Origin: Streptomyces sp. NBC_01445
Lineage (GTDB): Bacteria > Actinomycetota > Actinomycetes > Streptomycetales > Streptomycetaceae
Assembly: GCF_035918235.1 (NCBI RefSeq)
Contig: NZ_CP109486.1
Span: 744,001 to 808,000 of the forward strand
DNA length: 64,000 bases
Direction of reading: 5' to 3'
The stretch's first letter is position 1. Each line of letters starts with the position of its first letter. Below are positions 1-64,000 of the stretch, piece after piece. The notes beneath the pieces were generated by a model. The model had not been told where the DNA came from. It did not search any database and worked only from the letters and a program-made list of their open reading frames with translations. The position numbers and the translations under genes were made by a program.

Positions 1-577
1 CGGGGCCGCTCAGGGTGAAGCTGTCGCCCTTCAGCAGGCCGCTGAGGATCTTGGAGGTCCACTTCCCGTTCCCGTCGATGTAGAGCTGGCCGATGCTCAC
101 ATCGCCGGTGTTCCAGGTGAACTTGAGCAGGGCGCTCTGCGTGAAGGCGGTGCAGTTCCCGTTGAGCAGGGTGACCTTGTTCATCGAGGGTGCGCCGACT
201 GAGGTGTAGCTGCTCGACAGGAGTACGGGGTTGTGGTCACGGTTACCGCGGGCGAACCTGCCGTTCGGTGAGGAGCAGCCCACCGTGGCGCCCTTGATCT
301 CGTTCGGGGAGGTGATGCGGCCGTTCTTGTTGAGCGGATGCGAGAAGTTGTCCTGCTCGACGAACACCTGGCAGGCCAAGTCGGCCAAGGGCTTCGCTGC
401 TGCCGGAGACGTGGCGGCCGAGGCGCGCGCGCCCGGAGCCCCCAGGGACCCGGGTGCCGCCACGAGCACCGCCGCTGTCACGGCTGTCGCGGCGCAGGCG
501 GCGATGCTCATCCTTCGCGCACGCGTCTTCGAGTGACGCTTGCCGGGGCCCTGCGGGCTGGGCTTGACGGTGCGCAT
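1..577 (-). CDS. Secreted protein of unknown function, 3' part cut by the window edge
   Basis: The frame is open from an ATG at 577 to the left edge (192 codons, no stop). A GGAGGTAT ribosome binding site at 581-588 supports this start. The N-terminus is basic (KRHSKTRARR), followed by a hydrophobic Ala/Val stretch around residues 24-45 and an Ala-rich cleavage region (ARASA), so the product is probably exported. The mature part contains two Cys, many Asn/Ser/Gly residues and beta-rich segments such as FTWNTGDVSIGQLYIDGNGK. I do not recognise the family. It may be a small cell-surface or secreted beta protein. It is transcribed away from the oxidoreductase/sigma pair on its right. Confidence 0.7.
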   Translation of the reverse strand, partial: MRTVKPSPQGPGKRHSKTRARRMSIAACAATAVTAAVLVAAPGSLGAPGARASAATSPAAAKPLADLACQVFVEQDNFSHPLNKNGRITSPNEIKGATVGCSSPNGRFARGNRDHNPVLLSSSYTSVGAPSMNKVTLLNGNCTAFTQSALLKFTWNTGDVSIGQLYIDGNGKWTSKILSGLLKGDSFTLSGP

Positions 578-1008
578 GGCATACCTCCGCTGGAGCTGGG
601 GCGCCGTTGACCAGGCCCGTCCCCGGCCAGACCATTCGTACAGCCGCCGGAATCACCACGCACAACGCATGCACCCGTTCAGGCGGAGCCGGCGAGGGCG
701 TCGATCGCTTCCTTCCGGTTGTGGGTCCGACCGGTGGGGTTGCGGTCACTCGGGCCCGCTGAGCGGGAGCGTCGGCGTTCCGCCCTCTCGCAGGCGGTGG
801 TGAGCGACTCCATGAGGTGCGGGGTCTGCACGAAGACCCTGCGTTCCGGGCCGAGGCCGACACCCTGGCCGTACTCACCGACTCGTAGACCGGTTCGCTC
901 TCTGCACCTATTCGGGATGTGTCGCGCATCACATCCGGCCCATGTCACGTCCAAGCCGCCTGCTCCCATCTTGTGGGCGTCAGTGAGCGAGGCGAGGAGG
1001 ACGGAACG
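578..1008. other. Intergenic region with a possible minus-strand gene remnant
   Basis: This 431-bp stretch lies between the divergent secreted-protein gene and the flavoprotein gene. On the minus strand, 679 to about 905 stays open and has strongly G/C-biased third positions. It encodes peptide such as VGEYGQGVGLGPERRVF and VQTPHLMESLTTACERAE. It has no clear start of its own, so it may be the 3' remnant of an old gene; I do not recognise it. The right end carries the promoter and ribosome binding site of the flavoprotein gene. Confidence 0.3.
943..970 (+). promoter_or_regulatory. Candidate ECF41-type promoter
   Basis: TGTCACG at 943-949 resembles the TGTCACA -35 element reported for ECF41 sigma factors. 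It is followed after 17 bp by CATC (967-970), a weak match to the CGTC -10 element. It lies 39 bp upstream of the start of the flavoprotein gene that is coupled to the ECF41 sigma gene. Auto-activation would be typical for this group. The -10 match is imperfect, so the call is tentative. Confidence 0.3.
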
Positions 1009-2214
1009 ATGAGCGCACGGCACGAGACCAGCACGGCGACCGCGCACCACGTGGTGATCCTGGGGGCGGGGTACGCGGGCATGTCCGCCGCGATCCAGCT
1101 CGCGGCCCGGGTCAAGGGGCGCGAGGACGTACAGGTGACCGTGGTGAATGCGCAGGAGCGGTTCACCGAGCGGATGCGTCTGCACCTGACGGCGACCGGC
1201 CAGCGGCCCGCCGAGCTGAGCATCCCGGAACTGCTGGAGGGCACGGAGGCACGGTTCGTGCGCGGCTGGGTGACGGCGGTGGACGCGGACGCCAAGACCG
1301 TGCGGATCGACGACGACCGGGTGCTGCACTACGACACGCTGGTATACGGGTTGGGCGGGGTGGCCGACACGTCCACGGTGCCGGGTGTCGAGGACCACGC
1401 GTACACCCTGAGCAGTGCGCAGGACGCCGAGTTGCTGGCCGTCCGGCTTGGGTGTCTCGGCAGCGGCACCGTGGTGGTCTCCGGCAGCGGGCTGACCGGC
1501 GTCGAGTCTGCTGCGGAGATCGCCGAGCGGCACCCGGAGCTGAACGTCGTACTGCTGGGCCGGGCCGAGCCCGGAGCGACCATGAACCCCAAGGCCAAGG
1601 CGTACGTGCAGGCCGCGCTCGACCGGCTGGGCGTCCGGGTGCGTGCCGGAACCGAGGTGGTGAAGGTGCTGTCCGACACGGTCGAACTGGCGGGTGGGGA
1701 GAGCATCGCCGCCGACGTGGTCCTGTGGACGAGCGGTACGCGCGTGTCGCCGCTGGCGGCCGCCGCCGGGCTGGCCGTCGATGAGCGCGGACGCATCGTC
1801 ACCGACGCCGCGCTGCGGTCGGTGTCCCACCCTGACGTGTACGCAGTCGGTGACGCGGCCGCGATCCGCCAGGGCTACGGCGTAATGCACGGCACCTGCC
1901 AGGGCGGCATGCCGACCGGGGTGCACGCCGCGCTGTCGATCGAGCGTGTACTCAAGGGCAAGCAGCCCAAGCCGTTCCGCTTCGGTTACTACCACACGCC
2001 GGTGAGCCTGGGGCGAGGCGACGCGGTGGTGCAGTTCACCCACCCCGACGACAGCCCGCGCCGAATCTGCCTGACCGGACGCATGGCGGTCAGGTACAAG
2101 GAGACGGTGACTGCCTCCCCTTGGCCGACCTACGGCCGCATGAAGAAGATGCCCGCCTCCGGCGCGTTCTGGCCCCGCGGGGGTCGCTCCACCCGGGTCC
2201 GGGAGGCCCGGTGA
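1009..2214 (+). CDS. FAD-dependent NAD(P)H dehydrogenase (NDH-2-like)
   Basis: The protein has 401 residues. The frame is open from further upstream, but ATG 1009 is preceded by GAGGAGG (994-1000), so this start is chosen. An N-terminal FAD-binding Rossmann motif (ILGAGYAGMSAA, about residues 17-28) is followed by a second dinucleotide fold (VSGSGLTGVESAAEIAE, about 158-174) and the FAD-contact motif YAVGDAAA near residue 285. This is the two-dinucleotide-binding-domain fold of type II NADH dehydrogenases and related ferredoxin reductases, and the length fits. It transfers electrons from NAD(P)H through FAD to a quinone or other acceptor, probably at the membrane face. The stop codon overlaps the GTG start of the ECF41 sigma gene. 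Oxidoreductases are a standard partner class of ECF41 sigma factors. Confidence 0.85.
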   Translation: MSARHETSTATAHHVVILGAGYAGMSAAIQLAARVKGREDVQVTVVNAQERFTERMRLHLTATGQRPAELSIPELLEGTEARFVRGWVTAVDADAKTVRIDDDRVLHYDTLVYGLGGVADTSTVPGVEDHAYTLSSAQDAELLAVRLGCLGSGTVVVSGSGLTGVESAAEIAERHPELNVVLLGRAEPGATMNPKAKAYVQAALDRLGVRVRAGTEVVKVLSDTVELAGGESIAADVVLWTSGTRVSPLAAAAGLAVDERGRIVTDAALRSVSHPDVYAVGDAAAIRQGYGVMHGTCQGGMPTGVHAALSIERVLKGKQPKPFRFGYYHTPVSLGRGDAVVQFTHPDDSPRRICLTGRMAVRYKETVTASPWPTYGRMKKMPASGAFWPRGGRSTRVREAR

Positions 2215-3131
2215 CCGACCCGACCGCCCACCCCGGCCAGCAGGCCTTCCACGAGCACCGCAAGCTGCTGTTCTCCGTGGCCTACCGCCTCCTCGGCACC
2301 GCGGCCGACGCCGAGGACGTGGTCCAGGACGCCTGGATCAAGTGGTCCGCTGCGGACCGTTCGCAGGTGGCCGACCCCAGGGCGTATCTGACGCGGATCG
2401 TCTCGAACCTGGCACTGGAACGGCTGCGCTCCACTCGGCACAAGCGGGAGACCTACGTGGGGCCGTGGCTGCCGGAGCCCATACTCACCGGCGGGGACGC
2501 CTCCGAGGCCGTCACGGAGGCCGAGTCGGTGTCGATGGCCATGCTGGTGGTGCTGGAGACGCTCAGCCCCCTCGAACGCGCGGTGTTCGTGCTGAAGGAA
2601 GTCTTCGACTTCAGCCACGCCGAGATCGCGGAGGCGGTGGAGCGTTCCGAAGTCGCAGTACGGCAGGCCGCGCACCGTGCTCGTGAGCATGTGCGGGCCC
2701 GGCGGCCGCGTTTCGCCGCGGACCGGTCGCGGCAGTGCGAGGTGACCGAGCGGTTCTTCGCCGCAGCGACCGGTGGTGACATCAACACCCTGATGGAACT
2801 GTTGTCCCCGGACGTCACGCTGTGGACCGACGGCGGCGGCAAGGTCCGCCAGGCCATGCGTCCGGTTGTGGGCGCGGCCACGGTGGCCGCTTGGTTCGCG
2901 GCCATCGGCACCGTTGCCTACCAGGGCGTCGAGCCGGCCGACATGAAAGCCGAACTCGTTGAGATCAACGGCGGCCCGGGCATGGTGTTCAGCGGACTGG
3001 GCCGTGTGATCGCCACCGTCACCTTCGACTTCGACGCCAACGGCCGCATCACCGCCATCCACAACGTCGCCAACCCCGACAAACTCCAGGCCATTGCCGA
3101 CGGGACAGCTCGCGACGTCGGGACGCGCTGA
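2211..3131 (+). CDS. sigJ: ECF41-family RNA polymerase sigma factor with SnoaL-like C-terminal domain
   Basis: The protein has 306 residues. Its GTG start (2211) overlaps the TGA of the preceding dehydrogenase (GTGA), which implies translational coupling. Sigma-2 (about residues 10-75, FSVAYRLLGTAADAEDVVQDAWIKW) and sigma-4 (about 105-160) are followed by an NTF2/SnoaL-like C-terminal domain. Three hallmark ECF41 motifs are present: WLPEP between the sigma regions, DGGGKV in the extension and NPDKL near the C-terminus. In this group the C-terminal domain modulates sigma activity in place of a separate anti-sigma factor. The neighbouring oxidoreductase is the likely main target and effector gene. 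The symbol follows the Mycobacterium SigJ naming and is approximate. Confidence 0.9.
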   Translation: MTDPTAHPGQQAFHEHRKLLFSVAYRLLGTAADAEDVVQDAWIKWSAADRSQVADPRAYLTRIVSNLALERLRSTRHKRETYVGPWLPEPILTGGDASEAVTEAESVSMAMLVVLETLSPLERAVFVLKEVFDFSHAEIAEAVERSEVAVRQAAHRAREHVRARRPRFAADRSRQCEVTERFFAAATGGDINTLMELLSPDVTLWTDGGGKVRQAMRPVVGAATVAAWFAAIGTVAYQGVEPADMKAELVEINGGPGMVFSGLGRVIATVTFDFDANGRITAIHNVANPDKLQAIADGTARDVGTR

Positions 3132-3475
3132 GACCTGCGCGGGATCGCCGCAGCCCGTTGGGCGAGATCGTCGCCTAACAGCCCGAACGCAATCCCGAGC
3201 TACCCACGCACGACCCGGCGGGCCCAGGCGCACCCAGGCGCAGTCACCGTCGCTCGAAGCGCAGGGCGCACAACACGACGCCTCGGAATGAAACAGGAGC
3301 AGCCAGACCAAGACACCCATGCCATCGCTGTTCCTGCATCACAGAACACATCAGCCCCAACAGCCCCGTCCAACCGCAAGCGGATATCGGCCCGAACGGG
3401 GCGAATGCAGAGCCAAAATCCCTCTGAGTGCGTGCTTTTGATCCCAGGGATCTGGCCTGCGGTGATCGATAGGTT
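3132..3475. other. Intergenic region, nothing recognised
   Basis: This is 344 bp between the sigma factor and the kinase gene. Both strands were read. There is no convincing coding frame, RNA gene or terminator-grade hairpin. The promoter of the downstream kinase must lie near the right end (about 3400-3470), where GC content drops, but no clear -35/-10 pair stands out. Confidence 0.4.
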
Positions 3476-4465
3476 GTGCGCATGGATGCGAACGAGGGTG
3501 TGGCCGTCGTCGGGGCGGACGTCGATGACCGAGGCTGGTCCGACACGCGGGCTTGGGTGGAAAAGCGTGTAGGCGGAGGGTGCCGCATCGACGCTGCCGA
3601 GCGGCTGCGTGGCGGATGGACTTCGGAGATGCGGCGTCTACGCACTGGCGGAACGGGAGAGCCGCAGTGGATGGTGCTGAGGTCGTTCGTGAAGCCATTC
3701 TTCGTTCAGCATGCGAAGGGGTTACTCACTCGCGAAGCGGAAATTCTGCGTCTGCTCAACGAGACCGATGTGCCGGTGGCGGAGTTCCACGGTGTTGATG
3801 CGATGGCGGTGTACTGCGACCACCCGTCGTTGCTGATGTCGCTGCTGCCCGGCAGCGTGCGGTTGGGTGAGGAGGAAGCGGGGCTGCGGACCCAGCTGCT
3901 GGCCCGCCAACTCGTCGGTATTCACCAGGTGCGCGTCCCGGTCGAGGCCCGGCCGCGCGTTTACCAGGCCTGGACGTCGCCCGACCGTGTGCGGCTGCCC
4001 GAATCCACCGAGCGGCTGGACCTGTGGCAGCGGGCTGTGGACATCATCCGGCGCGATCCCCCTGACTACCGGCCTTGCTTCCTGCACCGGGATTTCCACC
4101 CCGGCAACGTGCTCTTCACCGGGCAGGGCGCCCGTTTGGAGATCACTGGTGTCGTTGACTGGGTGGAGACGTCCTGGGGCCCGGCGGATCTGGACGTGGC
4201 GCACTGTTCCACGGCCCTGGCTCTCCTGCACGGCGCCCAGGAGGGCATGCGCCTGGCTGATCTCTATCTGGCTTCCGGGGGCACGTTGAGTGAGGACCCG
4301 GCCGCTCACCTGTACTGGCGCGTCCTGGATGCACTCGCGTTCGCGCCGGATGCCGAGAAGGTCGCGGTGCCCTGGCGGGAACTGGGACGCAAAGACCTGA
4401 CTTCGGACCTGCTCACCAGCAGGCTGGAGGAATACCTAGAGGAGCTCTTCCGCCGCTTCGGCTGA
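3476..4465 (+). CDS. Aminoglycoside phosphotransferase (APH)-fold kinase
   Basis: The protein has 329 residues from GTG 3476; ATG 3482 is an equally possible start. The C-terminal lobe carries the APH/choline-kinase signature: FLHRDFHPGNVLF (about residues 198-210, catalytic HRD and metal-binding N) and the second metal site VVDWVETSWGP (about 224-234). The N-lobe includes a Gly-containing segment (LRGGWTSEMRRL, residues 44-55). Members phosphorylate small hydroxylated substrates, including antibiotics. The true substrate cannot be told from sequence. The gene stands alone, with a remnant IS region on its right, so no operon context helps. Confidence 0.8.
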   Translation: MRMDANEGVAVVGADVDDRGWSDTRAWVEKRVGGGCRIDAAERLRGGWTSEMRRLRTGGTGEPQWMVLRSFVKPFFVQHAKGLLTREAEILRLLNETDVPVAEFHGVDAMAVYCDHPSLLMSLLPGSVRLGEEEAGLRTQLLARQLVGIHQVRVPVEARPRVYQAWTSPDRVRLPESTERLDLWQRAVDIIRRDPPDYRPCFLHRDFHPGNVLFTGQGARLEITGVVDWVETSWGPADLDVAHCSTALALLHGAQEGMRLADLYLASGGTLSEDPAAHLYWRVLDALAFAPDAEKVAVPWRELGRKDLTSDLLTSRLEEYLEELFRRFG

Positions 4466-4577
4466 TCGTCTCCACCTGGCGGTGCCTGGGCAGCAGGCTG
4501 AGCCACGGCCCGGGAATGGCCGCGCGGAGCGGTGAACAGTGGCCTGGCCGGCTTTGACGGCTCAGCTGCAGGACTTG

Positions 4578-4693
4578 CCTTTCTTGTCCAACTGCCGGTG
4601 TGGGCACCTTTCTTGTCCAACTGCCGGTGCGCGGGCCTTTCTTGTCCAACTGCCCGTGCGGGGGCCTTTCTTGTCCAACTGCCCGTGCGCGGG
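4578..4693. repeat. Four tandem copies of a 29-bp repeat
   Basis: Copies begin at 4578, 4607, 4636 and 4665 with an exact 29-bp period. The invariant core is CCTTTCTTGTCCAACTGCC. A partial fifth unit begins at 4694 (CCTTTGCGGGCGAG). The copies differ only in a few G/C positions at their 3' ends. There are no spacers, so this is not CRISPR. The array abuts the 3' end of the IS5-type transposase remnant on its right. Because 29 is not a multiple of three, a translated read gives a frame-shifting Gly/Thr/Lys-rich peptide that is not a real protein. Confidence 0.9.
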
Positions 4694-4699
4694 CCTTTG

Positions 4700-4905
4700 C
4701 GGGCGAGACGGCGGGTCATGAGGGTGAAGAGTGACCAGGTCAAGTGGGCTTCGCTGTGCTGCCGGGAGGCGTTCGTAGTCCCTTGCGTTGCGGCGGGCGC
4801 GAATGGTCCAGCCGATCGTGCGCTCGACGCGCCGGCGAGGCTCCCCCGGCGCCCCGCACCGCGGGCGCTCGGTGGTGACCACGTGGGCGATGGCCTGACC
4901 ACTAC
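4700..4905 (-). pseudogene. Frameshifted C-terminal remnant of an IS5-family transposase
   Basis: On the minus strand one frame gives RRRVERTIGWTIRARRNARDY followed by ERLP, and the next frame continues HSEAHLTWSLFTLMTRRLAR. Joined, these match the usual end of IS5-type DDE transposases: the WVVERT...RRLARDYERLPEHSEA block, then an LMTRRL tail. The catalytic Asp residues and the whole N-terminal part are missing, and the two halves are in different frames. The remnant is therefore dead. It lies between the 29-bp repeat array and the TetR gene. Confidence 0.65.
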
Positions 4906-4922
4906 CCGTCGGCCGGCCTTCG

Positions 4923-5519
4923 TCATTCCATGCGCTGCTGCGGTTCGGACTGCTTGGTACCGCTCTCGGCGAGAGCAGTGCGCGCGGCCTGCAGCAGTTC
5001 TTCGGAGATCGGGTCGCCCCGGGTGGCTCGGGCGAGGGCGAGGGCGCCGACCATGGTGCAGAGCTGGGCCATGCCGTCGTCATCGCCGGTGGCCAGCCGA
5101 GCGGCGCGGTTGCGTATCCCGTTGATGTAGACGTGGCGGGCGCGGGCGGCCTGGTCGGGCTCGCGACCCAGGTCAGCGGCGAATCCGGAGACGGGGCAGC
5201 CCTCCGCGGCGTGATCGCGGTGCCAGACCGAGAGGTACTGCTCGATCAGCGTCCGCCGGGCGGCCTCGTGCTCCCCGGCTCGCTCCTCGAACGTCGCCGC
5301 CGCATGTGCCGCCTGCTCGGCGAAGGCGTGGGCGATGGCCTCGTCGACCAGGTCGTCCTTGGATGCGAACTGCTTGTGGAACCCGCCATGGGTGAGCCCG
5401 GCGGCCTTCATCAGGTCGGCGACGCTGACCGCGGTGCCTTTCTCGCGGAACATCCGGGAGGCGGTGGCTACGACGCGCTGCCGGTTCTCCTGTGCTTGCG
5501 CCTGGGACACGCGGCCCAT
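4923..5519 (-). CDS. TetR/AcrR-family transcriptional repressor
   Basis: The protein has 198 residues, with ATG at 5519 and GAGGAGAG just upstream. The N-terminal HTH lies at about residues 10-55 (VSVADLMKAAGLTHGGFHK), with the AGLTHGGFHKQFASKDDL recognition region typical of TetR proteins. The C-terminal ligand-binding domain (about 80-190) contains the GCPVSGFAADLG motif seen in the LfrR/YxaF-like group. It is divergent from a 14-TM MFS exporter with a 190-bp shared regulatory region. The classic arrangement is that it represses both genes and is released by an exporter substrate. Confidence 0.88.
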   Translation of the reverse strand: MGRVSQAQAQENRQRVVATASRMFREKGTAVSVADLMKAAGLTHGGFHKQFASKDDLVDEAIAHAFAEQAAHAAATFEERAGEHEAARRTLIEQYLSVWHRDHAAEGCPVSGFAADLGREPDQAARARHVYINGIRNRAARLATGDDDGMAQLCTMVGALALARATRGDPISEELLQAARTALAESGTKQSEPQQRME

Positions 5520-5582
5520 GGAATCACTCTCCTCAATTGGATGTCACTTGCCATCTATCCTAGTCTCCATTTAGATTGCTTG

Positions 5583-5601
5583 CGACATCTATTTCATGTC
5601 G
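5583..5601. promoter_or_regulatory. Candidate TetR operator (inverted repeat)
   Basis: CGACAT (5583-5588) and ATGTCG (5596-5601) form a perfect 6-bp inverted repeat with a 7-bp spacer. It sits in the AT-richer segment between the TetR gene and the MFS gene. A related half-site pattern, GATG...CATC, lies nearer the TetR start (about 5542-5557). The position and symmetry suit a TetR dimer. The assignment is inference from context. Confidence 0.35.
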
Positions 5602-5654
5602 ATGAGACCCCCCGCAGGTCAGGCAGGGTCTTGCGCTGCCTCCCACCGTGCGAG

Positions 5655-5724
5655 GCCGACGGCCTCCGCCCGGCAATCGCAGAACCACCGACAGCACTGG
5701 AGACCCCCTGTGGCATCGCCACCC
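5655..5724. repeat. Copy A of a 70-bp dispersed direct repeat
   Basis: This segment, which includes CTCCGCCCGGCAATCGCAGA, recurs at 9043-9111 with roughly 85% identity by eye. Copy A covers the ribosome binding site (GGAG) and the GTG start of the MFS exporter. Copy B lacks that start codon. The repeat brackets the MFS gene and the TnpB element, suggesting a past duplication of the exporter's 5' end. Confidence 0.8.
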
Positions 5725-7326
5725 ACCCCCTCCGAGTCCTCGACGCCCACGGTGTCCACGCCGCCCGTGCCTCCTGCCCAGCGACGACGTGTTTCCGAGG
5801 CGGTCCACCGCCGTCGCTGGGCCATCCTGGCCGTGCTCGCGTTCAGCCTGCTGGTGGTGATGCTGGACAACTCGATACTCAACGTGGCGATGAAGACCAT
5901 CGCCCAGCCGGCCCCCGCCGGACTCGGCTCCACCCAGAGCCAGCTGGAGTGGGCGGTCAACTCCTACACACTGGTCTTCGCCGGACTGCTCTTCACCGCG
6001 GGCCTGCTCGGTGACCGGCTCGGCCGCAAGAAGGTGCTGCTCTTCGGCATGCTGGTGTTCGGCGCGGGATCCGCGCTGTCCGCGCTGTCGGACTCCTCCG
6101 GGCAGCTCATCACCTTCCGCGCCGTGATGGGCCTCGGCGGCGCCTTCATCCTGCCCGCCACCCTCGCGATCATCATGAACGTCTTCGAGCGCGAGGAGCA
6201 GCCCAAGGCGATCGGCATCTGGACAGGTGTGGTCGGTTTCGCCATCGCTGCCGGCCCCATCGCAGGCGGCGTCCTGCTGGAGCACTTCTGGTGGGGCTCG
6301 GTCTTCCTGGTCAACGTACCGATCGTGGTCGCCGCGATCGCCGCGATGGCGGCGATCGTCCCCGACTCCAAGGACCCCCGGCCCAGCAGACTCGACGCGG
6401 TCGGCGTGCTGCTGTCGATCGTCGGTCTGGCCGTACTGGTCTACGGCATCATCAAGGGCGGCCAGCTGGGCGACTTCACCCGGCCCGAGGCATGGGCGAC
6501 CATCCTCGGCGGTCTGGCGGTCCTCGCCGGCTTCGTGGTGTACGAGGCCCACAGCGACCATCCGGCCCTTGACGTCACGTACTTCCGCAACCGGCGGTTC
6601 TCCGCGTCCGTTGCCGCCATCGGCCTGGTCTTCTTCGCCCTCATGGGCGTCACATTCTTCAGCGTCTTCTACAACCAGAGCGTGCGCGGCTACAGCGTCC
6701 TGCAGTCCGGTCTGCTCGTCCTGCCGCTGGCCCTCTCCCAGATGTTCTTCGCCCCGAGGGCCCGGCTGGTCGTCGACCGCTTCGGCGCCCGAGCCGTATG
6801 CGCCGGCGGCCTCGCCCTGACCGCCGTGGCCTTCACCGGCTTCCTGCTGCTCGACCAGGCCACCCCCATCTGGGTGCTGGAGGTGCTGTTCTTCCTGATG
6901 GGTACGGGGATGGCCCATGTGATGCCGCCCGCCACCGTCATGATCATGTCGTCGCTGCCGCGGGAGAAGGCCGGCTCCGGATCCGCGGTCAACAACACCT
7001 TCCGGCAGGTCGGTGGGGCCATCGGGGTCGCCGTGCTGGGGTCGCTGCTGTCCACCACCTACCGCAACGGCATCGACGGCCACCTGGGCGCGCTGCCCGC
7101 CGCCGACCGCCACGCCGCAGGTGAATCCGTTCAGGCAACCCTGGCCGTCGCCGAGAAGCTGGGACCGGCCGGCAGTGCGCTGGTGCGGCCCGCGCACGAC
7201 GCCTTCATCCATGCCATGCACATCACCGCGGCAGGGTCGGCAGCCGTCGCCCTGGTCGGCGCGGTCGTCGTGCTGGTCTTCCTGCCGGGCAGGGAGGTCA
7301 CCGCGGCCACCGGCGGTGACCAGTGA
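5710..7326 (+). CDS. DHA2-family (14-TM) MFS drug exporter
   Basis: The protein has 538 residues. GTG 5710, with GGAG seven bases upstream, is preferred over an ATG at 5596 whose translation is not membrane-like. Hydrophobic segments begin at about residue 35 ([20 protein letters not shown]). Motif A of the superfamily appears as [13 protein letters not shown], and the antiporter motif C as [13 protein letters not shown]. About 14 membrane segments are visible, which fits the EmrB/QacA proton-driven multidrug group. It is divergent from a TetR repressor and probably controlled by it. The C-terminus has an extracytoplasmic Ala-rich loop before the last segment, as is common in this family. Confidence 0.9.
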
Positions 7327-7552
7327 GCCTGCGTTCGGCACGGCAACCGTCCACCGGCGGTGGCCAGGCAAAGACGCCCTCCTCATGGACGTCTTGAGGA
7401 CCACGGACGGGCCGACGCCGGAGCCGGCGGGCCCGCCAGATGCTGCGGCCGGGCTCCTCGCAGGCGGAGGGGCTGACCCAGCGGACAGCCGAGACGGCAC
7501 TCGAAGGAGTACGCCCGCCCGAGTGAGGCCAGTACGGACTTCAGCGGATTCT

Positions 7553-9040
7553 TGCGAGGAGCCCCGGGCGTTCACGCCCGGGAGGAATCGCATCCACGGG
7601 GTGCGACGCGGAGCGTCGCCGTGACGTGCCGCAGGCCATCACGGCCGCGCAGCGGCCCGGGGCGTTCCGGCGGAGCCGGGCCACGGCGGTGTGCGCGGTC
7701 AGGGCCGGAGCAGGTGTCGCTCGTTCGGATGAGGTGGGGCGAACGTGTGGTGGGTCTTCGTCCGGGTGTATAGGTTCGCTGATCGTGAAGCTGGTGGTGC
7801 GGGTGAAGCTGCTGCCGACGCCCGTACAGGCGGCGGCACTTGAGGCGACCCTGCACGCCTGCAACGAGGCCGCCACCTGGGCCGCGTCCGTCGCCTTCGA
7901 GAACGAGGCGCGACGTCCGCTTGAGCTCCGCAAGCACACCTATGCCGAGATCCGCTTCCGGTGGGGGCTTGGCGCGCAGGCCGCCCAGCACGCCATCAAG
8001 AAGACCTGCGATGCCTACACCACCTTGAAGGCGAACCTGCGTAACGGCCGCTACGGGCGGCCCGGTTCCAGGCGTCACACTCGCGCCTTGGGCAAGCCGG
8101 TGGTCTTCCGGCCTCAGGCGGCGCAGCCTTACGACGACCGGATGCTGTCCTGGCAGCACCAGGCACGCACGGTGTCCATCTGGACCACAGCCGGCCGGCT
8201 CAAGGGCGTGGCGTTCACCGGGCAGGCCGAGCAGCTGGAGATCCTGGCTGCGCACCGCCAGGGTGAATCCGACCTGGCGTTCCAGGGCGGGAAGTGGTTC
8301 CTGATCGCGACCTGCGAGATCCCCGAAGCCGCCCCGAACACCCACCCGGCCGGGTTCCTCGGCGTCGACCTGGGGATCGTGAACATCGCCGCCACTTCCG
8401 ACGGCGAGCGCCACTGCGGGCGTCGGATCAACCGCATGCGCGAAAGCGACCGCAAGCTGCGCTCCAAGCTGCAGAAGAAGAACACCAAGTCCGCCAAGCG
8501 GCGGGCGAAGAAGCACGCGGGCAAGGAAGCCCGACGCGCCAAGGACATCAACCACAAGATTTCGAAGCGGATCGTGGCGGAGGCTGAACGCACCGGTCGC
8601 GGGATCGCCCTGGAGACACTCACGGGCATCCGCGAGCGGGCACGGCTGAGAAAGCCCCAACGCACCACGCTCCACTCCTGGCCCTTCGCGCAACTCGGCT
8701 CGTTCATCGCCTACAAGGCGAAGCGGGCCGGGGTGCCGGTCGTGTACGTCGATCCGGCGTACACCAGCCAGGAATGCTCCCAGTGCCATCACACCGAACG
8801 CGCAAACAGGCCCTCCCAGGCCGTCTTCGCGTGCCAGGTCTGCGGCTTCGTTGAGCACGCGGACCACAACGCGTCCCACAACATCCGCCAACGCGGCTGG
8901 ATGGTGTGGGTCTGCGGGGCTCAGTCAACGGCCCCTGAACTCACCCTCATCGCGTGAGTCCTGGACGCAGCCGAACCCATCACAGCCAGTGATGACTCGA
9001 GCAGCAAGCCCGATCGTTTCACGACCGGGTAGTTGACCGT
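7553..9040 (+). mobile_element. IS200/IS605-type tnpB element with hairpin ends
   Basis: The left boundary carries a perfect hairpin CCCGGGCG-TTCA-CGCCCGGG (7563-7582), followed by a second perfect palindrome GCGACGC-GGA-GCGTCGC (7603-7619). The right boundary has CCCGATCG-TTTCA-CGACCGGG (9010-9030, one mismatch) ending in TAGTTGACC. Between them is one intact tnpB gene and no TnpA (Y1) transposase, so movement would need TnpA from elsewhere. In this family the right-end hairpin region commonly gives the 3' part of the TnpB guide RNA. A very similar left end occurs at 24370-24433. Exact boundaries are estimates. Confidence 0.6.
7785..8957 (+). CDS. tnpB: TnpB (IS200/IS605 OrfB) RNA-guided nuclease
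   Basis: The protein has 390 residues from GTG 7785 (KLVVRVKLLPTPVQAAALE). The frame is open further upstream, but that translation is not TnpB-like. RuvC-like catalytic motifs are in place: GVDLGIVNIA (first Asp, about residue 200), the Glu in GRGIALETLTGI (about 277) and the last Asp in ADHNASHNI (about 358). A four-Cys zinc ribbon (CSQCHHTERANRPSQAVFACQVC, quoted in parts: CSQC and CQVC) lies before the last Asp. TnpB proteins cut DNA guided by an RNA made from the element's right end. All catalytic residues seem present, so the protein may be active. Confidence 0.88.
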   Translation: MKLVVRVKLLPTPVQAAALEATLHACNEAATWAASVAFENEARRPLELRKHTYAEIRFRWGLGAQAAQHAIKKTCDAYTTLKANLRNGRYGRPGSRRHTRALGKPVVFRPQAAQPYDDRMLSWQHQARTVSIWTTAGRLKGVAFTGQAEQLEILAAHRQGESDLAFQGGKWFLIATCEIPEAAPNTHPAGFLGVDLGIVNIAATSDGERHCGRRINRMRESDRKLRSKLQKKNTKSAKRRAKKHAGKEARRAKDINHKISKRIVAEAERTGRGIALETLTGIRERARLRKPQRTTLHSWPFAQLGSFIAYKAKRAGVPVVYVDPAYTSQECSQCHHTERANRPSQAVFACQVCGFVEHADHNASHNIRQRGWMVWVCGAQSTAPELTLIA

Positions 9041-9042
9041 TG

Positions 9043-9111
9043 CCGACCTCCTCCGCCCGGCAATCGCAGAACCATTGACAGCACTGGAGACCCCTGAGAA
9101 ATCGCCACCCG
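9043..9111. repeat. Copy B of a dispersed direct repeat
   Basis: This is the partner of 5655-5724. It starts right after the right-end hairpin of the tnpB element and ends about 105 bp before the NmrA-like gene. It keeps the CACTGGAGACC ribosome-binding segment, but the GTG start of copy A is replaced by a sequence containing TGA. It is probably the footprint of a deleted second exporter gene. Confidence 0.75.
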
Positions 9112-9215
9112 GATCAGCCGTGACATCACCGGGGCCAACGCATTACTGCCAGAGCCTCTGACGCTCTGATCACACCTCAACTCAGATATTCCATTACTCC
9201 GAAGGAGATCGACTG

Positions 9216-10118
9216 ATGACTGCCGACAACCTTGTTCTCATCCCCGGTGCCGGCGGCGTGGGCCGCACGGTCTTCGAGCACTTGCGTGCTCAGGATGTGC
9301 CGGTGCGTTTCATGGTCCGTCGTGACGACGAGCGTGCGGCTGAGCTTCGGGCGCTCGGCGCGGAGGTCGTCATCGGTGACCTGACCCGGCCCGAGACGGT
9401 GGCTGCCGCACTGCAGGGTGTGGCGCGGATGCACTTCGGGATAAGTGTGTCGCCGGACCAACTGCTGGCGGCGACCGTGGTGGCCTCCGTGGCGCGGGAG
9501 TACGGGGAGCTGGAGGCCCTGGTCGACCTGTCGCAGATGACGGTGTCCCAGATGACCGCCACCAGCGCCGAGGAGTCGCACCAGCAGCGGCTGCACTGGC
9601 TGACGGAGCAGATGTTCGACTGGTCCGGCCTGCCCGTGGTGCACGTCCGACCGACGGCGTTCCTCGACAACCCGCTGTTCACCACGATCGCGGCGCGGTC
9701 GATCCAGGCGAGCGGCACCATCGCGTTGCCGTTCGGCACCGGACGTACCTCGCCGGTCGCCGTAGACGACGTCGCCCGGACCATCGCCACCGTGCTCCGC
9801 GACCCGGCTCCGCACATCGGGCAGGTCTACGAACTGACCGGGCCGCGCTCGGTCGACATGACGGAGCTGGCGGCGGAGTTCTCGCGGGCGCTGAATCGTC
9901 CGGTGTCTTATGTCGACCTGCCGCCGGACCGGTGGGAGGCCCAGCTCCCGAAGCTGGGGATGTCGCCGCACCTCGCACAGCACGTCGCCACCATGGCCCG
10001 GCTCCACCGGGACAACCGTTACGACCGCACGGCCGACGGCGTCGAGCGCGTGACGGGCACCCCCGCCATGTCGATCGAGGCGTTCGTGGCCGCCCGCAGG
10101 GACTTCTACCTGGGCTGA
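9216..10118 (+). CDS. NmrA-like NAD(P)-binding oxidoreductase/epimerase
   Basis: The protein has 300 residues, with ATG 9216 behind GAAGGAGAT (9201-9209). An N-terminal Rossmann motif VLIPGAGGVGRTVFEHL (residues 6-22) is followed by the NADP-type VRRDDERAAEL loop. The central and C-terminal parts (PTAFLDNPLF; SPVAVDDVARTIATVL; GQVYELTGPRSVDMTELAAEFSR split across residues 190-235) match the atypical SDR group of NmrA, QOR2 and azoreductase-like proteins. No Tyr-x3-Lys catalytic pair is obvious, so it may be a redox sensor or a weak quinone reductase. NAD-binding epimerases of this sort are frequent ECF41 partners, and an ECF41 gene lies 6 kb upstream. Confidence 0.82.
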   Translation: MTADNLVLIPGAGGVGRTVFEHLRAQDVPVRFMVRRDDERAAELRALGAEVVIGDLTRPETVAAALQGVARMHFGISVSPDQLLAATVVASVAREYGELEALVDLSQMTVSQMTATSAEESHQQRLHWLTEQMFDWSGLPVVHVRPTAFLDNPLFTTIAARSIQASGTIALPFGTGRTSPVAVDDVARTIATVLRDPAPHIGQVYELTGPRSVDMTELAAEFSRALNRPVSYVDLPPDRWEAQLPKLGMSPHLAQHVATMARLHRDNRYDRTADGVERVTGTPAMSIEAFVAARRDFYLG

Positions 10119-10121
10119 GCC

Positions 10122-10148
10122 GCCCCGGCCAGGGCCGTCCCCCGGGGC
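10122..10148 (+). terminator. Candidate terminator after the NmrA-like gene
   Basis: GCCCCGG (10122-10128) pairs with CCGGGGC (10142-10148) across a 13-nt loop, four bases after the NmrA-like stop codon. There is no U-tract, as is common in Streptomyces. More GC-rich inverted repeats follow up to about 10260. Confidence 0.45.
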
Positions 10149-10329
10149 AACTGCCGAGGGCTCTGAGCCTCTCCTGGCCTGGGGCCAGGGGCAGGGGCCG
10201 AGACGGGACTTCTGCTGGTCGGCCGACAGAGGTCCTTCTCCCCCCGCCCGAAGAGCGGGCCGGCCCACGGAGGGTGAAACCCCGCGAGCGAGCCAACCCG
10301 CAGGAGCAGCACTGCAATAGGTGTTGTGG

Positions 10330-10470
10330 TCAGGCTTCCTGAACTGCGGTCGTCGGCCGGGGTTGTGAGGCTGCCGGGTAGAGAGGCGCGCGGGTGAGGC
10401 GTCGGGTCATGAGGGTGATGGCGGCGCGGGTGAGCATCGCCTCGGCATGCTGGGGCAGGGGCTCGTCATC
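10330..10470 (-). pseudogene. C-terminal remnant of an IS5-family transposase
   Basis: The minus-strand frame reads EPLPQHAEAMLTRAAITLMTRRLTR before a stop at 10330. This is the standard tail of IS5-type DDE transposases: the PxHAEAM helix, then LMTRRL. The rest of the gene, including the catalytic triad, is absent upstream. A similar tail occurs at 4700-4905, so two separate IS5 relatives have decayed on this flank. Confidence 0.6.
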
Positions 10471-10517
10471 GCGGGTGCCCCGCGTACTGGTGGTGCCCCC
10501 CGCCCCCGTTGGCGGGT

Positions 10518-11111
10518 TCAGTCGAGGCTGTTGGTGAGGATCCGTTCGGCGATGCCGTTGCGCAGGGCGGTGGCGGGTGAGCTGCCGGGCTTGCGTTCGG
10601 CCTGATCGCGGAAGCAGGCGAGGAACTCCTCCGCGATGCCGGCGCGCGGGTGGCGGGCCAGGACCTGGGCTTTGAAAGCGGCGGAGAAGTCGTCCATGTG
10701 ACGTCCGGAGATGTCGAGGCTCGTGGAGCGTTCCAGGAGATGGCCCTCGGGGTCCTTCGTCACGTCGACCTCGTCGAGCATGTGGCTGATGACGACCTCC
10801 GCGAGGCGCTCGCGTCGGGACTCGGACCAGCCCGCGCCGGCGGCGAAGACGCGGGCCACGTGGGCGCTGGCGTCGTCGAAGGGGACCGTGTGGCTGTCGA
10901 ACTCCGGGACCAGGGCGATGTCGTGGAACATGGCCCCGACGTAGAGGAGTTCGGGGTCGAAGGCGATGTCCTGCTCGGCCCCGTGGACGGCCGCCCAGAT
11001 GTATGACCGGACGCAGTGGTTCAGGAGGGCGGGCGAGCAGTAGGCGCGGGCCACGTCGGTGGCGGCCGTGCAGACGGGGGTGTCGGGGAGCAGCAGGTCG
11101 TCCAGTGTCAT
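10518..11111 (-). CDS. HD-domain metal-dependent hydrolase
   Basis: The protein has 197 residues with ATG at 11111. The metal-binding HD motifs are visible: NHCVRSY (about residues 31-37), MFHDIAL (about 61-67) and the distal ISHMLDE (about 109-115). The arrangement N-H-x-x-R-S-Y followed by D-x-E-L-L-Y-x-x-A-M-F-H-D resembles the group that contains cyanamide hydratases, but many bacterial members have no known substrate. It is divergent from the aminotransferase gene and reads toward an IS remnant. It is probably a cytosolic single-gene unit. Confidence 0.78.
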   Translation of the reverse strand: MTLDDLLLPDTPVCTAATDVARAYCSPALLNHCVRSYIWAAVHGAEQDIAFDPELLYVGAMFHDIALVPEFDSHTVPFDDASAHVARVFAAGAGWSESRRERLAEVVISHMLDEVDVTKDPEGHLLERSTSLDISGRHMDDFSAAFKAQVLARHPRAGIAEEFLACFRDQAERKPGSSPATALRNGIAERILTNSLD

Positions 11112-11395
11112 GGCGGGCAGTATTGCCGAACGGTGGCGTGGGGGTGTCGTGGCTCGAGCCGGGTTCCACCGGATTCCCAGAATGGCCTTGCAGGGTGTGG
11201 GAGTTGGGGCGTCGGGCTCCGGTCAGGCAGTCGGGGACGGCCCGCGCGGGCGGCTCACGAGTGGAATTCAAGCCGTGCGTGAAACGCTCCGGGTGCCCCG
11301 TCGCGGGCTCAGCGGCACGGCCGCCCGTGGACCCCCGGTCCAGCAGGTGGGACGGCCCGCAGTCCGTGCACCCGGATCCGTCTCAGGAGGACCTC

Positions 11396-12457
11396 TTGAC
11401 CACGCTCACGTTCGCCGAGGCGTCCGCGCACTCGGGCGGGGATCTGCGGTACCTCCCGGCCGGGCACGGGGAGGTGCTGGATCTGAGTACGTGTGTGACC
11501 CGCTCCGGCCCCTCGCCGCTCGCGCTGGCGGCCGCCGCCGCCTTCGACCCGTCCTCCCTGACGGTCCATCCGTACGGTGCCGACGACCGCTTCCGTACGA
11601 CGTATGCCGCGTATCTGGGCGTGGACGCACGGCAGTTGGCGGTGACGCGGGGAATCAGTGAGCCCCTGTCGGTTCTTGCGTCGCTCCTTCCGGCCGGGCG
11701 GTCGGCGGCCCTGACTCCCGACTACACGGGCACCATTCGGCGGTGGGCCCGTCATCTGCCGCCGGCCCCGGACGAGCGCGACTGCGTGGACTCGCGGGTG
11801 CGGCGTCTGGACGCGGCGATGCGCCACTACGCCTACGTGGTGTTCTCGAACCCCAACAATCCGCTGGGCCTGACCGTGCCGCGCGACGTTCTCGCGGAGC
11901 TGCTGTCCCGGCATCCGCGCTGCACGCTGGTGGTCGACGAGGCGTATGTCGACTACATGGGCGACCGGCGGCAGTCGGCGATGACACTGCCCCACCGCAA
12001 TCTCGCCGTGCTCGCCTCGCCCGGCAAGCCGTTGGGGATCGCCGGTACGCGTACGGGAGTGCTGTGGACGCACGATGACGTGCTGCGCGAGCGCGTGGCG
12101 CGACGGCTGCCCGAGTGGCCTTTGTCGGCGTACGACGCGCACGTGGCGTGTGCGGCGTTGCAGGACACCGCCTGGATCGCCTCGGCGTTGGAGGGGGCGC
12201 GGGAGGACGCCCGTCGTCTGGAGGCCGTTCTGGTCCGCTGCTTCGGGGACGCGGTGGTCACCGGCGTTCCGGTGCACTACCGGTTCGTCTACGACGAGCG
12301 CCCCGAGCGGCTTCACGCGCACCTGCTGGCCGACGGGATCGCGACACGGCTGCTCGTCGACGACGAGCCGGGGCGGGTGCGGGGGCTGCGGGTGCTGGCG
12401 CCGGGCAGCGGGGAGCTGGCCCGTCTGGAGGCTTCACTGAATGCGTTCGTGCGGTGA
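11396..12457 (+). CDS. Histidinol-phosphate aminotransferase-like PLP enzyme
   Basis: The protein has 353 residues from TTG 11396, chosen because AGGAGG (11385-11390) sits five bases upstream. The open frame extends further, but that translation does not look like protein. Fold-type I motifs are present: SNPNNPLGL (about residues 152-160), the PLP-binding Asp in VVDEAYVDYMG (about 179-189) and the Schiff-base Lys in ASPGKPLGIAGTRTG (about 206-220). It resembles HisC and the cobalamin enzyme CobD (threonine-phosphate decarboxylase). It lies next to the LAL regulator, so it might supply an amine or amino acid to the cluster, but a primary-metabolic role is equally possible. Confidence 0.8.
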   Translation: MTTLTFAEASAHSGGDLRYLPAGHGEVLDLSTCVTRSGPSPLALAAAAAFDPSSLTVHPYGADDRFRTTYAAYLGVDARQLAVTRGISEPLSVLASLLPAGRSAALTPDYTGTIRRWARHLPPAPDERDCVDSRVRRLDAAMRHYAYVVFSNPNNPLGLTVPRDVLAELLSRHPRCTLVVDEAYVDYMGDRRQSAMTLPHRNLAVLASPGKPLGIAGTRTGVLWTHDDVLRERVARRLPEWPLSAYDAHVACAALQDTAWIASALEGAREDARRLEAVLVRCFGDAVVTGVPVHYRFVYDERPERLHAHLLADGIATRLLVDDEPGRVRGLRVLAPGSGELARLEASLNAFVR

Positions 12458-12728
12458 CTGGCGCGAGGTTCAACAGGCTTGCGCAGCAGGGCCGTTGGGG
12501 GGATTCGCCGGGCCCGTCGGGCGATCGGCGCGCCGGGTGGGGCGCGGCCGCTGCACTCCCGGCACAGGGCCCCTTGAGAGCCGCCTGAGGACTCCGGTGT
12601 GGGGGGCGGGGCGCGGCTAGGGTCCCGGGTCAGTCAGGTGCACGTCCCTCGACTTCTTCTCGTGTTCGGCGTCCTCGTTCCCGGCGGGCGCCCTTCTCCT
12701 CGGTGCACAGCCCCTGGAAGCGGTCCTC

Positions 12729-15053
12729 ATGGAATTCAGCTCGCGATCGTCGACCTCGCCCACGACCGGTGCCCCGCTGCTCTCGGTGCGCAGCGCCGGG
12801 GAGATCGTCCCCGTGCTCTGTCCGGACGGCTTCGAAGTGGGCGGCGGGCCGCGGGTCGTGGAGGTCGTCGCCGACCGGTGGGCGGGCAAGTCGACCGTGC
12901 TGGACGGGCTGTCCGCGGCCCTGGCGGGCCGGGGCTGGACGGTCGCGGCCGGTGCGGCGTCGCCGGCCCGGTCCCGGGCACCGTTCGGGGTGTTCGTGGA
13001 GGCTCTCGAGGAGCTGGTGGAGCACCTGGATCCCGATCGGCTCGGCGGGCGCGGCCGGGATCACGCGGCACAGCTCGCCGCGCTGTTCCCGGCGCTCTCC
13101 CCGGACGCGCCGCGGGCCACGTCCGTGGACACGTACCGGATCTGCCGTGCCATGCGTGCCCTGCTGGAGATGCTCGTCGCCGACGGACCGCTGTTGCTGG
13201 CCCTGGACGACGTGCACTGGATGGACGCCGATTCGCTGGAACTGCTCGGGCAGCTGCTGGAGCAGCCGGTCGCGGGGCCGGTCGTGATCGCGGTCGCCCA
13301 TCGGGGGCGTCCGGGCGATCGTGTGCTGAACGGGCTCCTTGCGCGGTGCGCCTCCCGGGGCGGGTGTCTGCGGGTGCGGCCCGCGCCGCTTACGGAGCAG
13401 GAGGCCATCGCGCTGCTGCCGGACGATCTGAGCCGGGTGCACTGCGAGACGCTGCTGGTGGAGTCCGGCGGCAGCCCGGGGCTGCTGCGGGCCTTCGCCA
13501 CGCTGCGTCAGGTGCCGGGGCTCACGGGTGCGTGGACTCCGCCGTTGCCGGCGGATCTGCTCGCCGATGTGCTGCGTGACTTCCGTGCGCTGAGCGCCGA
13601 GGGCTGGCAGGTGGTGCGGGCCGCCGCGGTGCTGCACGAGCCGTACGCGGCCGACGATCTCAAGGAGATCGCGCACGTCGACGACGCGGCGCTGTGGCGT
13701 GCTCTCGACGAGCTGATCCATGAGGAACTGCTGCGGCCGGACGAGCTGCCCTGGCAGCTGCGGTTCGCCAATCCGCTGCTGCGGGTCGCCGCCTACCAGT
13801 CGGCGGGCCGGGGCTGGCTGCTCGGCGCGCACGCGCAGGCCGCGCGGATCCTCGCGCGGCCCGGCTACCCGTCGGCGCACATGGCCAGGCATCTGGAGCG
13901 CGGCGCGGCGCTGCGGGACGAGAGCGGTGCGCGGGTGCTGTGGGACGCGGCGGCACGGCTGCTGTGGCAGGACCCGGCCCAGTCCGTCTCCTGGATCAGG
14001 GCGGCGCTGGCGTCGCGGGCGGGCGGTGACCTGGAGCCGCGCGATCGGCTGCTGTTCGGCAAGGCGCTGGCTCTGGCGGGCCGGCTCACCGAGTCGCTCG
14101 CCACGCTGGGGCCGTTCGGGCAGGGCGGGGTCGAGGCAGGGCTGCGGGTGGAGCGGGTGCGGTGGCGGGCGCATGCGCACCGGCTCCTCGGGCACACCGA
14201 CCGCGCGCAGGACGAACTGGAGTCCCTGCTGGCCGAGTTGGAGCCGGGGGAAGAGGGGCTGCGGGACGTGGTGCGGCACGCGTTGATCGAGCTGGCGCTG
14301 CACGCCCGCCGCCCGGTGCCGCCGCGGCCCGGTGGGGGCGAGCCGGGGATGCCCCAGGGGGCGACGGGGGCGCTGCGGGGCAGGCTGCTGGCGCAGCTGG
14401 CCGTCGCGGCCTGCCGGGGCGGGGAGCAGGAGCGGGCCGATCAACGGGCACTGACGGCACGCCAGTTGCTGGATACGGCACCGGACGGTGAGGTCGCCGA
14501 GCAGCTCGAGGGCCTGTACTGGCTGGCGACCGCCGAGGCGGCGCTGGGGAGGCCCTCAGCCGCGTGCGGCCACTACGAGCGCGGACTGCGGATCGCCGAG
14601 ACCCGCCGGCTCATCGACCACGTCCCGCTGTTCGCGATGGCGCTCAGCGCGCTCCAGCTGCACACCGGTGACGGGGCGGGAGCCGCCCGGCACGCCGCGT
14701 GTGCCGAGACCGTCGCCGCGGCGACGGAGAGCGAGCACCTGCGGGAGCGGGCGCTGCGGCTGCGCAGGGAGACGGCTTCGGGGGCGGGCGTCGCCGTACT
14801 GCCCGGCCAGCGGCAGCCGGCGGACGCGGCGGCGGTGGCCCTGGAGGGACTGAGCCGGCGCGAGAGTGAGGTGGCGCTCCTGGTGAGCGGGGGCCGTACC
14901 AACCAGCAGATAGCCCGCGTTCTGGAGCTGAGCCACAAGACCGTGGAGACGTATCTGGGCCGGATATTCCAGAAGCTGCAGGTTCAGTCGCGGGCCGAGG
15001 TGGCCGCCATGGTGGGGCGTTCTGACCGGCTCGGCGTGGCCGCGGGCTCCTGA
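12729..15053 (+). CDS. LAL-type LuxR-family transcriptional regulator (cluster-situated)
   Basis: The protein has 774 residues. The N-terminal AAA-type ATPase region has a degenerate P-loop ([15 protein letters not shown], about residues 49-63; the first Gly is missing) and a Walker-B-like [17 protein letters not shown] (about 157-173). The middle is TPR-like and helical. The C-terminal LuxR HTH is at about 707-767 ([34 protein letters not shown] is read here as [13 protein letters not shown]). It is shorter than typical LAL proteins (about 900 residues). It directly precedes mbtH and the first NRPS gene, so it is the likely pathway activator. Confidence 0.88.
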
Positions 15054-15195
15054 GCGGGGCCGTTCGGCGCGGGCGGTTGCTCGTGGACGGCCGGCGGACG
15101 GCGGGTCGGGAGATCTCCTGACACCACAGGAAGGGCCGGATGGTCCAGGTTGGGACGGTCCGGACACGGGAGGGGCGGTCGTGGACGTGGCCTCT

Positions 15196-15251
15196 CCATC
15201 ACCACGGATCCATCACCACGGACACATCACCACGGTTCCATCACCACGGAG
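15196..15251 (+). repeat. Four tandem 14-bp repeats in the mbtH leader
   Basis: Units of the form CCATCACCACGGAT start at 15196, 15210, 15224 and 15238, with differences only in the first and last bases. The last copy runs into the GGAGGAAG ribosome binding site of mbtH (15248-15255). It may be replication slippage, or a regulatory array ahead of the first biosynthetic operon. Confidence 0.85.
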
Positions 15252-15258
15252 GAAGCAG

Positions 15259-15477
15259 ATGAGCGATCGGGACAGTGCCGACATCGCGTACGCGGTGGTC
15301 GTCAACGACGAGCAGCAGTACTCGATCTGGCGCGCCGACGCCGAGTTGCCGCCCGGATGGAGTGCCGAAGGCACCACAGGCACGCGCGAGGTGTGCCTGG
15401 CCCGGATCGACGAGGTGTGGACGGACATGCGGCCGCTGAGCCTGCGGCGCGCGATGGCGCAGGCGGGCCGCAGCTGA
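15259..15477 (+). CDS. MbtH-like NRPS adenylation chaperone
   Basis: The protein has 72 residues from ATG 15259, behind GGAGGAAG. An upstream in-frame GTG at 15181 would only translate the tandem repeat. The family signature is present: [21 protein letters not shown] (read as NDEQQYSIW, then PPGW), followed by [18 protein letters not shown]. The usual SLWP is changed to SIWR. MbtH proteins bind A domains and are needed for their folding or activity. It is 35 bp upstream of a C-A-T NRPS and probably serves several synthetases of this cluster. Confidence 0.93.
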
Positions 15478-15512
15478 GGCCGTCGGCGCCTCATCGACAT
15501 CTGGAGGACTCA

Positions 15513-18500
15513 ATGCAGACCCAGCTCTCCCAGGGCGCTCAACTCTCCGCCGAGCAGCGGAAGTTGCTCGATCAGCTGCTGGACGCGGACGGTATCGACC
15601 GGGTCGCCGGCAAGGTGACGCGGCGCACCGGTGACCTGTCCCGCGCGCCGCTGTCGTTCGGGCAGGAGCGGCTGTACTTCGTGGACAAGCTGCGTCCGGG
15701 TTCACCGATGTACGTCGGTTCCGGGGCGCTCAGGCTGCGCGGTGCGCTCGACGTGGAGGTGCTGCGCCGCTCGATCGCGCTGCTCGTGGACCGGCACGAG
15801 GTGCTGCGCACCGGTGTGGTGGAGGACGGCGACGGTGTCGAGCAGCGCATCCGGCCGGCCGGGACGGTCCAGGTAGAGCTGCCGGTCCGGGGTGCCGCGT
15901 CCGGCGAGGTGGCCGACCGGGTGCGCGAGGCGGCCGCGGAGGGCTTCGACCTGTCCGCGCCCCCACTGCTGCGGGCCGTGCTCCTGGAGATCACCGACGC
16001 GGCGGAGCCGGAGTGGGTGCTCGTCCTGTCCGTGCATCACATCGCCGTCGACGGCTGGTCGCTCGGCCTGCTGATGGGCGAGATGAGCGAGCTGTACTCG
16101 GCATTGGTACAGGGCGCCGAGCCTTCTCTTGCCGAACTTCCCCTGCAGTACGCCGATTTCGCCTCCTGGCAGCGCGGCTGGCTGGAGCAGGGCATCATCG
16201 CCGATCAACTCGCCTACTGGAGTGACCAGTTGAGCGGAGTAGAGGCGACCGAGGTGCCCAGCGACCGGCCGCGGCCCGCGGAGCGCAGCTACGTGGGTGA
16301 CACCGTGCCGCTCGCGTTGGACGGGCCGCTGACGCAGTCATTGCGAGCGCTGACCGACAGTGGCCAGTCGACCCTGTTCATGGCGCTGACCGCGGTGTGG
16401 GCGAGTGTGCTCGGCCGCTTCGCGGACCGGCGCGACGTGGTGGTGGGCACTCCGGTGGCCGGGCGCACGCGCGCCGAGCTGGAGAGCGTCGTCGGGTTCT
16501 TCGTGAACACGCTGCCGCTGCGGGTCCGCATCGAGGACGGCGACACCTTCCGTACGCTGCTGCTCCGCACCCGTGAGGTGTGCACCCAGGCGTACGCCCA
16601 TCAGGACGTGCCGTTCGAGCGGATCGTGGCGGAGCTGCAGTCGGGGCGCGACGCCTCCGGGCAGACGGCGATCGCCCGGCACTGGCTGGCGCTGCACAAC
16701 ACGCCCGCCCCCGATCTGACGATGCCGGGCCTCATGAGCGAAGCGCTGCCCGCGCTCATCGGCACGGTGCGCTGCGACCTGTCGGTGCAACTGGCGCCGG
16801 ACGGGCAGGGCGGGCTGAGCGGCCGCCTCGAGTACTCCACGGAACTGTTCGACCGGGCCACGGCGAAAAACCTGGCATCGGCTTTCGAGACGCTCATCGC
16901 CTCGGTGGCGGCCGCACCGGACAGCCCGCTGGACGAGCTGGACATGCTGGCCCCGCAGGCGCGCGAACACATCGTGCGCGACCTGTCGGGCGCTGCCCGA
17001 GGTGCCCTCACCGGCCCCTGGGTGCCGGAGCGGTTCGCCGCGCAGGTCGACGCCCACCCCGACGCGGTGGCGGTGGTCGAGGCCGACGACGGGCAGCTGA
17101 CGTACGGCCAACTCGACGTGCTCGCCAACCGGGTCGCGCACCTGCTGACGGCGCGCGGTGTCGGCGCCGAGGACCGGGTGGGTGTGCTGCTCCCGGGGGG
17201 CGGCGCGCTCGCGGCCGCCGTGCTCGGCGTGCTGAAGGCGGCGGCGGTGGTGCTGCCGCTCGACCCCGGCTATCCGCCCGCCCGTCTCGCCCAGCTGGTC
17301 GAGGACGGAGCGCCCCGACTGGTGCTTTCCGGTGCCGGGTCGACGGATCTGCTGCCCGGCCTGGACGTCGTGGACGTCACGGGCGAAGAGGTCGCGGGCC
17401 ACCCCGGGCACCGCCCGCCGGCCGTCGCGACGGCCCCGGACGCCGGTGCGCATCTGCTGTTCACGTCCGGCACGTCGGGCCGCCCCAAGGGCGTGCTCAC
17501 CACCCGTGCCGGCCTGGTCAATCGCCTCATGGGCATGGAGCGGCAGTTCTCCGTGGGTGCGGGTGACCGGGTGCTGTGCAAGGCGCCGCTGGGCTTCGAC
17601 GTCGCGGTGTGGGAGCTGCTGCTGCCGCTCGTCACCGGCGCCACCGTGGTGTCGAGCCGAGTGGGCGGCCACCGCGACCTGGAGTATCTGCGCGAGCTGA
17701 TCGACCGCCACGGGGTGAGTGTCTGCCACTTCGTGCCGTCCTTGCTCGAGGAGTTCGCGAACGCCCCGGCCGGTGCGCATCCCTCGCTGCGCCTGCTGCT
17801 CAGCGGCGGCGAGGAACTGCCGGCCCCGCTCGCGGAAAGGATCCTCGACCGGTTCGGGCACGCCGAGTTCGTCAACCAGTACGGACCGACCGAGACCGTC
17901 ATCGACGTCACCTCCGGGCGGGTCTCGGGGCCCGTCCCGCACCGGGTGCCGATCGGCCGGCCGGTGCCCGGTGCCGAGGTGTATGTCCTCGACGCGTCGA
18001 TGCGGCCCCAACCCGTGGGCGTCGCAGGCGAGTTGTACGTCGGCGGGGTGCAGGTGGCCCGCGGCTACGTGGGCCGTGCCGCGCTGACCGCCGAGCGGTT
18101 CGGGCCGCATCCGTTCGCGCACGGGCAGCGCCTGTACGCAACCGGGGACCGGGCGCGCCTCCTTGCGGGCGGCTCGGTGGAGTTCCTCGGCCGGACCGAC
18201 GACCAGGTCAAGATCCGGGGCAACCGGGTCGAGCCAGCGGAGGTCGCGGCGGTGCTGCGCGCCCACCCGCAGGTGTCGGGCAGCCACGTCACCGTGCAGC
18301 GCACCGGCGCGGCACCGTGTCTGACCGGGTACGTGACGTCGGACGCCGCGAACGCGGAGGAACTGACGGAGGAGCTGCGTGAGTTCCTGCGCGAGCGGGT
18401 GCCCGAGGTGATGGTCCCGGCGCAGCTCTTCGTGCTGAGGCAGTGGCCGACCGGTGCGCACGGCAAGATCGACGTGGCGGCGCTTCCGCAGCCCTCGGGC

Positions 18501-18830
18501 GAACGTCCGGGCGCGCAGGGAGAGTTCGCGGCGCCGGTCACTGATGTGCAGGTCCGCCTCGCCGCGCTGTGCACGGAGCTGCTCGAGGTGGAGCGGATCG
18601 GTCTGACGGACTCGTTCTTCGACCTGGGCGGGCACTCACTGCTCGCGATCCGGGCGATCTCCCGCATCCGCAAGGAGTTCGGGGTGGGGCTGCAGATCGG
18701 CCAGTTCTTCAAGGCGCCGACGCTCGCGGGCCTCGCCGAGGCGATCGAGGCGAAGCTTGCGGCCGCGGACGGGAAGCCGGCCGGACCGGCCCCGATCCCC
18801 AGGATCGACCGCGGCGCGCAGCGCCGCTGA
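15513..18830 (+). CDS. NRPS module C-A-T, serine-like A-domain code
   Basis: The protein has 1105 residues from ATG 15513 (GGAGGA upstream). Domains: C about 45-470 with the intact active site HHIAVDGWS (about 174), A about 490-1000 with LLFTSGTSGRPKGV (about 647) and A8 DQVKIRGNRVE, and T about 1015-1085 with the phosphopantetheine site FFDLGGHSLLA (Ser about 1041). Binding-pocket residues aligned by hand to PheA give D-V-W-H-L-G-Q-I-D. Canonical Ser is DVWHxSLxD, so positions 301 (G) and 322 (Q) differ. The substrate may be Ser or a relative such as a diamino acid. There is no thioesterase. It is followed by two dioxygenases that could hydroxylate its aminoacyl-T product. Confidence 0.93.
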   Translation: MQTQLSQGAQLSAEQRKLLDQLLDADGIDRVAGKVTRRTGDLSRAPLSFGQERLYFVDKLRPGSPMYVGSGALRLRGALDVEVLRRSIALLVDRHEVLRTGVVEDGDGVEQRIRPAGTVQVELPVRGAASGEVADRVREAAAEGFDLSAPPLLRAVLLEITDAAEPEWVLVLSVHHIAVDGWSLGLLMGEMSELYSALVQGAEPSLAELPLQYADFASWQRGWLEQGIIADQLAYWSDQLSGVEATEVPSDRPRPAERSYVGDTVPLALDGPLTQSLRALTDSGQSTLFMALTAVWASVLGRFADRRDVVVGTPVAGRTRAELESVVGFFVNTLPLRVRIEDGDTFRTLLLRTREVCTQAYAHQDVPFERIVAELQSGRDASGQTAIARHWLALHNTPAPDLTMPGLMSEALPALIGTVRCDLSVQLAPDGQGGLSGRLEYSTELFDRATAKNLASAFETLIASVAAAPDSPLDELDMLAPQAREHIVRDLSGAARGALTGPWVPERFAAQVDAHPDAVAVVEADDGQLTYGQLDVLANRVAHLLTARGVGAEDRVGVLLPGGGALAAAVLGVLKAAAVVLPLDPGYPPARLAQLVEDGAPRLVLSGAGSTDLLPGLDVVDVTGEEVAGHPGHRPPAVATAPDAGAHLLFTSGTSGRPKGVLTTRAGLVNRLMGMERQFSVGAGDRVLCKAPLGFDVAVWELLLPLVTGATVVSSRVGGHRDLEYLRELIDRHGVSVCHFVPSLLEEFANAPAGAHPSLRLLLSGGEELPAPLAERILDRFGHAEFVNQYGPTETVIDVTSGRVSGPVPHRVPIGRPVPGAEVYVLDASMRPQPVGVAGELYVGGVQVARGYVGRAALTAERFGPHPFAHGQRLYATGDRARLLAGGSVEFLGRTDDQVKIRGNRVEPAEVAAVLRAHPQVSGSHVTVQRTGAAPCLTGYVTSDAANAEELTEELREFLRERVPEVMVPAQLFVLRQWPTGAHGKIDVAALPQPSGERPGAQGEFAAPVTDVQVRLAALCTELLEVERIGLTDSFFDLGGHSLLAIRAISRIRKEFGVGLQIGQFFKAPTLAGLAEAIEAKLAAADGKPAGPAPIPRIDRGAQRR

Positions 18831-18862
18831 CCGGCCGCCACCCATCGTGAGGGAGACTGAGC

Positions 18863-19855
18863 ATGACCATTGAGGTGCACGACGCCGTGGCCGTGAGCCC
18901 GGTGTGGGAGGGCCGTTCGCTGCCCGCGCTGGTGCGCTGCGAGAGCCCCGGGGGGGCGCTACCTGCCTGGGTGAGCGCCCATCGGGACGAGGTCGACGCA
19001 CTGGCACGCAAGGCCGGGGCGGTGCTGCTGCGCGGCTTCGACGTGCGCGGCGCGCAGGACTTCCGGGCCGTGATGGACGCCCTGTCGCCGCAGGTGCTCG
19101 CCTACGGCGAGCGGTCGTCGCCGCGCAGCCAGGTGTCCGACGGCGTCTACACGTCCACCGAGTACCCGGCGGACCAGCCGATCCTGCTCCACAACGAGCA
19201 GTCGTACACGGCCAAGTGGCCGACACGCATCGTCTTCTTCTGTGAGCGGGCGGCTACCGAGGGCGGCCGCACACCGCTCGCGGACTCCCGCCGGATCCTG
19301 GCGCGCCTGCGCCCGGAGACGGTGGACAGGTTCGAGCGCCTGGGAGTGCGATACGTCCGCAACTACCTGCCGGGCATCAGCCTGCGGTGGCAGGAGGCGT
19401 TCCAGACGGACCGGGTGGAGGACGTCGCCGCCTACTGTGCGCGTGCCGACATCACGCCCGAGTGGGTGGACGAGGACCATCTGCGGACCGTGCAGGTCAG
19501 GCCCGCGGTGCGCAGGCATCCGGTCACCGGGGAGCGCAGCTGGTTCAACCACGCGCTGTTCTTCCACGTGACGTCGCTCGACCCGGAGGTCAGCGCCGGT
19601 CTCCTGGAGGCCCTCGACGAGGAGGACCTGCCCTACAACACGTACTACGGGGACGGATCCCCGATCGAGAGCGAGACGCTCGCGGAGCTGCGGGAGGCCT
19701 ACGCGGCCGAGACCACGGGCTTCGACTGGCAGCCCGGCGACGTGCTCGTCGTGGAGAACATGCTGGTCGCACACGCCCGCGAGCCCTTCGTCGGCCCCCG
19801 GCGCATCCTGACCGCCATGGCCGACGCCATCGACGCCGGCGAGGTGCCCGCATGA
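18863..19855 (+). CDS. Clavaminate-synthase/TauD-like Fe(II)/2-oxoglutarate oxygenase (first of tandem pair)
   Basis: The protein has 330 residues from ATG 18863. The iron ligands are seen as an HxE pair in LLHNEQSYTAKWP (about residues 112-124) and a distal His in VVENMLVAHAREPFVG (about 295-310), followed by the Arg that binds 2-oxoglutarate. HxE is the variant found in clavaminate synthase and SyrP-like NRPS tailoring hydroxylases, rather than the HxD of TauD. Such enzymes commonly beta-hydroxylate amino acids on carrier domains. It lies 32 bp after the C-A-T NRPS and overlaps the next gene by ATGA. It is clearly paralogous to that gene over its whole length. Confidence 0.88.
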   Translation: MTIEVHDAVAVSPVWEGRSLPALVRCESPGGALPAWVSAHRDEVDALARKAGAVLLRGFDVRGAQDFRAVMDALSPQVLAYGERSSPRSQVSDGVYTSTEYPADQPILLHNEQSYTAKWPTRIVFFCERAATEGGRTPLADSRRILARLRPETVDRFERLGVRYVRNYLPGISLRWQEAFQTDRVEDVAAYCARADITPEWVDEDHLRTVQVRPAVRRHPVTGERSWFNHALFFHVTSLDPEVSAGLLEALDEEDLPYNTYYGDGSPIESETLAELREAYAAETTGFDWQPGDVLVVENMLVAHAREPFVGPRRILTAMADAIDAGEVPA

Positions 19856-20859
19856 CGCTCACCGACCTGACCCCCGCGCTGGAGGACGGCACGGTCACGG
19901 TCCGGCCGCTGCACGAGGAGCCGTTCCTGCTGGAGATCGAGGCGCGTGAGCCGGGCCTCGACCTGCCGCGGTGGGTGGCCGGCCGCAAGGAGGAGCTGCG
20001 GGCGGGCCTCGACCGCTGCGGCGCGCTGCTGCTGCGCGGCTTCGACGTACCGGACCCGCAGGAGTTCGGGCGGGCCGCCCGCGCGTTCTCGCCGGACCTG
20101 CTCGGATATCTGGAGCGTGCCGCGACCCGCACCGAGGTCGCCGACAAGGTGTTCACCTCGACGGAGCTGGGCGAGGACCAGTGGATTCCGTTCCACCACG
20201 AGATGTCGTACTCCCACAACTGGCCGGGCCTGCTGTACTTCTTCGGCGATCTGCCGTCGCCGGAGGGCGGCGCCACACCGGTGGCCAGCGAGCGCCGGGT
20301 GTTCCCCCTGATCCCGGCCGAGGTCCGGGAGCGCTTCACACGGCACGGAGTGCGGTACGTGCGCAACTACGGCCCGGACCTCAACGAGTCCTGGCAGGTG
20401 GCGTTCCAGACCACCGACCGGGCCGAGGTGGAGGCGTACTGCCGGCAGTCGGACACCACGTTCGAGTGGACCGGTGACGACGAGCTGCGCACCACCGCGG
20501 TGCGCCAGGCGGTGGCGAGGCATCCGCGGACCGGCGAGACGGTCTGGTTCAACCACGCCCATCTGTTCCATCTGTCCAACGTGGAGCCGGAGGTCGCCGA
20601 GATCCTCGTCGAGGAGTACGGCGAGGAGGGCCTGCCGCGCAACGCGTACTACGGGGACGGCGCGCCGATCGAGAACGAGGTCGCCGAGCTGATCCGATCC
20701 CTGTACCGGGAGGCCGCCGTGTCGTTCACATGGCGGCGCGGCGACGTGCTCGTGGTGGACAACCACCTCGCCACGCACGCCCGGGAGCCGTTCCGCGGGG
20801 ACCGCCGCATCCTCGTCGCCATGTCCGACCTGCACACCGAGCTGCCGGCCGGCCGATGA
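19852..20859 (+). CDS. Clavaminate-synthase/TauD-like Fe(II)/2-oxoglutarate oxygenase (second of tandem pair)
   Basis: The protein has 335 residues; its ATG overlaps the stop of the first copy. Iron-binding motifs: FHHEMSYSHNWP (HxE) and the distal His in VVDNHLATHAREPFRG. It shares with its neighbour the blocks LLLRGFDV, VRYVRNY, EAFQT/VAFQT, HPxTGExxWFNHAxxFH and YYGDGxPIE. This marks a tandem duplication followed by divergence, so the two probably act on different positions or different substrates of the peptide. The usual role is beta- or gamma-hydroxylation of a carrier-bound or free amino acid in the cytosol. Confidence 0.88.
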   Translation: MTLTDLTPALEDGTVTVRPLHEEPFLLEIEAREPGLDLPRWVAGRKEELRAGLDRCGALLLRGFDVPDPQEFGRAARAFSPDLLGYLERAATRTEVADKVFTSTELGEDQWIPFHHEMSYSHNWPGLLYFFGDLPSPEGGATPVASERRVFPLIPAEVRERFTRHGVRYVRNYGPDLNESWQVAFQTTDRAEVEAYCRQSDTTFEWTGDDELRTTAVRQAVARHPRTGETVWFNHAHLFHLSNVEPEVAEILVEEYGEEGLPRNAYYGDGAPIENEVAELIRSLYREAAVSFTWRRGDVLVVDNHLATHAREPFRGDRRILVAMSDLHTELPAGR

Positions 20860-20906
20860 CGGCTGCCGCGGGCCGTCACCGCACCATTCGCACCACCGGA
20901 GGAACC

Positions 20907-21848
20907 ATGCTGCTGCGCCCCACCACCGACGCCGACCTCGCCCGCGTCACCGACTTCATTGTCGAGGAGCCGATCAGCTGGATTCCGGCCGACCGCTACC
21001 GGGCCGAACTCGCCGAGGGGATGTACCGGCCGCAGTGGTCGTGGATCGCCGAGGCGGACGGCGACATCGTGGCGCGGGCGCTGTGGTGGGGCCAGGCCGC
21101 GAGCGAGCACCCGGTGGCCCTGGACTGTCTGCACGTGGCGCCCTCGGTGGCCGACAGGGCGGGCCTCGCGGCCGATCTGCTGCGGGCCGGGCACAAGGCG
21201 TTCGGCCAGGCGGGCGCCGCGCAGCCGCCGCTGTACAACCTGACGCTGTCCAACGGCTGGCGTGACGACCCCGCGGTGTCGGCCGCGCTGGCCTGGCGGC
21301 GCGAAGCGGCCCTCGCGGCCGGTCTCACCCACGAGGTGGAACGGCTGCGCCTGGAGTGGACGCCCGGGACCGGGGTGCCGGCCGAGTCGGGGCGGCTCAC
21401 CTTCGAGGAGGCGCCCGACGAGGAGTTCCTCGACGCCTTCCGCCGGGTCGCCGAGGGCAGCCTGGACGCCGAGACCCGTCAGCACCTCGCGGCGCACGGG
21501 CCCTCGGCCACGGCCCGCAAGGAACTGGACTTCTACCTCGGGTGCCCCGGCGAGCGCGCCTGGTGGCGCCTCGCGCGCACGCCCGACGGAGCCGTCGCCG
21601 GGTTCGCGATCCCCTCGGCCACCCCGTACAACCCGAACGTCGGCTATCTGGGCGTGGTTCCCGAACTGCGCGGCCGGGGCTACGTCGACGTGCTGCTCGC
21701 CGAGATCACCCGCAGCCACGCGGAGCGCGGCGCCGAACTGATCACCGCCACCACGGACACGGGCAACGCGCCCATGGCGGCGGCCTTCGAACGCGCCGGT
21801 TACCGCAACACCCAGATCCGGATGCTCTTCTCGGCCCCGGCCGGCTGA
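20907..21848 (+). CDS. GNAT-family N-acetyltransferase (two GNAT-like halves)
   Basis: The protein has 313 residues. ATG 20907, behind GGAGGA (20899-20904), is preferred; an ATG at 20856 overlapping the previous stop is the alternative. The C-terminal half shows the acetyl-CoA-binding motif GYLGVVPELRGRGYVDVLL (about residues 246-264) and the following helix ending NAPMAAAFERAGY. The N-terminal half (residues 1-150) has a similar GNAT-like layout without a clear CoA loop, as in other tandem-GNAT proteins. It may acylate an amine intermediate or detoxify the product. It is the third gene of a tight tailoring operon. Confidence 0.8.
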   Translation: MLLRPTTDADLARVTDFIVEEPISWIPADRYRAELAEGMYRPQWSWIAEADGDIVARALWWGQAASEHPVALDCLHVAPSVADRAGLAADLLRAGHKAFGQAGAAQPPLYNLTLSNGWRDDPAVSAALAWRREAALAAGLTHEVERLRLEWTPGTGVPAESGRLTFEEAPDEEFLDAFRRVAEGSLDAETRQHLAAHGPSATARKELDFYLGCPGERAWWRLARTPDGAVAGFAIPSATPYNPNVGYLGVVPELRGRGYVDVLLAEITRSHAERGAELITATTDTGNAPMAAAFERAGYRNTQIRMLFSAPAG

Positions 21849-21874
21849 TCCGCCGAGTCCTCCTGGAGTACGTC

Positions 21875-22900
21875 ATGACGCAGACCGCCCCCTTGTCCCC
21901 GAGAGACCGCCCGGCGGCGACTCCCGAGCCCGCGAGCCGCCCCTACGCGCGCGGCTACCAGTCCCCCGCCGCGCTGCGCCCCGTCCTGCGCGCGGCCCAT
22001 CACACGCGCCTCGCCACCACGGCGGCGGTCGCCGTCGCGGACCAACTCGTGCTGATCGCCGCGATACTGGCGGCATCCTGGCCGGGCTGGTGGTCGGCGC
22101 CCGCACCGGCCGCGGCCGGCGTACTCATGACTCTGACCGCACTGATCCTCACGGGACGCCAGATACGGGCGCTGGAGTGCCTGGTCCACGAGGCCAGCCA
22201 CTTCAACTGGAGCCGCCACCACCGTCGCGCCAACGACAGGTGCGCAACGGTCCTGGCGGGCCTGCCCACCGGTATCCGCATCGCCCGCTACCGGGCCGAG
22301 CACCTGGTGCACCACAGCAGGCTCGGCACCGACGACGACCCCGACCTGCAGCGCTACGCGGAGCTGGACATCACCGGCCTGGACCGCACGAGCCGGGTGG
22401 GCTACGCCCGTTCCCTGCTGGTGCGGATCGCCGCCCACCAACGCGGCTGGTACCGGTCCACGTCCACGGACCTGCCGGCGCTGCTGCTGCCGGTGGGCTG
22501 GGCACTGCTGGTCGTGTCGCTCCCCGCGGCTCTCCTGTGGGGCGCCGCCGCGGCCGCGGTGGCCGCCGGGGTGTGGCTGACCGGGTTCGCGCTCGTCCTG
22601 CCCGTGCTGCGGTTCATCGGGGAGTCCAGCGAGCACAGCTACCACGACGCGGACACCGTCTTCGACTCCACCATCACCAACATCGGCCCGCTCCAGCGCC
22701 GGCTCATCCATCCGCACAGCGACGGCTACCACACCGTCCACCACCTGTGGCCCGGCGCCCCGCATCACCAACTGCGGCTCCTGCACGACGAATTGATGAC
22801 CGCCGACCCGCAGGGATTCGCCGGCCGGCTGCGCACCCGCAGCCGCATCGTGGCCGAGCCCACCCCCCGTACCGGCCCCGGCAGCACGCCGTGGACGTGA
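21875..22900 (+). CDS. Membrane fatty-acid desaturase/hydroxylase
   Basis: The protein has 341 residues from ATG 21875. Three His boxes of the membrane di-iron family are visible: HEASH (residues 105-109), HLVHH (143-147) and HTVHH (near 290), plus EHSYH. Hydrophobic pairs lie at about 50-95 and 205-255. Such enzymes desaturate, hydroxylate or acetylenate acyl chains at the membrane. In this cluster the likely substrate is the acyl chain loaded by the FAAL synthetase (47494) or a carrier-bound residue. Pairing of FAAL, ACP and a desaturase is known in terminal-alkyne pathways (JamA/B/C type), which is one possible reading here. Confidence 0.85.
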   Translation: MTQTAPLSPRDRPAATPEPASRPYARGYQSPAALRPVLRAAHHTRLATTAAVAVADQLVLIAAILAASWPGWWSAPAPAAAGVLMTLTALILTGRQIRALECLVHEASHFNWSRHHRRANDRCATVLAGLPTGIRIARYRAEHLVHHSRLGTDDDPDLQRYAELDITGLDRTSRVGYARSLLVRIAAHQRGWYRSTSTDLPALLLPVGWALLVVSLPAALLWGAAAAAVAAGVWLTGFALVLPVLRFIGESSEHSYHDADTVFDSTITNIGPLQRRLIHPHSDGYHTVHHLWPGAPHHQLRLLHDELMTADPQGFAGRLRTRSRIVAEPTPRTGPGSTPWT

Positions 22901-22945
22901 CCCCCTGACACCTGCCTGAACCACCTTCGAGGAATGAGACCCGAC

Positions 22946-24235
22946 ATGAGTGAGGTCGCAGTGGAGCAGTTGAAGTTTCTTGCAGCGGACGACGTGCGCA
23001 CCGTCGCCGAGGAGTTCGGCACGCCGGTGTTCGTGTACGACGAGGCCACCGTGCGCGCCTCGTCGAAGACGATGTCCACCCTCCCCAACGCCTTCGGCCT
23101 GACGGTGCGCTACTCCCTCAAGGCGTGCCCCGGCCAGGCGATCATCCGGCTCTTCGACCGGGAGGGGTTCTCCTTCGACGCGAGCTCGGTGTGGGAGGCG
23201 CGCCGCGCGGTGCTCGCCGGGGTCGAGCCGGGGCGCATCTCGATGACCGCGCAGGAGGCGGTCTTCGACGAGAACCTGCGCGACCTCATCGACCAGGGAC
23301 TGCAGTTCGACGCGGGCTCCCTGCACCAGCTCGAGGAGTACGGCCGCGCCTACCCGGGCGGTGCCGTCGCGATCCGCATCAACCCGGGCTTCGGCTCGGG
23401 CCTGGTCGGCCGCCTCAACAGCGGTGGCCCGCAGTCGAGTTTCGGCATCTGGCACGAGCAGCTGCCCGAGGTCAAGCAGATCGTCGAGCAGTACGGGCTG
23501 CGCCTGGTGCGGCTCCAGTCGCACATCGGCTCCGGCCACCACTGGGACATCCTCGTCGACGCGGTACGCACCATGCTGTCGTTCGCCCGCGACTTCCAGG
23601 ACGTGCACACCCTGGACCTCGGCGGCGGCTACCGGGTCTCGGCCCTGCAGAGCGACCCGGTCTACGACCACACCGAGTGGGCCCGCGTCGTCGCCGACGA
23701 GCTCAAGCAGTTCGCCGAGGAGACCGGCCGCCGGCTGCACACCGAGGTGGAGCCCGGCACCTATCTGACGGCGCTGGCCGGCTCGCTGGTCACCAAGGTC
23801 ATCGACAAGGCGGACACCGGCGCGGAGGGCAACTCCTTCCTCAAGATCAACAGTGGTCTGACCGAGATCGCGCGCCCTTCCTACTACGGCGTCCAGCACC
23901 CGATCGTGTCGGTCCCCGCCACGGGCGGCACCGAGCGCGCGGCCGACGACCGCGAGGAGTTCAACGTGGTCGGCCACTGCTGCATCGCCGGTGACGTGCT
24001 CACCGCGAAGCAGGAGGAGCTGGCGCCGGTGCCGCTCGGCCGCACGGAGATCGGCGACTACGTCGTCATCGAGCGGGCGGGCAGCTACTGCTCCTCGATG
24101 TCGATGAAGAACTTCAACTCCTACCCCGAGGCCGCCGAGGTGCTGCGCCGCGCCGACGGCAGCTTCGACCTGATCCGGTCCCGCCAGAGCATCGAGCAGG
24201 TCATCGTCAACGAGCGGATCCCCGAGGGTCTGTGA
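22946..24235 (+). CDS. LysA/ornithine-decarboxylase-type (fold III) PLP decarboxylase
   Basis: The protein has 429 residues from ATG 22946. An ATG at 22934 sits directly against the GAGGA and is less likely. The Schiff-base Lys is in VRYSLKACPG (Lys59). The glycine-rich PLP-phosphate loop is LDLGGGYRVSA (about 223-233), followed by EVEPGTYLTALAG (about 266-278) and the C-terminal active-site Cys/Asp segment GHCCIAGDVL (about 344). This is the diaminopimelate/ornithine decarboxylase family. In natural-product clusters relatives such as BtrK act on carrier-bound or modified glutamate. It ends the left-arm operon and is followed by a strong terminator. Confidence 0.88.
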   Translation: MSEVAVEQLKFLAADDVRTVAEEFGTPVFVYDEATVRASSKTMSTLPNAFGLTVRYSLKACPGQAIIRLFDREGFSFDASSVWEARRAVLAGVEPGRISMTAQEAVFDENLRDLIDQGLQFDAGSLHQLEEYGRAYPGGAVAIRINPGFGSGLVGRLNSGGPQSSFGIWHEQLPEVKQIVEQYGLRLVRLQSHIGSGHHWDILVDAVRTMLSFARDFQDVHTLDLGGGYRVSALQSDPVYDHTEWARVVADELKQFAEETGRRLHTEVEPGTYLTALAGSLVTKVIDKADTGAEGNSFLKINSGLTEIARPSYYGVQHPIVSVPATGGTERAADDREEFNVVGHCCIAGDVLTAKQEELAPVPLGRTEIGDYVVIERAGSYCSSMSMKNFNSYPEAAEVLRRADGSFDLIRSRQSIEQVIVNERIPEGL

Positions 24236-24254
24236 CGTCTCGCCAGAAAAACAC

Positions 24255-24287
24255 AGACGCTCGGCTGGGTCTCCCGGCCGAGCGTCT
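24255..24287 (+). terminator. Strong intrinsic terminator of the left-arm operon
   Basis: AGACGCTCGGC (24255-24265) and GCCGAGCGTCT (24277-24287) form a perfect 11-bp stem with an 11-nt loop, 20 bp after the decarboxylase stop. The upstream side is A-rich (CAGAAAAACAC), but there is no U-run downstream. Confidence 0.8.
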
Positions 24288-24369
24288 TGCGTGGGGGACT
24301 TGTCGGCTCCGGCCCTGTCAGCCGCATCGCGGGCGAGCCCGCGCACGTACTCCTTCACCTGGCTCTCGC

Positions 24370-24433
24370 GAGGATGCGCCGGCATTCACGCCGGGGAGGA
24401 ATCGCGTCCTGGGTGCGCGACGCGGAGCGTCGC
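24370..24433. repeat. Orphan IS200/IS605-type end (two hairpins)
   Basis: The segment closely matches the left end of the tnpB element at 7553-7620. It has a hairpin GCCGGC-ATTCAC-GCCGGG (24378-24395), then GAGGAATCGC and a perfect palindrome GCGACGC-GGA-GCGTCGC (24417-24433). No tnpB gene adjoins it. A tnpB fragment and a right-end-like hairpin lie 2.2 kb downstream (26551-26926), so it could be the left end of a rearranged element. Confidence 0.65.
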
Positions 24434-24599
24434 CGCTTCAGATCGGGGCGCGTGGTGCCCCAGGGAGCATTTTGGTGAACGTGCGTTCCCTCGATCGCTG
24501 GTGCGGGTGATGGTGGCGGACTCGGGGTGCGGGCGTGCGCTCCTCGCGCATACGCAAGGGGGCTTCCGTGTGTTCGGCGGAGAGAGGTCGGCCTGCAGC

Positions 24600-24967
24600 G
24601 CCACGCGATCTGAGAGGGCGTAAAGTCCGTTTCCGATATTCCGCGTGCTGGTTGTTCGAGGAGTCCTTGGTGGACGGGTCGTCCCAGGCGTGAGCGGTGA
24701 CGTTGATCGAGGGCTCGTCGGTGGGCGGGCCGAGGTGCTCGTGCAGATCGCGGACGCGGAACACCTTCCCAGGGTGCTCGTTGAACGCGGTCACGATGCG
24801 CCGGCAGACGGTGGCGGGTTCTGCGGAGGCCGGTTCGGGGCCGGGCGGGCCTCGGCCTCGGCGAGGGCGGCGGTGAACTGCTCGATCTGCCCGCGCAGAT
24901 GGTCGGCACGGGCGACGCTCTCATCGTGCTCGGCCTGCAGCAGTCGCAGGAGTTCGGAGACGTTCAC
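24600..24967 (-). pseudogene. Frameshifted IS-associated small winged-helix protein
   Basis: On the minus strand a GTG (24967) overlaps the stop of the upstream transposase remnant. It opens VNVSELLRLLQAEHDESVARA, a coiled-coil-like helix that stays open to 24791. Sequence then continues in another frame as TAFNEHPGKVFRVRDLHEHL and PPTDEPSINVT, a winged-helix-like segment. Small HTH proteins of this layout commonly follow IS5-type transposases in Streptomyces. The frameshift near 24794 and the degraded 3' end mark it as a pseudogene. Confidence 0.5.
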
Positions 24968-25260
24968 GCGGCCGGCTCCATCTCGTCCCGCCAGGCGGGG
25001 CTGGGACTGGTGAGGCGGCGGAGCATGTCGGCGGTGGAGGCCCAGTAGACGCGGGAGGTGGCGTTGTCGGGCCGGTGGTCGTAGTCGCGGGCGAGGCGCC
25101 GGTGCAACATGAGGGTGCCGTTGACCTGCTCGACCGCCCACCGTTTCCGTTGCGGGACGAAGCCTGTGCCCTCGTCGGCGGGGTTGCGCCGGACCACCTC
25201 GACGGTGAGAACGTGGGCACGGGTCACTGCGCGGGGCGCCGGGTTGAGCTGCACGGGTGA
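24964..25260 (-). pseudogene. C-terminal remnant of an IS5-family transposase
   Basis: The minus-strand frame gives VEVVRRNPADEGTGFVPQRK, then RWAVEQVNGTLMLHRRLARDYDHRP split over residues, ending WRDEMEPAA at 24964. The block R-W-x-V-E-x-x-N-G-x-L...R-R-L-A-R-D-Y-D is the conserved C-terminal Glu region of IS5/IS4-type DDE transposases. The N-terminal two thirds, with the first two catalytic Asp residues, are missing. It belongs to the same dead element as the overlapping winged-helix remnant. Confidence 0.65.
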
Positions 25261-25447
25261 GCCCCGGATGCCTCCTGTCGGCCGTCGGACGGAAACGGCT
25301 ACACCGTCCGAGCGACATCCGCCTCCGTCACGTAACCGCCGCGCGTCGACAGGGGCAACCTCAACACCACTCCCCGAGATACGGCGCCGTGCCTTCGGTG
25401 CCGGCAGCACTATGCGGACCCGGGACTTCCGAAGGAGCCACCTCTTC

Positions 25448-26314
25448 ATGTTCAGTCGTAAGCCGTCGGCACTCGTTGCGCAGGCGATGTGTGTCGGAGC
25501 CATCGCGACGGTCGTCGCCACCGCCACTCCCGCATCGGCACAGGCGAACGTCCCGTGCAGTGCGAGTGCCCTGTCCACCGCCATCGCCAACGCCTCAGCG
25601 GGCGACAGCCTGGTGCTGGCACGGGGCTGTACCTACTCGCTCCTCACGCCGCTGCCGGCCATCCAGACGACGATCACCATCGTCGGCCGGAACAGCACCA
25701 TCACCCGCGACCCCGGGGCAGGCAGCTTCGGCATTCTCTCCGTCGCCCCCAGTGGAAACCTCACGCTCACGAACACCACCATCACCAACGGTGACGCGCC
25801 CGACTTCGGCGGCGGCATCGCGAACCGCGGCAGACTGACCGTGAACGGCAGCGACATCCGCGACAACCGCGCCAACTTCTCGGGTGGAATCGGCGGCGGT
25901 TCGGGGACCGTCACCCGGATCGTGAACACCTCCATCGTGCACAACACCGCCAACGTGAACGGCGGCGGCGTCGCCAACGACGGAGATATGACCATCGTCA
26001 ACAGCCGCATCACCGACAACACGGCCACCAACGGTGTCGGAGGTGGCTTGGCCAACGACGGCGTGCTGCGAATCACCAGCACTGACGTCAATGTGAACCA
26101 CGCTCCTGGGAACCGAGCCGGAGGCGTCGCCAACGTCGGCGGCGGCACCACGAGCATCACGTCCAGCAACGTCAACAACAACACGGCCGCCCTCGCCCCC
26201 GGCGGCATCCTCAACAGCGGCGGCAGCGTCACTCTGACCGCCTCCCGAGTCAGGGGTAACCTGCCCACCAACTGCGCCGGCAGCAACATCCCCGTCCCGA
26301 ACTGCGTCGGCTGA
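25448..26314 (+). CDS. Secreted parallel beta-helix (right-handed) repeat protein
   Basis: The protein has 288 residues from ATG 25448 (AAGGAG ten bases upstream). A signal peptide is clear: basic MFSRKPS, a hydrophobic stretch and a cleavage site after ATPASA (about residue 34). The mature part begins with paired Cys (VPCSASAL; RGCTYSL) and consists of 20-25-residue imperfect repeats carrying GGGIAN, GGIGGG, GGGVAND, GGGLAND and GGVANVGGG turns. This is the pattern of pectate-lyase-like or polymorphic outer-surface beta-helix proteins. No catalytic residues are assignable. It probably acts in the cell envelope or extracellularly. It lies inside an island of IS debris. Confidence 0.85.
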   Translation: MFSRKPSALVAQAMCVGAIATVVATATPASAQANVPCSASALSTAIANASAGDSLVLARGCTYSLLTPLPAIQTTITIVGRNSTITRDPGAGSFGILSVAPSGNLTLTNTTITNGDAPDFGGGIANRGRLTVNGSDIRDNRANFSGGIGGGSGTVTRIVNTSIVHNTANVNGGGVANDGDMTIVNSRITDNTATNGVGGGLANDGVLRITSTDVNVNHAPGNRAGGVANVGGGTTSITSSNVNNNTAALAPGGILNSGGSVTLTASRVRGNLPTNCAGSNIPVPNCVG

Positions 26315-26374
26315 CGCCGCGAAGGTCTCGCCTGCCGCGGTGTGCTGCCGCCCGTCGGCTGCCACGCGGACACA

Positions 26375-26406
26375 GAGGCCCCGGACCAAGATTGGTCCGG
26401 GGCCTC
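26375..26406. terminator. Strong bidirectional terminator
   Basis: GAGGCCCCGGACCA (26375-26388) and TGGTCCGGGGCCTC (26393-26406) form a perfect 14-bp stem with an AGAT loop. It is followed on the + strand by TTCCTTTAT. On the minus strand it directly follows a tRNA-like 3' end, so it may originally have terminated that tRNA while now also serving the beta-helix gene. Confidence 0.85.
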
Positions 26407-26414
26407 TTCCTTTA

Positions 26415-26450
26415 TGCCCCCAGCAGGATTCGAGCCTGCGACGCCTGCCT
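26415..26450 (-). tRNA. Candidate 3' fragment of a tRNA (possible attachment-site remnant)
   Basis: On the minus strand GCAGG-CTCGAAT-CCTGC is a perfect 5-bp T-arm with a near-canonical T-loop. It is followed by TGGGGGCA as a plausible acceptor 3' strand, without an encoded CCA. No matching D-arm, anticodon arm or 5' acceptor strand precedes it; IS5 transposase sequence does. Only the 3' part of a tRNA gene appears to be here, as is left by integrases that use tRNA 3' ends, or by disruption of a tRNA by IS elements. Identity cannot be assigned. Confidence 0.4.
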
Positions 26451-26469
26451 TGAAAAGGGCGTCGTCACC

Positions 26470-26550
26470 TGGAGAGGGCGTTCGTAGCGGTGGTTGAGTC
26501 GGCGGTAGCCGGTCATCCAGGACATGGTCCGCTCGTTCACCCACCTGCGG
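26470..26550 (-). pseudogene. Short IS5-family transposase fragment
   Basis: The minus-strand frame reads RWVNERTMSWMTGYRRLNHR and then YERPLQ. It matches the W-V-x-E-R-T...R-R-L...Y-E-R block of IS5-type transposases. Only about 27 codons remain, between the tRNA fragment and the TnpB remnant. Confidence 0.5.
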
Positions 26551-26900
26551 TCGGCGGCCGCTTCAAGCCGAAGTTCCTCGCCAGGTCGAGCATGGCGAGG
26601 AAGGCCGCGGACGCTGCCATCGGCGCCACGAAGCAGGCCCTGGTGGAGATGGCCCGCAAATGCGGGCGCATCGTCCACCTCGTCCATCCCGCGTACACCA
26701 CGATGGACTGCGGACAGTGCGGAGCGAGAGCCAAGCACGCCCTGCCGCTGGGTGAACGCACGTACACCTGCACAGCCTGCGGAGCCGTCTCACCCACAGA
26801 CAAGAACTCCGCCCGCGTGATGCTCAACAGGGCAGGTCTGACCCCTGCCGGCGCCGAGGGTATAGGAGCGGACGGAACGCAGTTCCGCCCGGCAGCCTGA
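26551..26900 (+). pseudogene. 3' remnant of a tnpB gene
   Basis: The + frame gives ATKQALVEMARKCGRIVHLV, TTMDCGQCGARAKHALPLGE, then TYTCTACGAVSPTDKNSARV and a stop at 26900. This is the TnpB zinc ribbon (CGQC...CTAC) followed by the last RuvC Asp (TDKNSA). The first two catalytic motifs and about two thirds of the protein are missing. It belongs to a different TnpB subfamily from the two intact genes here. A right-end hairpin follows directly. Confidence 0.7.
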
Positions 26901-26912
26901 GCCAGGAATCCC

Positions 26913-26926
26913 CTCCCCTCAGGGAG
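26913..26926 (+). repeat. IS200/IS605-type right-end hairpin
   Basis: CTCCC (26913-26917)-CTCA-GGGAG (26922-26926) lies 12 bases after the tnpB remnant, in the context GGAATCCCCTCCC...GAGAGAGCATTCAC. This is the same terminal hairpin type seen at 57983-58002. The element ends within a few bases of the M28 peptidase stop codon (26934-26936), so it inserted at or beside the gene's end without breaking it. Confidence 0.6.
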
Positions 26927-26933
26927 AGAGCAT

Positions 26934-29318
26934 TCACAGCACGTAGCGGCGGGAGACCAGCGTGAGTCCCGAGTTGTCCGCGGACCAGGTCACGTCGGCC
27001 GGGCGCGGGACGCTCAGCGTGCCCCCGGGCAGCCCCGGGGTCCGGGTGACGGCGCGCAGCGTCAGCGGCTGCGTTCCGCGGAGTGTCAGTTCCACCCGGG
27101 TGCCGGGCCCGGTGGGCGGGGCGGCGAGGAGCAGGCCCCAGCGCCAGCCGTCGCTCGCGAAGGGCCGGTTGGTCCCGCCGGGGACGGACTGTCCGGCCAC
27201 CTCGGCGCGCACCACGGCTGCGCCGCCGGCGTCTGCGTACAGGCCGATCTCCGCGGCCCTCGCGTCCGTGGCGCGCACGGACACGGTGATGCGGCGGACG
27301 TCGCCCGTGCGGGTGGTGGAGACGACCTTCACCTCGGGGACGGCGACGGTCGCGGCGGGCGCGGGCCCGGTGTGCCAGCGGGACGGCTGGTCGAGGGACG
27401 GGAAGGTGCTCTCCAGGGACGCCGTGGTGCCTCCGACGTAGTGGTCGAGCCAGGCGGAGTTTCCCGCTCCGCTGGAGGCCCAGCGGGCCTTGCCGGTGTC
27501 GGCGTCCAGCGCGTAGAGGAGGCTGACCTGCGCGGGGCGGGAGGCGGTGGGCGCACCGGCGAACAGGGCCGCGCCCAGCGCGGCGAGGGCGGCTGCCGTG
27601 CCGAGGCCGGTGCCTGTGACGAGCGAGCGGCGGCGGGTCTTGGCGGGCACCGCGGGCAGTGCGGTGGCGAGCGCGAGGGCGAGCAGGAGCGCCGGGGCGG
27701 CGGCGAAGGCGATGGGCACCGTGTCGAAGAGGAGCGCGCCCACCGGCACCATCAGGGCGGCGCACGGCACCAGGGGCGCCGTGGCCAGCGCGCCGCGCCA
27801 TGGCGAGCCGGGGGCGATGCGGGCCGCGGCCGCGAGGCCCGCCGCCCCGGTGAGCGCGGGCCACAGGAACAGGTACGAGGCGCCCGGCAGCCAGACGGCG
27901 CTCAGCAGGGTGCACAGGGTCAGCCAGGCGGTGACCGCGGCGCCCGCCTCCAGGGCACTGACCCGGCGGCGCATGACAACCGCCCAGACCCACAGGGCAG
28001 TTGCGGTCAGGAGTGCGGCGGTCAGGTGCAGCGGTCCTGCCGTGTAAGGACTGCCCAGCGCGAACCCGGTCCACTGCGGCCTGAGCCAGGTCGCGACGGG
28101 CCACACCGCGCTGACCGCCGCCGCCGCGCCCAGCAGGGCGAGCGGCAGTGAGGCTGCGCTCAGCGCGGCCTTTCGGGCCCGGACGGCTCCGCGCCGGCGC
28201 GCGTACCACCCGGCGGCGCCGAGGGCGGCCACGGCGAGGAGCGCGCCGGGCAGCACCAGGCCCATCGGGTAGCGGACGAGGACCGGCCCCAGGGTGAAGT
28301 ACGTGGCCCCGCCCGCGTGCGACGTGCCGCTCAGGTCGGCGCCGCCCAGCCGGCGGGCCGCGGCCAGGACGGTGTCGCCCATGTCCTGCAGGCTCGCCCG
28401 GCTGAAGTGGGCGAGGTCGTCCTGGGGGGTGTGGTAGTTCGCGGAGGTGCCGATCACGGCGAAGTTCATGCCGGTCATGCCGGCCTCGCGCAGCACGGTG
28501 AAGTCGGTGTCGTTGGGCAGCATCCGGTACACCTCGTCGGACAGCGAGGTGGCCACCGGGACCCGGTCGTCGAGCGCGGGGACCACGGCGGCGTTCCCGG
28601 TTCCCGTCTCGAACATGACCGCCCGTCCCGAGGTGCCCCGCGCCTCCAGGTTGAGGACCACGGTGGAGGCCGCCGGTGTCGTGTCGCGGGCTACGAAGGC
28701 GCGGGCCCCCAGCAGGCCGGGCTCCTCGCCGTCGGTGATCAGGAAGGTGACGTCGTTGCGGGGGGCCGGACCCGTCTTCAGGGCGCGGGCCACCTCCAGC
28801 GCGGTGGCGAGGCCGATGCCGTCGTCGGAGGCGCCGTGGCTGTTCTCCGCAGAGTCGTAGTGGGCGACGATCAGCACCCTGCCGCTGGGGTGGGTGCCGT
28901 GCACGGTGGCGCTGATGTTCTGTGTCCAGGCGGCCACGGCCGCGCCGTTGCCCGTGTCGCTGCTGGTGCCCGGCTCGATGCGTACGCCGAGCCCCAACTC
29001 GCGCAGGCGGCGGATCACTTCGTCGCGTGCGCGGTCGTGGGCCGCGGTGCCGGTGGCGTGCGGGCCGCCCGCCACGGCCGCCACGTGCGGGTAGGCGCGC
29101 GCGGCGGAGAAGGAGCCCGCCGGCGCCGACGCCGGCGCCGGGGCGGGTGTCAGGCTCGTCCAGAGCACGCCGAGGAGAGCGACGGCCAGGGCGAGCACCG
29201 GCACCAGGAGGCGGGTGAGGGCCCGCATCGCCGGTGACGGGCGGGGCGGGCCCGGTGCGGGTGGCCGCGGTTCCTCCGCGGCGGTGAGGTCCGCGGGGGT
29301 GGTACGGGTGTCGGCCAT
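26934..29318 (-). CDS. Membrane-anchored M28-family zinc peptidase
   Basis: The protein has 794 residues from ATG 29318. A Pro-rich cytoplasmic N-terminus is followed by one TM helix (about residues 32-52) and an extracytoplasmic M28 domain (about 70-350). The expected zinc ligands are present: HYDSAENSHGASDDGIG (His and bridging Asp), DGEEPGLLGA (Glu pair) and NYHTPQDDL (last His). About eight further hydrophobic segments (about 355-600) and a C-terminal extracytoplasmic beta-rich domain follow. M28 enzymes are aminopeptidases or dipeptidases, and this multi-TM layout resembles the Fxna/ERMP1-like group. It is the last gene of the minus-strand operon, 30 bp after the MFS exporter, which suggests maturation or resistance at export. 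Confidence 0.88.
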   Translation of the reverse strand: MADTRTTPADLTAAEEPRPPAPGPPRPSPAMRALTRLLVPVLALAVALLGVLWTSLTPAPAPASAPAGSFSAARAYPHVAAVAGGPHATGTAAHDRARDEVIRRLRELGLGVRIEPGTSSDTGNGAAVAAWTQNISATVHGTHPSGRVLIVAHYDSAENSHGASDDGIGLATALEVARALKTGPAPRNDVTFLITDGEEPGLLGARAFVARDTTPAASTVVLNLEARGTSGRAVMFETGTGNAAVVPALDDRVPVATSLSDEVYRMLPNDTDFTVLREAGMTGMNFAVIGTSANYHTPQDDLAHFSRASLQDMGDTVLAAARRLGGADLSGTSHAGGATYFTLGPVLVRYPMGLVLPGALLAVAALGAAGWYARRRGAVRARKAALSAASLPLALLGAAAAVSAVWPVATWLRPQWTGFALGSPYTAGPLHLTAALLTATALWVWAVVMRRRVSALEAGAAVTAWLTLCTLLSAVWLPGASYLFLWPALTGAAGLAAAARIAPGSPWRGALATAPLVPCAALMVPVGALLFDTVPIAFAAAPALLLALALATALPAVPAKTRRRSLVTGTGLGTAAALAALGAALFAGAPTASRPAQVSLLYALDADTGKARWASSGAGNSAWLDHYVGGTTASLESTFPSLDQPSRWHTGPAPAATVAVPEVKVVSTTRTGDVRRITVSVRATDARAAEIGLYADAGGAAVVRAEVAGQSVPGGTNRPFASDGWRWGLLLAAPPTGPGTRVELTLRGTQPLTLRAVTRTPGLPGGTLSVPRPADVTWSADNSGLTLVSRRYVL

Positions 29319-29348
29319 CGGTCAGCTGCTTCCTTGTCGTCGGTGTGC

Positions 29349-30647
29349 TCAGGTCCGTTCCGGTGCCTCGGTCCGTTCGGCCGCCACGGCCTGTCCGGTC
29401 CGCGGGGCGGGCCTGTCGTCCCCCGCCGCGTCGAGGGCGGCCGGGGACAGCCGCAGCAGCGCCGTCACGGTGGCCGCGGCGAGCAGGGCGGCCGCGAACA
29501 GGAACGGGGCGCGCAGCCCCGCGGCTTCGGCGAGCGCGCCGCCGGCCACGCCGCCGAGCGGAGACACTCCGTTGACGACGAACCGGTAGCCGCCGTTGAC
29601 CCGGCCGAACAGCTCGCCGGGCACCAGCGACTGCCGCAGCGAGGTGGTCACCACGGTCGCCAGTGAGATGGCGGCGCCGACGAAGGCCAGGGCGCCGGCG
29701 GCGAGCAGCGGGAGCGAGGTGAGTCCGGCGATCAGGAACGGCAACGGGCACAGTGCGAAGGCCAGTTGGAGCGTGCGGGCGCGGCCGATGGCCCGGGTGA
29801 CGAGGGGGGCGAGCAGCACCCCGGCCAGGCCGCCCACGGCGAGGACGGCCAGGAGCAGGCCGTAGGCGCGCTGGCTGATGTGCAGCACGTTCAGCGCGTA
29901 CAGGACGGCGATGCTCAGGACCGCGACCACGGCGAAGTTGAGCGCGCCGACCAGTACGCACACGGTGCGCAGCACTCGGTGGCGCCACAGCCAGCGGATA
30001 CCGTCGGCGGTCTCGGACACCACGGCGCGCGCGGTCAGCCTGCCCGCCGCGGCCGGCGCGGGGCGGGCGCCCGACAGCCGGATGCTGAACACCAGGACCG
30101 CGGAGACGGCGAAGGACAGGGTGTCCACGGCGAACGGCACCGGCCGGCCGAACGCGAACAGGGCGGTGCCCAGCGGCGCTCCCAGGAACTCGCTGCTCAC
30201 CAGCTGACCGCCCATCAGGCGGCTGTTGGCGGAATCCAGGGAGCCGCCGCCGGCCACGTCGGGGACGACGGCCTGCGACAGGTTCTCGGCGAGCGTCGTG
30301 ATCGAGGTGAGCAGGAACGAGACGACGGCGAGGGCGGTGATCCCGGCCCGGTCGGTGAGGATCAGCAGGACCAGCGCACCGGTGACCAGGACCCGGGCGA
30401 CATCGCAGATCCACAGGGTGCGCCACCGGTCGAGGCGGTCCACCAGGGCGCCGGCGAACGGCCCCACGCAGGTCCACGGCAGCTTTCCCGCCATCGCCAC
30501 CAGCGCGACCGCGAACGGGTCGTGGGTGAGGGTGGCCGCGTAGACGGCGAGGGCGGCGGTGCGCGTGCCGTCGCCGAATCCGGAGGCGGCGGTCGCCGCC
30601 CACAGGCGCCCGTACCCGTATGCGAAGCGCGGCGTGCGCGGCGCCAC
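29349..30647 (-). CDS. MFS exporter (12-TM, EntS/MFS_3-like)
   Basis: The protein has 432 residues from GTG 30647, three bases after the NRPS stop codon. About 12 hydrophobic segments are visible. The inter-segment loop GALVDRLDRWRTLWI (about residues 64-78) is a form of MFS motif A. The C-terminal tail is polar and Pro/Ala-rich. The family exports siderophores and peptides (EntS) or macrolides. Tight coupling to the upstream C-A-T NRPS and downstream membrane peptidase points to export of the cluster product or its precursor. Confidence 0.88.
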   Translation of the reverse strand: MAPRTPRFAYGYGRLWAATAASGFGDGTRTAALAVYAATLTHDPFAVALVAMAGKLPWTCVGPFAGALVDRLDRWRTLWICDVARVLVTGALVLLILTDRAGITALAVVSFLLTSITTLAENLSQAVVPDVAGGGSLDSANSRLMGGQLVSSEFLGAPLGTALFAFGRPVPFAVDTLSFAVSAVLVFSIRLSGARPAPAAAGRLTARAVVSETADGIRWLWRHRVLRTVCVLVGALNFAVVAVLSIAVLYALNVLHISQRAYGLLLAVLAVGGLAGVLLAPLVTRAIGRARTLQLAFALCPLPFLIAGLTSLPLLAAGALAFVGAAISLATVVTTSLRQSLVPGELFGRVNGGYRFVVNGVSPLGGVAGGALAEAAGLRAPFLFAAALLAAATVTALLRLSPAALDAAGDDRPAPRTGQAVAAERTEAPERT

Positions 30648-30650
30648 GGG

Positions 30651-33600
30651 TCAGCCCTCCAGCTTCTGCTGCACCTCGTTGTGCGACATGCTCTGCACCT
30701 GCCGCACGAGGGCGGCCACCCGGTCCACGTCGATGCCTGCCTCGGCTCCCTCGGCGCGCATCAGCGTGGCGAGGGTGGCGACGGTGGGTGCCTCGACGAA
30801 GAAGTGCAGGGGGAGTTCGAGCCGGAACAGTTCACGGATGCTGGAGACGACGATGGTGGCGAGCACCGAGTGGCCGCCGCGTTCGAAGAAGTCGTCGTCG
30901 ACCGAGACGTCGGTGATCTCCAGGGTCTGCTCCCAGACACCGGCCAGCACGTGCTGCAGGTCGTCCGCGGGCGCCCGGCGCTCCTTTGCCGGGGCCCGGC
31001 CCGGCCGGGGCAGTGAGGCCCGGTCGATCTTGCCGTACGGGGTGAGCGGGAAGGCGTCGAGCGCGACGAAGACATCCGGGACCATCGGCGAGGGCAGCGC
31101 CGCGCGCAGATGCGTGCGCAGGGCCGGGGTGTCCGGCGCGCTCTGCCCGGGCGCCACGGTCACATAGCTGATCAGGCGGGCGCCGCCGTCCGGGGCCTCG
31201 GCGGCCAGGACGAGGGCGTCGGAGACCTGGGGGTGGGCGCGCAGCACGGTCTCCACCTCGGCGGGTTCGACGCGGAAGCCGCGGATCTTGACCTGGTGGT
31301 CGGTGCGGCCGAGGAACTCCAGGGTCCCGTCGGGGCGCCAGCGGGCCCGGTCACCGGTGCGGTAGACGCGGGCGCCGGGGACGAAGGGGTGCGGGACGTA
31401 GACCTCGGCGGTCTGGGCGGGGCGGCCGAGGTAACCGCGCGCCACCTGGACGCCGCCCGCGTGGAGTTCGCCGGGAACGCCGACGGGCTGCACGCGGCCG
31501 GCGCCGTCCAGGACGTAGAGGTCGCCGCCCGGCACGGGCCGTCCGATGGGCACGGGGGATGCGGCGGGCGCGGTGACGGTGTGCTCGGCGATGTTGATGG
31601 TGGTCTCGGTCGGCCCGTAGGAGTTCACCAGGCGGATGTGCGGTACCTGGAGGAGGAGTTGGTCGGCGAGGTCGGCCGGCAGCTCCTCGCCGGCGCTGAT
31701 CACCAGCCTGAGGGCGGCGGCCGCGCGGGGCAGCCCGCCGAGGCCGATGGCGGGGCGCAGCGCCGAGGGCACGAAGAAGCAGGTGGTGACGGAGTGCCGG
31801 GCGAGCACGGAGTACAGGTAGTCGACGTCGGTGCCCAGGCCCGGGGCGGCGAGCACCACGCGGCCGCCCGAACGGAGCGCGACCAGGAGTTCCCACATCG
31901 AGGTGTCGGCGCTCAACGGGGTCTTGTGCAGCACGCGCTCGTCGGCGCCCAGGCCGAGGTCCGCGCACATGCCGGCCAGCCGGTTGGCCAGTCCCGCACG
32001 GGTGATGAGCACACCCTTGGGGGCGCCGGTGGAGCCGGAGGTGTAGAGGACATACGCGCCGATGCCGGGCAGTTCCGGCACGTCGGGCCCGGTTGCCGGG
32101 TGGTGCGCGGTGAGGGCGGGCAGGTCCTCCACGATGAGTACCGGCGTGCCCTCGGGCAGCCGGGCCGCGAGCCGGGTGTCAGTGAGGGCCAGGCACGGCG
32201 TGGCGTCGGCGACGATCCCGGCCAGGCGCCCCGCCGGGTGCTCACTCTCCAGCGGTACGAGGACGGCTCCCGCCTTGAGCACGGCGAGGAGGCAGACCAA
32301 CAGGTCGAGGCCGCGCGGCAGCAGCAGCGCCACCCGGTCCTCGGGGCCTATGCCGCGGGCCCGCAGCAGGTGGGCCAGCCGGCCGGCCCGCTCGTCCAGT
32401 TCCCGGTAGGTGAGACGGTGCCCGGTGGCGGGGGGCGGGACGTCGGCGACGACCGCGGTGGCGTCGGGGGTGGCGAGCGCGTGGGCGTGGAAGGCGTCGA
32501 GGAGGCCGTCGCCGCCCGGGGCGGACGCGTCGCGGCCCGACCAGTGCCGGGCCAGCGTGGTGTGCTCCTCCTCGGTCAGGACCGGCAGGTCGCGTACGGC
32601 CGTGTCGCCGTCGGAGGCGATCGCGGCGGTGAGGACCTGGTGGACGGCGCGGGCGATGCGTTCGGCGGTGTCCTGGTCGAACAGGTCGAAGGAGTACGAC
32701 AGCCAGCCGGTCAGGCCCCCGCCGTGCTCGGCGGGCGAGAACTCCAGGGACAGGTCGATGTCGGACCCGGTCTTGGGCAGGTTGAGCGTCTCGGCGCGCA
32801 CGCCGGCCAGTTCCAGATGGCGCAGGGGGACGTTGCGCAGCGCGAACAGGGCGCGCACCAAAGCCGAGCGGCCGCTGGTGCGTTCGCCGCCGACCTCGCG
32901 CACGATCCGCGGGAAGGGCACGTCCTGGTGGGCGAAGCCGTCGAGGCTGCTGTCGCGGGTGGCGCGCAGCAGCTCGCGGAAGGAGGCGGCGCCGTCGACG
33001 GGCACGCGCAGCGGGAGGGTGTTGACGAAGAAGCCGATGAGCGGCTCCGACTCGGGCCGGGTGCGGCCGGCGACGGCGGTGCCGATGACCAGGTCCCGCG
33101 CGGCCGACCAGCGGTGCAGCACCACGGCGTACGCGGCGAGCAGCACCATGAACGGGGTCGCCTTCTCGGTGCGGCCGAGCCGGTCGGCCCGCTCGACGAG
33201 CTGGGCGTCCAGGTCGATGCGGACGGCGGCGCCGGAGAACGTCGGCCTGGCCGGGCGGGGCCGGTCGCCCGCGAGTTCCAGGGGGAGCACCCCGTCGAGC
33301 TGTTCGCGCCAGTGGGCGATCTGCCGTGCGGCCTCGTCACCGGCCAGCCATGTGTGATGGGCGGCCGCGAAGTCCGGGTACTGCACGGCGAGTTCGGGCA
33401 GGTTCGCGGGGCGCCCGGCGAGCTGGGCCGCGTACCCCTCGGTGAGTTCGTCGACGAGGACGCCGAGCGACCAGCCGTCCACGACGATGTGGTGGACGCA
33501 CAGGGTCAGCAGCCAGGAGCGGCCGTCGGGGGCCTCAGGGTCGTCGGTGAGCTGCCACAGCTTGGCGCGCAGCAGCGGCGCGGCGGACAGGTCGAAGGGG

Positions 33601-34058
33601 CGCCGGGCGATCCGGTCGAGGAGTGCGGGCACCTCGTCGGCGCGGGCCCGGCCGCGTCCGAGCACGACGCGCACCTCGTCGGGGGTGCCGACGACCTGCA
33701 CCACGCCGTGTTCGGGGTCGGTCGCGAAGCGGGTGCGCAGCGCCTCGTGGCGGGCGACGACCGCGGCGAGGGCCCGCTCCAGCGCTTGGGTGTCCAGGTC
33801 GCCGCGCAGCCGCACCGCGATCGGCAGCAGGTAGTTCACCGCGGACGGGTCGAGCTGGTACTGGTAGAAGAGCTGCTGCTGGCCGGGGGATGCCACGTAG
33901 CGCTGGGTTTCCCCGGTGCGCGGCAGAGCCGTGACCGAGATGCCGGAGCCGGCCCTGCCGCGGGCCAGGTGGCGGGCGAGCAGGGCGCGCCGCTCGGGGC
34001 TGAGCTCTGCCACGGCGCGCTGCAGGGCGGAGGCGTCGGCGGGCAGGGTCTCGGTCAT
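30651..34058 (-). CDS. NRPS module C-A-T, A-domain specificity not predictable
   Basis: The protein has 1135 residues from ATG 34058, which overlaps the dioxygenase stop (ATGA). Domains: C about 45-480 with HHIVVDGWS (about 187), A about 500-1010 with [13 protein letters not shown] (about 671) and [11 protein letters not shown], and T about 1030-1100 with [11 protein letters not shown] (Ser about 1062). A C-terminal helix ([18 protein letters not shown]) resembles a docking or communication segment. The hand-aligned code is D-T-W-F-I-A-S-I-N, which I cannot match to a known amino acid; Phe278 and Asn331 are unusual. No TE domain is present. The upstream dioxygenase may prepare or modify its substrate. 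Confidence 0.92.
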
Positions 34059-34819
34059 CGCTGTCCCTCCACGTCGGCCGGGACGGGGTCGAAGTCGACG
34101 ATCAGTACGTCGCGGTGGCTGGGGCGGGCCGGGTCGACGGGGGCCAGGGGTGTCACGTCGTGCAGCACCTTGCGGTCGTCGACCAGGAGCTGGTCGCCGG
34201 GTTCGCCGAGGGTGACCGCGAACAGTTGGTTGCCGTCGTCGTCGTAGAGGGAGCTCTCGCCGCCACTGACGTTGGTGCGGTTGACCAGGAGCGAGGTGAC
34301 GTAGGCCCCGCCGTCGCGGTGGCGGCCCTGAGGGGCGGGCCTGCCGGTCTGGTCGGGGCTGGTCACGATCCGGAACGGGTGCAGCTTGACATCCCAGAGC
34401 CGGACGCCTTCGGCCCGGGAGAACACGTCGCCGAGCAGGTGCACGACGGCGGCCGTCAGAGGGTCGGCGAGGAACGCCTCGGTGAGCGGGTCGAAGCTGC
34501 GCTGCATGCCGCCGTTGAGCGGGTTGAGGGCGCTGTCCTGGAAGTAGGGGGCATGGGGCTGCGCGGTCAGCTCGCCGGTGCGGGCGTCGAGGCGGAAGTG
34601 CCCGTAGCGCCGGTAGCGGTAGGTGCCCCCGTCCTTCATGAAGGTGTCGAGGGTGAGGTCGTCCCAGTGGCGGGCGAAGCGCGCCCAGTCCTGAGGGCCG
34701 GTGCCGGTGAGCCGGCGCACCTCGGGTGCGGTCAGCAGATGGCCGCCCCATCCCGACAGGCCTGTGACGGCGGCGGTCACCGTCCGCGTCTGCGCGGCGG
34801 CCGTGGTGGTCTCGGACAC
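34055..34819 (-). CDS. 2OG-Fe dioxygenase (PF10014-like amino-acid hydroxylase)
   Basis: The protein has 254 residues from GTG 34819, with GAAAGGGG about nine bases upstream. The longer frame to 34933 adds residues without family features. The HxD iron motif appears as GRHRDGGAYVTSLLVNR (about residues 162-178) and the distal His and Arg as KVLHDVTPLAPVDPARPSHRD (read LHDVTPL and SHRDVLI). The N-terminal GHFRLDARTG and PLNGG segments fit the 2OG-Fe dioxygenase family that includes L-isoleucine 4-hydroxylase. It is unrelated in sequence to the two clavaminate-synthase-like enzymes at 18.9-20.9 kb. Coupled to the NRPS downstream, it probably hydroxylates a free amino acid. Confidence 0.8.
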   Translation of the reverse strand: MSETTTAAAQTRTVTAAVTGLSGWGGHLLTAPEVRRLTGTGPQDWARFARHWDDLTLDTFMKDGGTYRYRRYGHFRLDARTGELTAQPHAPYFQDSALNPLNGGMQRSFDPLTEAFLADPLTAAVVHLLGDVFSRAEGVRLWDVKLHPFRIVTSPDQTGRPAPQGRHRDGGAYVTSLLVNRTNVSGGESSLYDDDGNQLFAVTLGEPGDQLLVDDRKVLHDVTPLAPVDPARPSHRDVLIVDFDPVPADVEGQR

Positions 34820-34948
34820 GAGGTCGAGCCCCTTTCGGTGGGCGGCCGGGGACAGGGCCCCGGCGGCGGTGCGGACGGATCGCATCGGCACGCGTCGCCC
34901 AGGTGAGGCCCCGCGAGCGGTCTTTGGATGCAACAGGCCCGCACGCCG

Positions 34949-34982
34949 GTGCGGCAGTCAGGACATTGCCTGACTGCCGCAC
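34949..34982. promoter_or_regulatory. Perfect 14-bp inverted repeat in a divergent promoter region
   Basis: GTGCGGCAGTCAGG (34949-34962) and CCTGACTGCCGCAC (34969-34982) are exact inverted copies separated by ACATTG. The site lies between the divergent dioxygenase operon (start 34819) and the C-T NRPS (start 35046), where a terminator has no upstream gene to serve. A dimeric regulator binding site controlling both directions is the most economical reading. Confidence 0.6.
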
Positions 34983-35045
34983 GCGTCCGGGCCGACCGAC
35001 CATCCCGGTAAGGGCTGCCCGAGCAGTCGGACAGGGAGGGTGACG

Positions 35046-36695
35046 ATGACGGCCGACGATTCGCTGACGGTGGTGACCTCGTTCGCCCAGCAGAGCCTGT
35101 GGCTGCAGCATCAGGTGGACCCCGACCGTGCTGCGTACAACATCACTGCGGCGGTACGGCTGCGCGGGCCGCTGGACAGCGCGGCGCTGGAGCGGGCGCT
35201 GAACGCGGTGGTGGCGCGGCACGAGGTGCTGCGCACGGTCTTCGCCCTGGACGGCGATGACCCGGTGCAGGTGATACGGCCGGAGCGCGAACTGCGGGTC
35301 CCGGTGCTCGACGCCGGGCCCGACGACTTCCGGCGTTACGCCGACAAGGTGCTGTTCGCGCCCTTCGACCTGCGCGGCGGGCCGCTGCTGCGCCTGGAGC
35401 TGCTGCGGCTCGGACCGGAGCACCACATCGCGCTCCTGGCGCTGCACCACATCGTCACCGACGGGGCGTCCTCGGCGATCCTGCTGCAGGAGCTGTCCCA
35501 CGCGTATGCCGCCGAACTGGCCGGGGTGGAGCCCCTGTGGGAAGAACTGCCCATCCAGTACGCCGACTTCGCGGTGTGGCAGCGTGACGCGCTCAGCGGC
35601 GCCGCCCTCGATGAGCTGACCGGGCACTGGACGCGGACCCTGGCGGGCGCCGAGCCGCTCGCGCTGCCCGCCGACCGGGAGCGGGACGCCGACGCTTCCG
35701 GGCACGCCGCCGTGCACCACTTCACCCTGCCCGCCGCGCTCACGGCTCGCCTCGAGGATCTTGCCCGCGCCGAGCGGGCCACGCTGTTCATGGTGCTGCT
35801 CGCCGGACTCGACGCGCTGCTCGCACGCTACTGCGGGCAGGAGGACATCACGGTCGTCTCCCCCATGGCCGGCCGCGGCCGCCCCGAACTGGAGGGGCTG
35901 ATCGGCTACTTCGTCAATCCGCTGCTGCTGCGCACTCAGGTGTCCGGCACTGAGGGCTTTGCCGCGCTGGTGGGCCGGACCCGCGACACCTGCCTGGACG
36001 CCTTCGACCGCGAGGAGCTGCCCTTCGAGCAGGCCGTCGAGGTGCTGCGCGGGCACGGCGGCCCTGGCGCCGAGGGTCTGCGTTCGCAGGTGATGCTGGT
36101 GCTGCAGAACACGCGGCCGAGCCACTGGCGCAGCGCCGGCATCGACTTCGAACTGATCCCCGCCGACACGTCGACCGCCAAGTCGGACCTGGTGCTCGAG
36201 GTACGCCCCGACGCCGGCGGCGGCTGCACGGCCGCCCTCGAGTACCGCACCGGCCTGTACGACGCCGCGACCGCCGACCGCGTCGCCCGCCACTTCACCG
36301 CCATCCTGGAGGCGGCTTGCGAGCGGCCCGACGAGCCCCTGTCGCAGCTGCTGGCAACCGCCGTCCCCGACGGGGAGATCCCCGCGGTGCGCGGCGGCGC
36401 CGCGCACGGCGAAGCTCCCGCCGCGACCGAGTACGTCGCGCCCCGCACCCCGCTCGAGGAGGAGGTCGCCGGGATCTGGTCGGCGCTCCTCGGCGCGGAA
36501 CGCGTCGGCGTGCACGACAACTTCTTCGACCTGGGCGGCCAGTCACTGCTCGCGGTGCGGCTCGCGGCCAGGCTGCGGGACGAGTTCGGCGTCGAGATGA
36601 CGGTGCGCGACCTGTACGCCGACTTCACGCTCGAGGCGGTCACCTGGGCCGTACTGCAGCGGATGACGGCCGACGAGGAACAGGCGCCCGCCTGA
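35046..36695 (+). CDS. NRPS C-T didomain protein
   Basis: The protein has 549 residues from ATG 35046, behind GGGAGGG. GTG 35040 lies inside that site and is rejected. The C domain covers about residues 8-440 with an intact LHHIVTDGAS (about 131-140). The T domain is at about 462-535 with DNFFDLGGQSLLAVR (Ser about 498). There is no A domain, so its carrier must be loaded in trans, for example by the stand-alone A-T protein at 38306 or by a non-amino-acid substrate. It is the first gene of the right arm and follows the divergent inverted-repeat site. Confidence 0.92.
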   Translation: MTADDSLTVVTSFAQQSLWLQHQVDPDRAAYNITAAVRLRGPLDSAALERALNAVVARHEVLRTVFALDGDDPVQVIRPERELRVPVLDAGPDDFRRYADKVLFAPFDLRGGPLLRLELLRLGPEHHIALLALHHIVTDGASSAILLQELSHAYAAELAGVEPLWEELPIQYADFAVWQRDALSGAALDELTGHWTRTLAGAEPLALPADRERDADASGHAAVHHFTLPAALTARLEDLARAERATLFMVLLAGLDALLARYCGQEDITVVSPMAGRGRPELEGLIGYFVNPLLLRTQVSGTEGFAALVGRTRDTCLDAFDREELPFEQAVEVLRGHGGPGAEGLRSQVMLVLQNTRPSHWRSAGIDFELIPADTSTAKSDLVLEVRPDAGGGCTAALEYRTGLYDAATADRVARHFTAILEAACERPDEPLSQLLATAVPDGEIPAVRGGAAHGEAPAATEYVAPRTPLEEEVAGIWSALLGAERVGVHDNFFDLGGQSLLAVRLAARLRDEFGVEMTVRDLYADFTLEAVTWAVLQRMTADEEQAPA

Positions 36696-36747
36696 GCGAC
36701 CGCCGTCCGATCCACACCACCCAGCGGACCACGGATTTTGGAGAGAC

Positions 36748-37455
36748 ATGTTGAGTGCGGCGGTTCTGTGCTTCGCACCCGCCGGTGCGGGAGCGAGCTT
36801 CTTCCACCCGTGGCTGGGGCAGCGCGAGGGCCTTACGGTGCTCCCGGTCGAACTGCCCGGCCGGGAGAAGCGGTTCGCCGAGCCCGAGTGCACCGAGCTC
36901 GGCGCCCTGATGGACGCGGTCCTGCCCGCCCTGCGGTCCGCGACGGCCGGTTTCGACAAGGTCGCCGTCCTCGGACACAGCTTCGGCGCGCTGCTCGCCT
37001 ACGAGGCGACGCGCGCGCTCGCCGCGGAGCGGGACGGGCTGACGCTGGTGGCCTCCGGCGCGACGTGGCCGGGCACACTGCGCCGCGGGCGGATCACCGG
37101 CCTGGCCGACGACGAGTTCATCGCAGGTATCCACACGATCGCCGGATACCGCCACCCGGCCCTGGACGAGCCGGAGTTGCGCGATCTGGTGCTGCCGCCA
37201 CTGCGCACCGACGTCGCGATGCACGAGAACTACACGTACGTCGAGCGTGAGCCCCTCGACGTGCCGGTCCTCGCGGTACGCGGCGACGCCGACCGGCTGG
37301 TGTCGGCCGACGACCTCACCGAGTGGGAGCGGGTCACCACCGGCACGGTGACCGTCGCGGAGCTCACCGGTGCCCATATGTATCTGGTGGAGGAGTGGCC
37401 CGCGCTGCTCGACCTGCTCGCCGGGCAGCTCCTCGGCGCCGGGACGCCGTCATGA
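36748..37455 (+). CDS. Type II thioesterase (alpha/beta hydrolase)
   Basis: The protein has 235 residues with ATG 36748 behind GGAGAG. It has an N-terminal FAPAGAGASFFHPW strand-loop, the nucleophile elbow LGHSFGALLAYE (Ser78), a C-terminal Asp in RGDADRLVS and the catalytic His in LTGAHMYLVEEWP. This is the stand-alone TEII family that removes stalled or mis-primed acyl groups from NRPS/PKS carriers. Its stop overlaps the ATG of the SDR gene. No integrated type I thioesterase was seen in any NRPS of the window, so final release must come from elsewhere. Confidence 0.92.
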   Translation: MLSAAVLCFAPAGAGASFFHPWLGQREGLTVLPVELPGREKRFAEPECTELGALMDAVLPALRSATAGFDKVAVLGHSFGALLAYEATRALAAERDGLTLVASGATWPGTLRRGRITGLADDEFIAGIHTIAGYRHPALDEPELRDLVLPPLRTDVAMHENYTYVEREPLDVPVLAVRGDADRLVSADDLTEWERVTTGTVTVAELTGAHMYLVEEWPALLDLLAGQLLGAGTPS

Positions 37456-38282
37456 GCGGACGGCTCACGGGCCGGACCGCGATCGTCACCGGCGCCGGGC
37501 GGGGCGTCGGGCGTGCCTGCGCCACGGCGTTCGCCGCGCAGGGCGCCGACCTGGTCCTGGTCGACATCGCCGCCGACCTCCCGCACGTCCCCTACCCCGC
37601 GGCCACCCCGAGCCAGCTCGACCACACCGCCCGGCTGTGCCGCGAGCAGGGGGCCGCCGTGCTCACCGCACGCGCCGACGTGCGGGACGCGGCGGCCTGC
37701 GAGCGGGTGGTGGCCGATGCCGTGGACCGCTTCGGTTCGCTGGACGTGCTGGTCAACAACGCGGGGATCGCGGGTCCTTCGGGCCGGATCGTGCACGAGG
37801 TCACCGAGGACGAGTGGGCGGTGATGATCGACGTCAACCTCAACGGCGCCTGGCGGATGCTGAAGGCCGCGGGGGCGTCGATGGTGGCGGCCCGCTCCGG
37901 CTCCATCGTCAACATCGCCTCCACCGCCGGTCTGGTGGGGTACCGAAACTTCGCCGGCTACGTGGCGTCCAAGCACGGCCTGGTCGGCCTGACGAAGGCC
38001 GCCGCCCTCGACTACGCGCCGTACCGGGTGCGGGTGAACGCGGTCTGCCCCGGCTCGGTGCGCGACGGCGAGGAGTGGGAGGGCCGGATGCTGGTGGAGA
38101 TCGGCCGCAGCATCGGGATCGAACCGGCCGACCACGAAGCCGAGTTCATCACGCAGATGCCCATGAACACGCTGGTGGAGGCGGACGATGTGGCGGGGGC
38201 CGCCCTGTGGCTCGCCTCCGAGGAGTCCCGTCACTCCACCGGCGGTGTGATCACCGTCGACGCCGGCTACAGCGCCCGTTGA
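37452..38282 (+). CDS. Short-chain dehydrogenase of the mycofactocin-coupled type
   Basis: The protein has 276 residues from ATG 37452, overlapping the thioesterase stop. Classical SDR motifs: TGAGRGVGRA (14-23), VNNAGIAG (101-108), Ser157 in NIASTAG, and Tyr170/Lys174 in GYVASKHG. After beta-2 there is the insertion DIAADLPHVPYPAATPSQLD (39-58), the sequence feature that sets apart mycofactocin-dependent SDRs with tightly held NAD. If the assignment holds, the enzyme uses the peptide-derived cofactor mycofactocin for electron recycling, which is rare inside NRPS clusters. The likely substrate is an alcohol or ketone in the product. Confidence 0.88.
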   Translation: MSGRLTGRTAIVTGAGRGVGRACATAFAAQGADLVLVDIAADLPHVPYPAATPSQLDHTARLCREQGAAVLTARADVRDAAACERVVADAVDRFGSLDVLVNNAGIAGPSGRIVHEVTEDEWAVMIDVNLNGAWRMLKAAGASMVAARSGSIVNIASTAGLVGYRNFAGYVASKHGLVGLTKAAALDYAPYRVRVNAVCPGSVRDGEEWEGRMLVEIGRSIGIEPADHEAEFITQMPMNTLVEADDVAGAALWLASEESRHSTGGVITVDAGYSAR

Positions 38283-38305
38283 CCCGGACCGGTCAGGAGA
38301 CGCCC

Positions 38306-41068
38306 GTGTCGTCCAACTCCCCTTCGGTCGCCGCCCGGCACGCCGCCGTGTACGCGGTCGCCCCCGGATACTCGGCCGAGGACTGCCGCGCCGCGCTCGC
38401 CGGCGCCCCGTGGCCCGGCCCCGGCCGGTTGCGCCTGTGGGCCGAGCCGGTGCCCGCCCCCTCGGACAGCCCCGCTGCCCTGCGCCGCCGCACCCGCGAG
38501 CTGCACGGCCGTCACGGGGGCGAAGGTGTCCGGCTCACCCTGCTCGAATACGCCGACGGGGTACGGGATCTGGTGGCCGTGACCGGCCCCGGCGACGACG
38601 GCCCCGACCGCCTGGACCGCGCCGCGCTGGCCGCCCTCGGCCCGGCGCGGCCCCTGGCCCGCTCGGGAACCCCTTCGGACCCCGGGTGCCGGGAGGTGCC
38701 GGTCCCGGGGCTCGGAGCGGGCGGGGCCATGGCCACGGCCGCGGACCTGGCGGCGGCTCTGCTCCTGATCGCCGCCAGGACGCGGGCGCAGGACGAGCCG
38801 GTCATCCTGGACGTCGCCGTCCACACCACCGACGGGGTGCGCCGCGTCTCGCTCCGCGTGGCCGCGTTGGACGAGGACCAGCCGGTGTCCGCCTACCGGG
38901 CCTGGGTGCGCGAGCAGGCGGAGCAAACCGGTGCCCAGGACGGCGGCGGGCCGCGGCTCGCCCTCGATGTGGACCTGCGGCCGCGGGCGGTGCCCGCGGT
39001 GCGGCGGCTGCCCGCGCTGGACGCCCGCCACCCGGTCACCGTGCGGGTCACCGCCTCCGACACGGACGGCACCCCGCAGGTGCACTGCTGGACCCTGCCC
39101 GGAGCGCCCGCGGACCAGCTGCCGACAGACTTGGAGCAGCAACTCGCCGTAGTGGCACACCAGTTGCTGTGCGGGGACCAGAATCTCCCGCTGGCCGACG
39201 TCGCGTTGCACGAGCCGGCCGAGCGAGCCCGCATCCTGGATCTCGGCCGCACCCCGCGCGCCGCGGACAGCGGGCCGCGCCGCATCGACCAGCTGGTCCG
39301 GGACCGCGCCGAGCAGACCCCGGACGCCGTCGCCCTGAGAGACCCGCAGGGCGAGCACACCTGGACGTACCGCGAACTCGTCGACAGGAGCGACCGGTTC
39401 GCGGCCGCTCTGCGAGGGCTCGGTGTGCGCCCGGGCGACCGCGTCGGGGTGTGCCTGGACCGTTCGGCACAGCTGGTGTCGGTGCTCCTCGCGGTGATGA
39501 CGGCGGGCGCCGCCTACGTACCGCTGGACCCCACCTATCCGGCCGACCGCCTGGCCTACACCGCCGACGACGCGGGCCTGTCCCTGGTGGTGGTCGAGGA
39601 CGACGGCAAGGACGACGGCAACGCCTTCGCCGACCACGCCACCGTGACCCTGCCGCGCCTGCGGGAACTCGCCGCCGGACAGGGCGCGTGGGAGGAGCCC
39701 GGCACGGTGGGGCCGGACGATCCGGCGTACATCATCTACACGTCGGGCTCCACCGGGCGCCCCAAGGGCGTCGTCGTGCCGCACCGCAACGTGGGGCGCC
39801 TCCTGGATGCCACGGCCGACGACTTCCGCCTGGGCCCGCAGGACGTGTGGACGTGGTTCCACTCGGCGGCGTTCGACTTCTCGGTCTGGGAGATCTGGGG
39901 CGCTCTGGGCACCGGAGGGCGCCTGGTCGTCGTGCCGTACTGGACCTGCCGCTCCCCCGAGGACTTCCGCGCGCTGCTCCTCGACGAACGGGTGACGGTG
40001 CTCAACCAGACCCCGTCGGCCTTCTCCCGGCTGCTGCCCCTGGAGCGAGCGGCGCCGGCGCCGCTCGCCCTGAGGCTCGTCGTCTTCGGCGGTGAGCCGC
40101 TCGACGCCCGCGCCCTGCTCCCGTGGTTCGACACGCATCCGGAGTCCGCGTGCCGGATGGTCAACATGTTCGGCATCACGGAGACCACCGTGCACGTGAC
40201 GGCCCAGACCGTCACCCGCGCCGACGCCCTCGCCTCCTCGCAGTCGGTGGGCCGCGCGCTGCCCGGCTGGAGCGTGCGGGTCCTCGACACACGCGGCAGG
40301 CTGGTGCAGCCCGGCTGCGTGGGCGAGATAGCGGTCGGCGGGGACGGCCTCGCCCTGGAGTACCTGGGACGGCCCGAGCTGACCGCCGAGCGGTTCGTAC
40401 CCGACCCGGACGGCGAAGGCCGCCTCTACCTCAGCGGCGACAAGGGCCGGCAGCTGCCCGACGGCCGCCTGGAGCATCTGGGTCGCCTCGACAGCCAGGT
40501 CAAGCTGCGCGGTCACCGCATCGAACTCGACGAGATCCGCTCGGTGCTGCTCACCCACCCCTCGGTGCGTGCCGCGGCGGTCGTGCTGACCCGCCCCACG
40601 GACGCGAACGGCGAGGACGCCACCCTCGACGCGTACGCCGTACTGGACGGGGCCGACGCCCGCGAGGTCCGCCGGCACGCCGCCCGGCTGCTGCCCGAGT
40701 ACATGCTGCCCGCCACCGTCACCCCGCTCGCCGAGCTGCCGCTCACCGTGAACGGGAAGGTGGACGTGGCCGCGCTGCCCGCACCCCGGGCCGCCGGCGG
40801 TGAACTCCCTTGTGTGGCGGACGAGTCCGCACAGGGCACGCTGGCCGCCGTGCTCGCCGCCTGGCACACCGCGTTCGGCGAACAGGTCGCGGCCGGCGAC
40901 GACTTCTTCGAGCTGGGCGGCAACTCGCTGCGCGCACTGCGCGTCGTGCACCTGCTGCGGGACGCGGGCGTCCGTGTCGACGTGCGCGACGTGTACCGGC
41001 TGCGCACCCCGTCGGCGCTGGCCGAGGCCGCCTCCACGGCGCCCGCCGAGGCGGCGAGGACGGCCTGA
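38306..41068 (+). CDS. NRPS A(Thr)-T protein with a decayed N-terminal condensation-like domain
   Basis: The protein has 920 residues from GTG 38306, behind AGGAGA. Residues 1 to about 320 end in a normal C-to-A linker (ERARILDLGRTPRA) but lack HHxxxDG and are only about 70% of a C domain's length, so this looks like a vestigial C domain. A domain about 325-820: YTSGSTGRPKGV (about 478) and SQVKLRGHRIE. The pocket code D-F-W-N-V-G-M-V-H matches the threonine code DFWNIGMVH almost exactly. T domain about 840-905: DDFFELGGNSLRALR (Ser about 872). It probably supplies threonyl-T in trans, for example to the upstream C-T protein. Confidence 0.92.
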   Translation: MSSNSPSVAARHAAVYAVAPGYSAEDCRAALAGAPWPGPGRLRLWAEPVPAPSDSPAALRRRTRELHGRHGGEGVRLTLLEYADGVRDLVAVTGPGDDGPDRLDRAALAALGPARPLARSGTPSDPGCREVPVPGLGAGGAMATAADLAAALLLIAARTRAQDEPVILDVAVHTTDGVRRVSLRVAALDEDQPVSAYRAWVREQAEQTGAQDGGGPRLALDVDLRPRAVPAVRRLPALDARHPVTVRVTASDTDGTPQVHCWTLPGAPADQLPTDLEQQLAVVAHQLLCGDQNLPLADVALHEPAERARILDLGRTPRAADSGPRRIDQLVRDRAEQTPDAVALRDPQGEHTWTYRELVDRSDRFAAALRGLGVRPGDRVGVCLDRSAQLVSVLLAVMTAGAAYVPLDPTYPADRLAYTADDAGLSLVVVEDDGKDDGNAFADHATVTLPRLRELAAGQGAWEEPGTVGPDDPAYIIYTSGSTGRPKGVVVPHRNVGRLLDATADDFRLGPQDVWTWFHSAAFDFSVWEIWGALGTGGRLVVVPYWTCRSPEDFRALLLDERVTVLNQTPSAFSRLLPLERAAPAPLALRLVVFGGEPLDARALLPWFDTHPESACRMVNMFGITETTVHVTAQTVTRADALASSQSVGRALPGWSVRVLDTRGRLVQPGCVGEIAVGGDGLALEYLGRPELTAERFVPDPDGEGRLYLSGDKGRQLPDGRLEHLGRLDSQVKLRGHRIELDEIRSVLLTHPSVRAAAVVLTRPTDANGEDATLDAYAVLDGADAREVRRHAARLLPEYMLPATVTPLAELPLTVNGKVDVAALPAPRAAGGELPCVADESAQGTLAAVLAAWHTAFGEQVAAGDDFFELGGNSLRALRVVHLLRDAGVRVDVRDVYRLRTPSALAEAASTAPAEAARTA

Positions 41069-41155
41069 CCGGGCCGTGTAAGGGCTTTGCCCGACTGTCC
41101 GGGACGCCACCGGCGGCGGGATGTTCGAGACCTGACACCGATTCGAGGAGTGTTC

Positions 41156-41743
41156 ATGAGCAAGGTCGCGGTCCTCACCAATGACCTTCAGTACGACCTG
41201 GTGAACAAGAACCAGGAGCGCATCGACGCCGTGGCGGAGGCCACCCCCAGCTTCTCGGGCTTCCTCAAGGACATGCGCCAGCGCGGCCACCACGTGCTGC
41301 ACCTGCAGCTGATCAACAAGGCGGACGACCCGGTCGCCGAGCGGTACGAGGGCGGCCGACTGCCCGCGCAGAAGGGCACCCAGGGCGCCGAGATCCTGCC
41401 CGTCTTCCTGGACGACACCGACATCCTCGTCGAGAAGAACAAGGACAGCGGCTTCTACGAGACGGACCTGCACGAGCGGCTGCAGGCCCTCGGCGTCGAG
41501 ACCGTCATCGTGACCGGCATGCAGGGCCAGATCTGCGTGCAGACCACGGCCGCCGACGCGTTCTTCCGCGGCTACAACGTCTGGGTCCCCAGCGACTGCG
41601 TCGTCTCGGCCCAGGAGCACGACAAGGTGCGCGCCCTGGACTGGCTGGACGGCTACTGCGCGACCGTGGCGCCGTCCGATGAGATCGTCCGCGTCCTCGA
41701 CGCCGACGGCGACCTGCCGCGCAAGGTGTTCCGCACCCCCTGA
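41156..41743 (+). CDS. Isochorismatase-family cysteine hydrolase
   Basis: The protein has 195 residues from ATG 41156, behind GAGGAG. The Asp-Lys-Cys triad of the family is visible: Asp10 in LTNDLQYD, Lys94 or Lys96 in LVEKNKDSGF, and Cys127 in GMQGQICVQTTAADA. The group includes nicotinamidase, N-carbamoylsarcosine amidase, ureidoacrylate amidase and isochorismatase proper, and the nucleophilic Cys indicates an amidase type. Next to HypE/HypF homologues, hydrolysis of a carbamoyl or amide group is conceivable, but no substrate can be read from sequence. It is cytosolic, with no signal peptide. Confidence 0.85.
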   Translation: MSKVAVLTNDLQYDLVNKNQERIDAVAEATPSFSGFLKDMRQRGHHVLHLQLINKADDPVAERYEGGRLPAQKGTQGAEILPVFLDDTDILVEKNKDSGFYETDLHERLQALGVETVIVTGMQGQICVQTTAADAFFRGYNVWVPSDCVVSAQEHDKVRALDWLDGYCATVAPSDEIVRVLDADGDLPRKVFRTP

Positions 41744-41779
41744 GCCCTCGGTCCGCGAACCCGCGACCGGCCTCGCCGA

Positions 41780-41805
41780 CGGGCGGCGCCCCTCCCCGCG
41801 CCGCC
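41780..41805 (+). terminator. Hairpin between the hydrolase and hypE-like genes
   Basis: GGGCGGCGC (41780-41788) pairs perfectly with GCGCCGCCC (41797-41805) over an 8-nt loop. It lies 37 bp after the hydrolase stop and 76 bp before the hypE-like start. It may terminate or attenuate transcription, which would make the hypE-hypF-SHMT-amidotransferase block a partly separate unit. Confidence 0.55.
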
Positions 41806-41881
41806 CCCCTCATCACCCCGCCTCACCCCGCTTCAGCCGCCCCCTCATCCGCGTACGTCTTCGACCCCACCGGGAGTCACG

Positions 41882-42913
41882 TTGCCGACGGCCACGACGT
41901 CCTTTCTGGACCAGAAAATCGTCCTTGACCACGGGACCGGGGCCCGGCTCAGCCGGGAACTCGTCGAGTTCGTCGTGGAGGTGCTCGGGGACGTCTACCT
42001 CGGCGAGATGGAGGACAGCGCCATCCTCCCGCCGCTGGACGGCGCTCTCGCCATGACCACCGACTCCTTCGTGGTGGACCCGCCGTTCTTCGGCAACGGC
42101 GACATCGGCAAGATCGCGGTGTGCGGCACCGTCAACGACCTCGCGGTGGCCGGCGCCGAGCCCCGCTACCTCACCCTGGCGATGATCCTGGAGAGCGGGT
42201 TCCCGCTCTCCGGGCTGCACCGCGCCCTGGAGTCCGTCCGGGACACCGCGCGCGAGGCGGGCATCAAGATCGTCGCCGGTGACACCAAGGTCGTCGGGGA
42301 GGGCGAGGCCGACGGCATCTTCCTCAACACCACCGGCGTCGGCGTCTTCACCTCCCCGCCCAAGCGCATGAAGGACGTGGCCGTAGGCGACAAGATCCTG
42401 CTCAGCGGCCCCATCGGCGACCACACCATCCATCTCCTCTCGGTGCGCGAGGGCCTCGGCTTCGAGAAGAACGTGCTCAGCGACTGCGCCCCGCTGAACA
42501 ACATGATCGACACGGTCCGCGGCGCGGTGCCCGAGTCCGCGGTGCGCTCCATGCGCGACGTGACGCGCGGCGGCCTCAACGCGGTGCTGCACGAGTACGC
42601 CTCCGCCCTCGGCCACGCCGTACGGGTCGAGGAGGAGGCGCTGCCGATCAGCTTCGAGACGGCGATGGCCGCGGACATGCTCGGCATCAACCCGATCAAC
42701 TGCGCCAACGAGGGCTGTCTGGCGCTGTTCGTGGCGCCCGAGCACGCGGACGAGGTCCTGCGCGTGCTGCGCAGCCACCCCTACGGCAAGGACGCCGTCA
42801 TCGTCGGCGAGGTCACCGCACGCCCGGAGCCGGTCGTGGAGATGGCCGGCAAGGACGGCCGGATCCAGGAGATCGAGGAACTGCAGGGCGCCGAACTTCC
42901 CCGGCTGTGCTGA
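41882..42913 (+). CDS. hypE: HypE homologue (carbamoyl dehydratase, cyanide-group formation)
   Basis: The protein has 343 residues from TTG 41882, with GGGAG seven bases upstream. It has the AIR-synthase/PurM-like ATP-binding fold: LAMTTDSFVVDPPFFGNGDIGKIAVC (read TDSFVV and GNGDIGK), GTVNDLAVAGAEP, VAGDTKVV, and GPIGDHTIHLLSVREGL. It ends in LPRLC, with the C-terminal Cys that in true HypE (PRIC) carries the carbamoyl group and dehydrates it to a thiocyanate. In hydrogenase maturation HypE takes the group from HypF. Here no hydrogenase or other hyp gene is present and the gene is 22 bp from a hypF homologue inside an NRPS cluster, so a biosynthetic role is likely. Confidence 0.88.
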   Translation: MPTATTSFLDQKIVLDHGTGARLSRELVEFVVEVLGDVYLGEMEDSAILPPLDGALAMTTDSFVVDPPFFGNGDIGKIAVCGTVNDLAVAGAEPRYLTLAMILESGFPLSGLHRALESVRDTAREAGIKIVAGDTKVVGEGEADGIFLNTTGVGVFTSPPKRMKDVAVGDKILLSGPIGDHTIHLLSVREGLGFEKNVLSDCAPLNNMIDTVRGAVPESAVRSMRDVTRGGLNAVLHEYASALGHAVRVEEEALPISFETAMAADMLGINPINCANEGCLALFVAPEHADEVLRVLRSHPYGKDAVIVGEVTARPEPVVEMAGKDGRIQEIEELQGAELPRLC

Positions 42914-42935
42914 TCCGAGGACCCGAGGAGGAGTC

Positions 42936-45311
42936 ATGGCAGAGACCGAGCAGTGGCTGATCCGGGTGACCGGGGTGGTGCAGGGCGTGGGCTACCGGCC
43001 CTTCGTGCACACCCTGGCCACCGGCCTGGACCTGAGAGGCTGGGTCCTCAACGACACGCTGGGCGTCCAGACCGAGGTGTCCGGCGGGGCCGGCGAACTC
43101 GCGGAATTCGCGGGGGCGCTCAAGGACCGCGCCCCGCTGCTCGCCCGCGTCGAAGAGGTGCGCGTGGAGTCGCGGACGCCCCGGGCGGCCGGTGACCTGC
43201 CGACGGGCTTCGAGATCCGGGAGAGCCGGCGCACCGGGCGGGCGAACACCATCGTCGCCCCGGACTCGCACGTGTGCGACGACTGTCTGCGCGAGGTCCT
43301 CGACCCCGCCGACCGCCGGTTCCGCTACCCGTTCACCAACTGCACCCACTGCGGGCCCCGTTACTCCCTGATCAAGGGCCTGCCCTACGACCGTGAGAAG
43401 ACCACGATGGCCGTCTTCGCGATGTGCGAGGACTGCCGCGCCGAGTATGTGAACCCCGCGGACCGCCGCTACCACGCGCAGCCCACCGCCTGCCCGCGGT
43501 GCGGCCCGAAGGTGACCCTGTCCGCGCCCGACGGGGTGGTGGCCGAGGCCGAAGAGGCGCTGACGCGCACCATCAGGGCGCTCGCCGACGGCCAGATCGT
43601 CGCCGTCAAGAGCGTCGGCGGGTTCCACCTCGCGGTGAACGCGCGTGACGCGGCGGCCGTGGCCCGGCTGCGGCGCCGCAAGAAGCGGGACTCCAAGCCG
43701 TTCGCGGTGATGGCCGCGGGCCTCGACGAGACGGCCGGGATCGCCCACATCACGGACGCCGAGCGGGAGTTGCTGCGTTCCCCGGCCCGCCCCATCGTGC
43801 TGCTGCGCAAGCTGCCGGGCGCACTGCCCGAGGAGGTCGCCCCGCGCAACCCGAACCTCGGTGTGATGCTGCCGTCGGCTCCGCTGCACCAACTGCTTCT
43901 CGACCGGCCGGAGTCGGACGTCCTCGTGATGACCAGCGGGAACATCTCCGGCCAGCCGATCGCGTACCGCAACGAGGACGCGCTGGCCGAGCTGTTCGAG
44001 GTCGCCGACCTGATCCTGCACCACGACCGGGACATCCACGTCCGCGTGGACGACTCGGTGGTACGCAGCTCCGTGCACCCGGCCCTGGACGAGCCGATCA
44101 TCACGTTCCTGCGGCGCTCGCGCGGCTACGCCCCCTACCCGGTGAAGGTCGACGACATCGCCGGACCGGTCATCGCGTACGGCGCGGAGCTCAAGACCAC
44201 GGTCGCGCTCGGCGACGGCAACGAGGTCTACGTCAGCCAGCACATCGGCGACCTGAAGAACGACGAGACCTACGCCTCGCACCGCGAGGCCGCGGCCCAC
44301 CTCGCCGAACTGTACGAGCTGAAGCCCCGGCACGCCGCCTGCGACCTGCACCCCGCCTTCAGGGCCCGGGTGCTGGCCGGGACCGACCGGCCCGACGACG
44401 TCGTCGAGGTCCAGCACCACCATGCCCACATGGCGTCCTGCATGGCCGAGAACCGGCTCAGCGGACCCACCATCGGCGTCGTCTTCGACGGCGCCGGCTA
44501 CGGCGAGGACGGCACCATCTGGGGCGGCGAGTTCCTCGTCGGCGACTTCGCCTCGGTGCGCCGGGCGGCCCATCTACGGCCGGTCCCGCTGCTCGGCGGC
44601 GACAAGGCGGTGGCCGAGCCGGTGCGCACCGGATACGCGCTCGCGCTGCAGGCACTCGGCTCCCCCGAGCGGGCCGTCGCCGCGTTCCCCGCGCTGGAGA
44701 TCCTCGACGACCGCAAGCGCACCGTGTTCGCGACCATGGCCGAACGCGGCATCCAGGCCCCGCCGGTGTCCAGCATGGGACGGCTCTTCGACGCGGTGGC
44801 CGCCCTGCTCGGCGTGTGCGCCTACGCCGAGTACGAGGCACACGGCCCGATCGAACTGGAGGGGCTGCTGGGCCGCGACCTCGCCCTGACCGCGCCCTAC
44901 GCCTTCGGACTCCAGCAGGAGGGCGACACCGAGCTCGTCGACCCGAGGCCGCTCGTGCGGGCGATCGCCGCGGACCTGGCACGCGGCACCGGCGTCACCG
45001 ACATCAGCCGGCGCTTCCACTCCACGGTGGTCGACATGGTCGTCAAGCGGTGCAGCGCGCTGCGCGAACGCACCGGCATCCGCCAAGTGGTGCTCTCCGG
45101 CGGCGTCTTCCTCAACGAGTTCCTTCAGGTCAACTGCCTCGTGGAGCTGCGCAGGGCGGGCTTCGACGCCCATGCCCACCGCCTGGTGCCCACCAACGAC
45201 GGCGGTATCGCGCTCGGCCAGGTGATGGTCGCGAACGCACGCCTTCGTGACAGCCCGGACATCACAGACAGCCCGGACACCCCGAACCCCGGCACGAACG
45301 AATGCCGCTGA
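42936..45311 (+). CDS. hypF: HypF homologue (carbamoyltransferase)
   Basis: The protein has 791 residues, with ATG 42936 behind GAGGAGGAG. All HypF parts are present. The acylphosphatase domain is GVVQGVGYRPFVH (residues 13-25). Paired zinc fingers have CDDC and CTHC, then CEDC and CPRC (about 114-190). The YrdC-like domain includes KSVGGFHLAV (about 226) and MTSGNISGQPI. The Kae1/TsaD-like domain has VQHHHAHMASC (about 490-500), FDGAGYGEDGTIWGGE and LSGGVFLNEF. HypF hydrolyses carbamoyl phosphate, makes carbamoyl-AMP and transfers the carbamoyl group. TobZ-type antibiotic O-carbamoyltransferases keep only YrdC and Kae1 parts, so a full HypF beside HypE implies the complete cyanide-making pair. 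Confidence 0.92.
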   Translation: MAETEQWLIRVTGVVQGVGYRPFVHTLATGLDLRGWVLNDTLGVQTEVSGGAGELAEFAGALKDRAPLLARVEEVRVESRTPRAAGDLPTGFEIRESRRTGRANTIVAPDSHVCDDCLREVLDPADRRFRYPFTNCTHCGPRYSLIKGLPYDREKTTMAVFAMCEDCRAEYVNPADRRYHAQPTACPRCGPKVTLSAPDGVVAEAEEALTRTIRALADGQIVAVKSVGGFHLAVNARDAAAVARLRRRKKRDSKPFAVMAAGLDETAGIAHITDAERELLRSPARPIVLLRKLPGALPEEVAPRNPNLGVMLPSAPLHQLLLDRPESDVLVMTSGNISGQPIAYRNEDALAELFEVADLILHHDRDIHVRVDDSVVRSSVHPALDEPIITFLRRSRGYAPYPVKVDDIAGPVIAYGAELKTTVALGDGNEVYVSQHIGDLKNDETYASHREAAAHLAELYELKPRHAACDLHPAFRARVLAGTDRPDDVVEVQHHHAHMASCMAENRLSGPTIGVVFDGAGYGEDGTIWGGEFLVGDFASVRRAAHLRPVPLLGGDKAVAEPVRTGYALALQALGSPERAVAAFPALEILDDRKRTVFATMAERGIQAPPVSSMGRLFDAVAALLGVCAYAEYEAHGPIELEGLLGRDLALTAPYAFGLQQEGDTELVDPRPLVRAIAADLARGTGVTDISRRFHSTVVDMVVKRCSALRERTGIRQVVLSGGVFLNEFLQVNCLVELRRAGFDAHAHRLVPTNDGGIALGQVMVANARLRDSPDITDSPDTPNPGTNECR

Positions 45312-45342
45312 CCCGCTCCACCGACGACGGAGGCACAGCCCG

Positions 45343-46686
45343 ATGCGGACCGCAGATCTGACGCTGGACACCGTCGTGCGCCTGCTGAGTGAGAACGAGG
45401 CGAGCGCACGGCAGACCCTGAGCATGGTGCCGTCGGAGACCTCCATGTCGGGGCTGGCCAAGTTGCCCATGCTTCTCGACCCGTACCACCGCTACTTCTT
45501 CAACGAGGGCGACGACCCCGACCGCTGGCACTTCCGTGGCGCGCAGCGGCTGCGCGACCTGGAGATGGAGCTGACCATCCCGCTCCTGCAGGAACTGGGC
45601 CGGGCCTCGTACGCCTCGGTGCGGCCGCTGAGCGGTCTGAACGGGATGACGCTGGTGCTCGGCGCGCTCGGCGGCGAACCGGGTTCCACGGTCGTCACCG
45701 TCTCCCCGGAGCAGGGAGGCCACTACGCGACGCCGCAGGTGGCCGGCCGGCTCGGCCTCGATGTGGAGTTCCTGCGCGGCCCCGACCCGCACTCACTCGA
45801 CCTCGAGCACGCGGCCGAGCTCCTCGCCCGGGTGCGTCCCTCGCTGGTGTACGTGGACCAGTCGCACTGCCTGTTCCCCGTCGATGTGAAGTCCTTGGTG
45901 GAGACGGTGCGGCAGGCCTCGCCCGGCACGCTGGTGCACGTGGATGCGAGTCACTGGCTCGGCCTGGTACTCGGGGACGCGTTCCCCAACCCGCTGGACC
46001 AGGGCGCGGACAGCTGGGGCGGCTCCACCCACAAGACGTTCCCCGGCCCGCAGAAGGCGGTCGTGCTGACGCGGGACCCACAGGTGGAGCAGCTGATCCG
46101 CGACGCCCAGGACTTCCTCATCAGCAACCACCACTTCGCCGCGACCATCGCGCTGGGCATATCGCTGCTCGAGTTCCGCGAGTTCGGCCCCGCCTACACC
46201 CGGGCGGTCCTGGAGCACACCGGCCGCTTCGGCAGGCTCCTGACCGAGCGGGGCCTGACCGTGGTCGCCGCCGACCGCGGCTACTCCGCGGGGCACCAGC
46301 TGTGGCTCGACACGGAGGCCGACGGCATCGCGCCGAAGGACGCGGCCGCCCGGCTCTCCGCCGCCAGCCTCAAGGTCAACTTCATGGCCGGGCTGCCGGG
46401 CTTCACCGGGCAGGGCGTGCGCATCGGCCTCAACGAGGCCACGTACCAAGGGCTTTCGGGTGACGACATCGACGAGCTCGCCGACATCTTCGTGGCGGCC
46501 GTGCGCGACACCGAACCGGCCGCCCTGCTCGCCGAGCGCACGGCCGCGCTGCGCACCCGGACCCCGTTCGGCGCTTGTGCGGCCGATGGCAGTCCGCTGC
46601 TCGCCACGGCTCTGGACCTGTGCGAGGGCGCCCTGCGGCGCACCGGCGCGGCCGCCGGGCGTCCCCTGACAGAGGCGTCCCGGTGA
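45343..46686 (+). CDS. Serine hydroxymethyltransferase-like PLP enzyme
   Basis: The protein has 447 residues from ATG 45343 (GGAGG upstream). The fold-type I SHMT family layout is seen: ENEASARQTLSMVPSETSMS near the N-terminus (cf. ENYxS), VRPLSGLNGMTLV (about 90), HVDASHWLGLVLG (PLP Asp, about 202) and the Schiff-base Lys in GSTHKTFPGPQKAVV (about residue 230), followed by GxGVRIGLNEAT. SHMT-type enzymes interconvert Gly and Ser or act as beta-hydroxy-amino-acid aldolases and alpha-methylserine synthases. In this cluster it may make a non-standard beta-hydroxy amino acid. It overlaps the next gene by GTGA. Confidence 0.85.
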   Translation: MRTADLTLDTVVRLLSENEASARQTLSMVPSETSMSGLAKLPMLLDPYHRYFFNEGDDPDRWHFRGAQRLRDLEMELTIPLLQELGRASYASVRPLSGLNGMTLVLGALGGEPGSTVVTVSPEQGGHYATPQVAGRLGLDVEFLRGPDPHSLDLEHAAELLARVRPSLVYVDQSHCLFPVDVKSLVETVRQASPGTLVHVDASHWLGLVLGDAFPNPLDQGADSWGGSTHKTFPGPQKAVVLTRDPQVEQLIRDAQDFLISNHHFAATIALGISLLEFREFGPAYTRAVLEHTGRFGRLLTERGLTVVAADRGYSAGHQLWLDTEADGIAPKDAAARLSAASLKVNFMAGLPGFTGQGVRIGLNEATYQGLSGDDIDELADIFVAAVRDTEPAALLAERTAALRTRTPFGACAADGSPLLATALDLCEGALRRTGAAAGRPLTEASR

Positions 46687-47399
46687 GCCGGCCGGTCATC
46701 GGCATCGCCTCGTACCGCGACCGCGCGCGCTGGAACATCTGGGACACGGACGCGACGGTGCTCCAGCAGGGGTACGTCGACGGGGTGCGCCGGGCGGGCG
46801 GCCGTGCCGTCGTGCTGCCGCCCGACGACACCGACGCGGACGTGGTGGCCCGTCTCGACGGGCTCCTGCTGCCCGGCGGCGCCGACGTCGACCCCGCGCG
46901 CTACGGTGCCGCCCGCCATCCGCGCACGGACACTCCGTCGGCCGACCGGGACGCCGGGGAGCTGCTGCTGCTCGAGGCGGCGCTCGCCACGGGACTGCCC
47001 GTCCTCGGGGTGTGCCGCGGGCTCCAGCTGCTCGCCCTCGCCTACGGCGGCACCCTGCACCAGCATCTGCCCGATCTGGTCGGGCACAGCGGCCACTGCC
47101 CGGCCGAGGGTGTCTTCGGCCGGCACCCCGTGCACCTGGTGCCCGGCAGCCGGGCCGCCGCGCTGTACGGGGAGCTGGCCGAGGTCAACTCGCACCACCA
47201 TCAGGCCGTGCTCGATCCGGGCGGACTGCACGTGACCGGACGTAGCGAGGACGGCGTGGTGGAGGCGGCCGAGGACCCGTCCAGGCCGTTCGTCCTCGGC
47301 GTCCAGTGGCACCCCGAAGTCTCCGACGACCGGAAGCTGTTCGCGGCGTTCGTCGCGGCCTGCACCACCCGGTCACTGCGCACAGCGGCATCCGTCTGA
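46683..47399 (+). CDS. Class I glutamine amidotransferase, PuuD-type gamma-glutamyl hydrolase
   Basis: The protein has 238 residues from GTG 46683, which overlaps the SHMT-like stop. It has an N-terminal GIASYRDRARW strand, an oxyanion segment LLPGGADVDPARYG, the nucleophile GVCRGLQLLALAYGG (Cys about residue 107) and the His/Glu pair LGVQWHPEVS near 205. This is the family of gamma-glutamyl-GABA hydrolase PuuD and folylpoly-gamma-glutamate hydrolases, not a synthetase-bound amidotransferase. A gamma-glutamyl group could be used as a temporary amine protector in the pathway and removed by this enzyme. A LysA-like decarboxylase in the left arm would fit such a scheme, as in butirosin biosynthesis. 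Confidence 0.85.
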   Translation: MSRPVIGIASYRDRARWNIWDTDATVLQQGYVDGVRRAGGRAVVLPPDDTDADVVARLDGLLLPGGADVDPARYGAARHPRTDTPSADRDAGELLLLEAALATGLPVLGVCRGLQLLALAYGGTLHQHLPDLVGHSGHCPAEGVFGRHPVHLVPGSRAAALYGELAEVNSHHHQAVLDPGGLHVTGRSEDGVVEAAEDPSRPFVLGVQWHPEVSDDRKLFAAFVAACTTRSLRTAASV

Positions 47400-47493
47400 C
47401 CGCGCCGGCGCCGTGACGCCGGTGCGGCGGCACGTGCCATCGCCTGACCGGGCCCCGTACACCTCACCGTAGGACTTTGCCAGGAGGGCAACC

Positions 47494-50400
47494 GTGCACA
47501 CTCACGTCCGTCCCGTCGGCGGCACACTGGTCGACATCCTGCGCGACCGGGCGGACGCCACTCCGCACCGCACCGCCCTGGAATTCATCCGCGACGACGG
47601 CAGCGAACACGCCGTCGGCTACGCGGCGTTGGACCGCAGGGTGCGCGCGGTCGCCGCCGCGCTCACCGAGCGCGGCCTGCGTGGCGAGCGCGTCCTGCTG
47701 CTGTTCCCGCCGGGCGAGAACTATGTGACGGCCTTCCTCGGCTGTCTGTACGCGGGCGCTGTCGCCGTGCCCGTGTATGTGCCGACCGGCAAGCGCGGCC
47801 TGTCGGCGGTCCTTGCGACCGGGGCGGACGCGGGCGCCGTGCTCGCGCTGAGCAGCCGCGAGGTGACGGACGCGATCACGGCCTCGTACCCGGAGCTGAC
47901 CACGTCGGGGCTGATCCAGTGGCTGGTCACCGAGGACATCGCGGACGCGGCGGCCGACGACTGGCCGGGCGCGGGCCCCGCGCCCGCCGACCTGGCCTTC
48001 CTGCAGTACACGTCCGGGTCCACCGGGACGCCCAAGGGCGTAATGGTGCGGCACGACAACCTGGTGCACAACTCGGCGTCCATCAGCACCGCCCTGGGCG
48101 TCGGTCCGGACAGCCGGGGCGTGAGCTGGCTGCCGCCATATCACGACATGGGCCTGATCGGCGGCATCCTGCAGCCCTTGTACGCGGGATTCCCGTGCAC
48201 CCTGATCTCCCCGATGGCGTTCGTACGCAGCCCGTACCGCTGGCTCGACGCCATCAGCAGGCACCGCGCGACGGTGTCGGCGGCCCCCGACTTCGCGTAC
48301 GGCGAGTGTGTGCGCCGCATTCCCGAGGACAAGCGCGCCGAGCTCGATCTGAGCAGCTGGCAGCACGCCATGGTGGGTGCCGAACCTGTGCGGCCCGCGA
48401 CCCTGGACGCCTTCGCGCGCGCCTTCGCGGACAGCGGGTTCGACCGGTCGGCCTTCCACCCCTGCTACGGGCTCGCCGAGGCGACGTTGTTCGTCACCGG
48501 CGGCGCGCCCGAGCGGGGCGAGCCCCGGGTGCTGCGCGCCGACCGTCGCGAACTGGAGCTGGGCCAGGCCGTGTCGGCCACCGCGGGCAAGGAGAACCAG
48601 GAGAACGCTGCTGTGCTGACGGGCTGCGGCCGGTCGCGCAGCGAGGACGTCGTCGTGGTGGTGGACCCGGCCGAGGGCCGTGCGTGCCCGCCCGGCGGGA
48701 CCGGCGAGGTGTGGGTGAGCGGCCCGACCGTCACCGCGGGCTACTGGGGCCGGCCCGAGCTGACCGACGAGGTCTTCCGCGCCACCCTGGAGTCCCACCC
48801 GGGGCGGCACTTCCTGCGCACCGGTGACCTCGGATTCACCCTGGGCGACGAGCTGTTCGTGACCGGCCGCGCCAAGGACCTCCTGGTGGTGCGCGGCCGC
48901 AACCACTACCCGCAGGACATCGAGCAGAGCGCCGAGCACGCCCACCCGCTGCTGCAGCCGACCCGGGCGGCGGTGTTCTCGCACGACGACGGGACCGAGG
49001 AGCGGGCCGTCCTGGTGCACGAGGTGGTCCGCGGCTTCGACCCCGAACGCGCCCCCGAGGTGATCGCGGCGGTCCGCAAGGCGGTGACGGCCGAACACGG
49101 GCTCTCCCTGCACGAGGTGGTGCTGGTGCGGCCCGGAGCGATTCCCCGTACCACGAGCGGCAAGGTGCGCCGCAGCACCTGCCGCGAGCGGTGGCTGGAC
49201 GGCACTTTGCAGCCGATCGCGACCGGCGGCGCGGACACCGCGCCCGACGCCGGGGGCGGTGACATGCCCCCGGTGTCGCGGGCGGTCGCCGAGGTCGTCG
49301 CCCTGGAACTCGACGTGCCCGCCGAACAGCTGCCGCCCGGTGTGCCGTTGGTGGTCCTCGACCTCGACTCGCTGCGGGCCGTGCGGCTCGCCGAAGCGGT
49401 GCGTGAGCGCTTCGGGCTCCGGGTGTCCCCCGCCGAGCTCCTCGACGGGCTGACGCTTGCGGGCCTGAGCTCCCTCGTCGATGCCGTCGACGACGTGGCC
49501 GAGGCACACGTCGGTGCCGACGACACCGAGGCCGCCGACGCGCCCGCGAGCCGGGCGCAGGAGTGGATGTGGCTCCTCGACGCCATGGGCGGCGGCGCGG
49601 CGTACCACGTGGCGGGCGGCATCGACCTGCACGGCCCTGTCGACCCGGAGTTGCTGCGCGCGAGCCTGGAGGACCTGGTGGCGCGCCACCCGGCGCTGCA
49701 CAGCGGATTCACCTCCGACCCCGAGGGCACCCTGCGGCGCACGCCGCTCGCCCCCCGCCCCTTCGAGCTGCCGGTGGTGGAGCCGAGCGCGGACCGGGAC
49801 GCCCGCGCAGTCGCGGCCGAACTCGCCCGGGAGCCGTTCGACCTGGCGGCGGGGCCGTTGCTGCGCGCGGTCCTCGTGCGGGCCGGCACGCGCGAGTGGA
49901 CGCTCGCGGTGGCCGCCCACCACATCGCGGTGGACGGCTGGTCACTGGGCCTGCTGCTGCGCGAACTCGGGATCTGCTACCGCGACCGACTCGCGGGGCG
50001 CAGCCCGTCCCGCACCGTCGTCACGGTTCCCGCGCCGAAGAGCGCGGGCGACGACGCGGAGGCCACCGCGTTCTGGCAGGAGACCCTGGCCGGGGCGCAG
50101 GCGGTGTCGCTGCCGCTGGACCCGGCCCCGCACCCGAGCCCCTTCAAGGGCTCCGCCCTGCCCTTCACCCTGCCCGCGCCGGTGGTGGCCCGGCTCAAAC
50201 GCTATGGGGCCAAGCGCCGTTCGACCCTGTTCATGGTGATCCTCACCGGCCTGTCCGCTGTGCTGAGCCGGTGGACCGGCCAGCAGGACCTGGTGGTCGG
50301 TGCCGTTACGGCCGGCCGCCACCGTCCCGGCAGCGGTGACCTGGTCGGGCTGTTCGTCAACACCCTGCCGTTGCGCGTCGAGGCCTCCGGTGACCCCGCC

Positions 50401-52731
50401 TTCGGTGAGCTGCTGTCCCGGGTCCGCTCCTCGTGCCTGGCCGCCTACCGGCACCAGGACCTCCCCCTCGAGGAGATCGTCCGGCTGACCGGCGCGGACC
50501 GCGCCGACGGGCGGGCCCCACTGGTGCGTGTGGCGCTCGCCCTGCAGAACCTGCCGGTGGCGCCCTGGCAGTCCGGCGAGGTGCGCGCCGAGCCCTTCGA
50601 GCTCCCTTCTCCCGGCGCGCAGTTCGAGCTGTCGCTGCATCTGACGGAGGAGAGCGACGGCAGCCTGACGGGCCACGCCGTCCACGCCACGGACCTGATC
50701 TCCGCACCGAGCGCGCGCCGCATCCTGCAGGCCCTGACGCTGGCCCTCGAAGCCGTGCCGGGGCCGCCGGGGGCGGCGGCGACAGATCTTCCGATGCTCG
50801 CCTCGCACGAACTCGACCGGGTGGTGAGCAAGTTCAGCGGCTCGGACACGCCGCTCGACGACGGCCTGGTGCACGCCGGTTTCGAGCGGCAGGCCCGGCT
50901 CACCCCGAACGCACCGGCCGTCGTGTGGGACGGCGGCGCGCTGTCGTACGCACAGCTGGACGCCCGGGCGAACCAGCTGGCCAGGCGGCTGCGCTCCCTG
51001 GGCGCGTCCCCCGATCAGGTGGTGGCGGTGCACCTGCCGCGCTCCCCCGAGCTGGTCGTCGCGCTCCTTGCGGTCGTCAAGGCGGGCGGTGCCTATCTGC
51101 CGCTCGACCCGGACCACCCGCGCGCCCGGCTCGCCCTGCAACTCGCCGACGTGACCCCGTCGCTGCTGGTGACGTCGCGGGATGCCGCGCACGGCGGAGC
51201 GGGCGAACTCGCGGCAGGCTCGCCCGGTCTGACGCTCGTCGAGATCGACGACCCGGCCCTGGCCGAACTGCCGGACGGCCCCCTCGACGAGGTCGCGCGG
51301 CCGGACAACCTGCTGTACATCCTGCACACCTCCGGCACGACGGGCACCCCCAAGGGTGTGATGAACCAGCATGCCGGCGTGGCCAACCGGATGGCCTGGA
51401 TGCAGGAGAAGTATCCGCTCGTGGCCGGAGAACGCGTGCTGCACAAGACGCCCGTCGGGTTCGACGTGTCCGGCTGGGAGATCTGGTGGCCGCTCGGCCA
51501 CGGCGCGACGATCGTGCTCGCCCGGCCCGGCGGCCACCAGGATCCCGGGTATCTGGTGCGGTCCGTCATCGACCACGCGGTGACGACCTGTCACTTCGTG
51601 CCGTCCATGCTGCGCGTGTTCCTCGACGAAACCACGGCCGCGACGGCCGCGGGGACGCTGCGCCGGGTCGTGTGCAGCGGTGAGGCACTGCCGCCGGACG
51701 TGGCCGCCCGGTTCCACAGTCTGCTGCCGGGCGTGGAGCTGCACAACCTGTACGGGCCGACCGAGGCCGCCATCGACGTCACCGCGGAGCAGGTCGAGCC
51801 CGGCGCGACCGACCGGCCCCGGCTGCCGATCGGACGCCCGGTGCCCGGCGTACGCCTGTACGTGCTGGACGGACGGGGCAATCCCACGCCCGTCGGCGTG
51901 CCCGGCGAACTGCACATCGGCGGCCCCCAGGTGGCGCGCGGCTACTTCGGACGGCCGTCGCTGACCGCGGCTGCCTTCGTCCCCGACCCGTTCGGCTCCG
52001 GGGGGCGGCTCTACCGCACCGGCGACCGGGCGTGCTGGACCGAGGACGGCACCCTCGACTACCTCGGCCGCATCGACCACCAGGTCAAGATCCGCGGCCA
52101 GCGGGTGGAGCCCGGCGAGTCGGAGGCGGTGCTGGCCAGGCACCCGGCCGTCGGCGACGCCGTGGTCGTGCCCCGCCGGCAAGGCGGCGAGATGTATCTG
52201 GCCGCCTACCTGGTGGCCGCGGCCGGCGCCGAGCAGCCGGACCCGGCACAACTGCGGGAGCACCTCTCTCTCAGCCTGCCACCGGCGATGATCCCTTCGG
52301 CCTACACATGGCTGGACGCGCTGCCGGTGGGCGCCAACGGAAAGCTGGACCGCGACGCGCTGCCGGAGCCGGAGCAGAACCTCGCCGGCGGCGAGCACGT
52401 GGCGCCGCGCGACGCGGCCGAGCAGCGGGTGGCCGAGGTGTGGTGCGAGGTCCTGGGCCTCGAGGAGGTCTCGGTGACAGCCGACTTCTTCGCGCTCGGC
52501 GGGCACTCGCTGCAGGCGACCCGGATCGCACTGCGGCTGCGCGAGGCGTTCGGGGCGGAGTTCTCGGTCGCCGACCTGCTGACCGGAGTGCCCACCGTGG
52601 AGCAGACGGCACGGCTTCTGACGCAGCGCCAGGTGGCGGAGAGCGACCCGGAGGAGCTGGCCCGGCTCCTCGACCAGCTGTCCGGGCTGTCCGACGACGA
52701 AGTGGCCGACCTGCTGCAGCAGCAAGGCTGA
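47494..52731 (+). CDS. FAAL-ACP-C-A(Ser)-T lipo-initiation synthetase
   Basis: The protein has 1745 residues from GTG 47494, behind CAGGAGGG. Fatty acyl-AMP ligase covers about 1-575 (LQYTSGSTGTPKGVMV about 170; SWLPPYHDMGLIGG; PCYGLAEATLFVTGG). ACP is at about 590-665 (LDLDSLRAVRL, Ser about 625). C is at about 685-1100 (HHIAVDGWS about 808). A is at about 1120-1620 (LHTSGTTGTPKGVM about 1278). T is at about 1640-1715 (FFALGGHSLQA, Ser about 1670). The pocket code D-V-W-H-V-S-L-I-D is serine. The protein would adenylate a free fatty acid, load its own ACP and acylate Ser. It is the probable start of the peptide and makes the product a lipopeptide. Confidence 0.95.
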   Translation: MHTHVRPVGGTLVDILRDRADATPHRTALEFIRDDGSEHAVGYAALDRRVRAVAAALTERGLRGERVLLLFPPGENYVTAFLGCLYAGAVAVPVYVPTGKRGLSAVLATGADAGAVLALSSREVTDAITASYPELTTSGLIQWLVTEDIADAAADDWPGAGPAPADLAFLQYTSGSTGTPKGVMVRHDNLVHNSASISTALGVGPDSRGVSWLPPYHDMGLIGGILQPLYAGFPCTLISPMAFVRSPYRWLDAISRHRATVSAAPDFAYGECVRRIPEDKRAELDLSSWQHAMVGAEPVRPATLDAFARAFADSGFDRSAFHPCYGLAEATLFVTGGAPERGEPRVLRADRRELELGQAVSATAGKENQENAAVLTGCGRSRSEDVVVVVDPAEGRACPPGGTGEVWVSGPTVTAGYWGRPELTDEVFRATLESHPGRHFLRTGDLGFTLGDELFVTGRAKDLLVVRGRNHYPQDIEQSAEHAHPLLQPTRAAVFSHDDGTEERAVLVHEVVRGFDPERAPEVIAAVRKAVTAEHGLSLHEVVLVRPGAIPRTTSGKVRRSTCRERWLDGTLQPIATGGADTAPDAGGGDMPPVSRAVAEVVALELDVPAEQLPPGVPLVVLDLDSLRAVRLAEAVRERFGLRVSPAELLDGLTLAGLSSLVDAVDDVAEAHVGADDTEAADAPASRAQEWMWLLDAMGGGAAYHVAGGIDLHGPVDPELLRASLEDLVARHPALHSGFTSDPEGTLRRTPLAPRPFELPVVEPSADRDARAVAAELAREPFDLAAGPLLRAVLVRAGTREWTLAVAAHHIAVDGWSLGLLLRELGICYRDRLAGRSPSRTVVTVPAPKSAGDDAEATAFWQETLAGAQAVSLPLDPAPHPSPFKGSALPFTLPAPVVARLKRYGAKRRSTLFMVILTGLSAVLSRWTGQQDLVVGAVTAGRHRPGSGDLVGLFVNTLPLRVEASGDPAFGELLSRVRSSCLAAYRHQDLPLEEIVRLTGADRADGRAPLVRVALALQNLPVAPWQSGEVRAEPFELPSPGAQFELSLHLTEESDGSLTGHAVHATDLISAPSARRILQALTLALEAVPGPPGAAATDLPMLASHELDRVVSKFSGSDTPLDDGLVHAGFERQARLTPNAPAVVWDGGALSYAQLDARANQLARRLRSLGASPDQVVAVHLPRSPELVVALLAVVKAGGAYLPLDPDHPRARLALQLADVTPSLLVTSRDAAHGGAGELAAGSPGLTLVEIDDPALAELPDGPLDEVARPDNLLYILHTSGTTGTPKGVMNQHAGVANRMAWMQEKYPLVAGERVLHKTPVGFDVSGWEIWWPLGHGATIVLARPGGHQDPGYLVRSVIDHAVTTCHFVPSMLRVFLDETTAATAAGTLRRVVCSGEALPPDVAARFHSLLPGVELHNLYGPTEAAIDVTAEQVEPGATDRPRLPIGRPVPGVRLYVLDGRGNPTPVGVPGELHIGGPQVARGYFGRPSLTAAAFVPDPFGSGGRLYRTGDRACWTEDGTLDYLGRIDHQVKIRGQRVEPGESEAVLARHPAVGDAVVVPRRQGGEMYLAAYLVAAAGAEQPDPAQLREHLSLSLPPAMIPSAYTWLDALPVGANGKLDRDALPEPEQNLAGGEHVAPRDAAEQRVAEVWCEVLGLEEVSVTADFFALGGHSLQATRIALRLREAFGAEFSVADLLTGVPTVEQTARLLTQRQVAESDPEELARLLDQLSGLSDDEVADLLQQQG

Positions 52732-52756
52732 CGGTGGGGAAAGGAGACACCGGCCC

Positions 52757-54145
52757 ATGGCCGTGACACTCAAGGACGACTTCGCCGAACGGGCCCGCCT
52801 GGAGGCGCGACTGCTCGCCCGGCGCAGGGGCGGAGCGGCGCTGCCGCTGCTCGACCGCCCGGCCGGGGCCGAGTGGCACTTCGCCGCCTCGCTGGGCCAG
52901 GAAGGCATGTGGCCCTCCCTGGCGACGACCGCGCGCCAGCCCCTGATCGTGGGCGGGCTCAGGGTGTCGGGGCCGCTGGACACGGGGGCGCTGCGCGAGG
53001 CCTGGCAGGCTCTCGCCGAGCGGCACGAGACGCTGCGCAGCGCCTATCGGACGGTCGACGGCGCGCTGACGCAGGTGGTCCCGGTCCGCGCGAGGCCGGT
53101 CATGGAAGTGGCCCTGGCCGACCCGGCGGCGGCCGCCTCGGTCGCGGACGACGAGCTCGCCCGCCCCTTCGACTTCGGCCGGGGCCCCTTGGCCCGGCTG
53201 CGCGTGCTGCGCCGTGCCTCCGGCGAACACCTCGTGGTGGTGTGCCTGCACCACCTGGTCGGCGACGCCCGGGCCCTCGAGGTGGTCACCACCGAGCTCA
53301 CCGCGCTCTATGCCGGCGCCGTCACGGGCTCGCCCGTACAGCTGCCCGAACTCCCGGCCCAGTACGCCGACTTCGCGGCCTGGCACCGGGCGCGCGTCGA
53401 AGGTGAGCACGGCGGACGGACCGTCGCGTACTGGCTGGACCGCCTGGCCGGCGCCGAACCGGCGGCGCTGCCCTGCGACCGGTCCCAGGACCCCTCGGAC
53501 ATCGCGGGTCACACCCGGTCCTTCCCCCTGCCGCCGGAGCTCTTCGCCCGGCTGCGCGAGGTGGCGGCCCGGCACCGCACCACGTTCTACGTGGTCGGGC
53601 TCGCGGCCTTCCAGATCCTGCTCGCGCGTTGGTCGGGCGAGCGGGACATCTGCGTGCGGGCACCCGTCTCCTACCGCGACCGCAGCGACGTGCACGGCCT
53701 GGTCGGCGACTTCTCCAACGACGTGGTGGTGCGCGCCGACCTGTCGGGACACGTGACGCTGGCCGAGGCCGTGGAGCAGGTGCGGGCGAGCACGGCCGAC
53801 GACTTCGCCCACCACGACATACCGCCCCACGTGGTGGCCTCGCGCATGGCCGATCCCACCCTGCTGGAGCGGCTGTTCCACGTGCAGTTCACCGCGGAAC
53901 GCGAGCACGACCTCGGCGCCGCCCGGCAGCTGGGCCCGATACGCGCCGAGCCGTTCTCCCCCACAGCCGAAACCGTCGCGCGCCCGCTCAGCGTCCGCCT
54001 GCGCCACGACGACCACGGCGGCCGCGTCATCGTCGCCTACCGCTCGGGCCTCTTCTCCGACGAGCGTGCACGGGCACTCCAGCGCGACTATTTCGCCCTG
54101 TTCGAGGAGATCGCGGCGCACCCGGGGCGACCGGCGGTGAGTTGA
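52757..54145 (+). CDS. Stand-alone condensation domain with altered active-site motif
   Basis: The protein has 462 residues from ATG 52757 (AAGGAG upstream). It shows the full C-domain fold with ASLGQEGMWPS near the N-terminus, the active-site segment CLHHLVGDARALE (about 160), LPVQYADFAAWH-like text (LPAQYADFAAWHR) and a C-terminal half with GDFSNDVVVR. The His-His-x-x-x-Asp core is kept, but the final Gly of HHxxxDG is Ala. Stand-alone C domains of this sort can add amines or release chains in trans. It sits 25 bp after the FAAL synthetase and before the P450, so it may condense the acyl-Ser unit with a partner on another protein. Confidence 0.88.
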   Translation: MAVTLKDDFAERARLEARLLARRRGGAALPLLDRPAGAEWHFAASLGQEGMWPSLATTARQPLIVGGLRVSGPLDTGALREAWQALAERHETLRSAYRTVDGALTQVVPVRARPVMEVALADPAAAASVADDELARPFDFGRGPLARLRVLRRASGEHLVVVCLHHLVGDARALEVVTTELTALYAGAVTGSPVQLPELPAQYADFAAWHRARVEGEHGGRTVAYWLDRLAGAEPAALPCDRSQDPSDIAGHTRSFPLPPELFARLREVAARHRTTFYVVGLAAFQILLARWSGERDICVRAPVSYRDRSDVHGLVGDFSNDVVVRADLSGHVTLAEAVEQVRASTADDFAHHDIPPHVVASRMADPTLLERLFHVQFTAEREHDLGAARQLGPIRAEPFSPTAETVARPLSVRLRHDDHGGRVIVAYRSGLFSDERARALQRDYFALFEEIAAHPGRPAVS

Positions 54146-54284
54146 CCCGATGCTCACTCCTCGGCAGCCGATCGGGCCGCGTGTTCAAGAGTGAGCGGAG
54201 TTCGGCGGGCGAAAGGGTCACGCTCCCAGTGCGAGGAGGCCCTCATCCGAGGTGCCCGGTTGCTGTCGCGGAGGAGTGGGACTC

Positions 54285-55484
54285 ATGTCGGCTACGAGGC
54301 GGGTGCACATCTACCCTTTCGAGGGAGAGGTCGACGGCCTTGAGATCCACCCGAAGTTCGCGGAACTGAGGGAGACCGACCCGCTCGCCAGAGTGCGCCT
54401 CCCGTACGGCGGCGAGGGGTGGATGGTCACGCGGTACGACGACGTGCGCGCCGCCAACTCCGATCCCCGGTTCAGCCGCGCGCAGATCGGTGAGGACACC
54501 CCCCGGACCACACCGCTGGCCCGCCGCAGCGACACCATCCTCAGCCTCGACCCGCCGGAGCACACACGGCTGCGCCGCCTGCTGTCCAAGGCCTTCACCG
54601 CGCGGCGCATGGGCGCGATGCAGTCCTGGCTCGAGGAACTGTTCGCCGGGCTCCTCGACGGCGTGGAGCGCACGGGACATCCGGCCGACCTCGTGCGGGA
54701 CCTGGCCCAGCCGTTCACCATCGCCGTGATCTGCCGGCTGCTCGGGGTGCCGTACGAGGACCGGGGCAGGTTCCAGCACTGGTCCGAGGTCATCATGTCC
54801 ACCACGGCGTACAGCAAAGAGGAGGCGGTGTCGGCCGACGCCTCGATCCGCGCGTACCTCGCCGACCTGGTGTCGGCGCGCCGGGCCGCGCCCCACGACG
54901 ACCTCCTGGGCGTGCTGGTGTCCGCCCGGGACGACGACGACCGCCTCACCGAGGACGAGCTGATCACGTTCGGGGTGACGCTGCTCGTGGCCGGGCACGA
55001 GACCTCGGCCCATCAACTGGGCAACATGGTCTACGCGTTGCTCACCCACGAGGATCAGCTGTCCCTGCTGCGGGAGCAGCCCGAGCTGCTGCCGCGCGCG
55101 GTGGAGGAGCTGCTGCGGTTCGTGCCCCTGGGCAACGGTGTCGGCAACGCCCGGATCGCCCTGGAGGACGTCGAGCTGAGCGGTGGCACGGTGCGCGCGG
55201 GTGAGGGTGTCGTGGCCGCCGCGGTGAACGCCAACCGGGATCCCCGGGCGTTCGACGACCCGGACCGCCTCGACATCACCCGGGAGAAGAACCCCCATCT
55301 GGCGTTCGGCCACGGGGCGCACTACTGCCTCGGTGCCCAGCTCGCCCGCATGGAGCTGCGGGTGGCGATCGGCGGGCTGCTGGAGCGCTTCCCGGGGCTG
55401 CGGCTCGCGGTGCCCGCGGACCAGGTCGAGTGGAAGACCGGCGGACTGTTCCGGGGCCCGCAGCGGCTGCCGATCGCATGGTGA
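54285..55484 (+). CDS. Cytochrome P450 (bacterial class I)
   Basis: The protein has 399 residues from ATG 54285, with GAGGAG eight bases upstream. The I-helix oxygen-binding motif is LLVAGHETSAHQ (Thr about 244), the ExxR pair is in AVEELLRF, and the heme loop is FGHGAHYCLGAQLARMEL with Cys348 as the iron ligand. Length and motifs fit CYP105/107-like actinobacterial P450s that hydroxylate or otherwise oxidise natural products. The ferredoxin gene follows 11 bp downstream (or overlaps if an earlier GTG is used), giving its own electron donor. Confidence 0.93.
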   Translation: MSATRRVHIYPFEGEVDGLEIHPKFAELRETDPLARVRLPYGGEGWMVTRYDDVRAANSDPRFSRAQIGEDTPRTTPLARRSDTILSLDPPEHTRLRRLLSKAFTARRMGAMQSWLEELFAGLLDGVERTGHPADLVRDLAQPFTIAVICRLLGVPYEDRGRFQHWSEVIMSTTAYSKEEAVSADASIRAYLADLVSARRAAPHDDLLGVLVSARDDDDRLTEDELITFGVTLLVAGHETSAHQLGNMVYALLTHEDQLSLLREQPELLPRAVEELLRFVPLGNGVGNARIALEDVELSGGTVRAGEGVVAAAVNANRDPRAFDDPDRLDITREKNPHLAFGHGAHYCLGAQLARMELRVAIGGLLERFPGLRLAVPADQVEWKTGGLFRGPQRLPIAW

Positions 55485-55495
55485 GGGGAACCGGC

Positions 55496-55732
55496 ATGGC
55501 ACAGGAGCAGAACACACGCTGGCGGATCGAGGCCGACCACGGCGCGTGCATGGGCACCGGCATCTGCGCCGGTGTCGCACCGGACGTCTTCCAGGTGGTC
55601 GACGGGCGGTCCGTGCCGCCGGCCGGAGAGGTGCCGGCGGACGAGAACGTGCTGGACGCGGTCGAGTCCTGCCCCATGGAGGCGCTGCGGGTGCGGGACG
55701 CGGTGAGCGGCGAGGTGCTCGACCTGTCGTGA
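55496..55732 (+). CDS. [3Fe-4S] ferredoxin, P450 partner
   Basis: The protein has 78 residues from ATG 55496; a GTG at 55481 overlapping the P450 stop is the alternative. Cluster ligands: DHGACMGTGICAGVAPDVF (two Cys in C-x5-C) and VESCPMEAL (last Cys before Pro). With three conserved Cys and the position of the usual second Cys occupied by Gly/Thr, a [3Fe-4S] cluster is expected, as in SoyB-type ferredoxins. It passes electrons from a ferredoxin reductase to the adjacent P450. Confidence 0.92.
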   Translation: MAQEQNTRWRIEADHGACMGTGICAGVAPDVFQVVDGRSVPPAGEVPADENVLDAVESCPMEALRVRDAVSGEVLDLS

Positions 55733-56018
55733 CGGTGCGGGCCTGCGCGGCGCTTCTCAAGTGGCTCTCCAGCGGAATTCGAGTGGGGTGTGGCAGGAAA
55801 GGACTACGGTCGGACGGATATGGGCACCGCCCGGCTGGAGACGGGTCCCGCGGTACGCCGGGAATTCGCCCACGTGTGCCAATCCCCTTGCGCCGCAATC
55901 CAGTTGCACGACTTGCGCCGACTTGACACGATTCATGGGGACATATGAGTATCCCTTTGGATTCAGGAATTCCGTATTCCGGTCCGGTTTTTCGCACATT
56001 GCGACAAGGAGAGCCCGA
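55733..56018. other. Intergenic region upstream of the YCII gene
   Basis: These 286 bp have lower GC content toward the right. No coding frame with Streptomyces codon bias was seen. It contains the promoter candidate at 55923-55952 and a ribosome binding site AAGGAGAG at about 56007-56013. It separates the P450/ferredoxin transcript from the YCII gene. Confidence 0.5.
55923..55952 (+). promoter_or_regulatory. Candidate housekeeping promoter
   Basis: TTGACA (55923-55928) is a perfect -35 consensus. GAGTAT (55947-55952) at 18-bp spacing, or TATGAG (55944-55949) at 15 bp, would be the -10 element. It lies about 70 bp before the YCII gene in an AT-richer segment. The -10 match is imperfect. Confidence 0.4.
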
Positions 56019-56366
56019 ATGAAGTTCGCGATCGTCATCATCGAGAACGCCGAGTCCCGGCGTCAGATCCAGGAGGACCGCGCGACCTACCGCAAGGCGA
56101 TCGAGGGCTGGATGGGCCAGCAGGCCCAGGCCGGCGCCCTCGTGGGCGGCGAGGCGTTCGAGACCGAGTCCCTCGCCCCGGTGACGGTGCGCCGGGAGGC
56201 CGACGGCACCCGTAAGGCCGTCGAGGGCCCGTTCGCGGGCGCCGACGAGACGCTGGGCGGTTACATCCTCGTCGAGGCCGCCGACCGCGACGCCGCCGTG
56301 GAGATCGCCAAGTCGTGGCCGAACCCCGAGACCCTCGAGGTACGGCCGCTGTGGGTGGCCGAGTAA
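56019..56366 (+). CDS. YCII-related (DGPF) small protein
   Basis: The protein has 115 residues from ATG 56019, with AAGGAGAG upstream. The YCII/DGPF pattern is visible: an N-terminal FAIVIIEN strand, VRREADGTRKAVEGPFAGADETLGGYILVEA (read VEGPFAGADETLGGYIL) and a C-terminal IAKSWPNPETLEVRPLW. The fold is a dimeric alpha/beta barrel like muconolactone isomerase. Some members are dehydrochlorinases or cyclases, but most are of unknown function. It appears to be a single-gene transcript with its own promoter candidate and terminator. Confidence 0.88.
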   Translation: MKFAIVIIENAESRRQIQEDRATYRKAIEGWMGQQAQAGALVGGEAFETESLAPVTVRREADGTRKAVEGPFAGADETLGGYILVEAADRDAAVEIAKSWPNPETLEVRPLWVAE

Positions 56367-56388
56367 CCAGCCGGTCCCACCGGCTCCG

Positions 56389-56418
56389 ACCCGCGGCCGG
56401 GCACACCCGGCCGCGGGT
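56389..56418 (+). terminator. Strong terminator after the YCII gene
   Basis: ACCCGCGGCCGGG (56389-56401) and CCCGGCCGCGGGT (56406-56418) form a perfect 13-bp stem with a CACA loop, 22 bp after the YCII stop. It is followed by a single TC with no U-run. Confidence 0.8.
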
Positions 56419-56460
56419 TCAGGCCTGTAGGCGCTATGGAGAGGCAGTCGCCTTGACGCT

Positions 56461-56575
56461 CCCCTCCCTGAAGGGAGGGGACTCTTAAGCACTGCGATCC
56501 GCCCTGACGGCGAATCCCAGCCCGCTGCTCTGCTCCGCAGGAGTCCGATTCCTCTTCGCCTGAAGGGCGGAGTAT
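56461..56575. mobile_element. Short IS605-derived palindromic element without tnpB (MITE/PATE-like)
   Basis: Two end-type hairpins lie about 85 bp apart and face outward. CCCCTCCC-TGAA-GGGAGGGG (56461-56480) is preceded by TTGACGCT, and TTCGCC-TGAAG-GGCGGA (around 56555-56571) sits in GATTCCTCTTCGCC...GTATCC. The first matches the right end of the intact minus-strand tnpB element at 57983. The second resembles the hairpin at 59318-59337, with a shared CTCCGCAG block upstream. No coding sequence lies between. This is what an internally deleted, TnpA-mobilisable element would look like. Confidence 0.5.
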
Positions 56576-56590
56576 CCACGGAGGTATCCG

Positions 56591-57907
56591 ATGACGGACG
56601 GCGCGATTCACGCACGCGCGGCGGGAGACGGCGCGGGCCGGCTGCGGCCCCTTCTGGACGCCGTGCACGACACGGCCTGCGAGGTACGGGCCCGCCGCCC
56701 CGACTACTTCGAGCACCGGCCGCTGCGACTGCCCGCGGAACTGCTCGCGCACCACGGCACCACCCCCGCCGCACTCGCCCAACTTATCGGTGATTCCTAT
56801 GAGTTGACGGTCGAACCGGTCACCGACCCCGAGGACTGCACCTCCGTGGACCGTCTCGCGGCCGCCCGCGCACAGCACGCCGGCACCACGCCCGGCGACA
56901 GCGGCGCCCAGCGCGCGCCGCAGCCCGGCGAACTGGCGGCCGTCGCCCGCGAGCAGAGCGAGCTGCGCCGCGCCGCCGAGCGGGACGCCGCGCGGATCGG
57001 TGCGGCGGCGCCGTTGCGGGTCGGGGTGCTCGGCGGCGTGCTGCCGTACACCGCGGCGGGTGTGCGCGAGGAGGGCGAGCCGCCCGTCGTCCTGGTGAAC
57101 GCGCTCGGCATGGGGACCGCGCTCTGGCACCCCCTGATGGCGGCTCTCGCACCCACGCGCCGCGTGCTGACCTGGGCGCCGCGGGGCACCGCGGCGGGCA
57201 CCCGGCCGATGCGCCTGCGCGACCAGGCCGACGACCTGGCGGCGGTGCTCGCCGCCGAAGGCGCCGGGGACTGCCATCTGGTGTGCTGGTGCAGCGGGCC
57301 CAAGACGGCCATGGAGTTCCGCCGGCGCCGCCCCGAGTCCGTGCGGTCGATGGTCTTTCTGCACGGCTCCTTCCGGCACACGGGCGATCCGGCCGGCCTC
57401 GAACCCGACACACCGTACGAGCGCAATCTCGAGGAGCTGTGCCGCGCCGTCGTCGCCCGGCCCGCCCTCGCGGCCCGGCTGCGCACCATGTTCACCGGTC
57501 AACCTGCCGAGATATCAGGGGAATTGACCGCCCATCGGTTCGCCGACGAGGTCCTCGCGCTGCCCGCGCCCGCCCTGGGCGCCGAGCTGCTGCGCCCCTT
57601 CTCGGACGACGCCGTCCTGGTCGCCTATGCCCGCCAGCTCCTGGACTACTGGGCGTACGACGGTCTCGCGCACGCGGCCGACGTACAGGTACCGGTGCTG
57701 TGTGTGAGCGGCGAGTTCGACCGGATCGCCTCGCCCGAGCGGCTCGCCCTGGCCGCGGACCGCTTTCCGGGCGCCCGCCACGAGCGCCTGGCCGGCGCCA
57801 CGCACCACTCCATGTACGACCGCCCGCGCGAGGTCGCGCGGCTGCTCACGGACTTCTTCACGGAGGCGGTTCGGCCGCGCTCAATTGTGAGCGGCGCCGC
57901 ACGGTGA
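56591..57907 (+). CDS. Alpha/beta hydrolase with a Cys-type nucleophile elbow
   Basis: The protein has 438 residues from ATG 56591 (GGAGG upstream). Residues 1-150 form a helical N-terminal extension with no recognised domain. The hydrolase core (about 165-425) has VVLVNALGMGTALWHPL, a nucleophile elbow HLVCWCSGPKTAMEF (about residue 235) where the position of the usual Ser in G-x-S-x-G is Cys, an acid residue in VSGEFDRIAS and His in GATHHSMYD. A Cys nucleophile suggests acyl transfer or chain release rather than simple ester hydrolysis. No type I thioesterase was seen in the NRPS proteins, so this is a candidate releasing enzyme. Confidence 0.8.
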   Translation: MTDGAIHARAAGDGAGRLRPLLDAVHDTACEVRARRPDYFEHRPLRLPAELLAHHGTTPAALAQLIGDSYELTVEPVTDPEDCTSVDRLAAARAQHAGTTPGDSGAQRAPQPGELAAVAREQSELRRAAERDAARIGAAAPLRVGVLGGVLPYTAAGVREEGEPPVVLVNALGMGTALWHPLMAALAPTRRVLTWAPRGTAAGTRPMRLRDQADDLAAVLAAEGAGDCHLVCWCSGPKTAMEFRRRRPESVRSMVFLHGSFRHTGDPAGLEPDTPYERNLEELCRAVVARPALAARLRTMFTGQPAEISGELTAHRFADEVLALPAPALGAELLRPFSDDAVLVAYARQLLDYWAYDGLAHAADVQVPVLCVSGEFDRIASPERLALAADRFPGARHERLAGATHHSMYDRPREVARLLTDFFTEAVRPRSIVSGAAR

Positions 57908-57974
57908 CGCTCCCTAACGTCGGACATCAGGGGCCCAAGGCCTCTTCACCAGTGCGACGAAGGAGACAGAGCGT

Positions 57975-61095
<3,121 letters not shown>

Positions 61096-61124
61096 CCGGG
61101 GCCGAAGCCAGGAGGGACGAGGCG

Positions 61125-63512
61125 ATGGTGGCACTGGTTTTCCCGGGACAGGGATCGCAGCGCAAGGGCATGGGGGCCGACCTGTTCGCCCGCTTCCCCG
61201 ATCTGACGCGGCAGGCGGACACGGTCCTCGGCCACTCGGTGGAGGAACTGTGCCGCTCCTCGGGCGACGGCAGGCTCGACCGCACCGAGTACGCGCAGCC
61301 CGCCCTGTTCGTGGTCAGCGCCCTGTCGTATCTGGCCCGGGATCCGGGGCTGCCCCAGCCGACGTTGCTGGCCGGGCACAGCCTGGGCGAGTACGGCGCT
61401 CTGTTCGCCGCGGGCTGTTTCGACTTCGCCACCGGGGTACGCCTTGTCCGCGAACGGGGCGCCCTGATGGGGCGCGCCCAGGGCGGTGGAATGCTGGCGG
61501 TGCTCGGCGTCGACGGCGACGAGGTGCAGGCGCTGCTCGCCGGGACCGGGGCGCGCCAGGTCGATGTCGCGAACTACAACACGCCCACCCAGACGGTGTT
61601 GTCCGGCCCGCTGGAGGAACTGCGCATGGTCTCCGCGGCCCTGGGACAACGGCCGGGGGTGCGATGTGTGCCCGTGCGGGTGAGCGCGGCGTTCCACTCC
61701 CGCCATATGCGCCCGGCCGCGCAGGAATTCGCGACGTTCCTGACCGGGTTCTCCTTCGCCGATCCGCACCGCACGGTCATCTCCAGCGTGACGGCACGCC
61801 CGTACGGGGCGGGGCAGGTCGCCGAGTTGCTGTCCCGTCAGATCGAGAGCCCCGTGCGGTGGTCGGAGACCATGGCCTACCTCAGGGAGCGCGGGACGAC
61901 GGAGCTGGAGGAGATGGGGCCGGGCAAGGTCCTGACGGGCCTGTGGAAGCAGGGCCGCGCCGACGGGGCGAAGGCCCGGGCCGTGGTGCCCGCACCGGTA
62001 GCGGTGGCGGCCGGTGTCCCCGCGGCGGCCGCGGCCCGGACGCCCGTTTCCTCGGCTCCTGTGGCGGCGCGGGCGGCGACTGCGGCGCCCGCCCGCCCAT
62101 CGGACCCCGCTCCCCCGGCTCCCCGCACCGCCCCCTCCCCCGCCGCGCCCGTGCCCCCCGCCTCCGTTTCGCGCGGGCAGCGGGCCGAGGAGCTGGGCAG
62201 TGCCGAGTTCCGGCGGGACTACGGGATCCGTTATGCCTATCTCGCCGGGGCCATGTTCCGCGGGATCGCCTCGGCGGAGCTGGTCATCCGCATGGGGCGG
62301 GCCGGCCTCATGGGGTTCTTCGGGGCCGGCGGGCTCGGGCTCGACAAGGTGGAGAGCGCCCTGGTGCGGATCAAGGACGCACTCGGTCCGGACGGCCGGT
62401 ACGGCATGAACCTGCTGCACTCGATCGACGACCCGGCGTACGAGCACGCCATCGTCGACCTGTGCCTCAAGCACGGTGTCCACGACGTGGAGGCCGCCGG
62501 ATTCACCCAACTCACTCCGGCCGTCGTGCAGTTCCGCTTCTCCGGTGCCCACCGGGATGCCGCGGGCCGCCCCGTCGCCGTGCGCCGGGTGCTCGCCAAG
62601 GTGTCGCGGCCCGAGGTCGCGGCCGCCTTCATGGCGCCCGCGCCCGCGGCGATCCTGCGCCGGCTGACCGCCGACGGACGGCTGACGCCTCAGGAGGCCG
62701 AGATCGCCGCCGAGCTGCCGGTCGGCCAGGACATCTGTGTCGAGGCCGACTCCGGGGGCCACACGGACGGCGGCGCGGCCCTGACGCTGTTGCCCTCGAT
62801 GATCCGCCATCGCGACGCGGCGATGGCCCGGCACGGTTACGGCCGGCGGATCCGGATCGGTGCGGCCGGTGGCATCGGTGCTCCCGAGGCCGTCGCCGCC
62901 GCGTTCGTCCTCGGTGCCGACTTCGTGCTGACCGGCAGCGTCAACCAGTGCTCGCCCGAGGCGGGTACCTCCGACGCCGTCAAGGACATCCTGGCCGGTC
63001 TCGATGTGCAGGACACCGCGTACGCGCCCGCGGGCGACATGTTCGAGATCGGTGCCCGGGTCCAAGTGGTCCGCAAGGGAACGCTGTTCGCGGCGCGCGG
63101 CAACAAGCTGTACCAGCTCTACCGCAGCCACGACAGCTGGGAGTCGATCGACGCGGGAACCCGGCGCTCCGTCGAGGAGACCTACTTCAAGCGGCCGTTC
63201 GCCGAGGTGTGGGAGGAGACCCGCGCCTACCACCTCGGGCGGGGGCGCGACGCCGAGATCGAGAAGGCGGACCGGCTGCCCAAGCACCGGATGGCCCTGG
63301 CGTTCCGCTGGTACTTCGCCCGCTCGGTGCGCTGGGGCCTGGAGGGCGAACCGACGCAGAAGGTCAACTACCAGATCCAGTGCGGCCCGGCGATCGGCGC
63401 CTTCAACTACGTGGTGCGCGGCACCGGCCTCGAGGACTGGCGTCACCGTCATGTCGACCTGATCGCCGAACACCTGATGACGGGCGCCGCCGACGTCCTC
63501 GCCCGCCGCTGA
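61125..63512 (+). CDS. Trans-acting acyltransferase fused to PfaD-type enoyl reductase
   Basis: The protein has 795 residues, with ATG 61125 behind AGGAGGG. The N-terminal malonyl-CoA acyltransferase (about 1-285) has FPGQGSQRKGMG, the active-site Ser in LAGHSLGEYGALFAAG (about residue 86) and His in VSAAFHSRHMRPAA. An Ala/Pro-rich linker (about 287-345) follows. The C-terminal FMN enoyl reductase of the PfaD/2-nitropropane-dioxygenase family (about 350-790) has GFFGAGGLGLDKVE, EADSGGHTDGG and AAGGIGAPEAVAAAFVLGADFVLTGSVNQ (read in parts). The same AT-ER order and size are known from trans-AT polyketide clusters such as leinamycin (LnmG). AT-less PKS modules are therefore expected beyond the right edge. 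Confidence 0.93.
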   Translation: MVALVFPGQGSQRKGMGADLFARFPDLTRQADTVLGHSVEELCRSSGDGRLDRTEYAQPALFVVSALSYLARDPGLPQPTLLAGHSLGEYGALFAAGCFDFATGVRLVRERGALMGRAQGGGMLAVLGVDGDEVQALLAGTGARQVDVANYNTPTQTVLSGPLEELRMVSAALGQRPGVRCVPVRVSAAFHSRHMRPAAQEFATFLTGFSFADPHRTVISSVTARPYGAGQVAELLSRQIESPVRWSETMAYLRERGTTELEEMGPGKVLTGLWKQGRADGAKARAVVPAPVAVAAGVPAAAAARTPVSSAPVAARAATAAPARPSDPAPPAPRTAPSPAAPVPPASVSRGQRAEELGSAEFRRDYGIRYAYLAGAMFRGIASAELVIRMGRAGLMGFFGAGGLGLDKVESALVRIKDALGPDGRYGMNLLHSIDDPAYEHAIVDLCLKHGVHDVEAAGFTQLTPAVVQFRFSGAHRDAAGRPVAVRRVLAKVSRPEVAAAFMAPAPAAILRRLTADGRLTPQEAEIAAELPVGQDICVEADSGGHTDGGAALTLLPSMIRHRDAAMARHGYGRRIRIGAAGGIGAPEAVAAAFVLGADFVLTGSVNQCSPEAGTSDAVKDILAGLDVQDTAYAPAGDMFEIGARVQVVRKGTLFAARGNKLYQLYRSHDSWESIDAGTRRSVEETYFKRPFAEVWEETRAYHLGRGRDAEIEKADRLPKHRMALAFRWYFARSVRWGLEGEPTQKVNYQIQCGPAIGAFNYVVRGTGLEDWRHRHVDLIAEHLMTGAADVLARR

Positions 63513-63581
63513 CCGTGCGCCGCCCGGCAGCGGCGGACGGCGGGCGGCACACGTATCGATCCACCGAACCCTGGAGCCACC

Positions 63582-64000
63582 ATGACCACCCTGACCTTCC
63601 ACTCGACCAACTCCGGTGTGATCGTGGAGCGCACCGCCCAGCTCAAGCAGGCCCATCGGGCCGAGGGCCGCCGGATCGCCCTGGAGCAGGCCGCGTACCT
63701 CAACGACAAGTTCGCGGGGCAGACCACGGTCACCGTGCACGAGGAGACGTTCGGCGTCCGGGACCGGCTGCACTGGCTGGTGCACCTGCCCAAGCTCAGC
63801 GGCCACCGCGAGATCTCCCGGCTGCTCGACGGCGACGAGGGGCCGGCCGCGGACTCCGACTGGCACGGCATGTTCGTCGACGGCTCGTTCTCGGAGACGG
63901 CGCTGATCCCGCAGCACTGGGGCATGTACGGCACCGACGAGGCGCTGCCCGAGGGCACCGTCATCGACGCCGCCGCGCCCGACCTGCGCGTCCCGCCGGC
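63582..64000 (+). CDS. Second member of the unknown barrel-like family, 3' part cut by the window edge
   Basis: ATG 63582 with CTGGAG upstream opens a frame that stays open to the right edge (139 codons). It repeats the family pattern of the gene at 59357: STNSGVIVERTAQLKQAHRA, VTVHEETFGVRDRLHWLVHL and WHGMFVDGSFSETALIPQH. It follows the AT-PfaD gene by 70 bp, so two members of this family flank the two polyketide accessory genes. The function is unknown. Confidence 0.75.
   Translation, partial: MTTLTFHSTNSGVIVERTAQLKQAHRAEGRRIALEQAAYLNDKFAGQTTVTVHEETFGVRDRLHWLVHLPKLSGHREISRLLDGDEGPAADSDWHGMFVDGSFSETALIPQHWGMYGTDEALPEGTVIDAAAPDLRVPP

Follow-up and report, generated by a model that had tools for sequence, protein, structure and literature searches.

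Judged from gene content, the HypE and HypF homologues of a non-ribosomal peptide synthetase (NRPS) cluster in Streptomyces sp. NBC_01445 form, with an adjacent cysteine hydrolase (CysH), a conserved CysH-HypE-HypF module, and the independence of this pair from hydrogenase is well supported. The evidence leaves the preferred interpretation evenly poised: the module may well be a hydrogenase-independent one-carbon donor, in which HypE would carry a thiocyanate and CysH would pass its CN to a small molecule. The features of the window, meaning the whole stretch of 64,000 nucleotides that was analysed, are collected in Table 1.

Table 1. Features of the NRPS cluster in the window.
Feature	Position	Strand	Evidence
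Adenylation protein	30651..34058, start approximate	-	annotated counterpart in relative locus L012
2OG-Fe dioxygenase	34055..34933	-	PF10014 4.3e-64
Condensation-carrier protein	35040..36695	+	PF00668, PF00550
Thioesterase	36748..37455	+	PF00975
SDR oxidoreductase	37452..38282	+	PF13561; start inferred from L012 annotation
Adenylation-carrier protein	38300..41068	+	PF00501, PF00550; start inferred from L012 annotation
CysH, cysteine hydrolase of the isochorismatase family (195 aa; intact D10/K94/C127 triad)	41156..41743	+	PF00857
HypE, cassette type, C-terminus LPRLC	41882..42913	+	TIGR02124, 436 bits, cut-off 251.6
HypF, full four-domain carbamoyltransferase	42936..45311	+	TIGR00143, 740 bits, cut-off 466.1
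SHMT-like PLP enzyme	45343..46686	+	PF00464; start inferred from L012 annotation
Peptidase C26 / gamma-glutamyl hydrolase-like	46683..47399	+	PF07722 7e-62; start inferred from L012 annotation
NRPS, 2 adenylation + 1 condensation + 2 carrier domains	47494..52731	+	PF00501 x2, PF00668, PF00550 x2, PF23024
Stand-alone condensation domain	52757..54145	+	PF00668
Cytochrome P450	54285..55484	+	PF00067; start inferred from L012 annotation

The HypE-HypF pair and its neighbourhood

Both genes score above the curated cut-offs of their family models. This bears out the preliminary description of a HypE homologue ending in LPRLC, with its terminal Cys, and of a complete four-part HypF, which lies 22 bp downstream. 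The HypF contains PF00708, PF07503 x2, PF01300, PF17788 and PF22521, that is, acylphosphatase, two zf-HYPF, YrdC and Kae1-like parts.

In HypE, alignment shows D61, D86, K136, E277 and C343 to be conserved in all 29 cassette loci compared. Here, K136 and E277 are taken to be the dehydratase Lys and Glu, and C343 is the terminal Cys. Several of the presumed dehydratase residues are lost in a HypE-like group that lacks the terminal Cys. A PRIC motif is described as common to all HypE and essential for delivery to HypCD (PMC12130793). The window's HypE instead ends in PRLC, as does every cassette HypE (29/29); PRIC closes 71 of 72 hydrogenase-type HypE sequences.

The SHMT-like gene directly follows HypF in the NRPS-type loci, and the same family is present in 5/5 of them; against the fluorothreonine transaldolase model TIGR04506 it scores 189.6 bits, under the cut-off of 650. 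The adenylation-domain motif of the adenylation protein at 30651..34058 was located in a longer reading frame (30651-36515). Reading the other domains by hand, we take the adenylation-carrier protein to be Thr-like, and the two adenylation domains of the large NRPS to be fatty-acyl-AMP-ligase-like and Ser-like, respectively. A product structure derived from NRPS logic was considered and set aside, as two such hand-read codes (Ser-like and Thr-like) are insufficient.

CysH, the third gene of the module

The preliminary description treated the pair alone. Its account of HypE and HypF holds, but it overlooked CysH, which is present in all 29 loci. The window's CysH matches PF00857 with 109.6 bits (cut-off 27) and carries D10, K94 and C127, presumably the Asp-Lys-Cys triad of the isochorismatase family, to which it can be assigned on both counts. 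Across the 29 loci C127 is invariant, including in two Nocardia loci that have lost both D10 and K94. Structural alignments (21-28% identity) place the fold among isochorismatase hydrolases, and the nearest folds and sequences include triuret and biuret hydrolases, N-carbamoylsarcosine amidase and RutB.

A second cysteine, Cys168, is invariant in the cassette family. The idea that C127 and C168 act together as a thiol relay was set aside: the structural model places C127 near a helix start and C168 immediately before the last strand, and the two residues are expected on opposite faces of the fold.

Distribution of the module

By tblastn of the compared stretches, CysH, HypE and HypF occur together in 29/29 cassette loci, with HypD or HypC in 0/29; among 68 hydrogenase-type loci, CysH is found in none, HypD in 60 and HypC in 54. 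In 394 Streptomycetaceae genomes, CysH (E <= 1e-30) and cassette-type HypE occur in exactly the same 14. Over 28 loci, the three proteins diverge in parallel, with correlations of 0.92-0.96 between their distance matrices.

The 29 loci include the window and exclude the HypE relics or fragments L017 and L149, which lie on two Streptomyces plasmids with an MFS gene upstream and no annotated HypF or cysteine hydrolase. Also outside this number are the plasmid matches L151, L152 and L153, in which the trio is present according to annotation, and L002, L005 and L018-L030, which are shorter copies of counted loci. L150 (44% HypE-like, HypF not annotated) belongs to no counted set. In L013, the deposited annotation places a HypC-family gene ~8 kb from the module.

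In the NRPS, ATP-grasp and aminotransferase contexts, biosynthetic genes surround the module. A cluster of the window's type (L047) is also carried by Streptomyces fructofermentans JCM 4956. In the four arginase-type loci, CysH and HypE are ~0.9 kb apart and point away from each other. The module also recurs in several non-NRPS contexts, including enterobacterial (some E. coli) and Paraburkholderia loci, although the earlier proposal assigned the pair to an NRPS pathway only. Neighbours at other loci include a diaminobutyrate transaminase and relatives of diaminobutyrate decarboxylase and agmatinase; the E. coli island inspected contains only LysR, CysH, HypE, HypF, a HAD phosphatase and an MFS transporter. 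Gene-family clustering found no family beyond CysH, HypE and HypF in all contexts, and no shared enzyme that would make an acceptor. An anti-phage function was considered and rejected, as PADLOC returned no match for CysH, HypE, HypF or the enterobacterial HAD protein.

Separation from hydrogenase maturation

Tblastn of the window returned no match to HypD, HypC or a hydrogenase large subunit, in agreement with the earlier observation that none is visible. The genome's only such matches lie on another contig, where hypCDEF and a hydrogenase are present; to this set the window's proteins show 43% (HypE) and 46% (HypF) identity. In trees against the hydrogenase homologues, cassette HypE and HypF each form a distinct group outside the hydrogenase groups, although the division between cassette HypE and the Cys-less third group has a support of only 61%. 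Moreover, 4 of the 14 cassette-bearing Streptomycetaceae genomes have neither HypD nor hydrogenase over cut-off. The separate hyp set, the trees and these four genomes together uphold the earlier view that the pair is independent of hydrogenase.

Among the 29 cassette stretches, a hydrogenase large subunit is present in one, that of P. phymatum. Here, ~4 kb separates the module from a hydrogenase operon, although P. phymatum also has a further hypF. The module operon on this symbiotic plasmid is, like the nearby hydrogenase operon, reported as NifA-dependent in bean nodules (PMC8305402).

Proposed mechanism and alternatives

The HypF and HypE steps are known for hydrogenase HypEF pairs (PMC12134894) and are carried over here from conservation. 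If they apply, the reaction would involve: formation of carbamoyl-AMP by HypF from carbamoyl phosphate and ATP; carbamoylation of the terminal Cys of HypE; and ATP-driven dehydration of the S-carbamoyl group by HypE to the thiocyanate. There is disagreement, however, even over how CN is bound on hydrogenase HypE: one FT-IR study assigns an isothiocyanate (PMC4506123).

The next step would depart from hydrogenase maturation. With no HypCD available for reductive uptake of CN onto iron, the group would be used as an electrophile. CysH C127 could take it from HypE, or could activate the acceptor, and CN would then pass to a small-molecule nucleophile. A cyanamide, thiocyanate or nitrile would result, to be elaborated further by context-specific enzymes, here the NRPS line. 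The diaminobutyrate- and agmatinase-type neighbours elsewhere suggest amine acceptors, and hence a cyanamide, or a cyclic guanidine formed from one. As CysH belongs to a hydrolase family, its role may instead be the hydrolysis of a ureido or amide intermediate and not CN transfer.

One alternative is that HypE hands an S-carbamoyl group, not CN, to the metabolite, with CysH as a carbamoyl transferase or ureido-type hydrolase. The carbamoyl and ureido substrates of the CysH relatives named above are compatible with this, and secondary metabolites are often carbamoylated (PMC9633730). However, class III carbamoyltransferases move the carbamoyl group from carbamoyl-AMP straight to the metabolite; a single protein carries both catalytic domains, and HypE plays no part (PMC9633730). 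The retention of the presumed dehydratase residues in every cassette HypE, set against their partial loss in the Cys-less group, makes donation of CN rather than carbamoyl plausible, and we regard the carbamoyl alternative as unlikely.

It is also improbable that the module releases cyanide, cyanate, cyanamide or thiocyanate, either as the product itself or as a common intermediate. The gene-poor E. coli island would fit such release, as few further enzymes may be needed, but the biosynthetic surroundings in the three contexts described above argue against it, and the presence of a HAD phosphatase hints at a phosphorylated organic substrate.

Hydrogenase maturation as the main role was rejected, and we consider it very improbable that the pair are spare maturation paralogues that feed the chromosomal HypCD and lie by chance in a biosynthetic cluster. 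The matches to the maturation models, the hydrogenase of the same genome and the shared NifA dependence in P. phymatum would fit such a role. Against it stand the genome's own maturation set on another contig, PRLC in place of PRIC, the distinct tree groups, linkage to CysH and not, by tblastn of the compared stretches, to HypD or HypC at every locus, and the four host genomes described above. Least probable of all is that the module builds a metal-cyanide cofactor, such as one with iron, for some other enzyme, with CysH as a scaffold replacing HypCD: to our knowledge, HypE-bound CN has no established use besides cofactor assembly of this kind, but CysH has the fold of a hydrolase and the contexts share no further gene family.

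Returning to CN donation, a bolder reading, tentative and possible rather than probable, is that CysH is a dedicated cyanotransferase acting on amines and other nucleophiles, and that the mobile module yields cyanamides, cyclic guanidines and nitriles from carbamoyl phosphate in many bacteria, some E. coli included.

Implications

The recurrence of one three-gene set in a peptide-type cluster, in other small-molecule clusters and in some E. coli points to an undescribed transfer of cyanide or another one-carbon unit to metabolites. If so, HypE-bound thiocyanate would serve biosynthesis generally as a source of electrophilic cyanide, beyond hydrogenases, and the enzymes would be candidates for carrying out cyanation under mild conditions. 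A PRLC-ending HypE beside a cysteine hydrolase would be a recognisable marker by which genomes could be mined for CN-containing or guanidine-type metabolites. Genes now called hydrogenase maturation, such as those of E. coli and the P. phymatum symbiotic plasmid, would need their annotation corrected.

Comparison with known systems

With [NiFe]-hydrogenase HypE and HypF the cassette proteins share family membership, the four-domain HypF, the terminal Cys and the dehydratase residues. They differ in the C-terminal motif, in having CysH rather than HypD or HypC as partner, and in contexts that are mostly biosynthetic, in part in hosts lacking HypD and hydrogenase. CysH shares its fold and Asp-Lys-Cys triad with triuret and biuret hydrolases and N-carbamoylsarcosine amidase at the low identity given above; unlike these, it forms a tight family beside HypE and HypF, with its invariant Cys168.

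The class III carbamoyltransferases TobZ and GdmN resemble HypF in their YrdC-like and Kae1-like domains and carbamoyl-AMP chemistry, but these two catalytic domains stand in another order and act directly on the metabolite, without HypE (PMC9633730). Relative to this class, HypF is described as having acylphosphatase and zinc-finger domains in addition (PMC9633730, PMC6022934). Both are present in the window's HypF, which is therefore not of class III; its four domains in one protein place it in class II (HypF).

ToyM/QueC, ArtA/NitB, CalN and PesC, named in PMC13060819, whose main text has no match to HypE, also form a C-N triple bond at the expense of ATP, as proposed for the module. Unlike the module, they convert the metabolite's own carboxylate or amide.

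Our search of open-licence papers brought up hydrogenase literature but returned no account of the CysH partner or of the three-gene module. The closest precedent, reported in 2020, is a candidate cluster from decRiPPter that also encodes an ATP-grasp ligase (PMC7794033). As here, no other hyp genes accompany its hypE and hypF homologues, for which a novel function was proposed. The available part of that account names no cysteine hydrolase partner, PRLC signature or mechanism, and does not mention that the genes extend to NRPS, enterobacterial or Paraburkholderia loci; the cluster itself probably belongs to the ATP-grasp group of the present loci.

Organization of the CysH-HypE-HypF module

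CysH, HypE and HypF form a conserved module that is distinct from hydrogenase maturation in sequence, linkage and genome distribution. The loci that harbour it, in Actinomycetota and Proteobacteria, look biosynthetic. In the window, the HypE/HypF pair agrees with the preliminary description in C-terminus, spacing and domain content, and both proteins exceed their curated cut-offs. That description also placed the pair among peptide-biosynthesis genes. This holds for the surroundings, which comprise condensation, adenylation, thioesterase, SDR, SHMT-like, peptidase C26 and P450 genes and a two-module NRPS, but it overlooked CysH, the isochorismatase-family cysteine hydrolase adjoining HypE. The first adenylation domain of the two-module NRPS presumably resembles a fatty-acyl-AMP ligase, judging by eye from its motifs.

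The window contig is 1.04 Mb and the other contig of the genome (C1) 10.43 Mb. The same cluster occurs on a linear 446-kb Streptomyces plasmid (NZ_CP109590.1; locus L012), with HypE 99.4% identical. The TnpB/OrfB-type IS605 gene of the window is probably an insertion since the split from L012, because the alpha/beta hydrolase and enoyl-CoA hydratase genes lie ~1.4 kb further apart in the window than in that locus.

Positions of module genes, hydrogenase genes and associated features
Feature	Location	Strand	Properties
CysH	window 41156-41743	+	upstream of HypE, same strand; PF00857, 2.3e-31
HypE	window 41882-42913	+	TTG start; TIGR02124 436 bits, cut-off 251.6; C-terminus LPRLC
HypF	window 42936-45311	+	22 bp past HypE; TIGR00143 740 bits, cut-off 466.1; all domains present
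IS605 gene	window 58007-59203	-	TnpB/OrfB-type
HypE, hydrogenase set	C1:569243		
HypD, hydrogenase set	C1:570354		
HypC, hydrogenase set	C1:571541		
HypF, hydrogenase set	C1:571812		
[NiFe]-hydrogenase large subunit	C1:579510-581066		
P. phymatum module region	L013:8063-15365		symbiotic plasmid
Nocardia CysH	L050:9405-9986; L054:9423-10004		
HypE fragments	L017:10242-10694; L149:8010-8870		two Streptomyces plasmids
HypE-like genes	L138-L142, ~9.4-10.7 kb in each		
E. coli island	L148, NZ_CP148331.1 150657-157665		near tRNA-Asn

Linkage and distribution

Relatives were drawn from plasmid records, GTDB genome contigs (best 80 of the matches listed) and 394 Streptomycetaceae genomes. The cassette set, chosen by HypE and not by CysH, contains 29 loci including the window (tblastn identity of HypE to that of the window, 53-100%); these are not independent, as the window barely differs from L012 and close relatives contributed several of the loci. 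The hydrogenase-type set contains 68 loci (L059-L126; HypE 39-49% identical). By tblastn, CysH and HypF adjoin HypE in all 29 compared cassette loci, and neither HypD nor HypC was found in any of these locus stretches. CysH was found in 0 of the 68 compared hydrogenase-type loci, where HypD is present in 60 and HypC in 54; of the eight without HypD, seven lie on contigs <10 kb and one (L064) on a 21-kb stretch. A large subunit occurs in one cassette locus stretch (L013) versus nine hydrogenase-type stretches. Independent neighbour clustering, owing to its greedy choice of reading frames, grouped the CysH proteins of just 24 loci as one family; tblastn with a motif search recovers 29/29.

A cleaner test than the 29 loci is co-occurrence across the 394 genomes, for which CysH and HypE were searched separately, with a few candidates scored per genome each time. 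CysH (E <= 1e-30) is present in 14 genomes, exactly the 14 with HypE at least 55% identical. The three genes share one strand in 25/29 loci, and CysH is divergent and ~0.9 kb away in the other four. Pairwise distances over 28 loci (L012 omitted) correlate at 0.96 for HypE-HypF, 0.92 for HypE-CysH and 0.93 for HypF-CysH, to which shared ancestry alone contributes.

Outside the 29, the trio is also annotated in plasmid matches L151-L153. Two cassette-type HypE fragments lacking partners (L017, L149), likewise kept out of the set, are probably relics; an MFS gene lies upstream of both, and transposases adjoin that of L017.

Separation from hydrogenase maturation

The search for a separate hydrogenase set and the trees against hydrogenase homologues, both proposed in the preliminary description, each separate the module from hydrogenase maturation. 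The genome carries HypE, HypD, HypC, HypF and a large subunit on C1, and the window proteins are 43% (HypE) and 46% (HypF) identical to these counterparts. One further weak match to each (E 5.9e-6 and 0.004, respectively) looks like a distant relative. In the trees of HypE and of HypF alike, a single branch divides the cassette from the hydrogenase-type proteins. Each HypF group has 99% support (FastTree; 29 cassette and 39 hydrogenase rows, many flagged for letter make-up). By a quick method, the hydrogenase HypE group has 99% support (39 rows) and the cassette group only 61% (29 rows), the latter figure being lowered by five HypE-like proteins that lack a terminal Cys and are placed nearby.

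These five (L138-L142) form a third group, 45-48% identical by tblastn, ending in RLR or RLL and having lost several dehydratase residues; neither HypF nor HypD was found in their locus stretches. In the two examined, L138 and L141, the gene adjoins BTAD-type regulators; one of these loci also has an amidase, and the other an AfsA match below threshold.

Four of the 14 cassette genomes (G040, G151, G294, G375) have no HypD match and no large-subunit match over cut-off, although G294 and G375 each have one sub-threshold large-subunit match and G151 is in ~440 contigs.

The strongest evidence against full independence of the module is its co-regulation with hydrogenase genes in P. phymatum. There, the NifA-dependent "hydrogenase-related" genes comprise the module, a diaminobutyrate transaminase and a GNAT, an arrangement that the annotations of P. 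sabiae and P. phenoliruptrix also show. In bean nodules, mutation of nifA gives log2 changes of -7.58 (transaminase), -8.06 (GNAT), -6.29 (CysH), -5.17 (HypE) and -7.47 (HypF); hydrogenase genes and another hypF (-4.74) also fall, and the authors treat the hyp genes as hydrogenase-related (PMC8305402). As a counterpoint, the same symbiotic plasmid has a second HypE place.

Genomic contexts

Context groups of the 29 compared loci, from neighbour clustering, family searches on representatives and deposited annotation
Context	Loci	Details
NRPS and SHMT-like enzyme	5	window, L012, L047 (S. fructofermentans), L127, L128
ATP-grasp ligases	7	PLP decarboxylase in 6
Class III aminotransferase	4	two Streptomyces, two Paraburkholderia; GNAT in 3/4
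LysR-CysH-HypE-HypF-HAD-MFS	4 + L056	enterobacteria; L056, a MAG labelled Deltaproteobacteria, has CysH-HypE-HypF-HAD
Aminotransferase, TPP enzyme, UbiA-type prenyltransferase	2	Nocardia
Sugar-type genes	2	
S. clavuligerus type	4	arginase-family gene in 3, ATP-grasp gene in 3, DUF3865 in 2

Representatives refine these seven groups. The PLP decarboxylase tested, from L130, has diaminobutyrate decarboxylase as its best family match, below cut-off (273 against 900 bits). Diaminobutyrate transaminase families exceed cut-off in the two aminotransferases tested (L049, TIGR00709; L013, ectB), and L048 of this group shows only an aminotransferase fragment. The arginase-family gene of L136 reaches 153.5 bits against the agmatinase model, below the cut-off of 174.3. 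Among complete E. coli genomes the module occurs in 14/5426; in the one inspected, L148, it forms a compact LysR/CysH-HypE-HypF-HAD-MFS island, with integrase genes annotated as pseudogenes alongside.

Residues and proposed chemistry

The HypE residues D61, D86, K136, E277 and C343 are kept in all 29 cassette proteins; we take the Lys and Glu at the K136 and E277 places to be needed for dehydration. The C-terminus is PRLC in 29/29 cassette proteins and PRIC in 71 of 72 hydrogenase-type proteins (the 68 loci plus L003, L046, L143 and L144), the remaining one (L125) having no Cys there. Only positions 72 (N/G), 78 (I/L) and 342 (L/I) separate the two types, at thresholds of at least 93% (cassette) and 80% (hydrogenase). 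PRIC is described as shared by all HypE proteins and as required for CN delivery to the HypCD scaffold (PMC12130793).

In CysH, C127 and C168 are present in 29/29 loci, D10 and K94 in 27/29, and C148 in 25/29. The Nocardia proteins have the catalytic Asp (D10) and Lys (K94) replaced by G and R and keep C127, a pattern that would fit either a thiol-centred role or a decaying enzyme.

We infer that the module would make HypE-S-CN and that CysH would hand the CN to a metabolite. For the hydrogenase pathway, a reductive transfer of CN to iron with participation of HypD is proposed (PMC12134894). As the module lacks HypD, its S-CN group would be expected to serve as an electrophile. One FT-IR study assigns the CN-derived group on HypE as isothiocyanate (PMC4506123).

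Comparison with known systems

Our search of open-licence literature found no account of CysH as a partner or of the module beyond the pair. One report describes a candidate RiPP cluster that combines an ATP-grasp ligase with homologues of hypE and hypF, other hyp genes being absent, and suggests a novel function (PMC7794033). A 2026 preprint that names the ATP-dependent nitrile enzymes (ToyM/QueC, ArtA/NitB, CalN, PesC) contains no match to HypE in its main text (PMC13060819). Structures matching the CysH model (pLDDT 93) are isochorismatase-like hydrolases, including those for triuret and biuret as well as N-carbamoylsarcosine amidase. Class III carbamoyltransferases carry out simple carbamoylation without HypE (PMC9633730).
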